From: an uncultured Desulfobulbaceae bacterium
GTDB lineage: Bacteria > Desulfobacterota > Desulfobulbia > Desulfobulbales > Desulfocapsaceae
DNA: 44,805 nucleotides
Reading direction: 5' to 3'
Assembly (NCBI GenBank): GCA_903887485.1
Contig: CAISPV010000031.1
Location: 1 to 44,805 of the forward strand
Under the pieces are notes generated by a model, which was given only the letters and a program-made list of their open reading frames with translations, searched no databases and was not told the DNA's origin. The position numbers and the translations under genes were made by a program. Positions 1-44,805 of this stretch are shown piece after piece. Each line of letters begins with the position of its first letter. The stretch's first letter is position 1.

Positions 1-100
1 CAAAAATTAAAAATGGAGCGGCCAAATGGCTATTTTGTAGGCCAAACCTTAAGAGCTCATCTCATTGTTCTTCTCAAACTGAACATTTTGCAAGAGGCTC
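1..100. mobile_element. Possible insertion sequence end interrupting the flavin oxidoreductase gene
   Basis: Read on the minus strand, sequence from about position 100 downward no longer matches the oxidoreductase and begins GAGCCTCTTGCAAAATG. The stretch is AT-rich and contains broken inverted GGCC-containing repeats at 18-45. It looks like the terminus of a transposable element, but no transposase is inside the window, so this is inferred only from the abrupt loss of homology and the look of the boundary. Confidence 0.3.
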
Positions 101-856
101 TTTAGTGACATAAAGAAATAATTCCCGATAGTCATCACAACCCATATCATTAAAAACCCCGTTTGGTGAAATACGGGCTCCAACCTGATCTGGCGGCCAC
201 ACCTCAAGGACCGCCTCCAGTACCTCTTTAAAAAAGCGGAACCTGTTCTCTATGCTGCCACCGTATTGATCTTCACGGTGATTCGTCGTTGCATCAAGAA
301 ATTGATTAATCAGATAGCCATTGGCTCCATGCACCTCTATACCAGAAAAACCAGCGGCTTTGGCATTTTCTGCCGCTTTTCGATAATCATTGACTGTTGC
401 CTTAATTTCTTCCACGGTAAGTGGGCGTGGGTTTTCGTAAGGCTTACTGCCAAGAGGCGTGTGAATGTTGTCACCGTTTAACTTCACTGCAGAAGCAGAA
501 ACAGGAAGGTTGCCATCATGAAAATCACTGTGCGATGCTCTGCCGCAATGCCAAAGCTGCAAAAAAATAGGTGTACCTGTTGGTTTGACTTTTTCCGTGA
601 CTTTTCGCCAGCCCTCGACCATTGCATCAGTAAAAATTCCCGGGGAATCAATCCAGCCAATACCCTGATTTGAAATCACCGTCGCCTCAGTTATCAAAAG
701 ACCAGCGCCGGCTCTCTGAACATAATACTCAGCCATAAGGTCGTTAGGGACACGCTCCTTTCCAGCACGGCCTCTTGTCATTGGCGCCATTGCAATTCGG
801 TTTTTCAGACGAAGTTTACCGATTGAGAGCGGTTCGAACATTTTGTTGTTATTCAT
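74..856 (-). pseudogene. Old Yellow Enzyme family NADH:flavin oxidoreductase, 3'-truncated
   Basis: The reading frame gives 260 residues that match the N-terminal two thirds of FMN-dependent Old Yellow Enzymes (NemA/xenobiotic reductase type), which normally run to about 350-370 residues and reduce activated alkenes or nitro compounds with NAD(P)H. Visible family signatures are the N-terminal PLSIGKLRLKNRIAMAPMTR block, the flavin-site stretch around FLQLWHCGR, the substrate-binding pair in EVHGANGYLINQF, and the YGGSIENR segment. Homology stops after residues reading FLYVTKE, near position 100; the frame then closes with about eight unrelated residues. The last beta-strands and phosphate-binding loop are therefore missing, and the product should be inactive. 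The foreign sequence begins with GAGCCTCTTGC in the gene's sense, which resembles an insertion sequence end, so interruption by an element lying mostly outside the window is likely but not shown. Confidence 0.8.
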
Positions 857-904
857 ACCAAATCATCCCCCTTTGTTTTTTTGATAAAAAGTTAACTGAG
901 GTCA

Positions 905-1085
905 GTCATCAATAGTGGACACCAAATCAATCATGTTGCTTTTTGCATTTTATAAAAACGGCGTTCAAAAGCTGCTGGAGAAAGATAGCCAAGTCTCTTT
1001 AGCTTTCTCTGAGAGATTATAGCACATTTTAATGTATTCTGTAGTCACTCGGATCGTCTCTTGTTGGGTTTGATAACGCTGATGC
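905..1085 (-). mobile_element. IS3-family element remnant (C-terminal transposase tail)
   Basis: On the minus strand, 1011 down to 931 encodes LGYLSPAAFERRFYK and ends in TGA. This is the classic C-terminal tail of IS3-family OrfB integrases (consensus LGYLSPxxFE). Further upstream, in another frame, 1080-1025 reads QETIRVTTEYIKMCYN, matching the preceding segment of the same protein (EYIxxFYN), so at least one frameshift separates them. Just downstream of the stop is TGGTGTCCACTATTGATGAC, which resembles IS3-type terminal sequence. The rest of the element is gone. It is a dead fossil without an intact catalytic domain. Confidence 0.7.
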
Positions 1086-1118
1086 CCTTTTTTCGTTCAA
1101 CTCAAAGGAGGCAAGACC

Positions 1119-1343
1119 ATGATTATCAATCTTACCAGAAGCATGCGGAATATTACACAAAAAGCAGACAAGAACAACCTCGGCCATTGCATCCTGCTAT
1201 TTGAGGCTGCAAATGAGATAGAACGCTTGCAAAAGAAGCTTTCTATTGCAGAAACTCGTCTGAATCACCCCCAAACCAGGTGCAAAATAACTCCTTTGTC
1301 TTTGGTAAAGTCTTGTCCCTCTTTAAATTACAAGAGGAGATAG
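1119..1343 (+). CDS. Small hypothetical protein upstream of radC-like gene
   Basis: A 74-residue frame with a strong ribosome binding site (AAAGGAGG at 1103-1110, 8 nt before the ATG). It ends 3 nt before the start of the radC-like gene, and a second AGGAGAT site lies across its last codons, so the two probably form one transcript. Residues 25-48 look amphipathic and helical (FEAANEIERLQKKLSIAETR), while the last 25 residues are basic and low in complexity, so the C-terminus may itself be altered. I do not recognise a family. Position before a RadC/JAB gene is common for small genes of mobile or defence-linked loci, but nothing here gives a function. Confidence 0.45.
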   Translation: MIINLTRSMRNITQKADKNNLGHCILLFEAANEIERLQKKLSIAETRLNHPQTRCKITPLSLVKSCPSLNYKRR

Positions 1344-1346
1344 ACC

Positions 1347-1864
1347 ATGAAATTATTTATCCAAGACGAACAAGGACGGTACGTCACTGCGACAACCCCC
1401 GAAATCATCAAAGAGTCCCGTAGTCGTACTCGTTCCACATTGAAAAGAGGATCAGAATTTATCGGAGGGGCACAAGTGGCAAAGGAAGCAATAGCCTCAA
1501 AAATCGCATCCTACCAACATGAGGTCTTTGGTTGTCTGTTTCTGGACACCAAAAACTGCATCCTGGATTGGAAGGAAATGTTCCACGGGACTATTGACTC
1601 ACAACAGGTTACCCTCGTGAAGAGGTCAAGGAAGCCCTGCGGCTCAATGCTTCAAAGGTTATCCTTTTCCACAACCACCCTTCAGGTAATGCTGACCCAT
1701 CACAACCGGACATTGAATTGACCAAAAAACTGAAAGAAATCTTAAAGATCATAGATGTGAAGGTTCTCGACCACATCATCGTAGGGGATGATGTAACGTC
1801 CTTTACGGATAGTTCAGCCGTTGCAGATTGCCATGAAGGCGCTCACTGGTTAGTTGTTCCATGA
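1347..1864 (+). pseudogene. radC: RadC/JAB-domain (JAMM) protein, frameshifted and 3'-fused to IS21 DNA
   Basis: The first frame (from 1347) gives the start of a RadC-type JAB domain (HEVFGCLFLDTKN, then [10 protein letters not shown]). At 1609-1611 one base appears to be missing: restoring it gives [17 protein letters not shown], followed in the +1 frame by the metal-site motif HNHPSG and [16 protein letters not shown]. Read as is, the frame runs out at 1721 without the HNHPSG site, so the product would lack the presumed metallo-isopeptidase/nuclease centre. The restored frame reaches a stop at 1862-1864, but its last 17 or so codons are antisense to istB. The true radC 3' end was therefore lost at a junction near 1803-1812. 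RadC-like JAB proteins are often carried by mobile elements. Family assignment is firm; the frameshift could be real or a sequencing error. Confidence 0.75.
1803..1862 (-). pseudogene. istB: IS21 istB remnant (first 19 codons)
   Basis: An ATG at 1862, preceded by GGAGGTG at a proper distance, opens a frame reading [19 protein letters not shown] and then a stop. This matches the beginning of IstB helper ATPases (ERLxxxLxxLKLP). The AAA+ core (Walker A and B) is entirely missing. It overlaps the end of istA by 13 nt, which supports the assignment. Homology ends where radC-derived sequence begins, so the stop lies at a deletion junction. Confidence 0.7.
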
Positions 1865-3118
1865 CACACCTCCCTGGGAAAACTTGCCATAGTCGCTCGT
1901 CGGCCGTTGTTCAACTTGGGGGAAGAGAGAGCTGGTCGTCAATCCTCGGGTGGCCTTGCCTTTACTCTTGCCGTACTTGCGGCGATTTTGCTCCTGGTCC
2001 CGCTTGAGTTGTTCGTAGAAGAGCCGGTTGCCGACAACGGTGTGTTTACCTTCCGCCTCCTGATAGGTGACCAGCAGATCCTGGTCATGAAAGATACGGA
2101 TGACCCCATTTTTGATTTTCAGCAGAATCTTCTTGCCTACCATGAGATGGGGAACCAGATAGCGGTTGGTGTTGTAAGATACCTGGCAATCCTTGTACAC
2201 CTTGCGATAAAGTTTTATCGAGGTGTCATAGTCAGATGCCGGTAACGCGCCGAGTCGTAGCATCTCTTCCAGCCAGCTGACAATAACCGGTTGCTGGTGG
2301 GTTCCATGAATCCGCTTATTAGCGGTCTCGTCAAGCCAGATCCGCATATCCCGGTTGAGAGTTGCAAGCGAGGTGAACGTATAGCCACGCCAGAACCGTT
2401 CCCGAATATAATCCATAGAACGCTCAACCTTGCCCTTGACCCACGGGCTGTAAGGCGGACAGGCCTTCGGTGTGAATCCGTAATGCCGGGCGAAATGGAC
2501 AAACTCGACATTGAAGTTGACCTTGCCTTCTTTACGGTCAATGACCACGTTCTTTATGTTGTCGTATAGAATTTTTGCCGGAATGCCGCCTAAATAACGG
2601 AAGGCATTGGCGTGGCAGTCCATAAAGGAACCCAGTGTGCAATGATTGATATATTCGACATACATGCCTCGCGAAAATCCAAGGTCCATGACAAAGGCAT
2701 AGACGGTCGTAATGCGGCCACCCGGCTCCTGGATTTGAAAATCACTGAAATCTACTTGGGCCTGCAAGCCCGGCTCTGTTTCAAATCGAATATAGGCGAT
2801 CCGGGTCTTTTGTTCTTTAATGGTGCCGACATATCGTTTGACAGTCTCATAGCTGCCGGTAAAACCGAGATTCTTGAGCCGCTTAAATATCCAGGTCGCC
2901 TTATAGTCATCCTCATCGAGAAAATCTTGGATAACTTGGTGGTACGGTTCAAGGACCGAAACTCTCTGATATGTTTTGCGACAATCAGGGAAGGCCGTTG
3001 TCTCAAGATACTTCTTTACTGTCTTTCGATGAATACCAGGTTTCTTGGCAATAGTGCGTATACTGAATCCTTGGTTCCGTAATGAAAAAATGTCCATAAA
3101 TACCTCCATTGAGATCAT
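1850..3118 (-). CDS. istA: IS21-family transposase IstA
   Basis: A 422-residue DDE integrase-type transposase, intact end to end. The N-terminus has a helix-turn-helix ([19 protein letters not shown], about residues 8-35) for binding the element ends. The rve-type catalytic core shows the acidic triad: Asp123 in AQVDFSDF, Asp186 in ILYDNIKN and Glu232 in VKGKVERS. The C-terminal end ([10 protein letters not shown]) matches the usual IstA ending. The ATG at 3118 is chosen because AGGAGG lies 8 nt upstream; a GTG nine bases earlier would overlap that site. The last codons overlap the start of istB, the normal IS21 arrangement for coupled translation. Because its partner ATPase IstB is truncated, transposition would need IstB from another copy. 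Confidence 0.88.
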
Positions 3119-3167
3119 AATGACCACCTCCTATAAGGACGGTAATCACCACTGACGTTTCAAGGGT

Positions 3168-3217
3168 GGTACATTTCTCATGACCATTTTTGGCACATTA
3201 TGCCATGACTAGCGACA
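3168..3217 (-). repeat. IS21 terminal repeats (left end)
   Basis: On the minus strand, GTCATGGCATAATGTGCC (3209-3192) and GTCATGAGAAATGTACC (3184-3168) are imperfect direct repeats just upstream of istA. Paired terminal repeats of this kind are typical transposase-binding sites of IS21 elements. The outermost base is probably near 3217, where the sequence reads TGTCGCTAG. Confidence 0.6.
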
Positions 3218-3446
3218 AATGCTGCCGACTGTTATCAAGCAGCCTATAACAGGTCCACTTTAAATCGATAAAACTTGTTCAAACAATTTACATCCTTTTC
3301 TTTTTTACATTTTCCTGTAAATATGGAACTAGTTCTGATGCTGATTGTCCCAACGGTCCAGAACATTCCGGATAAATCCACCATCTCTTGCCGGAATCCC
3401 AGATTTTACATTGCCGTTGGTTTCATGGACCTGGAGAGGCGTAACA
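3218..3446. other. Intergenic region between IS21 end and unknown gene
   Basis: An AT-rich stretch with no recognisable gene. It must contain the promoter of the downstream unknown gene; I see no convincing -35/-10 pair. An open frame at 3275-3466 lacks a ribosome binding site and has no protein-like composition. Confidence 0.4.
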
Positions 3447-3485
3447 ATGCTTACTTATTATCTTGAGGCAATTGATGAACGATAA
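3447..3485 (+). CDS. Putative 12-residue leader peptide overlapping the next gene's start
   Basis: ATG at 3447 has a good ribosome binding site (GGAGAGG at 3433-3439, 7 nt upstream) and encodes MLTYYLEAIDER before TAA at 3483-3485. The start codon of the large downstream gene (3475) lies inside this frame, 8 nt before its stop. The arrangement suggests translational coupling: ribosomes finishing the short frame could restart at 3475. Whether the peptide itself has a role is unknown. Confidence 0.4.
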   Translation: MLTYYLEAIDER

Positions 3486-5691
3486 AGATGACAATTTCAA
3501 ACTGGACCAATCGGCCCAGGACCTTTACAAACAGCTGGAAGGTATAGATGAGACCTCCCGGGTAGCTTCTTCACAGTCATCGCTTATTGATCTCCTTAAT
3601 CAGCAGACAAAGCTGCTTGATTATTATCGAATATTGCTGGCCGATGCTACATACCTATTTGCCGGAATTATCAAAAGCAGTTATTCAGCTGCGCCCTCAC
3701 AGGAGATTGATCAGAAAATCCAGGATTTTCTTACATCTCTGAAAAAGATTGCGGAATTCCCGGAATTCAACCGGAAGATATATTGTCGCCTGCGCGGACA
3801 GCAACACACTTCGAACCAGTTGGGTTCCGAGACCTATGACTATGAGTTGTCGTTCAACAACATTCTTCTCGACTGTCAGATGGCCCTGATCATTGAAGAG
3901 AGGGTGAAAACACAAGGCAAAGGTCTTTATATAAAGTTGATGGATGCTTTTCAGTCCTTAAGCGCGATGAATATCTTTAATTTCTCTATCGATACCGGTG
4001 CCGGTGGAGAAGAGGATTATCGTAAGCTAGAGACCACCCTCCGGCTCCTGATCAAATTTTATGAGAACCCTAGTCGGGAAGGATTTGTTGTCTTAGATGA
4101 GTATGGCCAGTCCAGCATTAATCTGACCTTGCTGGCGGCAATGAACAATGTAAAACCCCTCGCCCTCCAGAACCTGGTTGACAAAATTAAACCCTTGATC
4201 CTTGGTCCAACCCCGGATAAGGGTCTTGAGCTTTTCGCAACGGTTTATGATGCGATCTTTGCGTCCATGAATCGGCGCAAGGACATCAAGAAAATTATGA
4301 TTGAGTTTAATAACGCTCAATTGCTTATGAATAATCTGCACACTGACCCCAAGCGCGCGACCGTGGTCGTCCAGATCTCGCGGCTGGTACTGGCCAAATA
4401 TGGTAGTAGCCCTCGAATGGCATCAGAGGTTATGAACAGTATCAATAGTGCCGGTTATATTGATATGCGCCCGGAAGTAATGGGCAGTCGCCTGACCAAG
4501 GCATCGGATTTTCTGGAACTTGCCGAACAAACCGATAATCGGGAAAATTTGCAGAGCGAAGCATTGCGCAACATAGAGAAAGGATTGGATCATCTGCCTG
4601 ATGAAATGTACAATAACATGTCCGTCAAAGGTTCAGAGGCCAGCACTTTCAACATCGAGGGCCAGGAAACAAAGTTTCTCTTGCATGAGAAAATCCTGGA
4701 TTTTCTCATTTTCTTTATCCGCAGATCTTCGATCAAAAAAAAGGTCCAGGATATTACTAATAAAAATGTTTGGTTTGATGATGATGACTATGCGGTTATT
4801 GCCAAGGATTTCGCGATCTCCAAAGAAGATGCGGTTAATTTGATCAGTCTGCTTCGTGACAGTTTTGATTTTAACGGCAATTTCCGCCGGAGCTTCTTTG
4901 AAAAGAATATCCAAGGTTTTGTCAGAAGTGGCAGCAAGGTTTTCGAATTTCTCTGGCATTACCTTAAAGAGCTTCCCTTAAGAAATGATCGGGTCGCCTT
5001 TCTGAATGCGCTCCAAATCCTGGTCGCCCAACTCGAGCAGCCGAAGCTGGCGCTCAACATACTTCTTTCCGATATATTTGACCGTTCGGCAAAAAATGTA
5101 AAGTTCTCCGATCGCAATGCCTTCATTTTGGCAACAGCTCTGTTGTGCTCCAGTAAATCTCCAGGAAGAACTCACATAGAGCTTACCCCTGAAGATGTGC
5201 TGCAGACCAAGGACGATCTTAATCTGGACACGATTTCTGTAGTGCTGGAGTTTTTTGAGCAGCACCATGACAATATCATCCAGAAATTTAGACTGATCAC
5301 CGAACTTCTGCTGACATCATCGGCCAAGGAAAATTTTGCGGAGAACGAAATGCAACCCCGATTTCTCCTCTATCTGATCCGGGAGATGGTGATCTTTTTT
5401 TCCCTGATCGGTGGCAAATCAGCCCACACCATCATCCGTGGGGTTGTTCTGGAGTTCGGCGATCCTTTTTCGGCATATTATAGAGAAATGAAAAACAAGG
5501 AGAACCTGCGGCATTCATTGCAGCTTCTGCAGATCGCCGCCCGCAGTTTGCGAAGGTTTGCAAATCCTCAGGATATGAACCTTCTATGGGAAATCGTCAG
5601 CAACGAAGATGCCTTTGTTAAACTCTATGACGAACCAGATCCGCTCAATCATGTCCAGCGGGTGATGGAGAAGATCAGAAAAGGCGATTGA
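3475..5691 (+). CDS. Large hypothetical cytosolic protein, unrecognised
   Basis: A 739-residue protein with no signal peptide and no transmembrane segment. It is rich in Leu, Asp, Asn and Lys and appears almost wholly alpha-helical, with long amphipathic stretches (for example residues 40-70 and 440-480), consistent with a helical-repeat or scaffold protein. I find no nucleotide-binding loop, metal site or other catalytic motif and do not recognise a family. ATG 3475 is chosen over TTG 3463 because GAGG at 3465-3468 is spaced properly for it. The start is embedded in a 12-codon open frame, suggesting coupled translation. The gene converges on the adenylate cyclase gene with only 77 nt between stops. 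It is long, uninterrupted and codon-biased like its neighbours, so I am confident it is real but not of its role. Confidence 0.75.
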   Translation: MNDKDDNFKLDQSAQDLYKQLEGIDETSRVASSQSSLIDLLNQQTKLLDYYRILLADATYLFAGIIKSSYSAAPSQEIDQKIQDFLTSLKKIAEFPEFNRKIYCRLRGQQHTSNQLGSETYDYELSFNNILLDCQMALIIEERVKTQGKGLYIKLMDAFQSLSAMNIFNFSIDTGAGGEEDYRKLETTLRLLIKFYENPSREGFVVLDEYGQSSINLTLLAAMNNVKPLALQNLVDKIKPLILGPTPDKGLELFATVYDAIFASMNRRKDIKKIMIEFNNAQLLMNNLHTDPKRATVVVQISRLVLAKYGSSPRMASEVMNSINSAGYIDMRPEVMGSRLTKASDFLELAEQTDNRENLQSEALRNIEKGLDHLPDEMYNNMSVKGSEASTFNIEGQETKFLLHEKILDFLIFFIRRSSIKKKVQDITNKNVWFDDDDYAVIAKDFAISKEDAVNLISLLRDSFDFNGNFRRSFFEKNIQGFVRSGSKVFEFLWHYLKELPLRNDRVAFLNALQILVAQLEQPKLALNILLSDIFDRSAKNVKFSDRNAFILATALLCSSKSPGRTHIELTPEDVLQTKDDLNLDTISVVLEFFEQHHDNIIQKFRLITELLLTSSAKENFAENEMQPRFLLYLIREMVIFFSLIGGKSAHTIIRGVVLEFGDPFSAYYREMKNKENLRHSLQLLQIAARSLRRFANPQDMNLLWEIVSNEDAFVKLYDEPDPLNHVQRVMEKIRKGD

Positions 5692-5768
5692 TTGCTTGGC
5701 AATCAGGAAAGTTGCACAGATGCTGATCCGGTTAATAAATGTAATATCGATTTTGATGGCAAAGCACT

Positions 5769-8291
5769 TTATCTTCCCAGCAGTTCGTACACCTTCAGGT
5801 CAGCTATCGTTTTATCTATCTCCCTGATTTCCAAAGGGCTCTGGACGGCACGGATGGTGCTTTCGGACACAAGAACCACGTTGGGCATAGTCTTGGTCAG
5901 ATCCTGCAGCCGGAAGACATTATTTACGGAATCTCCGATAACCGTATAGTCCATTTTCATTTCAAAACCGATATTCCCGACCACCACCTCACCGGTAAAG
6001 ATACTGACCCCGATATAGACCGGATCGTCGAGGATCGCCTTCAGGTAATCTTCGTTTAATGACTCGATGGCGTACTGCATTTCAAGTGCCGCCGAGACAG
6101 CGTTCTCCGCGTCCATTGTCGTTGAGACCGGGGCGCCGAACAAGGCCAGAAAGCCGTCGCCAAGATATTTGTCGACAATGCCATGATGTTTAAAAACGAT
6201 GCCTCCCATGATTGAGAAGAACTGGTTCAGCAGGGCGACACTTTTGATAGGGCCAATTTTTTTGGTGAGCTTCGAGAAGTTACGGATATCCAAATTGAGC
6301 AGGGTGATGGTCTTGAACTCGTCAACAATCTTCCGTTTAATCGTGGTCCCGTGGATTATTTTGTCGATCACCTCTTTGGGAACAAATTTCTGGAAGACGC
6401 CCCGGATGCCCCTTTCTTGTTCGGCCATTAAAACGGTCTCTTTGTAAAGACGGGCGTTTTCCATGGCAATGCTTACCGAGGTGGCGATCGATTGCAGAAG
6501 ATCCTTGTCCCCTTCAGTGAAATTGCCATCCTGTTTGTTGAGGACCTCGATCACCCCGATCACCTTGCCTTGTGAGATCATCGGCACACAGAGGACGGAA
6601 CGGGTTTTGAACCCGGTTGCATTGTCTATTTCCGGGTGAAAATAGCTTGAACAAAAGACATCATTTTCAACGATCGGCTTGCCGAGGGCGGCCACCGATC
6701 CAGAAATACCCTGGCCCAATTTCAGGCGGAATTTTTTTAGCTGGGTAACATCAATGTCAAAGGCAACGGCAAATTCAAGCTGATCGTCTTTAACAAGAGA
6801 CAGGGATCCCGCCTCAACATTCATCAAGGTCCGGATCATGTCCATGGTGTATTTGAGAACCTTGTTTATGTCAAAGGTTGAGCTGGCAAGGGCGCTGCCG
6901 ATCTGTTTAATTGTCTCCAGCTCCTGGTTTCTCTTGACGACTGAGGTTGCCAGTCGACCTTTATCAATAGTAAAGGAAACAATGTTGGCAATGGAATCAA
7001 TTAGTTCCTGGCAATCATGAAATGGTTTGCTGTCTTTGGCATAGAAAATTATACTGCCGTTGATATCGCCGTGCACGGTTAAGGGGACCACAAGACACGA
7101 TTTCAGGCCGTGATTGACAAACAACTTTTTGTCCATGCCGGGTGCCGCCGGATCAATTACATCAATTATCCGGCAGGACCCCTGATTAATGGATTTTTCA
7201 ATCATCCCTCCCTTGATAGTAAACTTGTCGCCGATGGATATGTCCGAAATTTTGCTCGAAATTATGTCGGTTACGGAAAGGTAATCGTTTTTTGCATTTT
7301 CCCGGGTCATAACCAGGGCAAACTCAAAGGGGAGAATATTCTGAACCTCATTAAGAACGGTGTGTAACAATTCGCTGCCCTTGAGGCTGGAGTTCAAAAC
7401 CGTGAATATTTTCTTGAAGGCCGCCATCTGCCGACTTTCCAGCTCTGTTTCGCTCATGAGACGAATATTTTCAAAAGTGAAGGCTGCATTGCTTAAAAGT
7501 GGTGACAGGGATTCGATATCCATTTCGGAAAAAATCTTGTTGTCATCTTTACAGGAAATCGTCAGTACCCCGATAACTTCCTTGATGGTTTTGATTGGCA
7601 TGACTATGAAGGATTTTGTTCCGTAATGTATTCGGTTGGTCCGCCCGAAACGTCTTTCTTCCTCTATGTCTTCGATGATTAAGGGTGTTTTGTTAATGAC
7701 TGCATATTTGGCGATTGACGTTTCAAAATCTATCTTGTCGTCTATTCGGATATGGTCACCGAGACCGATGCTGGCCTTGACCGTAAAATGCTTTGGTACC
7801 GACTTGCCGAGGATCATGATTGAGCCGACATCGGCGTCTGTCAGGAGCAAGGCACGCTCAAGGGTGACATGAAGGATTTCCCAGGGGTCGCGGGTTCCAT
7901 AACACAAGTCGGATAATTCTTTTAGTATCGATACTTCCGAGGACTTTTTGGCAAGTTGCACGGAATTTAGACGTAATTTACCTTCAACGACGTTGAATGA
8001 CTGGATGATTTGTTGTAATTCGTTTTGGTTTTCGTCCACTACCCCGGGTAATAAATCTTTGGCTATCTTAGCCTTGATGTTTTTCGATATATTGATAATG
8101 TTATCAAACAATCTTCGGAGCAGGGTGAAGCCGACAAAGATATAAACAAGGCCGATCACGATAAAAATTTTGATATAATTGTCGTGCAGTAAATTGTCTT
8201 TATATCCTAAGTACAGGAAGCCGGAACAGGGGAAAAGAAGCAGGAGAATGAAAATTATATTGAGTATATAGTAAAGGCGATTGTTATTCAT
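5769..8291 (-). CDS. Membrane-anchored GAF-domain class III adenylate cyclase
   Basis: An 840-residue sensor cyclase predicted to make cAMP from ATP. Two membrane helices lie near residues 7-30 and 40-60 with a very short outside loop, followed by a linker helix and three GAF-type modules (about 130-290, 305-460 and 480-640) that probably bind small ligands. The C-terminal class III cyclase domain (about 656-840) has the metal-binding aspartates Asp668 (LNLDIRNFS) and Asp712 (YLGDGF), the adenine-specifying Lys708 and Asp781 (MDYTVIGD), and the transition-state Asn790 and Arg794 (VNNVFR), so it should be active. The start at 8291 places the first membrane helix at the N-terminus; an in-frame start at 8381 would add 30 basic/hydrophobic residues. 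No strong ribosome binding site helps decide. The gene converges with the unknown 739-residue gene. Confidence 0.88.
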   Translation of the reverse strand: MNNNRLYYILNIIFILLLLFPCSGFLYLGYKDNLLHDNYIKIFIVIGLVYIFVGFTLLRRLFDNIINISKNIKAKIAKDLLPGVVDENQNELQQIIQSFNVVEGKLRLNSVQLAKKSSEVSILKELSDLCYGTRDPWEILHVTLERALLLTDADVGSIMILGKSVPKHFTVKASIGLGDHIRIDDKIDFETSIAKYAVINKTPLIIEDIEEERRFGRTNRIHYGTKSFIVMPIKTIKEVIGVLTISCKDDNKIFSEMDIESLSPLLSNAAFTFENIRLMSETELESRQMAAFKKIFTVLNSSLKGSELLHTVLNEVQNILPFEFALVMTRENAKNDYLSVTDIISSKISDISIGDKFTIKGGMIEKSINQGSCRIIDVIDPAAPGMDKKLFVNHGLKSCLVVPLTVHGDINGSIIFYAKDSKPFHDCQELIDSIANIVSFTIDKGRLATSVVKRNQELETIKQIGSALASSTFDINKVLKYTMDMIRTLMNVEAGSLSLVKDDQLEFAVAFDIDVTQLKKFRLKLGQGISGSVAALGKPIVENDVFCSSYFHPEIDNATGFKTRSVLCVPMISQGKVIGVIEVLNKQDGNFTEGDKDLLQSIATSVSIAMENARLYKETVLMAEQERGIRGVFQKFVPKEVIDKIIHGTTIKRKIVDEFKTITLLNLDIRNFSKLTKKIGPIKSVALLNQFFSIMGGIVFKHHGIVDKYLGDGFLALFGAPVSTTMDAENAVSAALEMQYAIESLNEDYLKAILDDPVYIGVSIFTGEVVVGNIGFEMKMDYTVIGDSVNNVFRLQDLTKTMPNVVLVSESTIRAVQSPLEIREIDKTIADLKVYELLGR

Positions 8292-8381
8292 AATGGTTAT
8301 TTTACCCAAAAAAGATAAGATGATAAGAATTCGCCTTCTTAGGAAAGCTAAAAGATAGGACCGCGCCCCGAGATTGCCCAT

Positions 8382-8589
8382 TTCTTCAGTCCATATACTT
8401 ATTTTCCCGCGAAAATCCGGGAATATTCAAAATTCTGTGTCACGGCTTACGCTTCTCATAACTACCACCCAAGTGAGCGGAAGCAGAAGTCAGTTCCGAG
8501 AATGGGCCTAAAATCATGCTCGTCGGAGGAGCTGGTTTTTGCTGGAGCCGCTTTATGAGAATCATCCTTTTCATCAGTCAATAAACTTA
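8382..8589. other. Intergenic region with hairpin upstream of the cyclase gene
   Basis: No gene seen. A hairpin, TTCCCG/CGGGAA with an 8-nt loop, lies at 8404-8423. The rest may contain the deleted transposon's right end and the cyclase promoter; neither can be fixed from sequence alone. Confidence 0.3.
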
Positions 8590-9120
8590 TCAGAGTTTCA
8601 ACTCTTTATCCAGCATTCCTTCAAAGAATATTGCCAACTGAGAAATTATCACGGACCAGTTTTTGATCGGCATCGTCCATTTCTTGCTGGTATTCTGAAT
8701 TCCCAAACAGAGTAATTTAAACAGGGATACTTGAAATACTGACTGAGTTATTGGGGAATTACCAGGCTCTATCGATGCGGCCTCGGTTGTGGAACAACAA
8801 GGCGAGTTGTCAATATTCTGTTGATCGTCCGCGCGTGAACCGGAGTTTACAACTGGCGGAGTGGGTTTCTCGTTAGCGTCCGCCTTCTTTTTGCGAGACT
8901 TTTCGATCTCGGCAAGTTTCGCGGTCTCAAAGGCATCAAACACTTCGCTGCCTATGCGACGACGAATCTCAACAACAAACAGACTTGGGGCAAAGGCCGG
9001 TTCTTCCCAGGGTATTCGACGACTCAATAGCACCCAGCAATTCTTCGGGCTCAGCTTTCCGACAAATGTCAGGATAAAACCTTCCAGGGACAACTGCCGT
9101 TCACTTGTATATCGAATCAT
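8590..9120 (-). pseudogene. IS1182-type (IS5-like DDE) transposase, internally deleted
   Basis: A 176-residue frame whose two ends match one transposase family while the middle is missing. The N-terminus (MIRYTSERQLSLEGF, then GKLSPKNCW and RRIPWEE) is the standard start of this type, and the C-terminus (NWSVIISQLAIFFEGMLDKEL) is its standard end. The region between is short, Ser/Thr/Pro/Asn-rich and partly out of register, and the DDE catalytic segments of a normal protein of about 450-550 residues are absent. It cannot be an active transposase. The frame remaining open across the deletion is probably chance or recent loss. Confidence 0.7.
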
Positions 9121-9229
9121 GTGCAGGCCTTTTATAGGGTTTGTTTGAAATTACTTGCACACACCACCATCTTCTTTGTTATTTTTCTCTACAATTCCAA
9201 GCAATTGAGATTTACCAAGGAGAATCTAA

Positions 9230-9646
9230 TTACTCTCCAATTATTTTCACCAACACCCTTTTCTTTCGCCCTCCATCAAACTCACCATAGAATATCTGCT
9301 CCCATGTCCCAAAATCAAGCTGACCATCGGTCACAGCAACAACAACCTCTCGTCCCATGACTTGCCGTTTCAAATGGGCATCTGCGTTATCTTCACCAAC
9401 ATTATGACGATATTGACTGACAGGCTCGTGGGGAGCTAACTTCTCCAGCCAAACCTCATAATCATAATGCAAACCGGATTCATCGTCATTGATAAAGACC
9501 GATGCTGTGATGTGCATGGCATTCACAAGTATCAACCCCTCGGATATCCCACTTTCATGTAAACATTCCTGAACTTGAGAGGTAATGTTAATAAATGCTC
9601 TCCGTGTTGGCACATTGAACCACAATTCTTTACGATAAGATTTCAT
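9230..9646 (-). CDS. yjbQ: YjbQ/UPF0047 family protein
   Basis: A 138-residue full-length member of the YjbQ (UPF0047) family, small trimeric beta-rich proteins reported to have weak thiamine-phosphate synthase activity but whose main role is unsettled. Family motifs are clear: [15 protein letters not shown], then [14 protein letters not shown] with its conserved His/Glu/Asp residues, then [16 protein letters not shown] near the C-terminus. The ATG at 9646 follows GAGGTGG at good spacing; a GTG nine bases upstream would sit inside that site. It is the last gene before a decayed transposase and lies on the same strand as the amidoligase operon, 72 nt after its final gene, so co-transcription is possible. 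Confidence 0.92.
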
Positions 9647-9718
9647 TCTTTCCACCTCAATTTTTTATCGTTTACCTTTTCCGGGAATAATAAAACACGA
9701 GCAAATTTCTCTGCCGTG

Positions 9719-10444
9719 TCACTTGTTCTGCATCTGCAGAACCTCCACAAAACTCTCCAGCAGTTGGTGTTGTAATCTCAGCCAGTCCGCCTTCCTGTCA
9801 AGCGGGTAGATCTGGTTTATTTCCAGCTCGACGCCCAGATAGCGCTGCGCCGGGAATTTTTTGCGCAAGGCGGTGACCAATCCGTCGCTGGTTCCCCGAT
9901 AGGGATAATTGCTCCGCAAGCGCCATCTTCCATCTCTGGCAGCCAGAGCGGCGCGCCATTCCCCACAAAACTCTTTTTCCTTGGCGCGGTCTGGATCATA
10001 GAGAAAACCGATATCCGCTGTTCTGTGGACACCATCCAGCACCGGGGTAAAAGAATGGATGGACAGATGGAGAACGGTTTTCTCTTGTCGCAGATTGCCT
10101 TCAATGGCCTCTTCGACCTGGCGACGATAGGGAAGATAATAACGGGCCAGGATTTCTTCTTTCAAGGCAAGGGGCAGATCGCTTCTGGGCCGTATCGGCG
10201 GCGAGCGGTGATTGGCAGGAGAACGATTCAGATCCACCAACAGGCGGGAGACGGTGCCGGCAAAGAGAGGAGCTGAAAGCCTGACGGCCAGCAGGCGCGC
10301 AAAATCGAGGGCACCAGGGTCATATCCCTGATGGGTATTGAGCCGGTCGATCTCCTCCGCAAGAAGGTTGCGGTATTGGTCCGGAAGATGATTAGTTGCG
10401 TGTTCGCAACTGAAAATGAGAGTCGGGGTTCTCTGTCTGGTCAT
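9719..10444 (-). CDS. N-formylglutamate amidohydrolase-like hydrolase
   Basis: A 241-residue protein of the N-formylglutamate amidohydrolase (FGase) family, zinc-dependent hydrolases that cleave acyl-amide bonds. Visible motifs are SCEHATNHLP with Glu14 and His15, LVDLNRSP near residue 70, LHLSIHSFTP with His126 and His130, and VELEINQ near the C-terminus, all in family order. It is the last gene of a four-gene set; its ATG overlaps the stop of the GCS2-like ligase by one base (TAATG), so the two are probably translated together. In this setting it more likely trims a product of the two upstream ligases, or recycles it, than degrades histidine: no hut genes are nearby. Confidence 0.88.
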   Translation of the reverse strand: MTRQRTPTLIFSCEHATNHLPDQYRNLLAEEIDRLNTHQGYDPGALDFARLLAVRLSAPLFAGTVSRLLVDLNRSPANHRSPPIRPRSDLPLALKEEILARYYLPYRRQVEEAIEGNLRQEKTVLHLSIHSFTPVLDGVHRTADIGFLYDPDRAKEKEFCGEWRAALAARDGRWRLRSNYPYRGTSDGLVTALRKKFPAQRYLGVELEINQIYPLDRKADWLRLQHQLLESFVEVLQMQNK

Positions 10445-11730
10445 TATGAAGGACGTTCCATCATGGATAGAGGTGAGCTGACAATCTCTTCATCCGTGAA
10501 CATGACGCCTTGGGCCAGGCAGTCGCAAAGCCGGCCATACACCCGACTCAGGGCGGGTCGGGACAGGTCATTATCAATATGCCTCACGATCCGGCTGGCC
10601 AACGTGCCCTGTTGGGTAATAATGTGCAGCGGTTCAAGAAAAACCTCCGGCAGGGGATACCGGCTTTTTATTTCCTGCAGGATATGACACCAGAGATCTC
10701 CGGCCGTCATCTCTCCTTTCTTCCGCAGTCCAAAGATATTTAGATAGTCACCATTGCTGATCGTGTTCTTCTCCGCGCTCTTGATAGTCTTGAAAAGGAT
10801 CTCCGCCAGTCCATCAGTCCGCCACTGTTGCAAGCATGCAGGGTCGGACCACAGGCCGTCCACCAGTGCCCGCAGGGTATTGATGATCAACGAGGCAACG
10901 GCCAGATCGGCCAGGGGACATTCCTGCACATCAAGGATGCGGATCTCAATGGCGGAACGATCAAAACGGGCAATGGCACCCCTGGCATTGAGCCATTCAT
11001 TCTGCAGAACAGTATCCGGGTCATGCGGCCTGATGTCGCGATAGATGCGCTGGAAGATCCGGGTATCATAATCCGCACGGGTGAAAACAGCCTCAGGGAT
11101 CACCTCCCCGGTCAAGGAGGGAATTTTTGAGGAATTGGTCCGGTAGACCTCCATCCGATAATCGAGAAAATCCTGTAGGCGCCCATCGACAATGGGGGTG
11201 CTGGCAGCCAGTGCCGGTAAAATTGGCAGCAACACGCGGATAGCGGCGTGGAGTCGGCCGAACTCTTCGTCGCCTGCAAAGGGCAGGTTGAGATGGGCGC
11301 TCTGCAGATTAGACCAGCCGTGGCCGCGGCAGTCGAATATTTTATTATAGGCCTCGTAGATGGCGCTGTAATGGTGGGGCCAGATCCTGGTTTCCCGGAA
11401 GGGATCCATCCAGGGATGGGCGCCGCTGGGCATGAGCCGGGCATTAAAATCCTTGAGGATGGTATTGATCAGCCCCACATCCTGCTGAAAAAGGCTGATG
11501 AAATCAGCAAGGGACGGGGTCGGTTCGCCGGTTTTCAACTCAATGACATGCAGGGCCAGTTCGTTGGACCAGCAGACGCCGGGCTTGTTGTAAGTTTCAT
11601 TATAGGAACCAGTGACCGCCTTCAACACCTCATCGGTGAGAGGCTTCACATCAAGGGTATCGGCATCGACGATCATATATTCCAGCTCGACGCCGGCGCC
11701 GCCAAAGAGATGTAAGGGCTTACTTGTCAT
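10444..11730 (-). CDS. GCS2-type carboxylate-amine ligase (glutamate-cysteine ligase family 2)
   Basis: A 428-residue member of the GCS2/YbdK superfamily, glutamine-synthetase-fold enzymes that join the carboxylate of an amino acid (often Glu) to an amine with ATP. The N-terminal strand GAGVELEYMIVD carries the metal-binding acidic pair, WSNELALHVIELKTGEP follows with the next Glu residues, SAHLNLPF supplies the usual His, and DRSAIEIRILDVQECP is the conserved late Arg/Glu segment. The fold looks complete. The start overlaps the RimK-like gene's stop by four bases (ATGA). GCS2 proteins can make gamma-glutamyl-cysteine, but many cluster with other amide-forming enzymes and have unknown substrates. 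The neighbours argue for such a special role here. Confidence 0.88.
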   Translation of the reverse strand: MTSKPLHLFGGAGVELEYMIVDADTLDVKPLTDEVLKAVTGSYNETYNKPGVCWSNELALHVIELKTGEPTPSLADFISLFQQDVGLINTILKDFNARLMPSGAHPWMDPFRETRIWPHHYSAIYEAYNKIFDCRGHGWSNLQSAHLNLPFAGDEEFGRLHAAIRVLLPILPALAASTPIVDGRLQDFLDYRMEVYRTNSSKIPSLTGEVIPEAVFTRADYDTRIFQRIYRDIRPHDPDTVLQNEWLNARGAIARFDRSAIEIRILDVQECPLADLAVASLIINTLRALVDGLWSDPACLQQWRTDGLAEILFKTIKSAEKNTISNGDYLNIFGLRKKGEMTAGDLWCHILQEIKSRYPLPEVFLEPLHIITQQGTLASRIVRHIDNDLSRPALSRVYGRLCDCLAQGVMFTDEEIVSSPLSMMERPS

Positions 11731-13196
11731 CCCTGGTCATGCAGCCTCTTTCTGCGTTCAATGCGGGCCAGAAATGATGCCATCACTGTGGCGTACAGTT
11801 CATCTTTCAAACACGCGTCCTCATTGCCGGCATCGAGATTGGGATTGTCATTGATCTCAATCAGATACACCTTGTTGTTGATCTCCTTGAGGTCCACTCC
11901 GTAGAGGCCGTCGCCGATGAGATTGGCCGCTTTGACGGCGGTGCTGATCACCTTTTCCGGCACATCCTCCAGGCGCAAAGTTTCGCAATTGCCCTCTTTC
12001 TTGGTGCCGTCGGCAGCCCGCTGGATAATCTGCCAGTGGTCATTGGCCATGAAATATTTGCAGGCGAAAAGCGGTTTTTTGTCCAGCACCCCGATGCGCC
12101 AGTCAAAGGGAGTGGGCAGGAACTGCTGGGCAATGATCAGTTCTGAATCATTGAGCAGCTCCCGGCCATGGCCCATGAGCTCTTCCCCGGTTTTTACCAT
12201 CTTGACCCCCTGGGAAAACGAGCTGTCAGGCTTTTTGAGGATGCAGGGCAGGCCAAGTTCCTGTTCAACCCGGGCCAGGTTGTCGCGGTGCACGATCATG
12301 GTCTTCGGCGTGGGGATTTTGTGTCGTTCAAAGAGCTCGGCCAGAAAAACCTTGTTGGTGCAGCGCAGGATGGATTCGGGATCATCGAGCACCACCAGAC
12401 CTTCAGCAGCGGCCCGCCGGGCGAACCTGTAGGTGTGATGATTGACGTTGGTGGTCTCCCGGATAAAGAGGGCATCAAACTCGGAAAGCCGGCCATAATC
12501 CTCCTTCCTGATCAGCTCCGCTTCAATACTCAAGGCCGCGGCGGCCTTGATGAATTTTTTCAGGGCCCGTTCATTGGAGGGCGCGTCTTTTTCTTCCGGG
12601 TTGTGGAGAATGGCCAGATCGAAACGGTTGTCGCTTTTTCTGGGCATCGTATAATGCTGTCTGGCAAAAAAGAGAGCGGCCACCTCCATGACAAAGGGCA
12701 GGTGGCTGTCTGGAATGTCGTTGCCGGCAATGGGCGAGATATTCTGGAGGATCCATTTTTTATGAAAGACAAAATCCGCCCTGAGGAAAGGCGCGTAAAA
12801 CATGTTGAAGAGCCGGGAGCTCAGGCGATCATAGCGTTTGGCCAGATTCTTGCCGAAATAGATGGAAAGAACAAAGCGATCCGACTGGAGCGGGGCCAGG
12901 CTGCTCTGGATCAGATCATCGAGGTCGGCAGAGACGAAGCGGATGATGGCGGCCAGTTTCATATCCTGAATGGTCCAGATCGACGGAATGGGCTTGTGGC
13001 CCCTGGCCTCGGCGAGCAGAGAGACATAATAGCCGGTGGCCTGATAACGGTACGACTTGCACAGATTGAAGACGGTGGTGCGGCGCAGGGTATGAAAATA
13101 GGGATCGGTCAGGTAGGAGCGGGCTGAAATAATTTCGACACCTTGGAGATCCAGGGGCCAGATCCTGGGGTTGTCGACCACGACCAGGGTGCTCAT
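11727..13196 (-). CDS. RLAN-domain RimK-like ATP-grasp ligase
   Basis: A 489-residue ATP-grasp amidoligase. The first roughly 200 residues match the RimK-associated N-terminal (RLAN) domain (LVVVDNPRIWPL, then TGYYVSLLAEARGHKPIPS and an IYFGKNLAKRYDRLS segment). The ATP-grasp core occupies about 290-475: PCILKKPDSSFSQGV holds the phosphate-binding Lys, DWRIGVL a conserved Arg, and YLIEINDNPNLDAG the magnesium-binding Glu and Asn. Relatives of this fold add amino acids, often glutamate, to peptides, proteins or small acids. Four-base ATGA overlaps join it to the genes on both sides, so it forms the centre of a tight operon. No substrate can be read from the sequence. A soluble cytoplasmic location is expected, as no signal or membrane segment is present. 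Confidence 0.92.
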   Translation of the reverse strand: MSTLVVVDNPRIWPLDLQGVEIISARSYLTDPYFHTLRRTTVFNLCKSYRYQATGYYVSLLAEARGHKPIPSIWTIQDMKLAAIIRFVSADLDDLIQSSLAPLQSDRFVLSIYFGKNLAKRYDRLSSRLFNMFYAPFLRADFVFHKKWILQNISPIAGNDIPDSHLPFVMEVAALFFARQHYTMPRKSDNRFDLAILHNPEEKDAPSNERALKKFIKAAAALSIEAELIRKEDYGRLSEFDALFIRETTNVNHHTYRFARRAAAEGLVVLDDPESILRCTNKVFLAELFERHKIPTPKTMIVHRDNLARVEQELGLPCILKKPDSSFSQGVKMVKTGEELMGHGRELLNDSELIIAQQFLPTPFDWRIGVLDKKPLFACKYFMANDHWQIIQRAADGTKKEGNCETLRLEDVPEKVISTAVKAANLIGDGLYGVDLKEINNKVYLIEINDNPNLDAGNEDACLKDELYATVMASFLARIERRKRLHDQG

Positions 13197-13915
13197 GTTA
13201 CCTCCTTGACCACAGGAGATGCAGATTCAATGATCAGCAGATTGGCATCGTAGGTAAGGATACCCAGCAGAATGGAACCGACAAGACGATCGATATCAAC
13301 CTCGTATAACTGGCCTTTTCCCGAAGGATGCTTCAGGGGGTCGGCAACGAAGACATGGCGGTTATTGAGATCATAGCCGCAAAGAATCACAAAATGGCCG
13401 GTTGGTTCTCCCCGGATATCATCAGAGTCAAGGGTGGGGCCGAACTCACGGGCGCAATGATAGAGATAGGTGGAGGAAAGCCCGCACAGAATAGGTTTAT
13501 GCTGTTTAAGGTATTTGCGCAGAAGGGCGGTGGTAAGGTCCTGGAATCGCAGCCTGCCGCCCAGAGCCAGAAACTCCAGATAGGCCCTGGTGGCAACCTT
13601 CAGTTTTTTATTGGTCTTGGCCTTGATCTGCTGCCGGAGCTTGGCACTGAGATCGATGCCGGGATTTTCAAACCAGGTGGGATCAAAGACCTGCAGATTG
13701 TAGGTGTAAATCGTGGCGCGGTAACCGCGCCGTAAGGCATGACAGGCAAGGAGGACTTCCAGGGTGCCGCCTCCTTCAAGCGGATGGGCCTCGGAGACAA
13801 CCTGTGTCAATGAAATATCATCGCCATAATAGCGGTAGACAGCATGCAGACAGGTGGGGCCGCAGGTTGTGTCATCAGGTTGCAAGAGTATGTCCAGTGC
13901 AAAACGGGATTCCAT
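13193..13915 (-). CDS. C39-like papain-fold peptidase
   Basis: A 240-residue cysteine peptidase-like protein that opens the operon. Gln12 and Cys18 in LLQPDDTTCGPTC, His174 in TGHFVILCGYD and Asp192 in VFVADP form the C39-type oxyanion/catalytic set in the right order, so activity is likely. Unlike bacteriocin-export C39 domains it is not fused to an ABC transporter, and it has no signal peptide. The start is ATG 13915 because AGGAG lies 7 nt upstream; an upstream TTG at 13936 would place that site inside the gene. Its TGA overlaps the ligase ATG by four bases. It may mature a small peptide, cut a ligase product or remove a tag. No precursor-peptide gene is obvious next to it, apart from the weak frame at 13980-14150 on the other strand. 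Confidence 0.87.
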   Translation of the reverse strand: MESRFALDILLQPDDTTCGPTCLHAVYRYYGDDISLTQVVSEAHPLEGGGTLEVLLACHALRRGYRATIYTYNLQVFDPTWFENPGIDLSAKLRQQIKAKTNKKLKVATRAYLEFLALGGRLRFQDLTTALLRKYLKQHKPILCGLSSTYLYHCAREFGPTLDSDDIRGEPTGHFVILCGYDLNNRHVFVADPLKHPSGKGQLYEVDIDRLVGSILLGILTYDANLLIIESASPVVKEVT

Positions 13916-13979
13916 AGAAATGCTCCTGTTATTCAATATCCTTCCGGCATTCAGTCATACCTTCATCCTGCCAAAAAAG

Positions 13980-14150
13980 ATGACAGAGGGAAAGAAAAAT
14001 CTTTCACGCATAGACACCGGCAGTGATGTGATGTATCCTATTTTTCAGGATAAGGCATGGATAGAGATAACACCAGATGTTGCAGAGATTTTACAACCTG
14101 CCGGCTCAGAATTTTACAGCCACGGTTCCCAGCCACGCCTGTCTGACTGA
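13980..14150 (+). CDS. Possible small protein (56 residues), doubtful
   Basis: An open frame on the plus strand in the gap between the C39-like gene and sbcC, ending 3 nt before the sbcC stop. The C-terminal part (MYPIFQDKAWIEITPDVAEIL) reads like protein, with balanced acidic and aromatic residues, but there is no clear ribosome binding site and no family is recognised. It could be a fragment of an older gene or chance. It is listed because it lies beside a peptidase/ligase operon, where a short substrate gene might be expected. Confidence 0.2.
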   Translation: MTEGKKNLSRIDTGSDVMYPIFQDKAWIEITPDVAEILQPAGSEFYSHGSQPRLSD

Positions 14151-14152
14151 TA

Positions 14153-16591
14153 TTACTCAAGGGAAATAATCTGATCCGTTACTTCCGTGAATGCAACATC
14201 GTGGCTGATGAGAAAAAGCTGGTCGTACCAGTGTTCGGTCACCTCTTCGCGGCCGACGTCAATAGCCCGGAAGGCATGGGCCAGATTGGCACGGCGCGCC
14301 GCATCCAGGTTGGAAGTCGGCTCATCAAAGAAGGCCACCCTGGCGCCGATGGTCTGCAGCAAGGCCAAACGCAGGGCAACCACGGCGCTCATGGTCTGGC
14401 CGCCGGAGAGCTGGTCATCGCTGCGCTCCCTGAGCGCCCCATTCTCCATGTCGCGCAGCACAATCTGATATTTATCGCCCCAGTAAAGCTCTTCATCGGT
14501 TTCGGCGATGTTGCGGTAGATAAGGTCCGCCCGCAGACTTATCTCTTCGCGGAAACGCTCGGAGAGCTGGGCCGAAACATTGTTGAAGATCTGGTTCCGT
14601 AAAAATTTAACCAGCTCCTCTTTGTCGGCAAGACCTTTCCTGGCAGCCAAGCGGGCCTTGATCTCTTCCCTGATCTGCTTCATTATTTTGATCTCTTCGA
14701 CAAGGCGGAGGCGATCCTTGCCGAGATCAGCAATCTTCTGCCTGCCGGTGGCAAGCTCTGCTACCAACTGTTCTTTGCCCAGGCGCACCTCAGCGTGGCG
14801 CCTGGGATCATAATCCTGGGCCAGGGTGCCAAGCTCTTGCCCTTTGGCCGTCAGGATCTTTCGCAAATCCACCAACAGCGCCACCATCCTGGCCAGGGAA
14901 TCGCGGCAGATTTGCAGATCAAGGGCGTCTTTCTGATTGGCAAAGAAGGCATCCCGGGCGACCTGATGTTCCATCCGTAATTTTTCGATCGTTGCTATTT
15001 CGTTATCAAGATTGCTGAACTTCTGGAGCTCTTCCTTGCGGGCCCCACTCCTTTTCTCGGCCTCTTCCTGTTGTTTTCTGATACCGTCCAGGGCACCCTG
15101 GCGTTTGGTGTTATCGTCGCGCCGCCTGGCCAGGGCGCTGAGCTGTTTTGCCAGTTCCTGTGCTCGAACCGCAAGTGAATCCAACTCCTGCCTGGCCTTC
15201 TCGGCCACGGCGATCTCCCGGCCCAACGCGGCCAGACGCTGCTCCAAATCAAGACCTTCTTTGTCCAGTTCCTCCACCCTGGCGCTGAAAACATCGCGCG
15301 GCGCCTTACCGGCAATGTTTTGGCACGGTTCCTTGAAAAACGGGCAAACCCCTTCGGCCAATTTTTCTTTCCCTTCCTGCAGGCCTCCCCGCCGCCCCTC
15401 AAGAAGCCCTTGCGCCAGGCGTAGTTTCTCCGTCTCTGTTCTGAGGACCGGCAAGCGGGCCGCCGCTATGGTTACACTCTCCCCGGCGACAAGTCCCTTT
15501 TGCTCGGCAATGAACCGAAGTTCTTCTACCGTCAGCTCTTTGTCGATCTTTTCGACTTCACGCCTTTCGTATGCATAGGCCTGGGCCAGACGGGCACTTT
15601 CTTTATCCAGAGCAATGAGCTCCTGCTCAATTGCCCTTCGCTGCTTCTCCTGCTCCCGCAGGGCCTTGAGCTGCACCTCAGCCGCCGTAAACGCCTCCTT
15701 GCCGGCCCGGCTCTTTTCCAGGATTTCCAGGGCCTGTTCGGCCTCTTGCACCCTTTTCTGGTTATCGACGATCTTCCCTTCTCCATCGCGGATCCGATTT
15801 TCCAGCACCTGGATATCAACCTTCACCGCCTGAGTCGTCTTTTCCTGACCATCGAGTTTGGCAAGTTGCGCCTCGGTTGCGCCTAAACTCTTTTCCTTGT
15901 CCGCCAACAACTTCTGCCGGGCTTCCACCTCTGCAACCAGGCCGGTTAACTCTTTTTCCCGTTCAGGCAGGGCAACAATCTGTTCCTCTTTGCCCTCGAT
16001 CTCCACCGTCAAGAGATCGATCTTGCTTTTCACGGCCTTGAGCAGGGTGCTGGTGCCTTTATACGTTTTGCGCCAGGCATCGATGCCGAGGATCTCGTCA
16101 AAGGCCTCCTGCCGCTTGGCCGGCTGCTTGAGGACAAAAGGTCCCAGAAATTCGTTCTGAAAGGGGCCGATCACCAGTTTAAATTGATCAGCCAGGGGCC
16201 GGCCGCCATCGAGCCCAAGCAATTCCTTGATTCGGGCCTCCGTTTCCGGGGCGCCGGCATGGTCCTCAACCTCGAAGATGCCGCCGATCTCCCGGGCCAG
16301 CAACCACTTGGAACCGGCCCCGACCGTGCGGAAGGCCCGATAGGTGTCGCCATCACCGGGGGCAAAGGTGACGGCGATTTCACCCTTCTTGGCCCCGATG
16401 GTAATGAAACGCTCGATGTTGCCGACAAAGTCACGGGCATCGACACCGAACAAGGCGTAGCCAATGGCCTCAAAGATCGTGCTCTTGCCCACCCCGTTGA
16501 CCCCGGACAGAACGTTGATGCCGCCCACAAAATGGAGTTCCTTGTCGCGATGCGATTTGATATTTTTGAGCGAGATAGAGAGGATCTGCAT
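14153..16591 (-). CDS. sbcC: SbcC-type exonuclease ATPase subunit (Rad50-like)
   Basis: An 812-residue SMC-like ATPase, partner of the SbcD nuclease in trimming and opening DNA ends and hairpins. The N-terminal Walker A (GVNGVGKST, residues 30-38) and the C-terminal signature LSGGQ (728-732), Walker B with Asp756/Glu757 (FFDEPTSNLD) and switch His797 form the ATPase head. Two long coiled coils rich in Lys, Glu, Ala and Arg (about 180-410 and 430-660) join at a hook holding Cys416 and Cys423 as CPFFKEPC. The spacing is C-x6-C rather than the usual C-x2-C. The protein is shorter than E. coli SbcC (about 1,050), mainly in the coiled coil. It begins 3 nt after the sbcD stop, so the two are translated from one message. 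Confidence 0.93.
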   Translation of the reverse strand: MQILSISLKNIKSHRDKELHFVGGINVLSGVNGVGKSTIFEAIGYALFGVDARDFVGNIERFITIGAKKGEIAVTFAPGDGDTYRAFRTVGAGSKWLLAREIGGIFEVEDHAGAPETEARIKELLGLDGGRPLADQFKLVIGPFQNEFLGPFVLKQPAKRQEAFDEILGIDAWRKTYKGTSTLLKAVKSKIDLLTVEIEGKEEQIVALPEREKELTGLVAEVEARQKLLADKEKSLGATEAQLAKLDGQEKTTQAVKVDIQVLENRIRDGEGKIVDNQKRVQEAEQALEILEKSRAGKEAFTAAEVQLKALREQEKQRRAIEQELIALDKESARLAQAYAYERREVEKIDKELTVEELRFIAEQKGLVAGESVTIAAARLPVLRTETEKLRLAQGLLEGRRGGLQEGKEKLAEGVCPFFKEPCQNIAGKAPRDVFSARVEELDKEGLDLEQRLAALGREIAVAEKARQELDSLAVRAQELAKQLSALARRRDDNTKRQGALDGIRKQQEEAEKRSGARKEELQKFSNLDNEIATIEKLRMEHQVARDAFFANQKDALDLQICRDSLARMVALLVDLRKILTAKGQELGTLAQDYDPRRHAEVRLGKEQLVAELATGRQKIADLGKDRLRLVEEIKIMKQIREEIKARLAARKGLADKEELVKFLRNQIFNNVSAQLSERFREEISLRADLIYRNIAETDEELYWGDKYQIVLRDMENGALRERSDDQLSGGQTMSAVVALRLALLQTIGARVAFFDEPTSNLDAARRANLAHAFRAIDVGREEVTEHWYDQLFLISHDVAFTEVTDQIISLE

Positions 16592-16594
16592 GGC

Positions 16595-17839
16595 CTACAC
16601 CTGCTCCCCGAAAAGGCCGAGCAATTCGTCATCTTCGACCTCTCCCTTCATCACCAGATCACGAATAGCCAGCGACAGCTTGGCCAACTCCTCTTCCCGC
16701 CCCTGGTATTTGCTGTGAGCGCCGATCAATTCATGGAGCACATCGCTCTCGATCTCGGCAAGCGACTTCTTAATCACCTCTTCGCCACCGGACCGCGCCA
16801 ACAACGAAAGGTGATTTTTTATTTCGACGTACAAGGGTACTGCCAACTCCTCAATGGCCAGCCGTAACCGTTCACGGCCCAGCTCAAAGGGATGGAAGCC
16901 GACCCGTCCGGCCAGTTTCAGCTCCAGCAGGGGTGCGCGCGCATCGGTCAGTCCGGCCAGCCTGGCCGTTATTTGTTCACGGAACCGGGCCAGGGCGGAA
17001 TCCGCATCTATTGCCCCGTCCAGATTAATGACCTCAACCAGCATCGGCCGGGGATCGGTTGGCCTGAATTCCGGGGCAAACCGGCCATCCGCAACAGTCA
17101 CAAAATAGTAGCCTTTCTCATACTTTTCCTCACCAAAGTTGACCCGTTCCGGGGCGCCGGGGTTGTAGGCGTAAGGCCTGCCTGCCGGGGTCTCGATCAC
17201 GTATTGCTTGTGGCCGTGACCGAGGGCGACATACCCGAACTTTTCGGCCAGGGGATGGGCCTCTTCGATCTTCATGTTGCCGATCTCAACCGGCGAATAC
17301 TTCCAGATGCCGACATGAAAAATCAGCAGATTATTGGCAGTGGTCACCGCCTCACAGATGCGCTCGACATGGCTTCCGGCCTGGGCGCCGATATAGCCGA
17401 GGCCGTAGATATTCAGGCCGCCGATCTCAATATGGCCGCCCTCCCCGGTCTCTTCATTGAAGGCGGCAAAGCAATATCCGCCCTCTGCGGTCCGGGCCGG
17501 GCGCAGCAGGCGGATATAGCCCATTGCGGAAAGGGCCTCCATCCACGAGATATTGTTGCGCCGGTGAATCCAGTCATGATTGCCTTCGATAGCAATACAG
17601 GGGATGCCCGCTTCTTTCAGGGGATGCAGGATTTCGATGGTTTTGGCAAAGGTCTTGGGCAGGATCTGGCCGGTGTGAAAGAGATCCCCGCCGATCACTA
17701 CAAAGTCAACAGATTCGCGAACAGCATCTCCGACAATGCCCGACAGGCAGCGAAAGAAATCCTGGTATCGTTCCGCTTCCCCTGAAGAGTTGCGGTAGGT
17801 TTTACCGAGGTGGATGTCAGCGGTATGAATGAATTTCAT
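16595..17839 (-). CDS. sbcD: SbcD-type nuclease subunit (Mre11-like)
   Basis: A 414-residue metallophosphoesterase, the nuclease half of the SbcCD complex. The five phosphoesterase motifs are present in order: HTADIHLG (Asp8, His10), IGGDLFH, EGNHDW, FHVG, and GHGHK. A C-terminal region (about 280-414) should contact the SbcC coiled-coil base. The start is set at 17839 because family proteins begin at the residue just before this first strand; ATG 17848 three codons upstream is nearly as good, and neither has a strong ribosome binding site. The frame stays open far upstream, but that stretch overlaps the leader of kup and lacks protein character. It is divergent from kup with about 150 nt between them. 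Confidence 0.93.
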   Translation of the reverse strand: MKFIHTADIHLGKTYRNSSGEAERYQDFFRCLSGIVGDAVRESVDFVVIGGDLFHTGQILPKTFAKTIEILHPLKEAGIPCIAIEGNHDWIHRRNNISWMEALSAMGYIRLLRPARTAEGGYCFAAFNEETGEGGHIEIGGLNIYGLGYIGAQAGSHVERICEAVTTANNLLIFHVGIWKYSPVEIGNMKIEEAHPLAEKFGYVALGHGHKQYVIETPAGRPYAYNPGAPERVNFGEEKYEKGYYFVTVADGRFAPEFRPTDPRPMLVEVINLDGAIDADSALARFREQITARLAGLTDARAPLLELKLAGRVGFHPFELGRERLRLAIEELAVPLYVEIKNHLSLLARSGGEEVIKKSLAEIESDVLHELIGAHSKYQGREEELAKLSLAIRDLVMKGEVEDDELLGLFGEQV

Positions 17840-17992
17840 TTTGTTCATCAATTCACAATACAATATGATCGGACTCCCTTGCAATATGATGTGACCAAGA
17901 AAGAGGCCACTGAGCCGGCCCAGTTTTCTATTGCTCTTTTGTGGATAATCACCAATAATGCCGATTATTATTACATAAAGGAGAAATATGGC

Positions 17993-19879
17993 ATGAGTAC
18001 CCCCTCCACGGAAGTACACGGCAAACAACTGACGGCCCTGTCACTGGTGGCCCTCGGCGTTGTCTTTGGTGATATCGGCACCAGTCCCCTCTACACCATG
18101 CAGGAATGTTTCCATGGCGAGTACGGCATTGCGGCGACTACCGGCAATGTGCTTGGCGTATTGTCCCTCATCTTCTGGGCCCTCGTGCTCATTGTCAGCG
18201 TCAAATACCTCGGCTTCATCCTCCGGGCGGATAACGAAGGCGAAGGCGGGGTCCTGGCCCTGACCGCCTTGATCAAACCCAAAATTGTCAAAGCGCGCAC
18301 CCCCCAGTGGGTCCTGGTAGGGCTCGGCATCTTTGCCGCCTGTCTGCTGTATGGCGACGGCATGATCACCCCGGCCATCTCGGTATTAAGCGCCGTTGAA
18401 GGGGTGAAACACATCACCCCGCTACTTGAGCCTTATATCATCCCGGCCACCATTCTCATCCTGGCGGGGCTGTTTCTTCTGCAGAAGCGGGGCACTGCCA
18501 AGGTGGGCCGCTTGTTCGGGCCAATCATGCTCCTCTGGTTCGGTGTCCTTGCCGCTCTCGGCATTGCCCAGATTATCAACTGCCCGCGGGTTCTGGCCGC
18601 CGTGTTTCCCTGGTATGGTATCAGTTTTCTCCTTGAAAACAGGATGCACGGCTTCATTGTACTGGGCGCTGTTTTCCTGGCGGTTACCGGGGCTGAGGCG
18701 ATCTATGCCGACATGGGTCACTTCGGCAAACGGCCCATCCAGCTGGTCTGGTTTCTGGTCGCCTTTCCGGCCCTGATTCTCAACTATTTTGGCCAGGGCG
18801 CCCTTTTACTGGTCCGGCCGGAAGAAGCTCATGGTCCATTCTACGCCATGGTTCCGGACTGGGCCCTGATCCCCATGGTCCTCCTGGCCACCATAGCCAC
18901 CATCATTGCCTCCCAGGCTGTGATCACCGGTTCTTTTTCCCTGACCCGCCAGGCAATTCAACTGGGATATCTCCCCCGGTTGCGGATCACCCACACCTCG
19001 TTCTCTCACATGGGCCAGATTTATGTGGGGCCGGTGAACTGGGCCCTGATGCTTTGCACTATCGGCCTTGTCCTCGGTTTTCAATCGTCAAGCAATCTGG
19101 CTGCCGCCTATGGTGTGGCGGTGAGCGCCACCATGTTGATCACCACTACCCTCTTTTTTGTGGTTGCCAGCAAACGCTGGGGCTGGAACCGGCTGACCGC
19201 CGGACTTCTCACTACCCTCTTCTTTGTGGTTGATCTTCCCTTCTTTGGGGCGAACATGAGCAAGATCTTCCATGGCGCCTGGTTCGCCCTGGTCATTGGC
19301 GGTTTCTTTTTCCTGATAATGGTGACCTGGAAACAGGGCCGCGAAATCCTTGGCAACAAGATGCGGAGCCTGACCCCGAGACTGAACGAATTTAAGAAAA
19401 TGCTGGAAAAAAGCCCTCCGCAGCGAATCAATGGCCAGGCCGTGTTTTTGACCCGGAGCCATGATATCGTCCCTGCCGCGCTGATGCACAACCTGAAGCA
19501 CAACAAAATTCTCCACTCCGAGGTGGTTTTTCTCAATATTCGCACTGAGGAAATCCCCCGCGTTCCCCTTGTCGAGAAAATCGAGGTCGAAAAACTGGGC
19601 GATGGCCTCTGTTGCATCATTGCCCACTACGGCTTCATGGAAGAGCCAAAGATCGGCACTATCTTCGCCCTGTCCCGCAGCAAGGGGGTGAACCTGGACA
19701 TAAAAGAAGCCAGCTTTTTCCTGGGCCGGGAAAAACTCTCCATCGGAGAACACCCGGTAATGTGGCGCTGGCGCTCACAACTTTTTCTCTTTCTGGCACG
19801 CAACGCCATGGATGCCGCCGCGTTTTTTGACATCCCACCTGACCAGGTCATCGAGGTTGGCGTTCAGCTGGAGCTGTAG
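17993..19879 (+). CDS. kup: Low-affinity potassium transporter Kup
   Basis: A 628-residue member of the KUP/HAK/KT potassium-proton symporters, the usual length. The diagnostic first segment ALGVVFGDIGTSPLYT appears near residues 17-32, and about twelve hydrophobic helices follow to residue 460, with motifs such as GDGMITPAISVLSAVEG and ITGSFSLTRQAIQLG. The C-terminal 150 residues are a soluble cytoplasmic domain (PRVPLVEKIEV, then IGEHPVMWRWRSQLF). The ATG at 17993 has AGGAG about 9 nt upstream and fits the family N-terminus; an open frame extends 61 codons further up but lacks family similarity. It is transcribed alone, divergent from sbcDC, and followed by a hairpin at 19886-19908. Confidence 0.96.
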   Translation: MSTPSTEVHGKQLTALSLVALGVVFGDIGTSPLYTMQECFHGEYGIAATTGNVLGVLSLIFWALVLIVSVKYLGFILRADNEGEGGVLALTALIKPKIVKARTPQWVLVGLGIFAACLLYGDGMITPAISVLSAVEGVKHITPLLEPYIIPATILILAGLFLLQKRGTAKVGRLFGPIMLLWFGVLAALGIAQIINCPRVLAAVFPWYGISFLLENRMHGFIVLGAVFLAVTGAEAIYADMGHFGKRPIQLVWFLVAFPALILNYFGQGALLLVRPEEAHGPFYAMVPDWALIPMVLLATIATIIASQAVITGSFSLTRQAIQLGYLPRLRITHTSFSHMGQIYVGPVNWALMLCTIGLVLGFQSSSNLAAAYGVAVSATMLITTTLFFVVASKRWGWNRLTAGLLTTLFFVVDLPFFGANMSKIFHGAWFALVIGGFFFLIMVTWKQGREILGNKMRSLTPRLNEFKKMLEKSPPQRINGQAVFLTRSHDIVPAALMHNLKHNKILHSEVVFLNIRTEEIPRVPLVEKIEVEKLGDGLCCIIAHYGFMEEPKIGTIFALSRSKGVNLDIKEASFFLGREKLSIGEHPVMWRWRSQLFLFLARNAMDAAAFFDIPPDQVIEVGVQLEL

Positions 19880-19885
19880 TTTTTG

Positions 19886-19908
19886 CTGGATGCTCAATCA
19901 GCATCCAG
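19886..19908. terminator. Hairpin between converging kup and TPR-methyltransferase genes
   Basis: CTGGATGCT pairs perfectly with AGCATCCAG (9 bp, 5-nt loop) in the 50-nt gap between two convergent stops. TTATTG follows on the plus strand and CAAAAACT on the minus strand, so the U-tract is weak on both sides. It is probably a bidirectional terminator. Confidence 0.5.
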
Positions 19909-19929
19909 TTATTGCATGCATTCTCTTGC

Positions 19930-21195
19930 TCAGGCCCGCAGCAGATAGAGGTTGCCGGCGATCCATTCCTCTTTTTCCTTACGAATACTAGCCGCCGTAA
20001 CCTTGAGCACGGAAAAGCCGCTCTCCTGGGCCAGACCCCTGATATAATATTCAGCATGGCCATACCGGCCCATGGGTTTCAGGCAGAAGTCCTGAGCGGC
20101 AAGCTCTGTTGAGAAGAGGAAAAGGCCGCCCACAGCGGCCCTCTTTTTCACCAGGGTGAAAATCTCGCTGAGATCACCAATATAGATAAAAACATCAGCG
20201 GCCAGAATGAGATCAAAAGAGGCCTTATTCTCCCTTAAAAAGGAACAGATATCTGTTTCGTGCAGGCTGTCGTACAACCCTTTTTTACCTGCGACCTCAA
20301 GCATTTTAGGAGAGAGGTCAAGACCAATCAGTTTTTCGGTCAGATCCTGAAAGGCCTCACCGGACAGCCCGGTGCCGCAGCCCATATCAAGAGTGGTGGG
20401 GAAACGATGACTATTCTTGCCGGTAAGCATGGCCCTGAGCTGGGCAGGGACAGTATAGCCGAGCTTATCCACCAGGCTCTCTTCATAATGCTCCGAAAAA
20501 CTGTCAAAGACCGTGCGAATATAGCCTTCAGGCGCCGTGGCCGTAGTCTGACCGGTGAGTGCTGCCAGCATATGGCCGGCCATGGTGGCGTTATAATCAA
20601 GGGTGATGAGTTTCTGGTAGGTGGCAATGGCCTTGTCGACCTCTCTTTCCATATGATAGAGATAGCCGAGGTTATTGAGGGCCTGGGTATGATCGGGATT
20701 ATTCTTGACCACTTTTTCAAAAAACCAGATGCTGTCCGCGTGGTGATGCAGATCCTTGCACAAGACCCCTAAGTTATACAGGACGTCCTCGGCGTCCGGG
20801 GTAAGTGCCAGCACTTTTTGATAACAACTGAAGGCCTTGTCGAATTGCCCCAGTTTTTTCCTGGTCAGGGCCAGGTTGAAAAAGATGTCGGCATCCTCAG
20901 GGCAGAGTTTGGCCGCCTCTTCATAGGCCTGAGCCGCCTTGGGGTAGTCGCCCTGCTCAAAAAAAATGATTCCCAGATTATAATGAGCCGGGGCCGCCTC
21001 TGGGGCCAGGGTGACGACACGGGTAAACCAGTGGGCGGCCTCATCCCGTCTTCCTTTTTCGAAAAAGAGCAGGGCCAGAAGGTAACTAAACTGCGGGTTG
21101 TCCAGGTCGTCAGCGAGCAGGGCCTGATAACCGGCCAGGGCCTGTTCAAAATCTCCGGCCTGATGATATTTTTGGGTCTGGGCAAAAAGGTCCAT
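19930..21195 (-). CDS. TPR-repeat SAM-dependent methyltransferase
   Basis: A 421-residue fusion. The first roughly 210 residues are about six tetratricopeptide repeats in tandem (pattern A-x-x-x-Y-x-x-A/N-L-G, e.g. APAHYNLGIIFFEQGDYPKAA and ALNNLGYLYHMEREVDKAI). The rest is a class I methyltransferase with the SAM-binding motif TLDMGCGTGLSGE, the acidic strand-2 end LIGLDLSP, and motif IV DLILAADVFIYIGDL. The architecture matches proteins annotated as predicted TPR-repeat methyltransferases. The TPR part probably docks a protein partner or substrate, which is not known. No ribosome site is striking, and the gene stands apart from its neighbours (71 nt to the amidotransferase gene), though both lie on the minus strand and may share a transcript. 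Confidence 0.88.
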   Translation of the reverse strand: MDLFAQTQKYHQAGDFEQALAGYQALLADDLDNPQFSYLLALLFFEKGRRDEAAHWFTRVVTLAPEAAPAHYNLGIIFFEQGDYPKAAQAYEEAAKLCPEDADIFFNLALTRKKLGQFDKAFSCYQKVLALTPDAEDVLYNLGVLCKDLHHHADSIWFFEKVVKNNPDHTQALNNLGYLYHMEREVDKAIATYQKLITLDYNATMAGHMLAALTGQTTATAPEGYIRTVFDSFSEHYEESLVDKLGYTVPAQLRAMLTGKNSHRFPTTLDMGCGTGLSGEAFQDLTEKLIGLDLSPKMLEVAGKKGLYDSLHETDICSFLRENKASFDLILAADVFIYIGDLSEIFTLVKKRAAVGGLFLFSTELAAQDFCLKPMGRYGHAEYYIRGLAQESGFSVLKVTAASIRKEKEEWIAGNLYLLRA

Positions 21196-21266
21196 AATAT
21201 TTTATTTGATTGTGGGAAGAGAATCAGTAAAGTCGCCTGCCATCTTGAGATTGTCAGACATAAGTC

Positions 21267-21959
21267 TTAAACTTGCCGGGCAAGATAATCCAGCAAAGCC
21301 CCCATCCAGCCATTGATTTCCCCGCAACGCGCACCCCCGGCCAGAATCTCTTCCTCTGTCTGGATCCAGGGCGCGGAAACCAGTTCATCGCGACAGTTTT
21401 CAACAAGAGAGGCGGCACTAGTCGGAGTAGTCTCCAGATGAAACTGCAGGCCTATCACCCGTTTTTCATAGACAAAGGCCTGATTGACACAGGCTGCGCT
21501 GGAATAAAGCCGTACTGCCTTTTCCGGCAGGGAAAAGGTATCGCCGTGCCAGTGAAACACGGTCGGACACGCAGGCAGCACATCCTCCAGGCCCTCAGGA
21601 ACATTGCTGACTCGTTCAACCGGAAACCAGCCGATCTCTTTTTCCTTATTGGCCGTCACCTGCGCCCCCAGGACATCAGCCAGAAGCTGCGCCCCCAGAC
21701 ACACACCGAGCACCGGCTTGCCTGCCGCAATCACCCGCCGTAAAAAATCCTTCTCCCCCTGGAGCCATGAAAATTCATCTTGATCATGGACGCCCATGGG
21801 CCCACCCATGACAATGAGCAGGTCAAACAGGTCGAGTGCCGGCAAGAGTTCACCGGCAAACAGCCGGGTACAGCTCAACGCATGTCCCTTCTCCCGCGCC
21901 CACTTCTCGATACTACCAAGCCCTTCAAAACCAACATGCTGCAACCAGTGAATCTTCAA
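21267..21959 (-). CDS. Class I glutamine amidotransferase-like protein
   Basis: A 230-residue GATase1 domain protein resembling stand-alone GMP-synthase-type amidotransferases. The nucleophile elbow is GVCLGAQLLADVLG with its Cys, and the His/Glu pair is in GLQFHLETTP. MGGPMGVHDQDEF gives the oxyanion-loop region. No synthetase domain is attached, so the ammonia acceptor is unknown; relatives include gamma-glutamyl hydrolase-like and catabolic enzymes. The start is read as TTG 21959 (MKIHWLQHV): GGAGGAG lies 8 nt before it, whereas a GTG at 21974 would put that site within the coding region. It diverges from the hybrid kinase gene. Confidence 0.85.
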   Translation of the reverse strand: MKIHWLQHVGFEGLGSIEKWAREKGHALSCTRLFAGELLPALDLFDLLIVMGGPMGVHDQDEFSWLQGEKDFLRRVIAAGKPVLGVCLGAQLLADVLGAQVTANKEKEIGWFPVERVSNVPEGLEDVLPACPTVFHWHGDTFSLPEKAVRLYSSAACVNQAFVYEKRVIGLQFHLETTPTSAASLVENCRDELVSAPWIQTEEEILAGGARCGEINGWMGALLDYLARQV

Positions 21960-22116
21960 GCCTCTCTCCTCCACCCCTCGCTGTCCTGCTCTTCATCTTT
22001 CCCTTAAAGAGGGATTTCATTCTCTCTTTTCTTGTGATACAGTTTTGTACCGTCATTCACGAAATAAATCATAAAATAGCATAAATACCCATTAACATCC
22101 ACCCCCTGTTCCGGCC

Positions 22117-24060
22117 ATGCAAACTCCCGCGCACACCGTTCTTCTCATTGACGACAACAAGGTCACCCGGATACCCCTTGTCGACGTCCTCGAACAGGCT
22201 GATTACAGAGTAGTGCTTGGCTGCTGCGCGGAGGAGGCCATGAAACTGCTGCGCACCCTGACCCCGGACATTATCCTCTTGGATGTCATGATGCCCGGCA
22301 TCAATGGCTTCTCCTTTTGTCGCAAATTAAAAAAAAGCCCAAAATATCAGGACATCCCGGTCATCTTTCTCACCTCCCTTTCCCAGAAGACCGATATCGT
22401 CAAGGGTTTTGACGCCGGCGGCCAGGACTATATCATCAAACCCTTCAACCAGCAGGAACTGCTGGCCAGGGTCAGGACCCACATCCACCTGCACGACACC
22501 CTCCTGGAAAACAAACGGCTCAGTCGGCTGGCCCTTGATGCCAGTCTCTCCAAGAGTGAATTCCTGGCCTCCATGAGTCATGAGATCAGAACCCCCCTTA
22601 ACTCCATCATCGGCATGGCCGAAGTCCTGGCGGAGACCTCTCTCTCTGAAGAACAGCACGAATATGTCCGCATCTTCCGCTCTGCCGGCGAAAGCCTGCT
22701 CGAGATCATCAATGACATCCTTGATCTGTCAAAGATTGAGGCCGGCCAGACCGAGCTTGAGGCCATCGACTTCGACCTCCCCACCCTGCTCGAATCGGTC
22801 ACAGCCATTGTCTCCCAGCGGGCCGATGAACAGGAAACCACTATCCACACCCATATTGACAGCAATGTGCCATTCTACCTCAACGGCGACCCCACCCGCC
22901 TGCGACAGATCCTGCTCAACCTGGTGGGCAACGCCGTAAAATTCACCAGCAAAGGCCAGGTTGAGATCACGGTCTCAACAAAGTCTCAATCCGGCCCTGA
23001 CCCGGAACAACTGCTTTTTGCCATCAAGGACACCGGCATTGGCATCCCCGCCGACAAACAGCAACTGATCTTTGACAGCTTCACCCAGGCAGATTCACTC
23101 ACCACCCGTAAATACGGCGGCACCGGCCTCGGGCTCACCATCTGCCAGAAGCTCCTGAACATCATGCAGGGTCATGTCTGGCTGACCAGCCAGCCAGGAA
23201 AAGGTTCCACCTTCTTCTTCACCATTCCTTTTTCACAAGCGACGGCACCCCGCCCGGAAATCAATACCAACAGCGGATTACAACCAGCCCACTGCGACCT
23301 GCTGCAGGCCGCCCGCATCCTCCTGGTCGATGACAATAAAGACAACTGTAACCTCATTCGTCTCTACCTCCGCAACACTCCCTTTACCCTGAAGACCGCC
23401 GGCAATGGCCAGGAGGCGGTCAAGACCTTCTGCGCCAAGCCCTATGACCTGATCCTTATGGACATTGAGATGCCGATCATGGACGGCTATGAGGCCACCC
23501 AGAAAATCAGACAATGGGAACAAAAGCAAAAGCGGGTTCCTGTCCCTATCGTCGCCCTGACCGCCCATGCCTTTATCCGTTTCAAGAAAAAGTGCCTCGA
23601 TGCGGGATGCAGCGATTTTCTGACCAAGCCCGTGAAAAAATCAAAACTGATCGAGACCATTGCCACCCATCTCCAGCTCAGCGGCCAGATCCAGACGGAA
23701 CCTGTTGCCATGGCGCCGGACGGGACCACGGACGGGAAAGACGACCCAAACAGACTGATTCTGGACAAGAAGCTTGCCAAACTCATCCCCCGGTTCATGA
23801 TCAACAAAAAACAGGACGCGAAAAAGATGCTCGCGACCTTGGCGACAGGGGCAATGCAAGATCTCAAAAAACTGGCGCACACGGTCAAGGGCACCTCATG
23901 GATGTATGGATTCACGCATCTTGGCAACCTCTGCCTGGCCCTGGAAAGATCGGCAGAGGCCCATGACCAGATCCAGACGAAAAAACTGATCGACGAGATC
24001 ATCACCTATCTTGATACCGTTCAGATCCACTACCAGAAAACAGATGATACCAATGGCTGA
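22117..24060 (+). CDS. Soluble hybrid histidine kinase with receiver, receiver and HPt domains
   Basis: A 647-residue phosphorelay protein without membrane helices. Order: receiver 1 (residues 8-122, Asp56 in IILLDVMMPG), dimerisation/phosphoacceptor domain with His155 (SMSHEIRTPLN), ATPase with N-box (NLVGNAVKFT), G1 (DTGIGIP) and G2 (GGTGLGLTI), receiver 2 (Asp449 in LILMDIEMP), and an HPt domain with His588 (LAHTVKG). The kinase has no periplasmic or PAS/GAF sensor, so input probably comes through receiver 1 from another kinase. This arrangement fits a relay of the BarA/TorS type running His to Asp to His, onward to a separate receiver such as the product at 24214. Its gene diverges from the amidotransferase gene. 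No strong ribosome binding site precedes ATG 22117, and no DNA-binding output is present. Confidence 0.93.
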   Translation: MQTPAHTVLLIDDNKVTRIPLVDVLEQADYRVVLGCCAEEAMKLLRTLTPDIILLDVMMPGINGFSFCRKLKKSPKYQDIPVIFLTSLSQKTDIVKGFDAGGQDYIIKPFNQQELLARVRTHIHLHDTLLENKRLSRLALDASLSKSEFLASMSHEIRTPLNSIIGMAEVLAETSLSEEQHEYVRIFRSAGESLLEIINDILDLSKIEAGQTELEAIDFDLPTLLESVTAIVSQRADEQETTIHTHIDSNVPFYLNGDPTRLRQILLNLVGNAVKFTSKGQVEITVSTKSQSGPDPEQLLFAIKDTGIGIPADKQQLIFDSFTQADSLTTRKYGGTGLGLTICQKLLNIMQGHVWLTSQPGKGSTFFFTIPFSQATAPRPEINTNSGLQPAHCDLLQAARILLVDDNKDNCNLIRLYLRNTPFTLKTAGNGQEAVKTFCAKPYDLILMDIEMPIMDGYEATQKIRQWEQKQKRVPVPIVALTAHAFIRFKKKCLDAGCSDFLTKPVKKSKLIETIATHLQLSGQIQTEPVAMAPDGTTDGKDDPNRLILDKKLAKLIPRFMINKKQDAKKMLATLATGAMQDLKKLAHTVKGTSWMYGFTHLGNLCLALERSAEAHDQIQTKKLIDEIITYLDTVQIHYQKTDDTNG

Positions 24061-24113
24061 CCCCAGCCCCCTGTTTTTTCCGTTTGATTTTCGCAATGAT
24101 ATTGATACACTGT

Positions 24114-24139
24114 AAATACACTGCATCTCCAGTGTATTT
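24114..24139. repeat. Perfect 10-bp inverted repeat between kinase and receiver genes
   Basis: AAATACACTG and CAGTGTATTT are exact complements separated by 6 nt; ATACACTG also occurs once more as a direct repeat at about 24105-24112. A short T-run follows. It could be an attenuator or weak terminator between the two genes, or a binding site for a dimeric regulator. Confidence 0.5.
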
Positions 24140-24213
24140 TGACTCAAATGCACCGACAGGAAGCTGAGAAACAATACAAACCTGAACATCTCTCCACGGA
24201 AGGAAAAAGAACC

Positions 24214-24594
24214 ATGCAAAAAATGAAAAAAATTGTCCTGATTGATGACGACCAGGACCTCTGCGATCTGCTGAAAATGCAGCTTGAGGCATCCGGCAGA
24301 TTCCAGGTCACCGCCAGCTCCCATAGCGAGTCCGCCTTGGCGCTGATCAAAACGGAACGGCCGGATCTGGCCATTCTCGATATCAATATGCCGGAGATCC
24401 ATGGGGTCGAACTGGCAACTACACTGGCGCAGGACGAACAGACCGCCGGAATTCCCATTCTCTATCTCACCGGTATGATCAGCCCGGAAGAGATAAACCA
24501 GATTGGCGGAGGCCATTCCCTGCAGACCCTGATCTCCAAACAATCACCCATAACCGAGCTTGTCGCCGCCATTGACAGCCTGGTATCCCCCTGA
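24214..24594 (+). CDS. Stand-alone response regulator receiver (CheY-like)
   Basis: A 126-residue receiver domain without an output domain. It has the acidic pocket (LIDDDQD, residues 9-15), phosphoacceptor Asp56 in LAILDINMP, the conserved Thr in YLTGM, and a Lys in the expected place near the end (LISKQSP). ATG 24214 is preferred because AAGGA precedes it at a suitable spacing; the frame opens 25 codons earlier without family similarity. It lies 153 nt behind the hybrid kinase gene, so it is a natural acceptor from the kinase's HPt domain. With no effector domain it must act by protein contact, or the relay output lies elsewhere. Confidence 0.88.
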   Translation: MQKMKKIVLIDDDQDLCDLLKMQLEASGRFQVTASSHSESALALIKTERPDLAILDINMPEIHGVELATTLAQDEQTAGIPILYLTGMISPEEINQIGGGHSLQTLISKQSPITELVAAIDSLVSP

Positions 24595-24609
24595 CCTTGT
24601 GACTATCCT

Positions 24610-25989
24610 TTGCCTAAAATCCAACAGAAAACAGCGCGCTTCGCAGCAATCGAGACCCTCTGTCAGCTCGAACGCACCCACTTGCCGGCAGGTTCACTCT
24701 TTGACAAGGTAGCCACGCAATGCGCGCTCGTCGGCAGCGAACGCCATCTGGCCATGAATATCATCTACGGCGTCCTGCGGCAGCGACAAGCCCTTGAATC
24801 CCTGCTGCAATCGCTCTGCAAGCAGCCTCTCTCCCGAATCAAACCCTTTGTCCACCAGGCCCTGCTGACCGGACTGTACCAGATCTTTTTCCTCGACCGA
24901 ATTCCTGAATCGGCTGCGGTCAATGAAGCGGTCAAGGCCGTACAGGCCGCCCATCTACCGAAAAATCTGCAGGGCTTTGTCAACGGGGTCCTCCGGGAAA
25001 GCCTGCGTCAGAAGGAAACACTGTCCGCCCGACTCCGCCAGGATAACGCAGGAGCCCCCTTCCTCAATCACCCGGACTGGCTGGTCAGACGCTGGCAGGA
25101 ACGATACAGCGAGGAAGAGATGCGACGGATCTGCGCGATCAACAACCAGCAATCGCCTCTGATCCTGCACGTCAACACCTGTGTCACCACCAAAGATCAG
25201 TTGATGGCGGCCATGGAGCAGGAAGGAATAGTGGTGCATCCGGGGACATACAGCGAGGATGCCCTGGTCCTGCCTGAATTTCATGGCGCTATCAACACGC
25301 TGCCGGGATTCGCCCAAGGCCACTTCCAGATCCAGGATGAAGCAGCCCAATTGATCGCGCTGCTGCTGACCCCCATCATCCCAAACGGCCGGTACCTTGA
25401 TGCCTGCGCCGGGGTTGGCGGCAAGACGAGTTGTTTGATCCAGCTCTGCACCGGTAGCAATGCCACCATCGCCGCCGTTGAACCTGATTTGCAGCGCCTG
25501 CAGAAATTCCGCGAGAACAGGCAGCGCCTCCATCCTGATGCCCCTGTCACCCTGTATGAAATGGATCTGCAAAACTTTGCCCAAAGCTGCGACTCCCCCC
25601 TTGACGGCATCCTGATCGACGCCCCCTGCTCCGGCACCGGGGTCACCGGTCGACATCCTGACATCCGCTGGAACCGCCAGGAGCATGAGCTGGCCCGTTT
25701 TCAAAAAAATCAGTTGGCGCTGCTGGACCAGGCGGCAGGACTTCTCGCCCCTGACGGCGTCTTGGTCTATGCCACCTGCTCGCTCGAACCTGAGGAAAAC
25801 GAAGAGGTGATTGCCCTCTTTCTTGAGCACCACCCTGACTTTGTGATCGAAGACTGCACGCCATTCCTGCCGCAAGCAGCACAAGAACTGGTCAGAGATG
25901 GATTTTTTGCCCCCCTGCCCGGGCCGACCATTGATGGATTTTTTGGGGCCAGACTGGTGCGTGTCAAAGAAGAGCTTGACGGGGTTTAA
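24610..25989 (+). CDS. rsmB: 16S rRNA (cytosine-967-C5)-methyltransferase RsmB
   Basis: A 459-residue RNA m5C methyltransferase that modifies C967 of 16S rRNA. The N-terminal 140 residues are the NusB-like RNA-binding domain (AIETLCQLE, RHLAMNIIYGVLRQRQALE). A ferredoxin-like linker follows, then the Rossmann core with the SAM loop YLDACAGVGGKTS, the motif IV PCSGTG (Cys340) and the catalytic Cys390 in YATCSLEPEENEEV. The start is TTG 24610; no ATG fits the family N-terminus, and the site lacks a clear Shine-Dalgarno, so translation may be coupled to the receiver gene that ends 15 nt upstream. The gene usually belongs with fmt/def in other bacteria; those are not next to it here. Confidence 0.93.
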   Translation: MPKIQQKTARFAAIETLCQLERTHLPAGSLFDKVATQCALVGSERHLAMNIIYGVLRQRQALESLLQSLCKQPLSRIKPFVHQALLTGLYQIFFLDRIPESAAVNEAVKAVQAAHLPKNLQGFVNGVLRESLRQKETLSARLRQDNAGAPFLNHPDWLVRRWQERYSEEEMRRICAINNQQSPLILHVNTCVTTKDQLMAAMEQEGIVVHPGTYSEDALVLPEFHGAINTLPGFAQGHFQIQDEAAQLIALLLTPIIPNGRYLDACAGVGGKTSCLIQLCTGSNATIAAVEPDLQRLQKFRENRQRLHPDAPVTLYEMDLQNFAQSCDSPLDGILIDAPCSGTGVTGRHPDIRWNRQEHELARFQKNQLALLDQAAGLLAPDGVLVYATCSLEPEENEEVIALFLEHHPDFVIEDCTPFLPQAAQELVRDGFFAPLPGPTIDGFFGARLVRVKEELDGV

Positions 25990-26014
25990 ACTGTTAGACT
26001 TAGGAATTTCTAAA

Positions 26015-26461
26015 ATGTTTTCCAATCAAAAAGGCAATGCGGGAAAGCACATAAAGACTTTTTTGATAGGTGCTAATTTCTTCTTACTTATTGGAATTCT
26101 GTGCTTTGTGGGCATAAGAAAAAGCATCAAATTTGAATACATTGACCACCTGCCCACTGGTGCACCTTATGAGAAAACCAAATATATATACGAATGGCCG
26201 AATAATGTTGGTGTAGTACATGATGATAAAAACCTAATCAAAACAATATATGGCTATGATCCGATATTCACAAAAATTGCTGTTATTGATGGTGTAAGAA
26301 TTATTACCTTTGTAAATGCAGGTGCAATATTAAAAACGAACAGAGACTCAATACAGATTGATCAAAAGGATTCTAGGTACATGGGTTACATGGGAGCATG
26401 GACAGATTGCAGAGAGTTTTCAATTAATTCTGATGGTATAGTATTTGAACTCTGTGACTGA
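26015..26461 (+). CDS. AT-rich orphan membrane-anchored protein
   Basis: A 148-residue protein with one hydrophobic segment (about 17-35, FLIGANFFLLIGILCFVGI) after a short basic N-terminus, suggesting an anchor with the remaining 110 residues outside the cytoplasm. The C-terminal part is polar, rich in Ile, Asp, Asn and Tyr, and has two Cys near the end. No family is recognised. ATG 26015 follows AGGA at about 9 nt. Base composition is far more AT-rich than rsmB before it and the export operon after it, and codons such as AAA, ATA and AAT dominate, which suggests recent transfer. It starts 25 nt after rsmB but is probably not part of that gene's function. Confidence 0.6.
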   Translation: MFSNQKGNAGKHIKTFLIGANFFLLIGILCFVGIRKSIKFEYIDHLPTGAPYEKTKYIYEWPNNVGVVHDDKNLIKTIYGYDPIFTKIAVIDGVRIITFVNAGAILKTNRDSIQIDQKDSRYMGYMGAWTDCREFSINSDGIVFELCD

Positions 26462-26570
26462 AATGCCAAGACAAATAAAAAGTCATCTAACCTGTAGAGG
26501 TTTAATTAATAGTCTATCCACCCGAACCTGAGTCATTGCCAAGCCCATCCATGATAGAAATGGAGAATTC

Positions 26571-27731
26571 ATGTCTCAATACCGTATCCTCTGGATCAGC
26601 CTGACCGTTCTCCTGCTTGTCGGCGCCATTGTCTGGTACCGCCTTTCGCCCAAGGAGATTGAGGTCATTGTTGCGCCGGTGGAACGAGGCACTGTCGAAA
26701 AGGTTGTGGCCAATACCCGGGCCGGGACCCTGAAGGCCTGCCGTCAGGCCCATCTCTCTCCCGCCATCGGCGGCCAGCTCAACATCCTGGCCGTAAAGAA
26801 AGGGGACAAGGTTGAACAAGGCCAGCTCCTGCTGGAACTGTGGAACAAAGACCTTGTGGCTGAAAAACTACTGGCGGCCAGTGAGGCCAGAACGGCCCAG
26901 GCCCAGGCGGAATCAGCCCGGGTGCAGGCGGAAAACTCCAGCCGTGAGACCAAACGGCTCCAGCACCTGATAAAGATTGCCGCCATCTCCGAAGAAACCC
27001 TGGACAAGGCCAGAAGTCTAGCCGAGGCCCAGGAATTTACCTACCAGGCCGCCCTGGCCACCGCCGAGACCAGTGAGGCAAGGCAGGCTGTCATCACGGC
27101 CCAACTGGAGCGGACCCGCCTGGTGGCCCCCTTTCCCGGCATTATCGCCGAAATCCATGGGGAGCTCAACGAATATGTCACCCCCTCACCGCCCGGCATC
27201 CCCACCCTTCCCGCCATCGAACTGCTTGACGTCTCCTGTTTTTACGTGACTGCCCCTATTGATGAGGTTGATGCGGCCAAGATTAAGGTCGGCGACAAGG
27301 CCAGGATCACCATGGACGCCTTTGCTGACCAGCATTTTGCCGCCCGGGTCCGGCGGATTGCCCCTTATGTCCTGGATCTGGAAAAACAGGCCCGTACCGT
27401 CGAGGTGGAGGTGGAATTCACCGACCTGAAAGAAGGGCAAAACCTGCTGGCCGGATACAGCGCCGATGTGGAGATCATCCTTGAGGAACGCAGCAACACT
27501 CTGCGCATACCGACCCAGGCCCTGCTGCCGGGGAATAGGATCTATGTTTATCAGCCAAAAACAGGGCGCCTGGAAGAACGAACCATCCGGACCGGACTGA
27601 GCAACTGGGATAAAACCGAAGTCATTGAGGGGTTACAGCCAGGTGAACGGGTCGTCCTCTCCATCGATCAACCGGGCCTTAAAGACGGAATCCCGGCCAG
27701 GGTTTCGCCGGAGAAATCGACTAAGAAATGA
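26571..27731 (+). CDS. MacA/HlyD-type periplasmic adaptor protein
   Basis: A 386-residue membrane fusion protein of a MacAB-like exporter. The N-terminal anchor (residues 5-22, RILWISLTVLLLVGAIVWY) fixes it in the inner membrane. A biotinyl-lipoyl-like half follows (GGQLNILAVKKGDKVEQGQLL), then a helical hairpin of about 100-165 rich in Ala, Glu and Gln, the second lipoyl half (RTRLVAPFPGIIAEI), a beta-barrel (ISLIDEVDAAKIKVG type, seen as PIDEVDAAKIKVGDKARI) and a membrane-proximal end (IEGLQPGERVVLSID). GGAG lies 6 nt before the ATG. Its TGA overlaps the ATPase ATG by four bases, so adaptor and ATPase are made together. No outer-membrane TolC gene is in the window. Confidence 0.92.
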   Translation: MSQYRILWISLTVLLLVGAIVWYRLSPKEIEVIVAPVERGTVEKVVANTRAGTLKACRQAHLSPAIGGQLNILAVKKGDKVEQGQLLLELWNKDLVAEKLLAASEARTAQAQAESARVQAENSSRETKRLQHLIKIAAISEETLDKARSLAEAQEFTYQAALATAETSEARQAVITAQLERTRLVAPFPGIIAEIHGELNEYVTPSPPGIPTLPAIELLDVSCFYVTAPIDEVDAAKIKVGDKARITMDAFADQHFAARVRRIAPYVLDLEKQARTVEVEVEFTDLKEGQNLLAGYSADVEIILEERSNTLRIPTQALLPGNRIYVYQPKTGRLEERTIRTGLSNWDKTEVIEGLQPGERVVLSIDQPGLKDGIPARVSPEKSTKK

Positions 27732-28402
27732 TCAGTCTTCAAAACATTGAAAGGATCTTCCAGGTGGGCGACGAAGAGGTTCACGCCCTCCGTGATGTGT
27801 CCATGACCGCCACAGATGGTGACCATATCGCCATCATGGGGCCATCGGGATCGGGCAAGTCTTCCCTGCTCAATATTCTCGGCCTCCTTGATCGTCCTGA
27901 CACGGGTTCCTATGAACTGGATGGAGTTAAAGTTTCGGAACTGGATGAAAAAGAGCAGGCCCGGATCCGCCGCCACAAGATTGGCTTTGTCTTCCAGTTT
28001 TTTCATCTGGTGCCACGCCTGACCGCCTTTGACAATATCGCCCTGCCCCTGATGCTCGCAGGCATGAAGCAGGATGAGCGGCAGGCCAGAGTCACCGCCG
28101 CCCTGGCTGCCTTTGGTCTTGGCAATCGGGCCCAGCACCGGCCCGATCAACTCTCAGGCGGACAACGGCAGCGGGTGGCCATTGCCAGGGCGACGATCAT
28201 GCAGCCCTCGGTGATCCTGGCCGATGAGCCGACCGGCAACCTTGACCGCAATTCTGGAATCGAGGTGGTGGAGATCCTTGAAGAGCTGAACCGGCAAGGG
28301 ATCACCCTGATCATGGTCACCCACGACCCGGAACTGGGCAGGCGGGCCCAGCGCCAGATTCTGATGGTTGATGGCCGCATTGAAAGAGAGGCTGAAGGCT
28401 GA
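27728..28402 (+). CDS. MacB/LolD-type ABC transporter ATPase
   Basis: A 224-residue ABC ATPase that should power the two following permeases. Walker A GPSGSGKSS is at about residues 38-46, the Q-loop is VFQFFHLVPRLTAFDN, the signature LSGGQRQRVAIARA comes at about 142, Walker B VILADEPTGNLD follows, and the switch His is in MVTHDP. The sequence class is the lipoprotein/macrolide (LolD/MacB) group, which works with FtsX-type permeases. The last codons (EREAEG) are made of the intergenic heptamer repeat GGCTGAA, so the repeat array has spread into, or replaced, the natural 3' end of the gene. Confidence 0.94.
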   Translation: MISLQNIERIFQVGDEEVHALRDVSMTATDGDHIAIMGPSGSGKSSLLNILGLLDRPDTGSYELDGVKVSELDEKEQARIRRHKIGFVFQFFHLVPRLTAFDNIALPLMLAGMKQDERQARVTAALAAFGLGNRAQHRPDQLSGGQRQRVAIARATIMQPSVILADEPTGNLDRNSGIEVVEILEELNRQGITLIMVTHDPELGRRAQRQILMVDGRIEREAEG

Positions 28403-28525
28403 AGAGCGTCCGGCTATTCGCCGGACTGGAAGACTGAAGCTAACAACAAACGGGCCAAAGGCCCGCATACTTCGGTCTTCAGCCTTCAGCCTTCAGTCTT
28501 CAGCCTTCAACCTTCAGCCTTTTCC
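28389..28525. repeat. Inverted heptamer array (GGCTGAA / TTCAGCC) with hairpins
   Basis: A left arm of GGCTGAA-type heptamers (28389-28405 and 28430-28440) faces a right arm of seven or so CAGCCTT-type heptamers (28472-28522, with single-base variants such as CAGTCTT and CAACCTT). Between them are two more perfect hairpins, GTCCGGC/GCCGGAC (28408-28426) and CGGGCC/GGCCCG (28451-28465). The block fills the gap between ATPase and first permease genes and begins inside the ATPase gene's last codons. The same heptamer forms a similar inverted array at 37554-37641. Confidence 0.85.
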
Positions 28526-28534
28526 TAAAAAACC

Positions 28535-29740
28535 ATGCAGATCCGCGACATCCTTTCCTTCAGTCTGCTTGCAGCCACCGCCAATCGCGGCCGCACCCTG
28601 CTCATGCTGCTGGCCATGGCCATCGCGGTCAGCTCCGTTGTCGTCCTCATCTCTCTTGGCGACAGCGCCAGGCACTATGTGATCGACCAGTTTTCCACCC
28701 TCGGCACCAACCTTCTCATCGTCCTGCCTGGGCGCTCTGAGACCACCGGCGGCCCGCCGCCCCTGCTGGGCGCAACCCCCCGCGATCTTACCCTGGCAGA
28801 CGCCATGGCGCTGAACCGGGCCCGCACAGTCCGCCGGATTACGCCAATCATCGCCGGTTCCGCACCCATATCCGTCCGCAGTCTGGAGCGGGAGATGCTG
28901 GTGCTGGGCTCCACCTCCGAACTCTACGAGATTCGCCACCTTGCCTTGAGTCAGGGCTCCTTTCTCCCGCCAGGTGAGCCGACTCGGGCCGAGGCCGTCT
29001 GTGTGATCGGCCAGAAAGGCAAGAAAGAACTCTTTGGCAACCAGCCGGCCATTGGCAGGTGGCTGCGCATCGGGGACCGCCGTTTCCGGGTGATCGGGGT
29101 ACTGTCGTCCTCCGGCGTCTCACTCGGTGAGGATCTGGGAGAGGTGGTCATCATTCCGGTGGCTGCGGCGCAAGCGCTTTTCAACACCTCCTCACTGTTT
29201 CGTATCCTGGTGGAGGCCACCAGTCCAGAGGGGATTGAACAGACCCGGAAATCGATCCTCGACACCATCCGGGTTCGCCATGAGGGTGAGGATGATATCA
29301 CGGTCATTACCCAGGACGCGGTGCTGACCACCTTTGACCGGATCTTCAAGGCGCTGACCCTGTCGGTGGCCGGAATTGCCGCCATCAGCCTGGTCGTGGC
29401 CGGGATCATGATCATGAATGTCATGCTGGTGGCCGTCTCCAATCGCCGGGCCGAGATTGGTCTGCTCAAGGCCCTGGGGGCGTCACGAACACAGATCCTG
29501 GGGCTGTTTCTCACCGAATCAACCATCCTGTCATCGATCGGGGCCGGGATCGGGCTGGTCCTGGCCCTGCTCGGCATGCGGCTGGCGGCCTTTCTGTTTC
29601 CACAGTTTCCGCTGCAGCTTGCCCCCTGGTCATCGGCCATCTCTCTGGGAGTGGCCCTGATCACCGGGGTCGTCTTTGGCGTCTTACCGGCCCGCCGGGC
29701 GGCCGATCTGGAACCAGCCTTCGCCCTGATGCGACGCTGA
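28535..29740 (+). CDS. MacB/FtsX-type ABC transporter permease 1
   Basis: A 401-residue permease with four membrane helices in the usual MacB layout: one at about 20-42 (LLMLLAMAIAVSSVVVLISLG), a large periplasmic core domain of about 230 residues, and three helices in the C-terminal FtsX domain (around 275-300, 325-350 and 360-390), including the AEIGLLKALGASRTQILGLF stretch that contacts the ATPase. It ends with the typical VFGVLPARRAADLEPAFALMRR motif. No ATPase is fused, unlike E. coli MacB. It is separated from the ATPase gene by the heptamer array and from the second permease by 28 nt. No strong Shine-Dalgarno is visible. Confidence 0.92.
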   Translation: MQIRDILSFSLLAATANRGRTLLMLLAMAIAVSSVVVLISLGDSARHYVIDQFSTLGTNLLIVLPGRSETTGGPPPLLGATPRDLTLADAMALNRARTVRRITPIIAGSAPISVRSLEREMLVLGSTSELYEIRHLALSQGSFLPPGEPTRAEAVCVIGQKGKKELFGNQPAIGRWLRIGDRRFRVIGVLSSSGVSLGEDLGEVVIIPVAAAQALFNTSSLFRILVEATSPEGIEQTRKSILDTIRVRHEGEDDITVITQDAVLTTFDRIFKALTLSVAGIAAISLVVAGIMIMNVMLVAVSNRRAEIGLLKALGASRTQILGLFLTESTILSSIGAGIGLVLALLGMRLAAFLFPQFPLQLAPWSSAISLGVALITGVVFGVLPARRAADLEPAFALMRR

Positions 29741-29768
29741 CGTACAATACGGGCACGAGGGGCAAAAC

Positions 29769-30968
29769 ATGCAGATACAAGATTTTTTCCGGTACACCTT
29801 CAATGGCATTCGCGCCCAGCGCCTGCGCAGCTTTCTCACCACCCTGGGCATTGCAGTGGGGATTGGCGCCGTGGTCTTGCTCACCTCGCTGGGAGAAGGG
29901 TTGCATCGCTTTGTCCTCGCCGAATTCACCCAATTCGGCACCAACCTGATCGCCATCAACCCCGGCAAGGTGACCACCCATGGCGTCTCCGGGGCCCTGC
30001 TCAGCAACGTCCGGCCCTTAACCATCGAGGATACCGCGATCCTCAAGCAACTGCCCCAGATCCTTGATGTGGTCTCGGTGGTGCAGGGCAATGGCGCCAT
30101 TAAGGCCGGCGGACGCCAGCGGCGGGCCACCATCTATGGGGTGGATGCCTCTGCCGCCCGAGTCTGGAAGTTTGCTGTAGCCGCCGGTCGCTTTCTCCCC
30201 GATGATCCGCCGCGGTCAGCCCGCTCCTTTGTGGTCTTGGGCAGCAAGGTGCGACAGGAATTATTCGGCAGCAATCAGGCCTTGGGGATGCGAATCCGGA
30301 TCGGCGGCGAGCTGTTCCGGGTCATCGGTTCCATGGAGTCAAAAGGACAGATGCTGGGTTTTGATCTTGACGATGCCGTCTATATCCCTGCCGCCAAGGC
30401 CATGGCCCTGTTTAACCGGGAAAGTCTCATGGAGATAGACCTGCTCCATACCGCCGGCAGCAGTTCCAGCGTCGTGGCCGAGAAGGTCAGGAAGGCCTTG
30501 CAGGCCCGTCACGGCAAAGAGGATTTCACCATCACCACCCAGGAAAAGATGCTGGAGATCCTGGGCGGGGTGCTGAATACCCTGACCATTGCGGTCGGGG
30601 CGCTGGGAGGGATATCCTTGCTCGTTGGCGGGGTCGGCATCCTGACCATCATGTCGATCACCGTCAATGAACGAACCGGGGAAATCGGCCTGCTCAGGGC
30701 CATGGGGGTTGAACAAAGTCAGATCCTCACCCTCTTTCTGGGCGAGGCGGTGTTACTCGCCGCCATCGGCGGACTGGCCGGGCTGGGGCTCGGGGTAGGC
30801 GGGTCATGGCTTTTCAGCCTGGCAGTACCGGCCCTGCCCGCCCACATCTCCTGGACCTATGTCGCTTCCGCCGAGCTGCTGGCTGCCTTTGTCGGCCTGC
30901 TGGCCGGGGTCTTGCCCGCCCGCCGCGCCGCCAGACTCCATCCGGTTGAGGCGCTCCGTGCCGAATAA
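29769..30968 (+). CDS. MacB/FtsX-type ABC transporter permease 2
   Basis: A 399-residue paralogue of the preceding permease with the same layout: one N-terminal helix (FLTTLGIAVGIGAVVLLTSLG), periplasmic core, three C-terminal helices, the ATPase-contact stretch GEIGLLRAMGVEQSQILTLF and the end motif VLPARRAARLHPVEALRAE. Two different permeases with one ATPase and one adaptor point to a heterodimeric transporter rather than two homodimers. The substrate is unknown; relatives export macrolides, peptides, glycolipids or lipoproteins. It is the last gene of the unit, 274 nt before the next gene. Confidence 0.92.
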   Translation: MQIQDFFRYTFNGIRAQRLRSFLTTLGIAVGIGAVVLLTSLGEGLHRFVLAEFTQFGTNLIAINPGKVTTHGVSGALLSNVRPLTIEDTAILKQLPQILDVVSVVQGNGAIKAGGRQRRATIYGVDASAARVWKFAVAAGRFLPDDPPRSARSFVVLGSKVRQELFGSNQALGMRIRIGGELFRVIGSMESKGQMLGFDLDDAVYIPAAKAMALFNRESLMEIDLLHTAGSSSSVVAEKVRKALQARHGKEDFTITTQEKMLEILGGVLNTLTIAVGALGGISLLVGGVGILTIMSITVNERTGEIGLLRAMGVEQSQILTLFLGEAVLLAAIGGLAGLGLGVGGSWLFSLAVPALPAHISWTYVASAELLAAFVGLLAGVLPARRAARLHPVEALRAE

Positions 30969-31103
30969 GAGCGATTTTAGAGGTTGACGTTACCATTTCA
31001 CAACCGGACAACACGCTCCGTCCTGAACCGCCAACAGATTGAAACCGACATCCTCATTCCCGAGGCCCCAAAATACATTGCCATGCAAGCAATATCTCCC
31101 ACC

Positions 31104-31142
<39 letters not shown>

Positions 31143-31146
31143 ATTA

Positions 31147-31175
31147 TTGCATCTGGGAACTGAAGGCACTATACT
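31147..31175 (+). promoter_or_regulatory. Sigma-70-like promoter for the 239-residue unknown gene
   Basis: TTGCAT (31147-31152) and TATACT (31170-31175) are separated by exactly 17 nt, each one or two bases from consensus. The expected start of transcription is about 31182, giving a leader of about 60 nt before the ATG at 31243. The -35 box begins five bases after the end of the CTGAGCA array. Confidence 0.6.
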
Positions 31176-31242
31176 GCAATGATTATGGTCAAAAAGAGCG
31201 TTTACTTGGCAGAGAATAGCCCTCTACAAACAAGGTGGCTTC

Positions 31243-31962
31243 ATGTTGGATCTCAATACAACCCTGGCCTTTGAGGTCAAAAAAGAGATTGCCGATCGTT
31301 ATTTTGGATTTCGTAAAATCATTGAAGAGGACACCAATGCGTATCAACAAAACATCATTACGGAGGCGTTGGAGCTGGAGGAAAAAATCGGATTCGACCT
31401 TGTCCGGATTTATGTTCTGCTGCAGGATAATTCGCTGATCAATGATTTTTTCCGGATCACTGGTTTAGGCGAGATCCTTTTTTACGACCAATACATAAGC
31501 AAATCACCCACTATCAGAAAACGGGTGTTGGCAGATTTACCGGTACATGGTCTTACCCGGAAATGGCGCTTTCAAAATATGTTTTTTGATATTTACGACT
31601 CTCTGGAAAAACATGTCGCCGACTATCGGAACCGTATCCTGGAACTGGCCGAAGACCAGAAAACCATCAAGGAAGAGATCAATCTCTTTTATCAAAAAAA
31701 TGACATCAGCGGCATCATGCTTTTTCTCCGGGGCATGGATGGGACAACCCCTGGCAGTTCCGGCCCTATGGCTGGGGCTCTTGAGACCGATAACGCCATC
31801 ACCATGGAACAGAAAATGCGCATTCAGCCACCTGGGCCCGTTGAAAAGTTCCTGCCGGTCCTCTCTCCAATCCCGCCGGCCAAGAAAATCCACAACGAGC
31901 TGAAAAGGCTTGTGGACACAGCCTTCTCCCAACAGCCGGAATTTGATCCCAAAAAGCTCTAA
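31243..31962 (+). CDS. Hypothetical protein, helical, unrecognised
   Basis: A 239-residue soluble protein. Residues 1-150 are largely alpha-helical (KKEIADRYFGFRKIIEEDTNAY, then DIYDSLEKHVADYRNRILELAEDQKTIKEEINLFYQ, the latter a likely coiled coil). Residues 165-205 are a Pro/Gly/Ser/Ala-rich linker, and a short helical end (KKIHNELKRLVDTAF) closes the protein. There is no signal peptide, membrane segment or catalytic motif that I recognise. AAGGTGG lies just before the ATG and a good promoter lies upstream, so expression as a single gene is likely. It converges with the TIM-like gene. Confidence 0.7.
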   Translation: MLDLNTTLAFEVKKEIADRYFGFRKIIEEDTNAYQQNIITEALELEEKIGFDLVRIYVLLQDNSLINDFFRITGLGEILFYDQYISKSPTIRKRVLADLPVHGLTRKWRFQNMFFDIYDSLEKHVADYRNRILELAEDQKTIKEEINLFYQKNDISGIMLFLRGMDGTTPGSSGPMAGALETDNAITMEQKMRIQPPGPVEKFLPVLSPIPPAKKIHNELKRLVDTAFSQQPEFDPKKL

Positions 31963-32025
31963 GCCATTATCAGAAAATAAAGGCAACATGGAAACGCAAA
32001 GGCAGAAGAAGTACGGCAAGAAACC

Positions 32026-32730
32026 TTATTTTCGTTCCATAGCCCTTGCCATCTGCTCACAGATAGCCAGAAAGGATCCCACATCCAGGCTGGCCTCACC
32101 GACAAAGAGTCCTGCCAATTCCGGCAAGTGCACGTAATCCTTGACGTTGTCGGGCTCAAGGGAACCGCCATAGACCACCGGTCGGCCCGGCTGGATCTGG
32201 GAGATAATCCGCGCCGTTTCTGCGGCCTTTATTGGTGATTCGGGAATCCTGACCGTCATGGCATCCACCGGACCATAGGCAATAATCATCTCTTTGCCGT
32301 CACTGTCATTCAAGGCCTGAAGCTGCGCCTGGGCATAGGGCTGATCCACGCAAACAATGGGAATCAGGCCCACATCCACCGCCTCGCTCATCTTGCCGGC
32401 GACATCCTGTGAGGTCTCATGAAAATAGCGTCTCCTTTCCGAGTGGCCGATAATCACATACTCAACCAGATCCTTGACCATATCCGCCGCCACCGCCCCG
32501 GTATAGGAACCCCTGGGAAAAGGTGAGATATCCTGGGCCGCCAGGGACAGGTTTGCCAGCCCCAGGGTCTTCACATATTGCGACAGAGACTGCAGACAGA
32601 TAAAGGACGGGGCCACGATGATCTGCAGTCCCTCTACCGGACGATACCGTCTGGCGAATTCAGCAAACCAGTTGTGCGCCTCGTCACTCCCCTTGTTACA
32701 CTTCCAGTTGCCAATCACATATTTTTTCAT
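32026..32730 (-). CDS. Triosephosphate isomerase-like protein lacking the catalytic glutamate
   Basis: A 234-residue TIM barrel of the triosephosphate isomerase family. Asn8 and Lys10 in GNWKCN and the electrophile His96 in GHSERR are present, as are phosphate-binding loops near YGGSLEPDN and FVGEASLD. The stretch that normally reads AYEPVWAIGTG reads AYGPVDAMTV here: the catalytic base Glu is Gly153 (codon GGT, two changes from a Glu codon) and the loop 6 GTG is gone. Ordinary isomerase activity is therefore not expected. The first ATG fits the family start and GAGGG lies 7 nt before it; a GTG two codons upstream is less likely. It is the last gene of the minus-strand housekeeping series. 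A true tpiA is probably elsewhere in the genome. Confidence 0.88.
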   Translation of the reverse strand: MKKYVIGNWKCNKGSDEAHNWFAEFARRYRPVEGLQIIVAPSFICLQSLSQYVKTLGLANLSLAAQDISPFPRGSYTGAVAADMVKDLVEYVIIGHSERRRYFHETSQDVAGKMSEAVDVGLIPIVCVDQPYAQAQLQALNDSDGKEMIIAYGPVDAMTVRIPESPIKAAETARIISQIQPGRPVVYGGSLEPDNVKDYVHLPELAGLFVGEASLDVGSFLAICEQMARAMERK

Positions 32731-32809
32731 AATCACGCCCTCTTTCCGGTAGAAGTTTATGGAACGTCAAGGAGATCGGCGGAGCCCCTTCTTTTCAGAC
32801 CCTTGCGCG

Positions 32810-32832
32810 CCACCTTGGCAAAAGCAAGGTGG
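32810..32832. repeat. Hairpin directly after the DUF167 gene
   Basis: CCACCTTG pairs perfectly with CAAGGTGG (8 bp, 7-nt loop), abutting the stop codon of the DUF167 gene. There is no T-run on the minus strand, so it is a processing or attenuation hairpin rather than a clear terminator, before the TIM-like gene. Confidence 0.45.
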
Positions 32833-33153
32833 TTATTTGCAGGCAACCTCTTTGCGGGGCATCTCTGCCATAATCCGCTCCCTGATCGCCTCTGCGCTCA
32901 GCCCCTCAATAATGACCTGCTTGCGCCGTGACTGCTGTCCCTTATGGAGAATAACCTGCTGGCGGGCAATCTTGAAAAAAGAAGAAAAGAAAGTGATGAG
33001 GGCCTTATTCGCCGCGTCATCAACGGGTGGCGAGGTCAGGGCCAACTTGATGGCCTGGTCATGGATGCAGACCAAGCCATTACGGGAGGAGCGTGGTTGG
33101 ACGTAAATGGCAAGGAGTGACCTCCCGTCCGGCAAACGAGACAAAAAGGGCAT
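32833..33153 (-). CDS. yggU: DUF167/YggU family protein
   Basis: A 106-residue member of the DUF167 (YggU) family, small alpha-beta proteins of unknown role. The family pattern is clear: IYVQPRSSRNGLV at the first strand, ALTSPPVDDAANKALITFF at the helix, and then VILHKGQQSRRKQVIIEG. It follows the DivIVA-domain gene by 38 nt on the same strand; yggT and DUF167 genes lie together in many bacteria, which fits this order. Confidence 0.88.
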   Translation of the reverse strand: MPFLSRLPDGRSLLAIYVQPRSSRNGLVCIHDQAIKLALTSPPVDDAANKALITFFSSFFKIARQQVILHKGQQSRRKQVIIEGLSAEAIRERIMAEMPRKEVACK

Positions 33154-33191
33154 AAGGCTCTCTTTATCTCTCCTGGCGCCTGACAGACTGA

Positions 33192-34151
33192 TCAGATTTT
33201 CTCGTCATCCGCATGATCGTCACTTGATTCATCACCCCCAAAAACAGACAAAAGATCGTTCTCTCCGTCTGCATGAGACACAATGTCGGGTTCCCTGTTG
33301 AGCGCGGCAAGGTCTTCAGAATTGAGCGAACCATCTTCAAGGATCTGAATCTTCTGGAAGAGGTCATCATTCTCCCGTTCCGGACTGTGTTCATCGGCGA
33401 CAGGAAAGATCTCCAGATTCTGCAGATAGGCCTCAAGGGTTGCCCGCAAGACCTGGCGCGCCTCTTCCCGTTTCTGCCGCAACGCCTCAATCTCTCTTGG
33501 CAGACGAGCAAGTTCGGCTTGTGCCGCCTCGCGAATCTGTTCTATCTCGGCCTTGGCCGCCTCGAGAAGCTGCTCCGCCTGCTCTTCGCTCTTCTCCTTC
33601 ATCGAATCGCAAAACTGCTGGGCCGCAGCCAGTGTTGACCTGAAATCAACCTCATCTTTTTTTGCTTCTCGCTGCTGCTCCTCCATCAGCTCAATCTTGC
33701 GCCCCAAGGTCTCTTTCTCGGCCATTTCCTGCAATAAAGCCTCTTCAGCCTCATGAATCCGGGCCTCAGCACCGCTCAATGCCATTTCCAGTCTCTTCTT
33801 CTCCTCTTCAAGGTTGGTGATCCAGGTACGGAACCCTTCCAACTCTTTTGCCTGGGCCGCAAGCTTCTGCTCCATCAGCAACCCTGCCTGCCTCAGCTCT
33901 TCCGCCATTTTTCGAGACTCGGCGCTGCTCGCCTCCAAGGAGTTCTTCTGCTGTTCAATGATTTCTTTTTCCTCATGAAAGGCCTGCAGGTCATCAATCT
34001 GAAGCCGGCAACGCTCCTGGAGGTCAAAAAATTCCTCGGCAATCAGATCCAGGTAGGCCTTGACCTCAACAGGGTCATATCCTCTAAATTTACTCTGGAA
34101 TTCCTGATCCTTGATAATCTGTGGTGTAATCATCTGTGGTGTTGTGGACAT
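33192..34151 (-). CDS. DivIVA-domain coiled-coil protein
   Basis: A 319-residue protein. Residues 6-55 form the DivIVA N-terminal domain (ITPQIIKDQEFQSKFRGYDPVEVKAYLDLI), which in relatives binds curved membrane and recruits polar or division partners. Residues 60-235 are a long coiled coil (heptads rich in Glu, Lys, Leu and Ala), and the last 80 residues are acidic, ending in Asp/Glu-rich sequence. DivIVA proteins are best known in Gram-positives but also occur in deltaproteobacteria-type groups, often next to yggT as here. It is cytoplasmic. A role in polar organisation is inferred from the domain only. Confidence 0.88.
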   Translation of the reverse strand: MSTTPQMITPQIIKDQEFQSKFRGYDPVEVKAYLDLIAEEFFDLQERCRLQIDDLQAFHEEKEIIEQQKNSLEASSAESRKMAEELRQAGLLMEQKLAAQAKELEGFRTWITNLEEEKKRLEMALSGAEARIHEAEEALLQEMAEKETLGRKIELMEEQQREAKKDEVDFRSTLAAAQQFCDSMKEKSEEQAEQLLEAAKAEIEQIREAAQAELARLPREIEALRQKREEARQVLRATLEAYLQNLEIFPVADEHSPERENDDLFQKIQILEDGSLNSEDLAALNREPDIVSHADGENDLLSVFGGDESSDDHADDEKI

Positions 34152-34259
34152 AATACTCCTCTGTATCCTCGTATTAGAAACCGTTACAAAAGGGATCTTG
34201 CACTCCTGACCATTTTGTTATGCCATCAAGAAAATGACACACTGATTTATTACCAGACC

Positions 34260-34559
34260 TCAACCCATCACCCTGGCCATCTGTTTCAGGGTGGGCACCA
34301 GAAAGCTCTGAAGAAACATGATCACCAGAATGAGAATCATGGGCGAGAAATCCATTCCCCCCATATTAGTAGGAAGCCACTGCCGGATACGACTCAGCAA
34401 AGGCTCGGTAATCTCATACAAAAATCGAACAATAGGATTATGGGTATCAGCATTCACCCAGGAAATGACCGCCCTGCCTACAACCATCCACAGATAGGCA
34501 GAAAGAAGGAAATCAAGCAACTGGGCCAGGGCCATCATAAAATTATTCATCACAAACAT
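34260..34559 (-). CDS. yggT: YggT family membrane protein
   Basis: A 99-residue integral membrane protein with two hydrophobic segments (about 8-30 and 72-92) and the YggT signature between them: AVISWVNADTHNPIVRFLYEITEPLLSRIR. YggT proteins are widespread; roles in osmotic stress and in positioning with division genes have been suggested. It lies between metG and the DivIVA-domain gene on the same strand. An alternative start is ATG at 34550, three codons later. Confidence 0.9.
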   Translation of the reverse strand: MFVMNNFMMALAQLLDFLLSAYLWMVVGRAVISWVNADTHNPIVRFLYEITEPLLSRIRQWLPTNMGGMDFSPMILILVIMFLQSFLVPTLKQMARVMG

Positions 34560-34619
34560 GTTTTGTACTCCTCTTTATGAAATAACAAGTCGCCTGCAGA
34601 AACAAAAATAGTTTCATAG

Positions 34620-36578
34620 TTACGCCACCTTGCTGCCAGCCGCCACCAGACCGCTTACGGTCGTCAGGACCAGACGCTTTTTCCCTTCCACCTCGGTCTT
34701 GGCCGCCAGGACCATGCCCTGTGACTGAACTCCCATTATCTCGACCGGTTGCAGATTGGCCACAATGAGTACCTGCCGCCCAACCATCTCTTCCGGGGTA
34801 TAATATTCAGCTATTCCGGCAACGATGGTTCGCTGCTCCGGGGCCTTGACCGTCAACTTGAGCAGTTTATTTGATTTGAGAATATGCTCAGCAGCAATCA
34901 CCTCTGCCACTCGCAGATCAATCTGCTGAAACTGGGCAAATTCAATCACCCCCACCTCCGCAACGCCCCCTTTCTTTTTCTCTTTTTTGGGAGAACTTTT
35001 CTGGACTGCTGTTGCGGCGACCGCAATAGCGCCACCCTCTTTTCCAGGCTTATCCATCCGGGGAAACAGAGAAGCAGTTGCCTGCAACCTGGTGCCGACC
35101 GTGCTCAAGCCCCACTGGGCGCCATGCGCAAAATTGGTAATCCGGGGATCGTCCGTACTCAAGCCCAAACCCACTGCCATCTTCTGACTGGTCTGGGGCA
35201 TCACCGGCCGCAGGACAAGCGTCAACAGACGCAGACACTCAACCAGATTATAGAGCACTGCGTGCAGGCGCGGCTGCTGGGCCGGATCCTTGGCCAGCAC
35301 CCAGGGCTCACTGATGACAATATATTTATTGGCATGGCTGATCAAGTCCCAGACACTCTGCAAGGCCCGATGAAACTGGAACTGCCCCATGCTCTCGTGA
35401 TACTGGGACAACATCTGCACAGCCGTCTGGCGCAGGATCGCCTCAGACTCCTCAGTCGCGCCAGAGGCCGGGACCGTGGCATCTGTATATTTTTCCAGCA
35501 TGGCCAGGGAGCGGCTGAACAGATTGCCCAAATCATTGGCCAGATCCGAATTCTGGCGAGTCACGATCGCGGCGCTGGAAAAGGAGGCATCGAGACCAAA
35601 AGACATCTCGCGCAGGAGAAAATAACGTACCGTATCGACACCGTAGTCGGCAACCAGTTCGGCTGGCCGCACCACATTGCCGATACTCTTGGACATCTTG
35701 GTCTCACCCACATTCCAGTAGCCATGGACATGGAGCCGCTGATACAGGGGGAGTCCCATGGCCAGAAGCATGGTCGGCCAGTAGATGGCATGCGGTTTGA
35801 GAATATCCTTGGCGATCACATGTTCCGCCACCGGCCAGTATTGATGAAACAACTTGCCGTCAGGATAGTCAAGTCCGGTGAGATAATTAATCAGGGCATC
35901 AAACCAGACATAGGTGACAAAATTCTGATCAAAGGGTAAGGCAATGCCCCAGGTCAGCCTTGAGGTAGGCCTTGAGATACAGAGATCTTCGAGGGGCTCG
36001 CTGAGAAAGGAAAGTACCTCGTTGCGGTAACGCTCCGGGGTGATAAACTCGGGATGGGCGTGGATATGATCCAGCAACTGCTGCTGATATTTCGACATGC
36101 GGAAGAAATAATTCTGCTCGGTAATCTTCTCCGGCGGCCGCTGGTGATCAGGACAGTTGCCGCTGACCAGCTCTTTTTCGGTCAGAAAACGCTCACAGCC
36201 CTTGCAGTACAGTCCTGAATATTCGCCAAAATAGATATCACCCTGCTCATAGACCTGCTGCAGGACGCGCTGCACGGTCTTGATATGATTCGTGTCGGTC
36301 GTCCGGATGAAGTTATCAGGGACGATATCGAGCAGCGGCCAGCTCTCCCGGTACAGGGCGCTGATCCGGTCCGCATACTCAAGGGGCGACACCTGCTCTT
36401 TGAGCGCCGCTTCAGCAATCTTGTCACCATGCTCATCAGTGCCCGTCTGAAACCGGACATCCTCACCGCAAACCCGCCGAAACCGGCTGTAGGTATCAGC
36501 GACAATGGTGGTATAGGCATGGCCCAGATGCGGCTGGGCATTCACATAATAAATGGGGGTCGTAATATAGGTTGTCAT
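34620..36578 (-). CDS. metG: Methionyl-tRNA synthetase MetG
   Basis: A 652-residue class I synthetase that charges tRNA-Met, with the HIGH-type motif PHLGHAYTT near the N-terminus and KMSKSIGN at about residue 300. A zinc-binding insert (YCKGCE, then GNCPDH) is present in the connective domain. The anticodon-binding helix bundle follows, then a Ala/Lys-rich linker, and the C-terminal OB-fold tRNA-binding domain (about 545-652, FAQFQQIDLRVAEVIAAEHI) used for dimerisation. The length is normal for the long bacterial type. The ATG overlaps no other gene and sits 40 nt after ricT, likely in one transcript. Confidence 0.96.
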   Translation of the reverse strand: MTTYITTPIYYVNAQPHLGHAYTTIVADTYSRFRRVCGEDVRFQTGTDEHGDKIAEAALKEQVSPLEYADRISALYRESWPLLDIVPDNFIRTTDTNHIKTVQRVLQQVYEQGDIYFGEYSGLYCKGCERFLTEKELVSGNCPDHQRPPEKITEQNYFFRMSKYQQQLLDHIHAHPEFITPERYRNEVLSFLSEPLEDLCISRPTSRLTWGIALPFDQNFVTYVWFDALINYLTGLDYPDGKLFHQYWPVAEHVIAKDILKPHAIYWPTMLLAMGLPLYQRLHVHGYWNVGETKMSKSIGNVVRPAELVADYGVDTVRYFLLREMSFGLDASFSSAAIVTRQNSDLANDLGNLFSRSLAMLEKYTDATVPASGATEESEAILRQTAVQMLSQYHESMGQFQFHRALQSVWDLISHANKYIVISEPWVLAKDPAQQPRLHAVLYNLVECLRLLTLVLRPVMPQTSQKMAVGLGLSTDDPRITNFAHGAQWGLSTVGTRLQATASLFPRMDKPGKEGGAIAVAATAVQKSSPKKEKKKGGVAEVGVIEFAQFQQIDLRVAEVIAAEHILKSNKLLKLTVKAPEQRTIVAGIAEYYTPEEMVGRQVLIVANLQPVEIMGVQSQGMVLAAKTEVEGKKRLVLTTVSGLVAAGSKVA

Positions 36579-36617
36579 CTCTCACATCGTCTCAGGCAAC
36601 AAGAAATTATGCAGTTA

Positions 36618-37514
36618 TTACTTCTTTTCTTTCTTCCCACTTTCCTCAACTTTTACCGGCTCACAGTTCTGCCACTGCTCTTTGGTCAACAGATGGGTCT
36701 CCCCCTGGCCGTCACTGACCTGGATGGTTTGCTGCAAAGGGTTCTGCCGTTTGACCAGAAACACCTCTTCGCCAATCTTGATCCGCTTGCCGGTCTTGGG
36801 CATCCCTTTTCGCTCCCGGCGATAGGTGGAATATTCATAGGTCAGACAGCACAGCAGACGATTACAGACCCCGGATATCTTGGTAGGATTCAAGGGCAGA
36901 TCCTGCTCTTTGGCCATCTTGATCGAGACGGAATCAAACTCGTCCATAAAGACTGAACAGCACAACTCCCGGCCACAGGTGCCAAGACCGCCTATCATCT
37001 TGGTCTCATGCCGCACCCCGACCTGCCGCATCTCCACCCTGGTATGAAACTCCAGCACCAGATCTTTCACCAGATCCCGGAAATCAATACGATTATTGGC
37101 AGTGAAATAAAAGACAATCTTGCTGCCATTAAAATACCGTTCGGCCCGCACCAGCCGCATCGACAGTTTATGCTGCTCAATAAGAGCCTTGCAGGCCAGA
37201 AAAGCCGTTGCTTCCCAAGACGTAATGGTGGCAAATCTCCCGATCTCTTCCTGATTCGCGCGGCGGGCCAGGACATAACTGGCATGGCGTTTCATCCCGC
37301 AGCCATGACTGCAAGGGGCGCGACTGAGGAGGATTGCCGGTTCAGTGCCATGATCCGTTTTAACCATCACCAGCTCTTTGGCCTTGAGATCGGAAAGCTC
37401 TGATGATGCCGTAAACTCCTGTCCTTGCGCCCGAAAACAGATCCGATAAAAGGATATCTGTGCCTCCCCGGCTTGTCCCTGTTGCTCTGCTCTCTCTTCC
37501 TGCTGTTCCGACAT
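36618..37514 (-). CDS. ricT: PSP1-domain protein RicT (YaaT family)
   Basis: A 298-residue PSP1-family protein. The core (about residues 20-265) has the conserved cysteine run: CSHGCGMKR near residue 70, then GTCGRELCCSVF and GVCNRLLCCLTYEYSTYR. In Bacillus subtilis RicT forms an iron-sulphur-bearing complex with RicA and RicF that guides RNase Y in mRNA maturation. Those partners are not in this window, and in Gram-negatives the function is unproven. The N-terminal 20 residues are Glu/Gln-rich and the C-terminus is Lys-rich. It lies between holB and metG, an order common in this group; the gap to holB contains an inverted heptamer array. Confidence 0.9.
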   Translation of the reverse strand: MSEQQEERAEQQGQAGEAQISFYRICFRAQGQEFTASSELSDLKAKELVMVKTDHGTEPAILLSRAPCSHGCGMKRHASYVLARRANQEEIGRFATITSWEATAFLACKALIEQHKLSMRLVRAERYFNGSKIVFYFTANNRIDFRDLVKDLVLEFHTRVEMRQVGVRHETKMIGGLGTCGRELCCSVFMDEFDSVSIKMAKEQDLPLNPTKISGVCNRLLCCLTYEYSTYRRERKGMPKTGKRIKIGEEVFLVKRQNPLQQTIQVSDGQGETHLLTKEQWQNCEPVKVEESGKKEKK

Positions 37515-37553
37515 AGCTATATACTTTTAAGTTAAAATTACTCGGGGTTGTTT

Positions 37554-37641
37554 AGGCTGAAGACTAAAGGCCGAAGGCTGAAGGATATCAATCATCCCGC
37601 ATATTGCTCCCTAAAACCCTTCAGTCTTCAGTCTTCAGCCT
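37554..37641. repeat. Inverted heptamer array between ricT and holB
   Basis: A left arm of four heptamers (AGGCTGA, AGACTAA, AGGCCGA, AGGCTGA, 37554-37584) faces a right arm of TTCAGTC/TTCAGCC units (37617-37641) across a 32-nt spacer. The arms are reverse complements with few mismatches, so the RNA can fold into a long hairpin. The heptamer is the same as at 28389-28525. Confidence 0.85.
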
Positions 37642-37654
37642 ATCAAGCTAAACA

Positions 37655-38671
37655 CTATTGCTGCAACTGAAATAGAAGCACCTCGCACACCAGGGTACGA
37701 CTACAGTTCCGGCCCAGTTCTTTTTCAGCGCGATCAACCGCATGCAGCTTATCAAAAAGCTGACGAAAATTCCAGCATCGCAATTTATTCCCGTGCGCCC
37801 CCTCGCCCATGGCTGCCGACCCATGCCCATCCTGGCCTAACGAATCGGAAAACAGGAGATCCCGCAGCCAGATACGCAACAGCCCCAAAAGAGGGAGAAG
37901 ATCTTCCTTCAAGGCCGCCATAGTTTCAGCCGCCTGCAGCAACAGCCCCACATCGCGGCTGCCGTCGTGCCCCGGATCAGCAAGGAGCGCCACCACCTCC
38001 CGCCAGATGGCCACCATCTCTTTGCGATACAGGAGCAAGGCCTGACCGGGACAGCCCTCAGAGAGACGGGCCAGGAGACGGGCTGTTTCGGGGTCCAGTT
38101 CGGGCAATTCCCGCAACAGGATCTGCGCCGTCTCTTCCTGGCCCAGACTGAAAAAAGGAATCACCTGACACCGGGAACTGATGGTAATCAAGACATCCCT
38201 GGCCGCTGCCGCCGTCAGGATCAACAGATTGTTGTCCGGCGGCTCTTCCAGGGTCTTCAGCAGACTGTTTGCCGCCTCCGGCCGCATGGTATGGATATCC
38301 TCCAGCAGCACTACCCGGACAGACGATTCATAGGGCGGATAAGAGAGCGCCTGGATCATCTCCCGGATGCGATCGATCTTGATCACCCCTTTTTCCGGGC
38401 TGATCACCAGAAAATCAGGATGATTCTCCGAGCTGTATTTCCGGCAGGAAGGGCAATCACCGCAGGCATCCATACCCTGCCGCTGGCGGCAGTTCACTGC
38501 CGCGGCCAGACTTCTGGCAAACAACTGTTTTCCCACCCCGTCCGGCCCGCGGAACAGATAGGCATGGGCCAACTTTCCAGACTCCAGGGCCCGGCCCAGC
38601 AGAAATTTGGCCTTTTCCTGACCCAAAAGACGGGAGAAAGAAAGGGTTAATTGTCTTTGCCGCGCGCCCAT
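37655..38671 (-). CDS. holB: DNA polymerase III delta-prime subunit HolB
   Basis: A 338-residue clamp-loader subunit. The AAA+ fold has a P-loop GPDGVGKQ (residues 42-49, with Gln where Thr/Ser normally binds Mg-ATP), a zinc-binding CGDCPSC motif near residue 75, a modified Walker B (VVLLEDIHTM) and the SRC motif ISSRCQ that acts as arginine finger for neighbouring subunits. The Gln in the P-loop fits a subunit that does not hydrolyse ATP itself. The C-terminal domain is helical. Its start lies 2 nt after the stop of the OB-HD gene, so the two are translated together. Confidence 0.92.
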   Translation of the reverse strand: MGARQRQLTLSFSRLLGQEKAKFLLGRALESGKLAHAYLFRGPDGVGKQLFARSLAAAVNCRQRQGMDACGDCPSCRKYSSENHPDFLVISPEKGVIKIDRIREMIQALSYPPYESSVRVVLLEDIHTMRPEAANSLLKTLEEPPDNNLLILTAAAARDVLITISSRCQVIPFFSLGQEETAQILLRELPELDPETARLLARLSEGCPGQALLLYRKEMVAIWREVVALLADPGHDGSRDVGLLLQAAETMAALKEDLLPLLGLLRIWLRDLLFSDSLGQDGHGSAAMGEGAHGNKLRCWNFRQLFDKLHAVDRAEKELGRNCSRTLVCEVLLFQLQQ

Positions 38672-38673
38672 TG

Positions 38674-39711
38674 CTAAAAAAGCGTCTGCTGACGCGATGG
38701 CGTTGGTGCCGTCCGCCGCTCATCCGCATGCTCTGCCGCTTCTGCTTCCCGTGCCTCAAAAGGGCCAAGATACAGATATCGCTCCAGCGAGCGCTGGTAC
38801 TCGGTCCACTGCAGCCCCGGCTCTTTCATCTTCTTGCGCAACTGCTCCATCAGGTTCATCTTGGCATCGAGATCATCAACAAAACTGAGGATAAAGGCCT
38901 CAACGGTCATGGGCACGGTGGGCGAACCGAACTCCTGACGACCATGATGGCTGAGAATCAGGTGTTGCAGCTGGGTGAGCAGTTCCGGCGGAAAATCCTT
39001 GATATCGCCCGCCGCCTCGGCCACCATCTCGCTGCCCATAACCAGATGCCCCTTCAACCGGCCCTGAGGAGTATAGTCAATCACGGCCACCTCCATCACC
39101 AGCTCGTCCACCTTACCGATATCATGCAGCAGAGCCCCGGCCAGGAGGAGGGAACGATCAACCCCCGAATAATGGGCGGCCAGACTCTCGGCAATCCGGG
39201 CCACAGAAAGGGAATGCTCCAGCAGGCCGCCCAGATAGGCGTGATGAATCCCTTTCGCCGCCGGGGCATCCTGAAAACGCGGCCACAGGGGCCCTTTCTT
39301 GAAGAAAACTTGCAATAATTTTTTCAAATATGGATTTTTCACCGAGGCGACAAGGGCCTGCAGGTCCATGGCCAACCTCTCCCGGTCCTGATCACAGACC
39401 AGAACAAAATAAGCAAGATCAACCTCATTACGATCGACCGCACGGGCGGCATCGATCTTGAGCTGCAACTTGTTCTGATACGACTGAACCTGACCGCTCA
39501 GGTGCACAAATTGACCGACCTGACACACCCCTTGCAGCTTCTCAACCTGATCCCAGATCGGCCCACCGATCTCACCGGTCCTGTCCACGACCTCCAGGAT
39601 CAGATACGGCTTGCCGGCCCGGGTCTCGGCCAGACGCGCCGTCTTGACCAGAAAAAAATCATCCAGCCGGTCACCCTCTTTGAGCTGATCTACAAACTGT
39701 ATCTTGTGCAT
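38674..39711 (-). CDS. OB-fold/HD-domain protein, YhaM-type 3'-5' exoribonuclease-like
   Basis: A 345-residue protein with an N-terminal OB-fold nucleic-acid domain (about 15-110, LILEVVDRTGEIGGPIWDQ and FVHLSGQVQSYQNKLQLKI) and a central HD phosphohydrolase domain (HHAYLGGLLEHSLSV, then ALLHDIGKVDEL, later LSHHGRQEFGSP and SFVDDLDAKMN). This order matches YhaM exoribonucleases, which trim RNA and DNA 3' ends with manganese. The last 60 residues are polar and Glu/Arg-rich. The gene sits between the 400-nt repeat region and holB and is translationally close to holB. Activity on a particular RNA is inferred from family only. Confidence 0.88.
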   Translation of the reverse strand: MHKIQFVDQLKEGDRLDDFFLVKTARLAETRAGKPYLILEVVDRTGEIGGPIWDQVEKLQGVCQVGQFVHLSGQVQSYQNKLQLKIDAARAVDRNEVDLAYFVLVCDQDRERLAMDLQALVASVKNPYLKKLLQVFFKKGPLWPRFQDAPAAKGIHHAYLGGLLEHSLSVARIAESLAAHYSGVDRSLLLAGALLHDIGKVDELVMEVAVIDYTPQGRLKGHLVMGSEMVAEAAGDIKDFPPELLTQLQHLILSHHGRQEFGSPTVPMTVEAFILSFVDDLDAKMNLMEQLRKKMKEPGLQWTEYQRSLERYLYLGPFEAREAEAAEHADERRTAPTPSRQQTLF

Positions 39712-39760
39712 GGCAGCTTAGCTTAACTTTATCGCGGGATTTTTGTCGTTATCTGGCAGA

Positions 39761-40111
39761 CGCCACTCCAGGAAACAGCCGGAAAAGATTAGCTGTTTCC
39801 TGAAAGCGGCATAAGAGGCCGTAAATCAAACAAGCAAGAAAAAGACCTTGCCTCATTAACCCAATCTATTGTTGAGGGGCAAACGCCACTCAATGAAACA
39901 GCCCACAAAACGGCTGTTTCATTGAAGCGGCATAAGAGGCTGTAAACGAAACAAGCAAGAAAAAGACCTTGCCTTATTAACCCAATCTATTGTTGAGGGC
40001 AGACGCCACTCAATGAAACAGCGGGAAAAGATTCGCTGTTTCATTGAAGCGGCATAAGAGGCTGTAAACGAAACAAGCAAGAAAAAGACCTTGCTTGTTT
40101 CATAACAGCCT
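39761..40111. repeat. Three-copy ~120-bp tandem repeat with covarying hairpins
   Basis: This 400-nt gap between ychF and the OB-HD gene holds three tandem units beginning CGCCACTC at 39761, 39884 and 40004 (periods 123 and 120; the third is shorter). Each contains a perfect hairpin: arms 39769-39779/39792-39802 (11 bp), 39891-39903/39912-39924 (13 bp) and 40011-40023/40034-40046 (13 bp). Where the arms differ between copies, both sides change together (e.g. AGGAAAC with GTTTCCT, ATGAAAC with GTTTCAT). A second smaller hairpin, GCAAG/CTTGC, recurs in each unit. The last unit extends into a 12-bp stem (40070-40081/40090-40101) inside a 7-bp stem (40058-40064/40106-40112) that touches the ychF stop codon. 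No protein is encoded. Confidence 0.85.
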
Positions 40112-41209
40112 CTAAACATTAAAACGAAAGAGGAGACAGTCGCCATCGGCCACCACATATTCCTTGCCTTCAGAGCGCATCAAGCCCTTGTCCTTGGCCA
40201 CCGCCTCACTGCCGCAGGCAATGAAATCCTCATAGGCAATGGTCTCGGCCCGGATGAAGCCGCGCTCAAAATCGGAGTGGATCTTGCCGGCCGCCCCCGG
40301 CGCCTTGGTGCCCTTGGCAATGGTCCAGGCCCTGGTCTCTTTCTCACCCACCGTAAAAAAGGTGATCAGCCCCAGGAGCTCATATCCCGCCTTGATCAGC
40401 CGGTTCAATCCCGGCTCGCTCATCCCCATGTCAGCCAGAAATTCCTGCTGCTCCTCAGGCGACAACTGACTCAGCTCCTGCTCGATATTGCCGGAGATAA
40501 TCACCACCGAGGCCCCCTCCAGGCGGGCCGCCTCTTCCAGCGCCCGCACCGAGGCGTTCCCTTGCAGCGCATCCTCTTCCGCCACATTGGCCACATAGAG
40601 CACCGGCTTGGTGGTCAGCAGACAAAGGTCACGCAGGAGATCACGCTCAAGGTCACCATCGGCCGTCACGCTGCGGGCCGGCTGCCCGCTATCGAGCGCC
40701 GCATGCAATTTCTCCAAGAATACGGCCTGGGCCTTATAGACCTTGTCTCCTGATTTGGCCTGAGAAATGGTCTTCTTCAGCCGTTTATCAACAGTATCCA
40801 GATCGGCCAGGATCAGCTCCATGTTAATAATCTCGCGATCACGCTCGGCGTCAATGGAGCCATCGACATGGACGACATTCTCATCCTCAAAGCAGCGCAC
40901 CACATGGACAATGGCATCCACCTGCCGGATATGGCCGAGAAACTGGTTGCCCAACCCCTCGCCCTGACTGGCCCCCTTGACCAGTCCGGCAATATCGACA
41001 AACTCCATCTGGGTCCCGATCTTGACTTTGGTTTTGGCAAGAATGGCCAGGGCATCGAGGCGGGAATCAGGCATGGCCACAATCCCGACATTGGGCTCGA
41101 TAGTACAGAAAGGATAATTAGCCGCCTCAATACCGGCGGCGGTCAACGCATTAAAAATTGTTGATTTTCCAACATTTGGCAGACCAACAATACCACAACG
41201 AAAGCCCAT
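40112..41209 (-). CDS. ychF: Redox-regulated ATPase YchF (Obg-family)
   Basis: A 365-residue TRAFAC-class P-loop ATPase of the Obg family. G1 is GLPNVGKST near the N-terminus, the DxxG motif is [11 protein letters not shown], and the usual NKxD (G4) site is replaced by NVAEED, the known feature that makes YchF prefer ATP over GTP. A coiled-coil domain lies in the middle (about 130-190), and the C-terminal TGS domain ends in the typical [19 protein letters not shown]. YchF binds ribosomes and is linked to stress control. ATG 41209 is chosen for its AGGAG at 8-9 nt; an open frame continues 14 codons up without similarity. The stop lies inside a large hairpin of the following repeat region. Confidence 0.96.
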
Positions 41210-41285
41210 AAAAAAAACTCCTAAAAAAGGATGCAAGTATTCAATGAACACTTCAATCTTAAATCTTAAAACTCCCTACCACCAG

Positions 41286-41313
41286 TTACAAAAATTCTTA
41301 AAACAAGTATTAT
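41286..41313 (+). promoter_or_regulatory. Possible promoter for the amidohydrolase gene
   Basis: TTACAA (41286-41291) and TATTAT (41308-41313) are 16 nt apart in the AT-rich gap between the divergent ychF and amidohydrolase genes. Transcription would begin near 41320. Confidence 0.35.
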
Positions 41314-41382
41314 ACCCTGCAACTATGGAAAATGCCCCTCTTTTTCACCACAACCCCCTCTCTCCTTCCCATGCCTGACACA

Positions 41383-42690
41383 ATGACCAATTCCATTCTG
41401 ATCCACAGCTGTACCCTGCTCGCCGCTCCCGATGCCCCTCTCCTCTCCGATGCCTGGCTGCTGACCAAAGGTGACACCATCGCCGCCATCGGCACGGCCG
41501 CCAACCTGAAGCAACAGGAAACAAACCAGACAACAACGATCATTGACGGCCACGGCAAGCTGCTGGCGCCGGGGCTGATCAACGGACACAACCACTGCGC
41601 CATGACCCTTTTCCGCGGCCTGGCCGATGACCTGGAACTTGCCACTTGGCTGAATGAATATATCTTTCCGGCCGAGGCCAGGTATGTGAACAAAGAGATG
41701 GTTTATCACTGCTCCAAACTGGCCGCAGCCGAGATGATCCTCGCCGGCACCACCACCGTGGCCGATGGCTATTTTTTTGAAGGCCAGGCGGCGCAGGCCT
41801 TTGTGGATACGGGGATGCGGGCGGTTGCCGCCCAGGGGATCATTGATTTTCCCGCCCCTGGCGTGCCCGACCCTGCCAAAAGCCTGGAGACAGTGGCCGA
41901 ATTTCTCGATGCGTGGCAAGGCAGACATCCCCGCATCACCCCAGCCATCTTTGCCCATTCCCCCTATACCTGCTCGAATCAGACCCTGCAAGGGGCCAAG
42001 AAACTGGCGACCGAGAGGCAGGTTCCCTTCTTTATCCATGTAGCGGAAAGCCGCCAGGAACAAGGGATGATCCAGGCACCCCAGGGGACAAGCCCGATCA
42101 GGCACCTGGCCGCCCTCGGTCTGCTGGACCCGCACACAATCTGCATCCACGGCGTCTGGCTTGATGATGAGGATCTTGACCTGCTCGCCACAAATGGCGC
42201 CGGGGTGGTGGTCTGCCCCCAGAGCCACCTGAAACTGGCCTCCGGCATGGCCCCGGTCTCAGCCATGATCGAACGCGGCATCCGGGTGGGTCTGGGCACC
42301 GACGGTTGCGCCAGCAACAACAGCCTGGATATGTTCCGGGAGATGGATCTTTTATGCAAAACCCAGAAGGTCCATACCCTTGACGCCACAACCCTTCCGG
42401 CCAGGCAGGCGCTGCGCTGCGCTACCGTCAGCAATGCCGACCTGCTCGGGCTGGGCAACATTGGCCAACTGCTGCCAGGATACAAGGCCGACCTCATCCT
42501 TCTCGATCTGCAGCAACCCCACCTGGCCCCCTGCTACAATCAGGACCTGCTCGTTTATGGCGCCAGTGGCGCCGACGTCCATACCGTCATCATTGATGGC
42601 CGCCTGGTCATGGAAGACAAGAAAATTCTGAGTTTTGATATTCAGGAAACGATGCGGGAGGTTCGCCGCCTGGTCATACTGGAGGGCTGA
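41383..42690 (+). CDS. mtaD: Amidohydrolase, S-adenosylhomocysteine/methylthioadenosine deaminase type
   Basis: A metal-dependent amidohydrolase of about 435 residues, of the TrzN/AtzA-like group that includes MtaD deaminases (SAH or MTA to the inosine form). Metal ligands appear in order: His-x-His in INGHNHCAM, FIHVAES, ICIHGVWLDD and Asp in LGTDGCASNNSLDMF. The region NHCAMTLFRGLADDLEL matches the adenosine deaminase-type signature of this group. The start is uncertain: ATG 41383 best fits family N-termini, while ATGs at 41371 and 41332 are in frame and none has a ribosome binding site. The gene stands alone and converges on livF. The exact substrate (SAH, MTA, 5'-deoxyadenosine) cannot be read from sequence. 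Confidence 0.85.
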   Translation: MTNSILIHSCTLLAAPDAPLLSDAWLLTKGDTIAAIGTAANLKQQETNQTTTIIDGHGKLLAPGLINGHNHCAMTLFRGLADDLELATWLNEYIFPAEARYVNKEMVYHCSKLAAAEMILAGTTTVADGYFFEGQAAQAFVDTGMRAVAAQGIIDFPAPGVPDPAKSLETVAEFLDAWQGRHPRITPAIFAHSPYTCSNQTLQGAKKLATERQVPFFIHVAESRQEQGMIQAPQGTSPIRHLAALGLLDPHTICIHGVWLDDEDLDLLATNGAGVVVCPQSHLKLASGMAPVSAMIERGIRVGLGTDGCASNNSLDMFREMDLLCKTQKVHTLDATTLPARQALRCATVSNADLLGLGNIGQLLPGYKADLILLDLQQPHLAPCYNQDLLVYGASGADVHTVIIDGRLVMEDKKILSFDIQETMREVRRLVILEG

Positions 42691-42772
42691 ATCGGGAGTT
42701 TATACGCAAAGAATTTTATGCCGCTCAAATCGGCAATGTTGTGCAGAGAGGGAGTAATTTGCCGTCACGCAT

Positions 42773-42799
42773 TTGGGGTGGGGTGCAGCCCAATATTTT
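42773..42799. terminator. Hairpin between convergent amidohydrolase and livF genes
   Basis: TTGGG and CCCAA pair across an 11-nt G-rich loop and are followed on the plus strand by TATTTTTTA, a run of six T. The stem is short but the T-run supports a terminator for the amidohydrolase transcript. Confidence 0.4.
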
Positions 42800-43525
42800 T
42801 TACCCTCCTAAATACGCTTTTTTCACCTCGGGATTACCCAGCAGTTCCGCGCTGGTCCCGGCAGCCACGATAGTGCCGGTATCAAGGACATAGCCGCGAT
42901 GCGCCAGATGCAGCGCCAGATTGGCGTTCTGTTCCACCAGCAGGATGGTCATCCCCTCTTCATTAAGCTGTTTCAATTTGCGGAACAGCTCATATTTGAG
43001 GACCGGCGCCAGTCCCATACTCGGCTCATCCAGCAACAGGGTCTTACAACCCGTCATCAGCGCCCGTCCGACTGCCAGCATTTGCTGCTCGCCGCCACTG
43101 AGCGATTCACTGCGCTGGTTGCGACGTTCTTTCAGCCGTGGAAAAAGAGTAAAAACATAGTCGTATTCCTTTTCCAGATCGGCTTCTTTGGCCCGGGCAT
43201 AGGTGGCCAGTTTCAGATTTTCCCAAACGGTCAGGTTGCCAAAGATCCTGCGCCCCTCAGGAGACAGGGCAAGATGCAGATTTTTGACGACATCACTCGG
43301 TGTGGTCTGAAGAATCGATTGGCCCTGGAAGATAATGTCACCGGAAATGACCCGTGGGGCCTCCGGCGGCGGCAGACGGGCAATGGAATAGAGGGTGGTG
43401 GTTTTGCCGGCACCGTTAGCCCCGATCAGGGTGACGATTTCGCCTTCGTTGACATGAAAGGTGATCCCGTGCAAGGCCTGAATATTCCCGTACTTGACGC
43501 ATAAATTTTCAATTGACAGCAGCAT
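42800..43525 (-). CDS. livF: Branched-chain amino acid ABC transporter ATPase LivF
   Basis: A 241-residue ABC ATPase of the high-affinity leucine/isoleucine/valine (or related amide/urea) uptake system. Walker A is GANGAGKTT, the Q-loop region is LALSPEGRRIFGNLTVWENL (the EGRRIFxxLTVxENL pattern is typical of LivF), the signature is LSGGEQQMLAVGRALM, Walker B is TLLLDEPSMGLAP and the switch segment is LLVEQNANLAL. Its ATG shares one base with the livG stop (TGATG). It is the last gene of the visible operon. Confidence 0.95.
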   Translation of the reverse strand: MLLSIENLCVKYGNIQALHGITFHVNEGEIVTLIGANGAGKTTTLYSIARLPPPEAPRVISGDIIFQGQSILQTTPSDVVKNLHLALSPEGRRIFGNLTVWENLKLATYARAKEADLEKEYDYVFTLFPRLKERRNQRSESLSGGEQQMLAVGRALMTGCKTLLLDEPSMGLAPVLKYELFRKLKQLNEEGMTILLVEQNANLALHLAHRGYVLDTGTIVAAGTSAELLGNPEVKKAYLGG

Positions 43526-44313
43526 CAGATCGTATCGTCTCCCAGGTAAGCCGTAATAACGGCGGGATGATTACAGATTTCTTCGGGATTTCCTTCGGCA
43601 ATGGTTTCGCCAAAATCAATCACCTTAATCCTGGTGCAGAGCTGCATGATAACATCCATTTGATGCTCGATCATCCAGATGGTGACCTCAAACGTTTCAT
43701 GGATCCAGCGGATGAGGCGGATCAGCTCCTGGATATCGGCCGAGTTCAATCCCGCTGCCGGTTCATCGAGTAACAGCAGTTTGGGATGGATTGACAGGGC
43801 GCGTGCGATCTCGAGCTTGCGCTGGGTGCCGTAGGGAAGATTTTTCGGAAACTCATGCGTATATGGTGTCAGATGAAAGATATCGAGCAATTCAGCGGCC
43901 TCGCGGGCAATTTCCGCCTCCCGCTGCATATAGCGTCTGCTGCGGACGGCGCTGTGAAAAAAACCGTAGCCGAGCCGGTAATGTTGGGCCACACGGATAT
44001 TGTCAAGCACCGTCATATCATTCCACAAGCGGATATTCTGGAACGTCCGGGCCACACCAAGCGCCGTCACCTTGTGCGGCTTGAGCCCGCCGGTTGGGAC
44101 GCCATCAATCAGGATTGCCCCTTCACTGGGTTGATAGAAGCCGCTGACCAGATTAAAAACCGTGGTCTTGCCGGCGCCGTTAGGGCCGATCAGCCCGCTC
44201 AACTCTCCCGGCATTAACTGGATATTGAAGTCGGAAACCGCCCGCAGACCGCCGAAGTTTTGCGTCAGATGGCGAATTTCGAGGACGGGTCTCTTCTCTG
44301 TCGGTATGCTCAT
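43525..44313 (-). CDS. livG: Branched-chain amino acid ABC transporter ATPase LivG
   Basis: A 262-residue partner ATPase of LivF. Walker A is GPNGAGKTT, the Q-loop region GVARTFQNIRLWNDMTVLDNI is characteristic of LivG, the signature appears as LPYGTQRKLEIARALSIHP (the usual variant of LSxGQ in LivG), Walker B is LLLLDEPAAGLNSAD, and the switch His lies in WMIEHQMDVIM. Four-base overlap (ATGA) with livM and one-base overlap with livF show a tightly coupled operon. Confidence 0.95.
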   Translation of the reverse strand: MSIPTEKRPVLEIRHLTQNFGGLRAVSDFNIQLMPGELSGLIGPNGAGKTTVFNLVSGFYQPSEGAILIDGVPTGGLKPHKVTALGVARTFQNIRLWNDMTVLDNIRVAQHYRLGYGFFHSAVRSRRYMQREAEIAREAAELLDIFHLTPYTHEFPKNLPYGTQRKLEIARALSIHPKLLLLDEPAAGLNSADIQELIRLIRWIHETFEVTIWMIEHQMDVIMQLCTRIKVIDFGETIAEGNPEEICNHPAVITAYLGDDTI

Positions 44314-44805
44314 TTAAACCTGTAAAATTTTTTCAGCTTGGGAAAGATGTCCCCCAGTTCGCGGTTGCCCATAATCCCCTCGGGGCGGAACTGCATCAGG
44401 ATGATGAGGAGCAGCGGGATGACAATCCACTTGATGATCTGCAATGGACGAAGCAATTCCAGGAGAACGGTGAAGAGAATCGCGGAGAGCACGGAACCGG
44501 ACAGCGACGCCATGCCGCCCAGATAGACCATGACCAGCACTTCCGTGGATTTAAGGATATTGAAACTTCCCGGATTGACGTAGCCGAGAATATAGGCGAA
44601 CAGGCCGCCTGCGATGCCGGCCATCCCGGAGGAGACCATGAAGGTAATCGTCTTGATCTTGTTGGTGTTGACGCTCATGATCTCGGCGGCCACCTCATCC
44701 TGACAGATGGCGGTAACGCCTTTGCCGAAGGTCGAGGAAATATAGCGCCGCATCAGCCAGATACAGAAGACGGTAAACAGCAAGACCCAGATCGGCATCC
44801 ATGGC
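44310..44805 (-). CDS. livM: Branched-chain amino acid ABC transporter permease LivM, 5' end outside window
   Basis: The C-terminal 165 or so residues of an inner-membrane permease; the frame is open to the window edge, so the N-terminal half is missing from view. Several hydrophobic helices are seen, with the family stretch GKGVTAICQDEVAAEIMSVN (cytoplasmic loop that contacts the ATPase) and VMVYLGGMASLSGSVLSAI. A full LivM has about 300-350 residues. The substrate-binding protein and LivH genes would be expected upstream, beyond 44805. Confidence 0.93.
   Translation of the reverse strand, partial: PWMPIWVLLFTVFCIWLMRRYISSTFGKGVTAICQDEVAAEIMSVNTNKIKTITFMVSSGMAGIAGGLFAYILGYVNPGSFNILKSTEVLVMVYLGGMASLSGSVLSAILFTVLLELLRPLQIIKWIVIPLLLIILMQFRPEGIMGNRELGDIFPKLKKFYRFK

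Follow-up and report, generated by a model that had tools for sequence, protein, structure and literature searches.

A conserved four-gene operon pairing two putative amide-forming ligases with two putative amide-cleaving hydrolases in an uncultured Desulfobulbaceae bacterium

Operon structure

The window is a 44,805 nt stretch of DNA from an uncultured Desulfobulbaceae bacterium (contig CAISPV010000031.1). ORF calling reveals a four-gene operon on the minus strand at positions 13915–9719. The gene order is a C39-like cysteine peptidase of the papain fold (13193–13915, 240 aa), a ligase with an RLAN domain and an ATP-grasp domain of the LysX/ArgX/RimK type (11727–13196, 489 aa), a GCS2-type carboxylate-amine ligase (10444–11730, 428 aa) and an N-formylglutamate-amidohydrolase-like hydrolase, termed FGase here (9719–10444, 241 aa). 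Successive genes overlap by 4, 4 and 1 bases. A sequence-only reading of this DNA had described the same layout, and the ORF coordinates agree with it. It had also placed two amide-forming and two amide-cleaving enzyme families in one operon, which is in accord with the Pfam families of the four proteins. The unit is compact: it consists of two ligases and two hydrolases and includes neither a membrane protein nor a precursor.

The motif AGGAG is found shortly 5' of the ATG at 13915. An alternative and longer C39 reading frame begins with TTG at 13936, but the ATG is preferred because AGGAG is directly upstream of it. A fifth gene on the same strand (9646–9230), which encodes YjbQ, is 72 bases downstream of the operon. 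It was rejected as an operon member since it is found in 1 of 100 loci. Promoter and terminator scans of the window gave 12 and 11 matches, compared with 4.2 and 4.8 in shuffled sequences, and neither scan has a minus-strand match in the intergenic region 5' of the C39 gene. An Rfam scan of the window shows no element above the gathering score. A role in anti-phage defence is disfavored, as the four proteins are without a PADLOC match at E ≤ 0.001.

The two ligases

The 489 aa protein matches PF14401 (E-value 7.7e-45, 152.7 bits, cut-off 25) and PF08443, RimK (3.3e-8, 33.8 bits, cut-off 21). The RLAN domain, the N-terminal domain to which the Pfam name refers, is at approximately residues 25–170 and the ATP-grasp domain at approximately 190–485. 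Residues K282, K321, E447 and N449 are present in 60 of 60 aligned rows. The predicted structure has a pLDDT of 88.8. Its closest solved folds are LysX, ArgX and RimK, with Z scores of 28.0–26.4 over 260–272 residues and an rmsd of 2.2–3.0 Å. These matches span residues 187–485; a search of the PDB with the RLAN profile gave none at E ≤ 1e-10 (best 1.3e-9). An invariant HW pair aligns with the HW of the LysX chain 3vpd. Thus the operon protein shares the ATP-grasp fold and the HW pair with this group, but differs in having the extra RLAN domain, in the absence of a LysW above the cut-off from the 22 genomes searched and in its usual GCS2 or GNAT partners, and it scores under the NCBIfam cut-offs for LysX and RimK.

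LysX, ArgX and RimK join an amino acid to an ATP-activated carboxylate. These nearest solved relatives act on protein C-termini (LysW and S6), which favors a protein target over the short peptide that is proposed below. In such a reversible protein tagging, the ATP-grasp enzyme would add amino acids to a C-terminal or side-chain Glu, GCS2 would branch or cap the addition, and C39 and FGase would remove it. The ribosomal protein S6 of the same genome is consistent with a target of this type in that its C-terminus is acidic and ends in Glu (...DDINSSDE), though this does not show S6 modification. The enzyme was rejected as the S6 ligase RimK itself (NF007764, 14.7 bits, far under the cut-off of 331). 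Tagging of a protein is considered somewhat unlikely.

A storage or osmotic polyamide, comparable to poly-glutamate or cyanophycin, is another alternative, where the ligases would elongate and the hydrolases mobilize the polymer. The pairing of synthesis and degradation enzymes fits this, and repeated elongation by RimK-type enzymes, giving poly-alpha-glutamate, is described in the portion of PMC12239564 that was consulted. However, the cyanophycin synthetase model TIGR02068 gives 12 bits to the ATP-grasp protein against a cut-off of 850, and no gene keeps a constant position as a partner of the operon. A polyamide product appears very improbable.

The GCS2 protein matches PF04107 (2.2e-29, 103.2 bits, cut-off 21), and E15, E17, R258 and E262 are retained in 58 of 58 rows. 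A search of PDB sequences with the GCS2 protein alone gave nothing useful. The predicted structure (pLDDT 94.2) is closest to the solved folds of YbdK and its Salmonella homologue, and next to a plant glutamate-cysteine ligase. The TM score to 1tt4 is 0.83 when normalized to 1tt4, and the G-E-L-E and E-R-D motifs align with their counterparts in YbdK-type and glutamate-cysteine ligases. In spite of this likeness, sequence identity to the solved relatives is just 12–15%, and the operon enzyme forms its own subfamily beside RLAN in the genomes searched. It was rejected as a plain gshA or YbdK protein, with scores under the cut-offs (at best 53 of 176.4 bits with TIGR02050 and 32.4 of 249.05 bits with TIGR02048). 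The model also has a fainter structural similarity to the Pup ligase PafA and to the depupylase Dop, which is a point for protein tagging. Against tagging, the GCS2 enzymes of known function use, to our knowledge, small molecules as substrates.

The two hydrolases

The C39-like protein matches PF13529, Peptidase_C39_2 (6e-11). The residues Cys18, His174 and Asp192, together with Gln12, are present. Cys18 is found in 53 of 54 rows of relatives, the remaining row being a gap, and His174 and Asp192 are found in all 54. The catalytic residues that had been noted earlier as intact in this protein are exact, and those of this protein and of the ATP-grasp protein are kept in relatives. The protein stands alone, its Pfam matches are solely of the C39 type, and it has no ABC domain. 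It was accordingly rejected as the peptidase of a bacteriocin transporter, where C39 is fused to an ABC exporter. Papain folds may also act as transpeptidases, which counts against a peptide cleaved by C39.

The FGase matches PF05013 (1.8e-24, 87.6 bits) and the solved structure 2odf (E 2.4e-37), and E14, H15, H38 and H130 are kept in 41 of 41 rows. It was rejected as the N-formylglutamate deformylase HutG, with 17.5 bits compared with the hutG cut-off of 278.75. The operon type of FGase is present in 15 of 27 RLAN genomes and by its coordinates is always at the operon. As it is optional in relatives, it is assigned to turnover rather than to synthesis. In one locus (L068) a divergent FGase-family enzyme is directly after GCS2, and the activity may thus have been recruited twice.

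Pfam-level names alone would suggest housekeeping enzymes that are neighbors by chance, i.e., an S6 modifier, a gamma-glutamylcysteine synthetase and HutG, or else a graspetide RiPP cluster with a C39 leader peptidase. The scores of the three enzymes, far from those of the S6 ligase, gshA/YbdK-type and hutG models, argue against the former, and so does the exclusive co-occurrence of GCS2 and RLAN in sampled genomes. Neither of the plain identities that the sequence-only reading had named as fatal to its proposal, an S6 modifier and a gamma-glutamylcysteine synthase, is upheld. A graspetide, other RiPP or bacteriocin cluster is disfavored, since C39 is without an ABC domain and no conserved precursor-like ORF is nearby. 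As far as sequence can tell, explanations of this kind are hardly credible.

Conservation of gene order

Relatives of the RLAN protein number at least 585 when confirmed, and the best 80 of these are the named loci, a choice by score that biases them to the GCS2 class. Phylum labels are taken from the submitters' titles, many of them for metagenome bins. Of these best 80 loci, 70 have RLAN-GCS2 (13 phylum-level groups), 62 have C39-RLAN-GCS2 (12 groups) and 41 have the complete set of four (10 groups). Cultivable carriers include Thiobacillus thioparus and strains of Pontibacter and Marivirga. Within 600 bases, GCS2 is directly 3' of RLAN in 70 of the 80 and C39 is directly 5' in 66. Seven of the 80 stop at a contig edge, five before FGase and two before GCS2. 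RLAN and GCS2 overlap or abut in 60/84 loci, C39 and RLAN in 37/80 and GCS2 and FGase in 34/51; these counts use whichever start codon is closest to the preceding stop, which favors short gaps. Protein distances are correlated between the four genes, with Mantel r values of 0.54–0.73, compared with a maximum of 0.26 in 999 permutations, a correlation that is also expected from shared descent alone.

Two of the loci, L033 and L052, represent one contig as judged by length and match, and both are included in the pooled counts of spacing, protein distances and small ORFs; L059/L140 and L084/L168 are from the same genomes. In L040, L047, L089, L102 and L189 one gene is split into two pieces. The alignments consist of 57/78 GCS2, 53/78 C39, 40/45 FGase and 59/99 RLAN listed sequences plus the window's own, and pieces under the length limits were left out of these and of the distance test. 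The RLAN tree was made by a quick tree method.

Genome-wide searches show that the GCS2 of the operon represents a separate subfamily, which in the sampled genomes adjoins RLAN without exception. The subfamily is present in 14/395, 1/398 and 22/247 genomes of three phyla, with scores of 550–621 bits and one more member in two pieces; the next-best match has 46 bits. In 37 of 37 of these genomes, from phylum samples that comprise 1,040 genomes, GCS2 adjoins RLAN. The co-occurrence of the four genes in other genomes, on which the earlier proposal depended, is thus confirmed among the best-scoring loci. The recurrence of the order across phyla and the restriction of the GCS2 subfamily to places beside RLAN in sampled genomes indicate that the operon is beyond chance. 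Since the order is kept in at least 10 phylum-level groups, the catalytic residues are intact and GCS2 is never away from RLAN in the 1,040 sampled genomes, the operon must make something worth keeping.

Exceptions exist. C39-RLAN is without GCS2 in three loci (L042, L051 and L121), and the genome of the first of these (G414) is devoid of GCS2 matches. RLAN is without any of the partners in four others (L127, L069, L095 and L134). Both types of locus count against a peptide made by the ligase pair. The absence of FGase and C39 from some loci also means that the symmetry of making and breaking is not universal. In one genus RLAN is found in 8 of 17 genomes, some of them incomplete, and this patchiness would be odd for the tagging of a core protein.

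Loci with an acyltransferase

In a second class of RLAN loci, a GNAT acyltransferase takes the place of GCS2, and a C39-like domain is often present as well. GNAT adjoins RLAN in 28 of 30 Pseudomonadota loci (the best 30 of 75 matches, examined with approximately 1.5 kb on each side), and in the source phylum it is next to RLAN in 5/5 loci that are without both C39 and GCS2. The GNAT gene is often divergently transcribed. The C39-like domain is DUF3335, and an alignment of such a domain with the operon C39 spans 194 residues at 22% identity (E 0.007), with Cys, His and Asp in register. The GNAT-DUF3335 proteins beside RLAN thus have the same RLAN/ATP-grasp partner and a C39-like domain, while GNAT replaces GCS2. 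The fusion has already been noted in PMC10318531, whose consulted section adds that the GNATs of such fusions might act as peptide ligases and not as acetylases. If so, the idea that GNAT and GCS2 provide alternative caps would weaken.

Relatives of the ATP-grasp protein are also carried by phage-like contigs, two of which have an adjoining GNAT. Named phage records gave 3 and 2 matches, which are partial and have 23–27% identity, and a PHROGs search with the four operon proteins gave one weak match, for the protein P0003. The pairing of ligase and GNAT on two phage-like contigs is consistent with protein tagging, and such contigs make more sense if a protein is modified than if a metabolite of the host is made.

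Gene surroundings

Small ORFs of 15–90 aa within approximately 600–700 nt of the operon reveal no conserved precursor, as the largest family is in 3 of 84 loci. When the neighbors from 5 kb 5' to 7 kb 3' of RLAN are compared in 100 loci, no partner has a constant position next to the GCS2-class operon. Recurrent neighbor families do occur; the largest is in 15 of the 100 loci, at scattered distances and on both strands. A GNAT family (6/100) is the only one at a fixed place. The sequence-only reading had held that no transporter or precursor gene is attached. This stands for small ORFs and for a transporter at a fixed place, but an ABC-transporter-like family, named by eye from translations, occurs within 5–7 kb, at varying positions, in 6 of 100 loci.

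Nor do the loci share a target or carrier gene in a constant position, which argues against protein tagging. LysW (TIGR01206, cut-off 53.2 bits) is above the cut-off in 0 of 22 genomes, although divergent carriers could be missed since a control search passed the cut-off in just 3 of 14 genomes. The best score is 23.7 bits (G412); the best in the source genome, 17.9 bits, falls in a 423-aa frame. A LysW-type carrier pathway is therefore disfavored, and the result also speaks against tagging.

Another possibility is a pathway for a glutathione-like thiol of low molecular weight or for a metal-binding tripeptide, with GCS2 corresponding to GshA, the ATP-grasp enzyme to GshB and C39 to phytochelatin synthase. 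The three fold classes match that pathway, phytochelatin synthase being a papain-like enzyme according to the consulted text of PMC10318531. The thiol niche appears free in the source genome, where the operon GCS2 is the sole PF04107 match and there is no GSH-S_ATP match at E ≤ 0.001. However, the genomes of Thiobacillus thioparus and two Nitrosomonas have a strong GshB-type match (241–255 bits) alongside the operon, and the coexistence implies that in Thiobacillus and Nitrosomonas, at least, the operon makes something other than glutathione. LysX and RimK-family models also give the ATP-grasp domain higher scores (70.6 and 64.2 bits) than glutathione synthetase models do (36.8 and 18.3 bits). 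A glutathione-like product is improbable.

Proposed function

The sequence-only reading had proposed that the operon makes a short peptide or adds and trims a tag. The pairing of ligases with hydrolases and the conserved gene order are consistent with this proposal, and of its two branches we tentatively prefer the small peptide to the protein tag. The operon may be a self-contained cytosolic cassette that makes and recycles a short N-blocked peptide of two to a few residues. Family chemistry suggests which reactions take place and in what order, and the substrate, the placement in the cytosol and the small size of the product are likewise inferred. GCS2 would use ATP to link an amino acid or small peptide, through its amine, to the gamma-carboxyl of glutamate or to a comparable acid. 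This gamma-glutamyl addition would both extend and cap the peptide, as GNAT would cap with an acyl group in the sister systems. The RLAN/ATP-grasp enzyme would activate the free carboxylate of the intermediate, or of a glutamate-ended acceptor, with ATP and add another amino acid. The C39-like enzyme would cut a peptide bond of the product and the FGase would strip the N-cap, so that the product is recovered once unwanted.

A similar logic is present in the system for the osmolyte N-acetylglutaminylglutamine amide (NAGGN), where an acetyltransferase, an ATP-grasp ligase and a peptidase give an N-capped dipeptide. The GNAT class of RLAN loci shares this combination of cap, ligase and peptidase. 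NAGGN synthesis has a GNAT-ATP-grasp fusion, whereas the operon has GCS2 as the cap enzyme and an ATP-grasp protein with RLAN and without a GNAT domain. NAGGN loci also have a gene for an asparagine-synthetase-like amidotransferase, a family that is not listed among the recurrent neighbors of RLAN, which were compared without library annotation. A wider and more doubtful view is that the RLAN/ATP-grasp loci represent one widespread class of intracellular N-capped peptides. GCS2 and GNAT caps would be interchangeable, FGase would remove the cap, C39 or DUF3335 would cleave, and some phages would use the pair of cap enzyme and ligase to make or interfere with the product.

Iyer, Abhiman, Burroughs and Aravind are said to have linked amidoligases of the ATP-grasp and glutamine-synthetase folds with peptidases of unrelated folds in 2009 (reportedly Mol Biosyst 5:1636), and reportedly predicted peptide synthesis or tagging for such neighborhoods. 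The system was thus probably predicted in outline at that time. The counts for GCS2 exclusivity and for the alternation of GCS2 and GNAT, and the phage pair, were obtained in the present analysis. We know of no product of an RLAN/GCS2 operon, and no description of this operon was recognized among the papers listed, as judged mostly from the titles and first parts of abstracts of open-licence papers. A small capped peptide, if real, would be an addition to the few intracellular peptide metabolites such as glutathione and NAGGN, and a protein tag would be a new reversible modification. In the phylum that includes Thiobacillus, 72 of the 398 genomes sampled have RLAN, almost none with the operon type of GCS2, so solving the operon would help to interpret the GNAT class.

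Gene organization

The operon is on the minus strand and consists of a C39-like cysteine peptidase (positions 13915–13193), an RLAN/ATP-grasp ligase (13196–11727), a GCS2-type ligase (11730–10444) and an FGase-like hydrolase (10444–9719). The four families assigned in the sequence-only reading, and the overlaps of 4, 4 and 1 bases between successive genes, are borne out by Pfam and by the ORF coordinates. A gap of 237 bases separates the operon from upstream same-strand ORFs (14153–18028) that are sbcC/sbcD-like by eye. Downstream of the FGase gene, at a distance of 72 bases, is a YjbQ/UPF0047 gene (9230–9646, minus strand), which has a ribosome-binding site of its own; among 100 loci, YjbQ is found near the operon elsewhere only in L035, a locus from the same genus, approximately 1.6 kb upstream.

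Protein families, active sites and folds

None of the four proteins reaches the cut-off of any NCBIfam model. The FGase-like protein is very unlikely to be hutG (17.5 bits, cut-off 278.75), and the GCS2 protein is very unlikely to be the plain gamma-glutamylcysteine synthase that the sequence-only reading had considered, as the best gshA/YbdK-type model gives 53 bits against a cut-off of 176.4. For the ATP-grasp protein the LysX_arch model scores highest (70.6 bits), followed by the RimK family (64.2 bits), and neither reaches its cut-off. The S6 ligase model disfavours a ribosomal S6 modifier (14.7 bits against a cut-off of 331), but S6 could still be a substrate, since the host protein has an acidic tail whose last residue is Glu. 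Across the four family alignments, the catalytic residues examined vary little or not at all. The exceptions are H146 to Gln (2/58) and R264 to Lys (1/58) in GCS2, replacement of C13 in 2 of 41 FGase sequences, and single gaps at Q12 and at C18 in C39.

AlphaFold2 models of the RLAN/ATP-grasp and GCS2 proteins are confident (mean pLDDT 88.8 and 94.2). The modeled ATP-grasp half is closest to LysX, ArgX and RimK (Z 28.0–26.4, rmsd 2.2–3.0 over 260–272 residues), with lower Z for D-Ala-D-Ala ligases (23.9 at best) and for glutathione synthetase (22.3). The GCS2 model best resembles YbdK-type enzymes and plant glutamate-cysteine ligase and, more weakly, PafA/Dop and glutamine synthetase. Among solved structures, Atu2144 (2odf) is matched by the FGase profile at E 2.4e-37, and an N-formylglutamate amidohydrolase, 2q7s, is a weak match (1.1e-4). 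The C39 profile finds ComA-type transporters through their peptidase domains (1.7e-6 at best), but the operon C39 does not have the transporter part.

Conservation of gene order

An RLAN-alignment scan of the genome collection gave at least 585 confirmed relatives, of which the best 80 were taken as named loci. The closest of these 80 by RLAN protein belongs to a Desulfobulbaceae bacterium (locus L047; 90% identity). The order C39-RLAN-GCS2-FGase, on one strand, is present in 41 of the 80. Another 16 have C39-RLAN-GCS2 without an adjoining FGase and 5 have these three genes followed by a contig end; the others are RLAN-GCS2 (6), RLAN-GCS2-FGase without C39 (2), C39-RLAN without GCS2 (2), C39-RLAN at a contig end (2) and RLAN with none of the three (6). 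By record-title labels, RLAN-GCS2 is found in 13 phylum-level groups of these best 80; the number is 12 for C39-RLAN-GCS2 and 10 for the complete set of four genes, so that the four-gene order, whose recurrence the sequence-only reading had proposed to check, is widespread.

A quick tree of the 80 RLAN proteins has 26 label changes for 14 groups (minimum 13, shuffled mean 48.5); members of a phylum tend to group together, though not strictly, which does not prove transfer. Mantel tests show correlated pairwise distances for the four proteins (r 0.54–0.73, permutation maxima 0.17–0.26, no control gene), as expected if the four genes are mostly inherited together. No in-frame fusion of neighbouring operon genes is present in the 100 loci. 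A divergent FGase-family enzyme follows GCS2 in L068 (11707–12504), and a convergent AstE/AspA-type deacylase is just after GCS2 in L077 (11738–12862, minus strand); these are possible replacements of the operon FGase. Two loci have genes broken into two frames, RLAN and FGase in L040 (5208–8661) and RLAN and GCS2 in L189 (833–3531), from decay or sequencing error. L128 (1–3714), on a 9-kb "Legionella adelaidensis plasmid" record, has RLAN-GCS2-FGase beside dapF and fur, and the record may therefore in fact be chromosomal.

Co-occurrence of GCS2 with RLAN

RLAN is present in 17 of 395 genomes of the window's phylum. The GCS2 subfamily is found in 14 (564–621 bits, next best match 46), all among these 17 and with GCS2 adjoining RLAN. 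The other three (G123, G151 and G186) have a GNAT acyltransferase adjoining RLAN instead. In the sample of Pseudomonadota, to which Thiobacillus belongs, only the centre genome (1/398) has the subfamily (594 bits, next 36), again beside RLAN (locus L140). The Pontibacter phylum has it in 22 of 247 genomes (550–618 bits in 21 of them, the gene being in two pieces in the other; the next match is at 31), with RLAN adjoining in 22/22 and FGase in 15/22. The co-occurrence anticipated in the sequence-only reading thus holds for this subfamily in 37/37 genomes of the three samples. The converse fails, since most Pseudomonadota RLAN genes do not have GCS2 of the operon kind. Of 27 RLAN genomes, 15 encode the operon-type FGase, and its coordinates place it at the operon each time. 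RLAN is patchy in the window's genus: 8 of 17 genomes carry it, counting the window's own, and three of those that do not are 55–63% complete.

GNAT in place of GCS2

RLAN genes without GCS2 usually adjoin a GNAT gene. The Pseudomonadota sample has 75 RLAN matches in 72/398 genomes, and the best-scoring 30 of these loci were compared over roughly 1.5 kb on each side. GNAT is present in 28 of the 30, 23 of them also with DUF3335 (C39-like); the remaining two are L140, of the GCS2 class, and L134, with neither. Window-phylum loci with neither C39 nor GCS2 have GNAT in 5/5 and DUF3335 in 0/5. For the eight named loci (best 80 of at least 585) without GCS2 and away from a contig end, GNAT is found in four, with no match at L051, L069, L095 and L121. 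Four GCS2-class loci also have a GNAT match; in three of them it is over 1 kb away from the operon, and in the fourth (L053) it is weak (51 bits), approximately 0.4 kb upstream on the opposite strand. When one DUF3335 domain is aligned to the operon C39, the Cys, His and Asp positions of the two coincide.

These loci therefore keep the RLAN ligase as their constant part, in most cases together with a papain-fold enzyme, and vary in one slot, which holds GCS2 or GNAT. GCS2 and GNAT are unrelated enzymes, each acting on an amine. The slot looks like an N-capping position, which is the main inference of this analysis. A remark in a section of PMC10318531, that GNATs fused to DUF3335 may be peptide ligases or acetylases, is a caution against this reading.

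An RLAN/ATP-grasp gene on a P. aeruginosa plasmid record (L127, 7902–9491) is near genes for an amino-acid ABC transporter, a gamma-glutamyltransferase and an asparaginase, with no GCS2, C39 or GNAT match in the 17-kb stretch.

Proposed function

We tentatively favour a reading in which the operon would make, cap and recycle a short blocked peptide; gene order, the exclusive pairing of GCS2 with RLAN, intact catalytic residues, folds and the GCS2/GNAT alternation are observed, and we infer every reaction, substrate and product destination. A glutathione-like thiol or metal-binding peptide is improbable and ranks after protein tagging. No GSH-S_ATP match occurs in the window's genome, whose sole GCS2 is that of the operon. 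Glutathione itself is rejected as the product at least in Thiobacillus thioparus (G427) and two Nitrosomonas genomes (G433, G434), where a strong GshB-type match (241–255 bits) coexists with the operon; weaker but clear matches (128–183 bits) are present in six more of 35 RLAN genomes. A LysW carrier pathway is disfavoured (no LysW match over cut-off in 22 genomes), as is a defence function (no PADLOC match for the four proteins). No conserved small ORF is beside the operon, which argues against a ribosomal precursor peptide and agrees with the earlier remark that no precursor gene is attached.

The RLAN domain is already described, as its Pfam family name shows. Iyer et al. reportedly predicted peptide synthesis or tagging for RLAN/ATP-grasp-type neighbourhoods in 2009. 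No account of the four-gene operon or its product was recognised in the portions of the literature searched.

Phage-like contigs

Relatives of the ATP-grasp half are found on six IMG/VR contigs from uncultivated sources, of which L163 and L164 resemble each other. Coverage in the five longest matches is limited to approximately residues 180–480, with no RLAN part seen. GNAT is directly upstream of the ATP-grasp gene, with a 16–20-base overlap, in two of five contigs examined with L164 left out (L162, 4535–5942; L166, 4555–5867). In L163 the ATP-grasp gene is alone, between terminase and portal genes, and an integrase is near the pair in L166; some of these contigs may derive from prophages. 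In named phage records the matches are only weak and partial. This phage pair, and the action of the nearest structural relatives of the ATP-grasp half on protein C-termini, make reversible protein tagging the strongest rival to the blocked peptide, although an unlikely one.

Other features of the window

GC content is approximately 44–46% over positions 1–10000 and 51–62% over 10000–44805, with the step near the operon 3' end, and from this step the left part may be acquired DNA. A transposase/integrase-type ORF (1850–3127) is inside the low-GC first 10 kb. ORFs at 3463–5691 (plus strand, 742 aa), 31243–31962 (plus, 239 aa) and 41323–42228 (minus, 301 aa) have no Pfam hit at E ≤ 1e-5. A tandem pair of MacB/FtsX-type permease genes (28535–30968; 401 and 399 aa), identical in domain layout, is preceded by an HlyD-type gene and an ABC ATPase gene.
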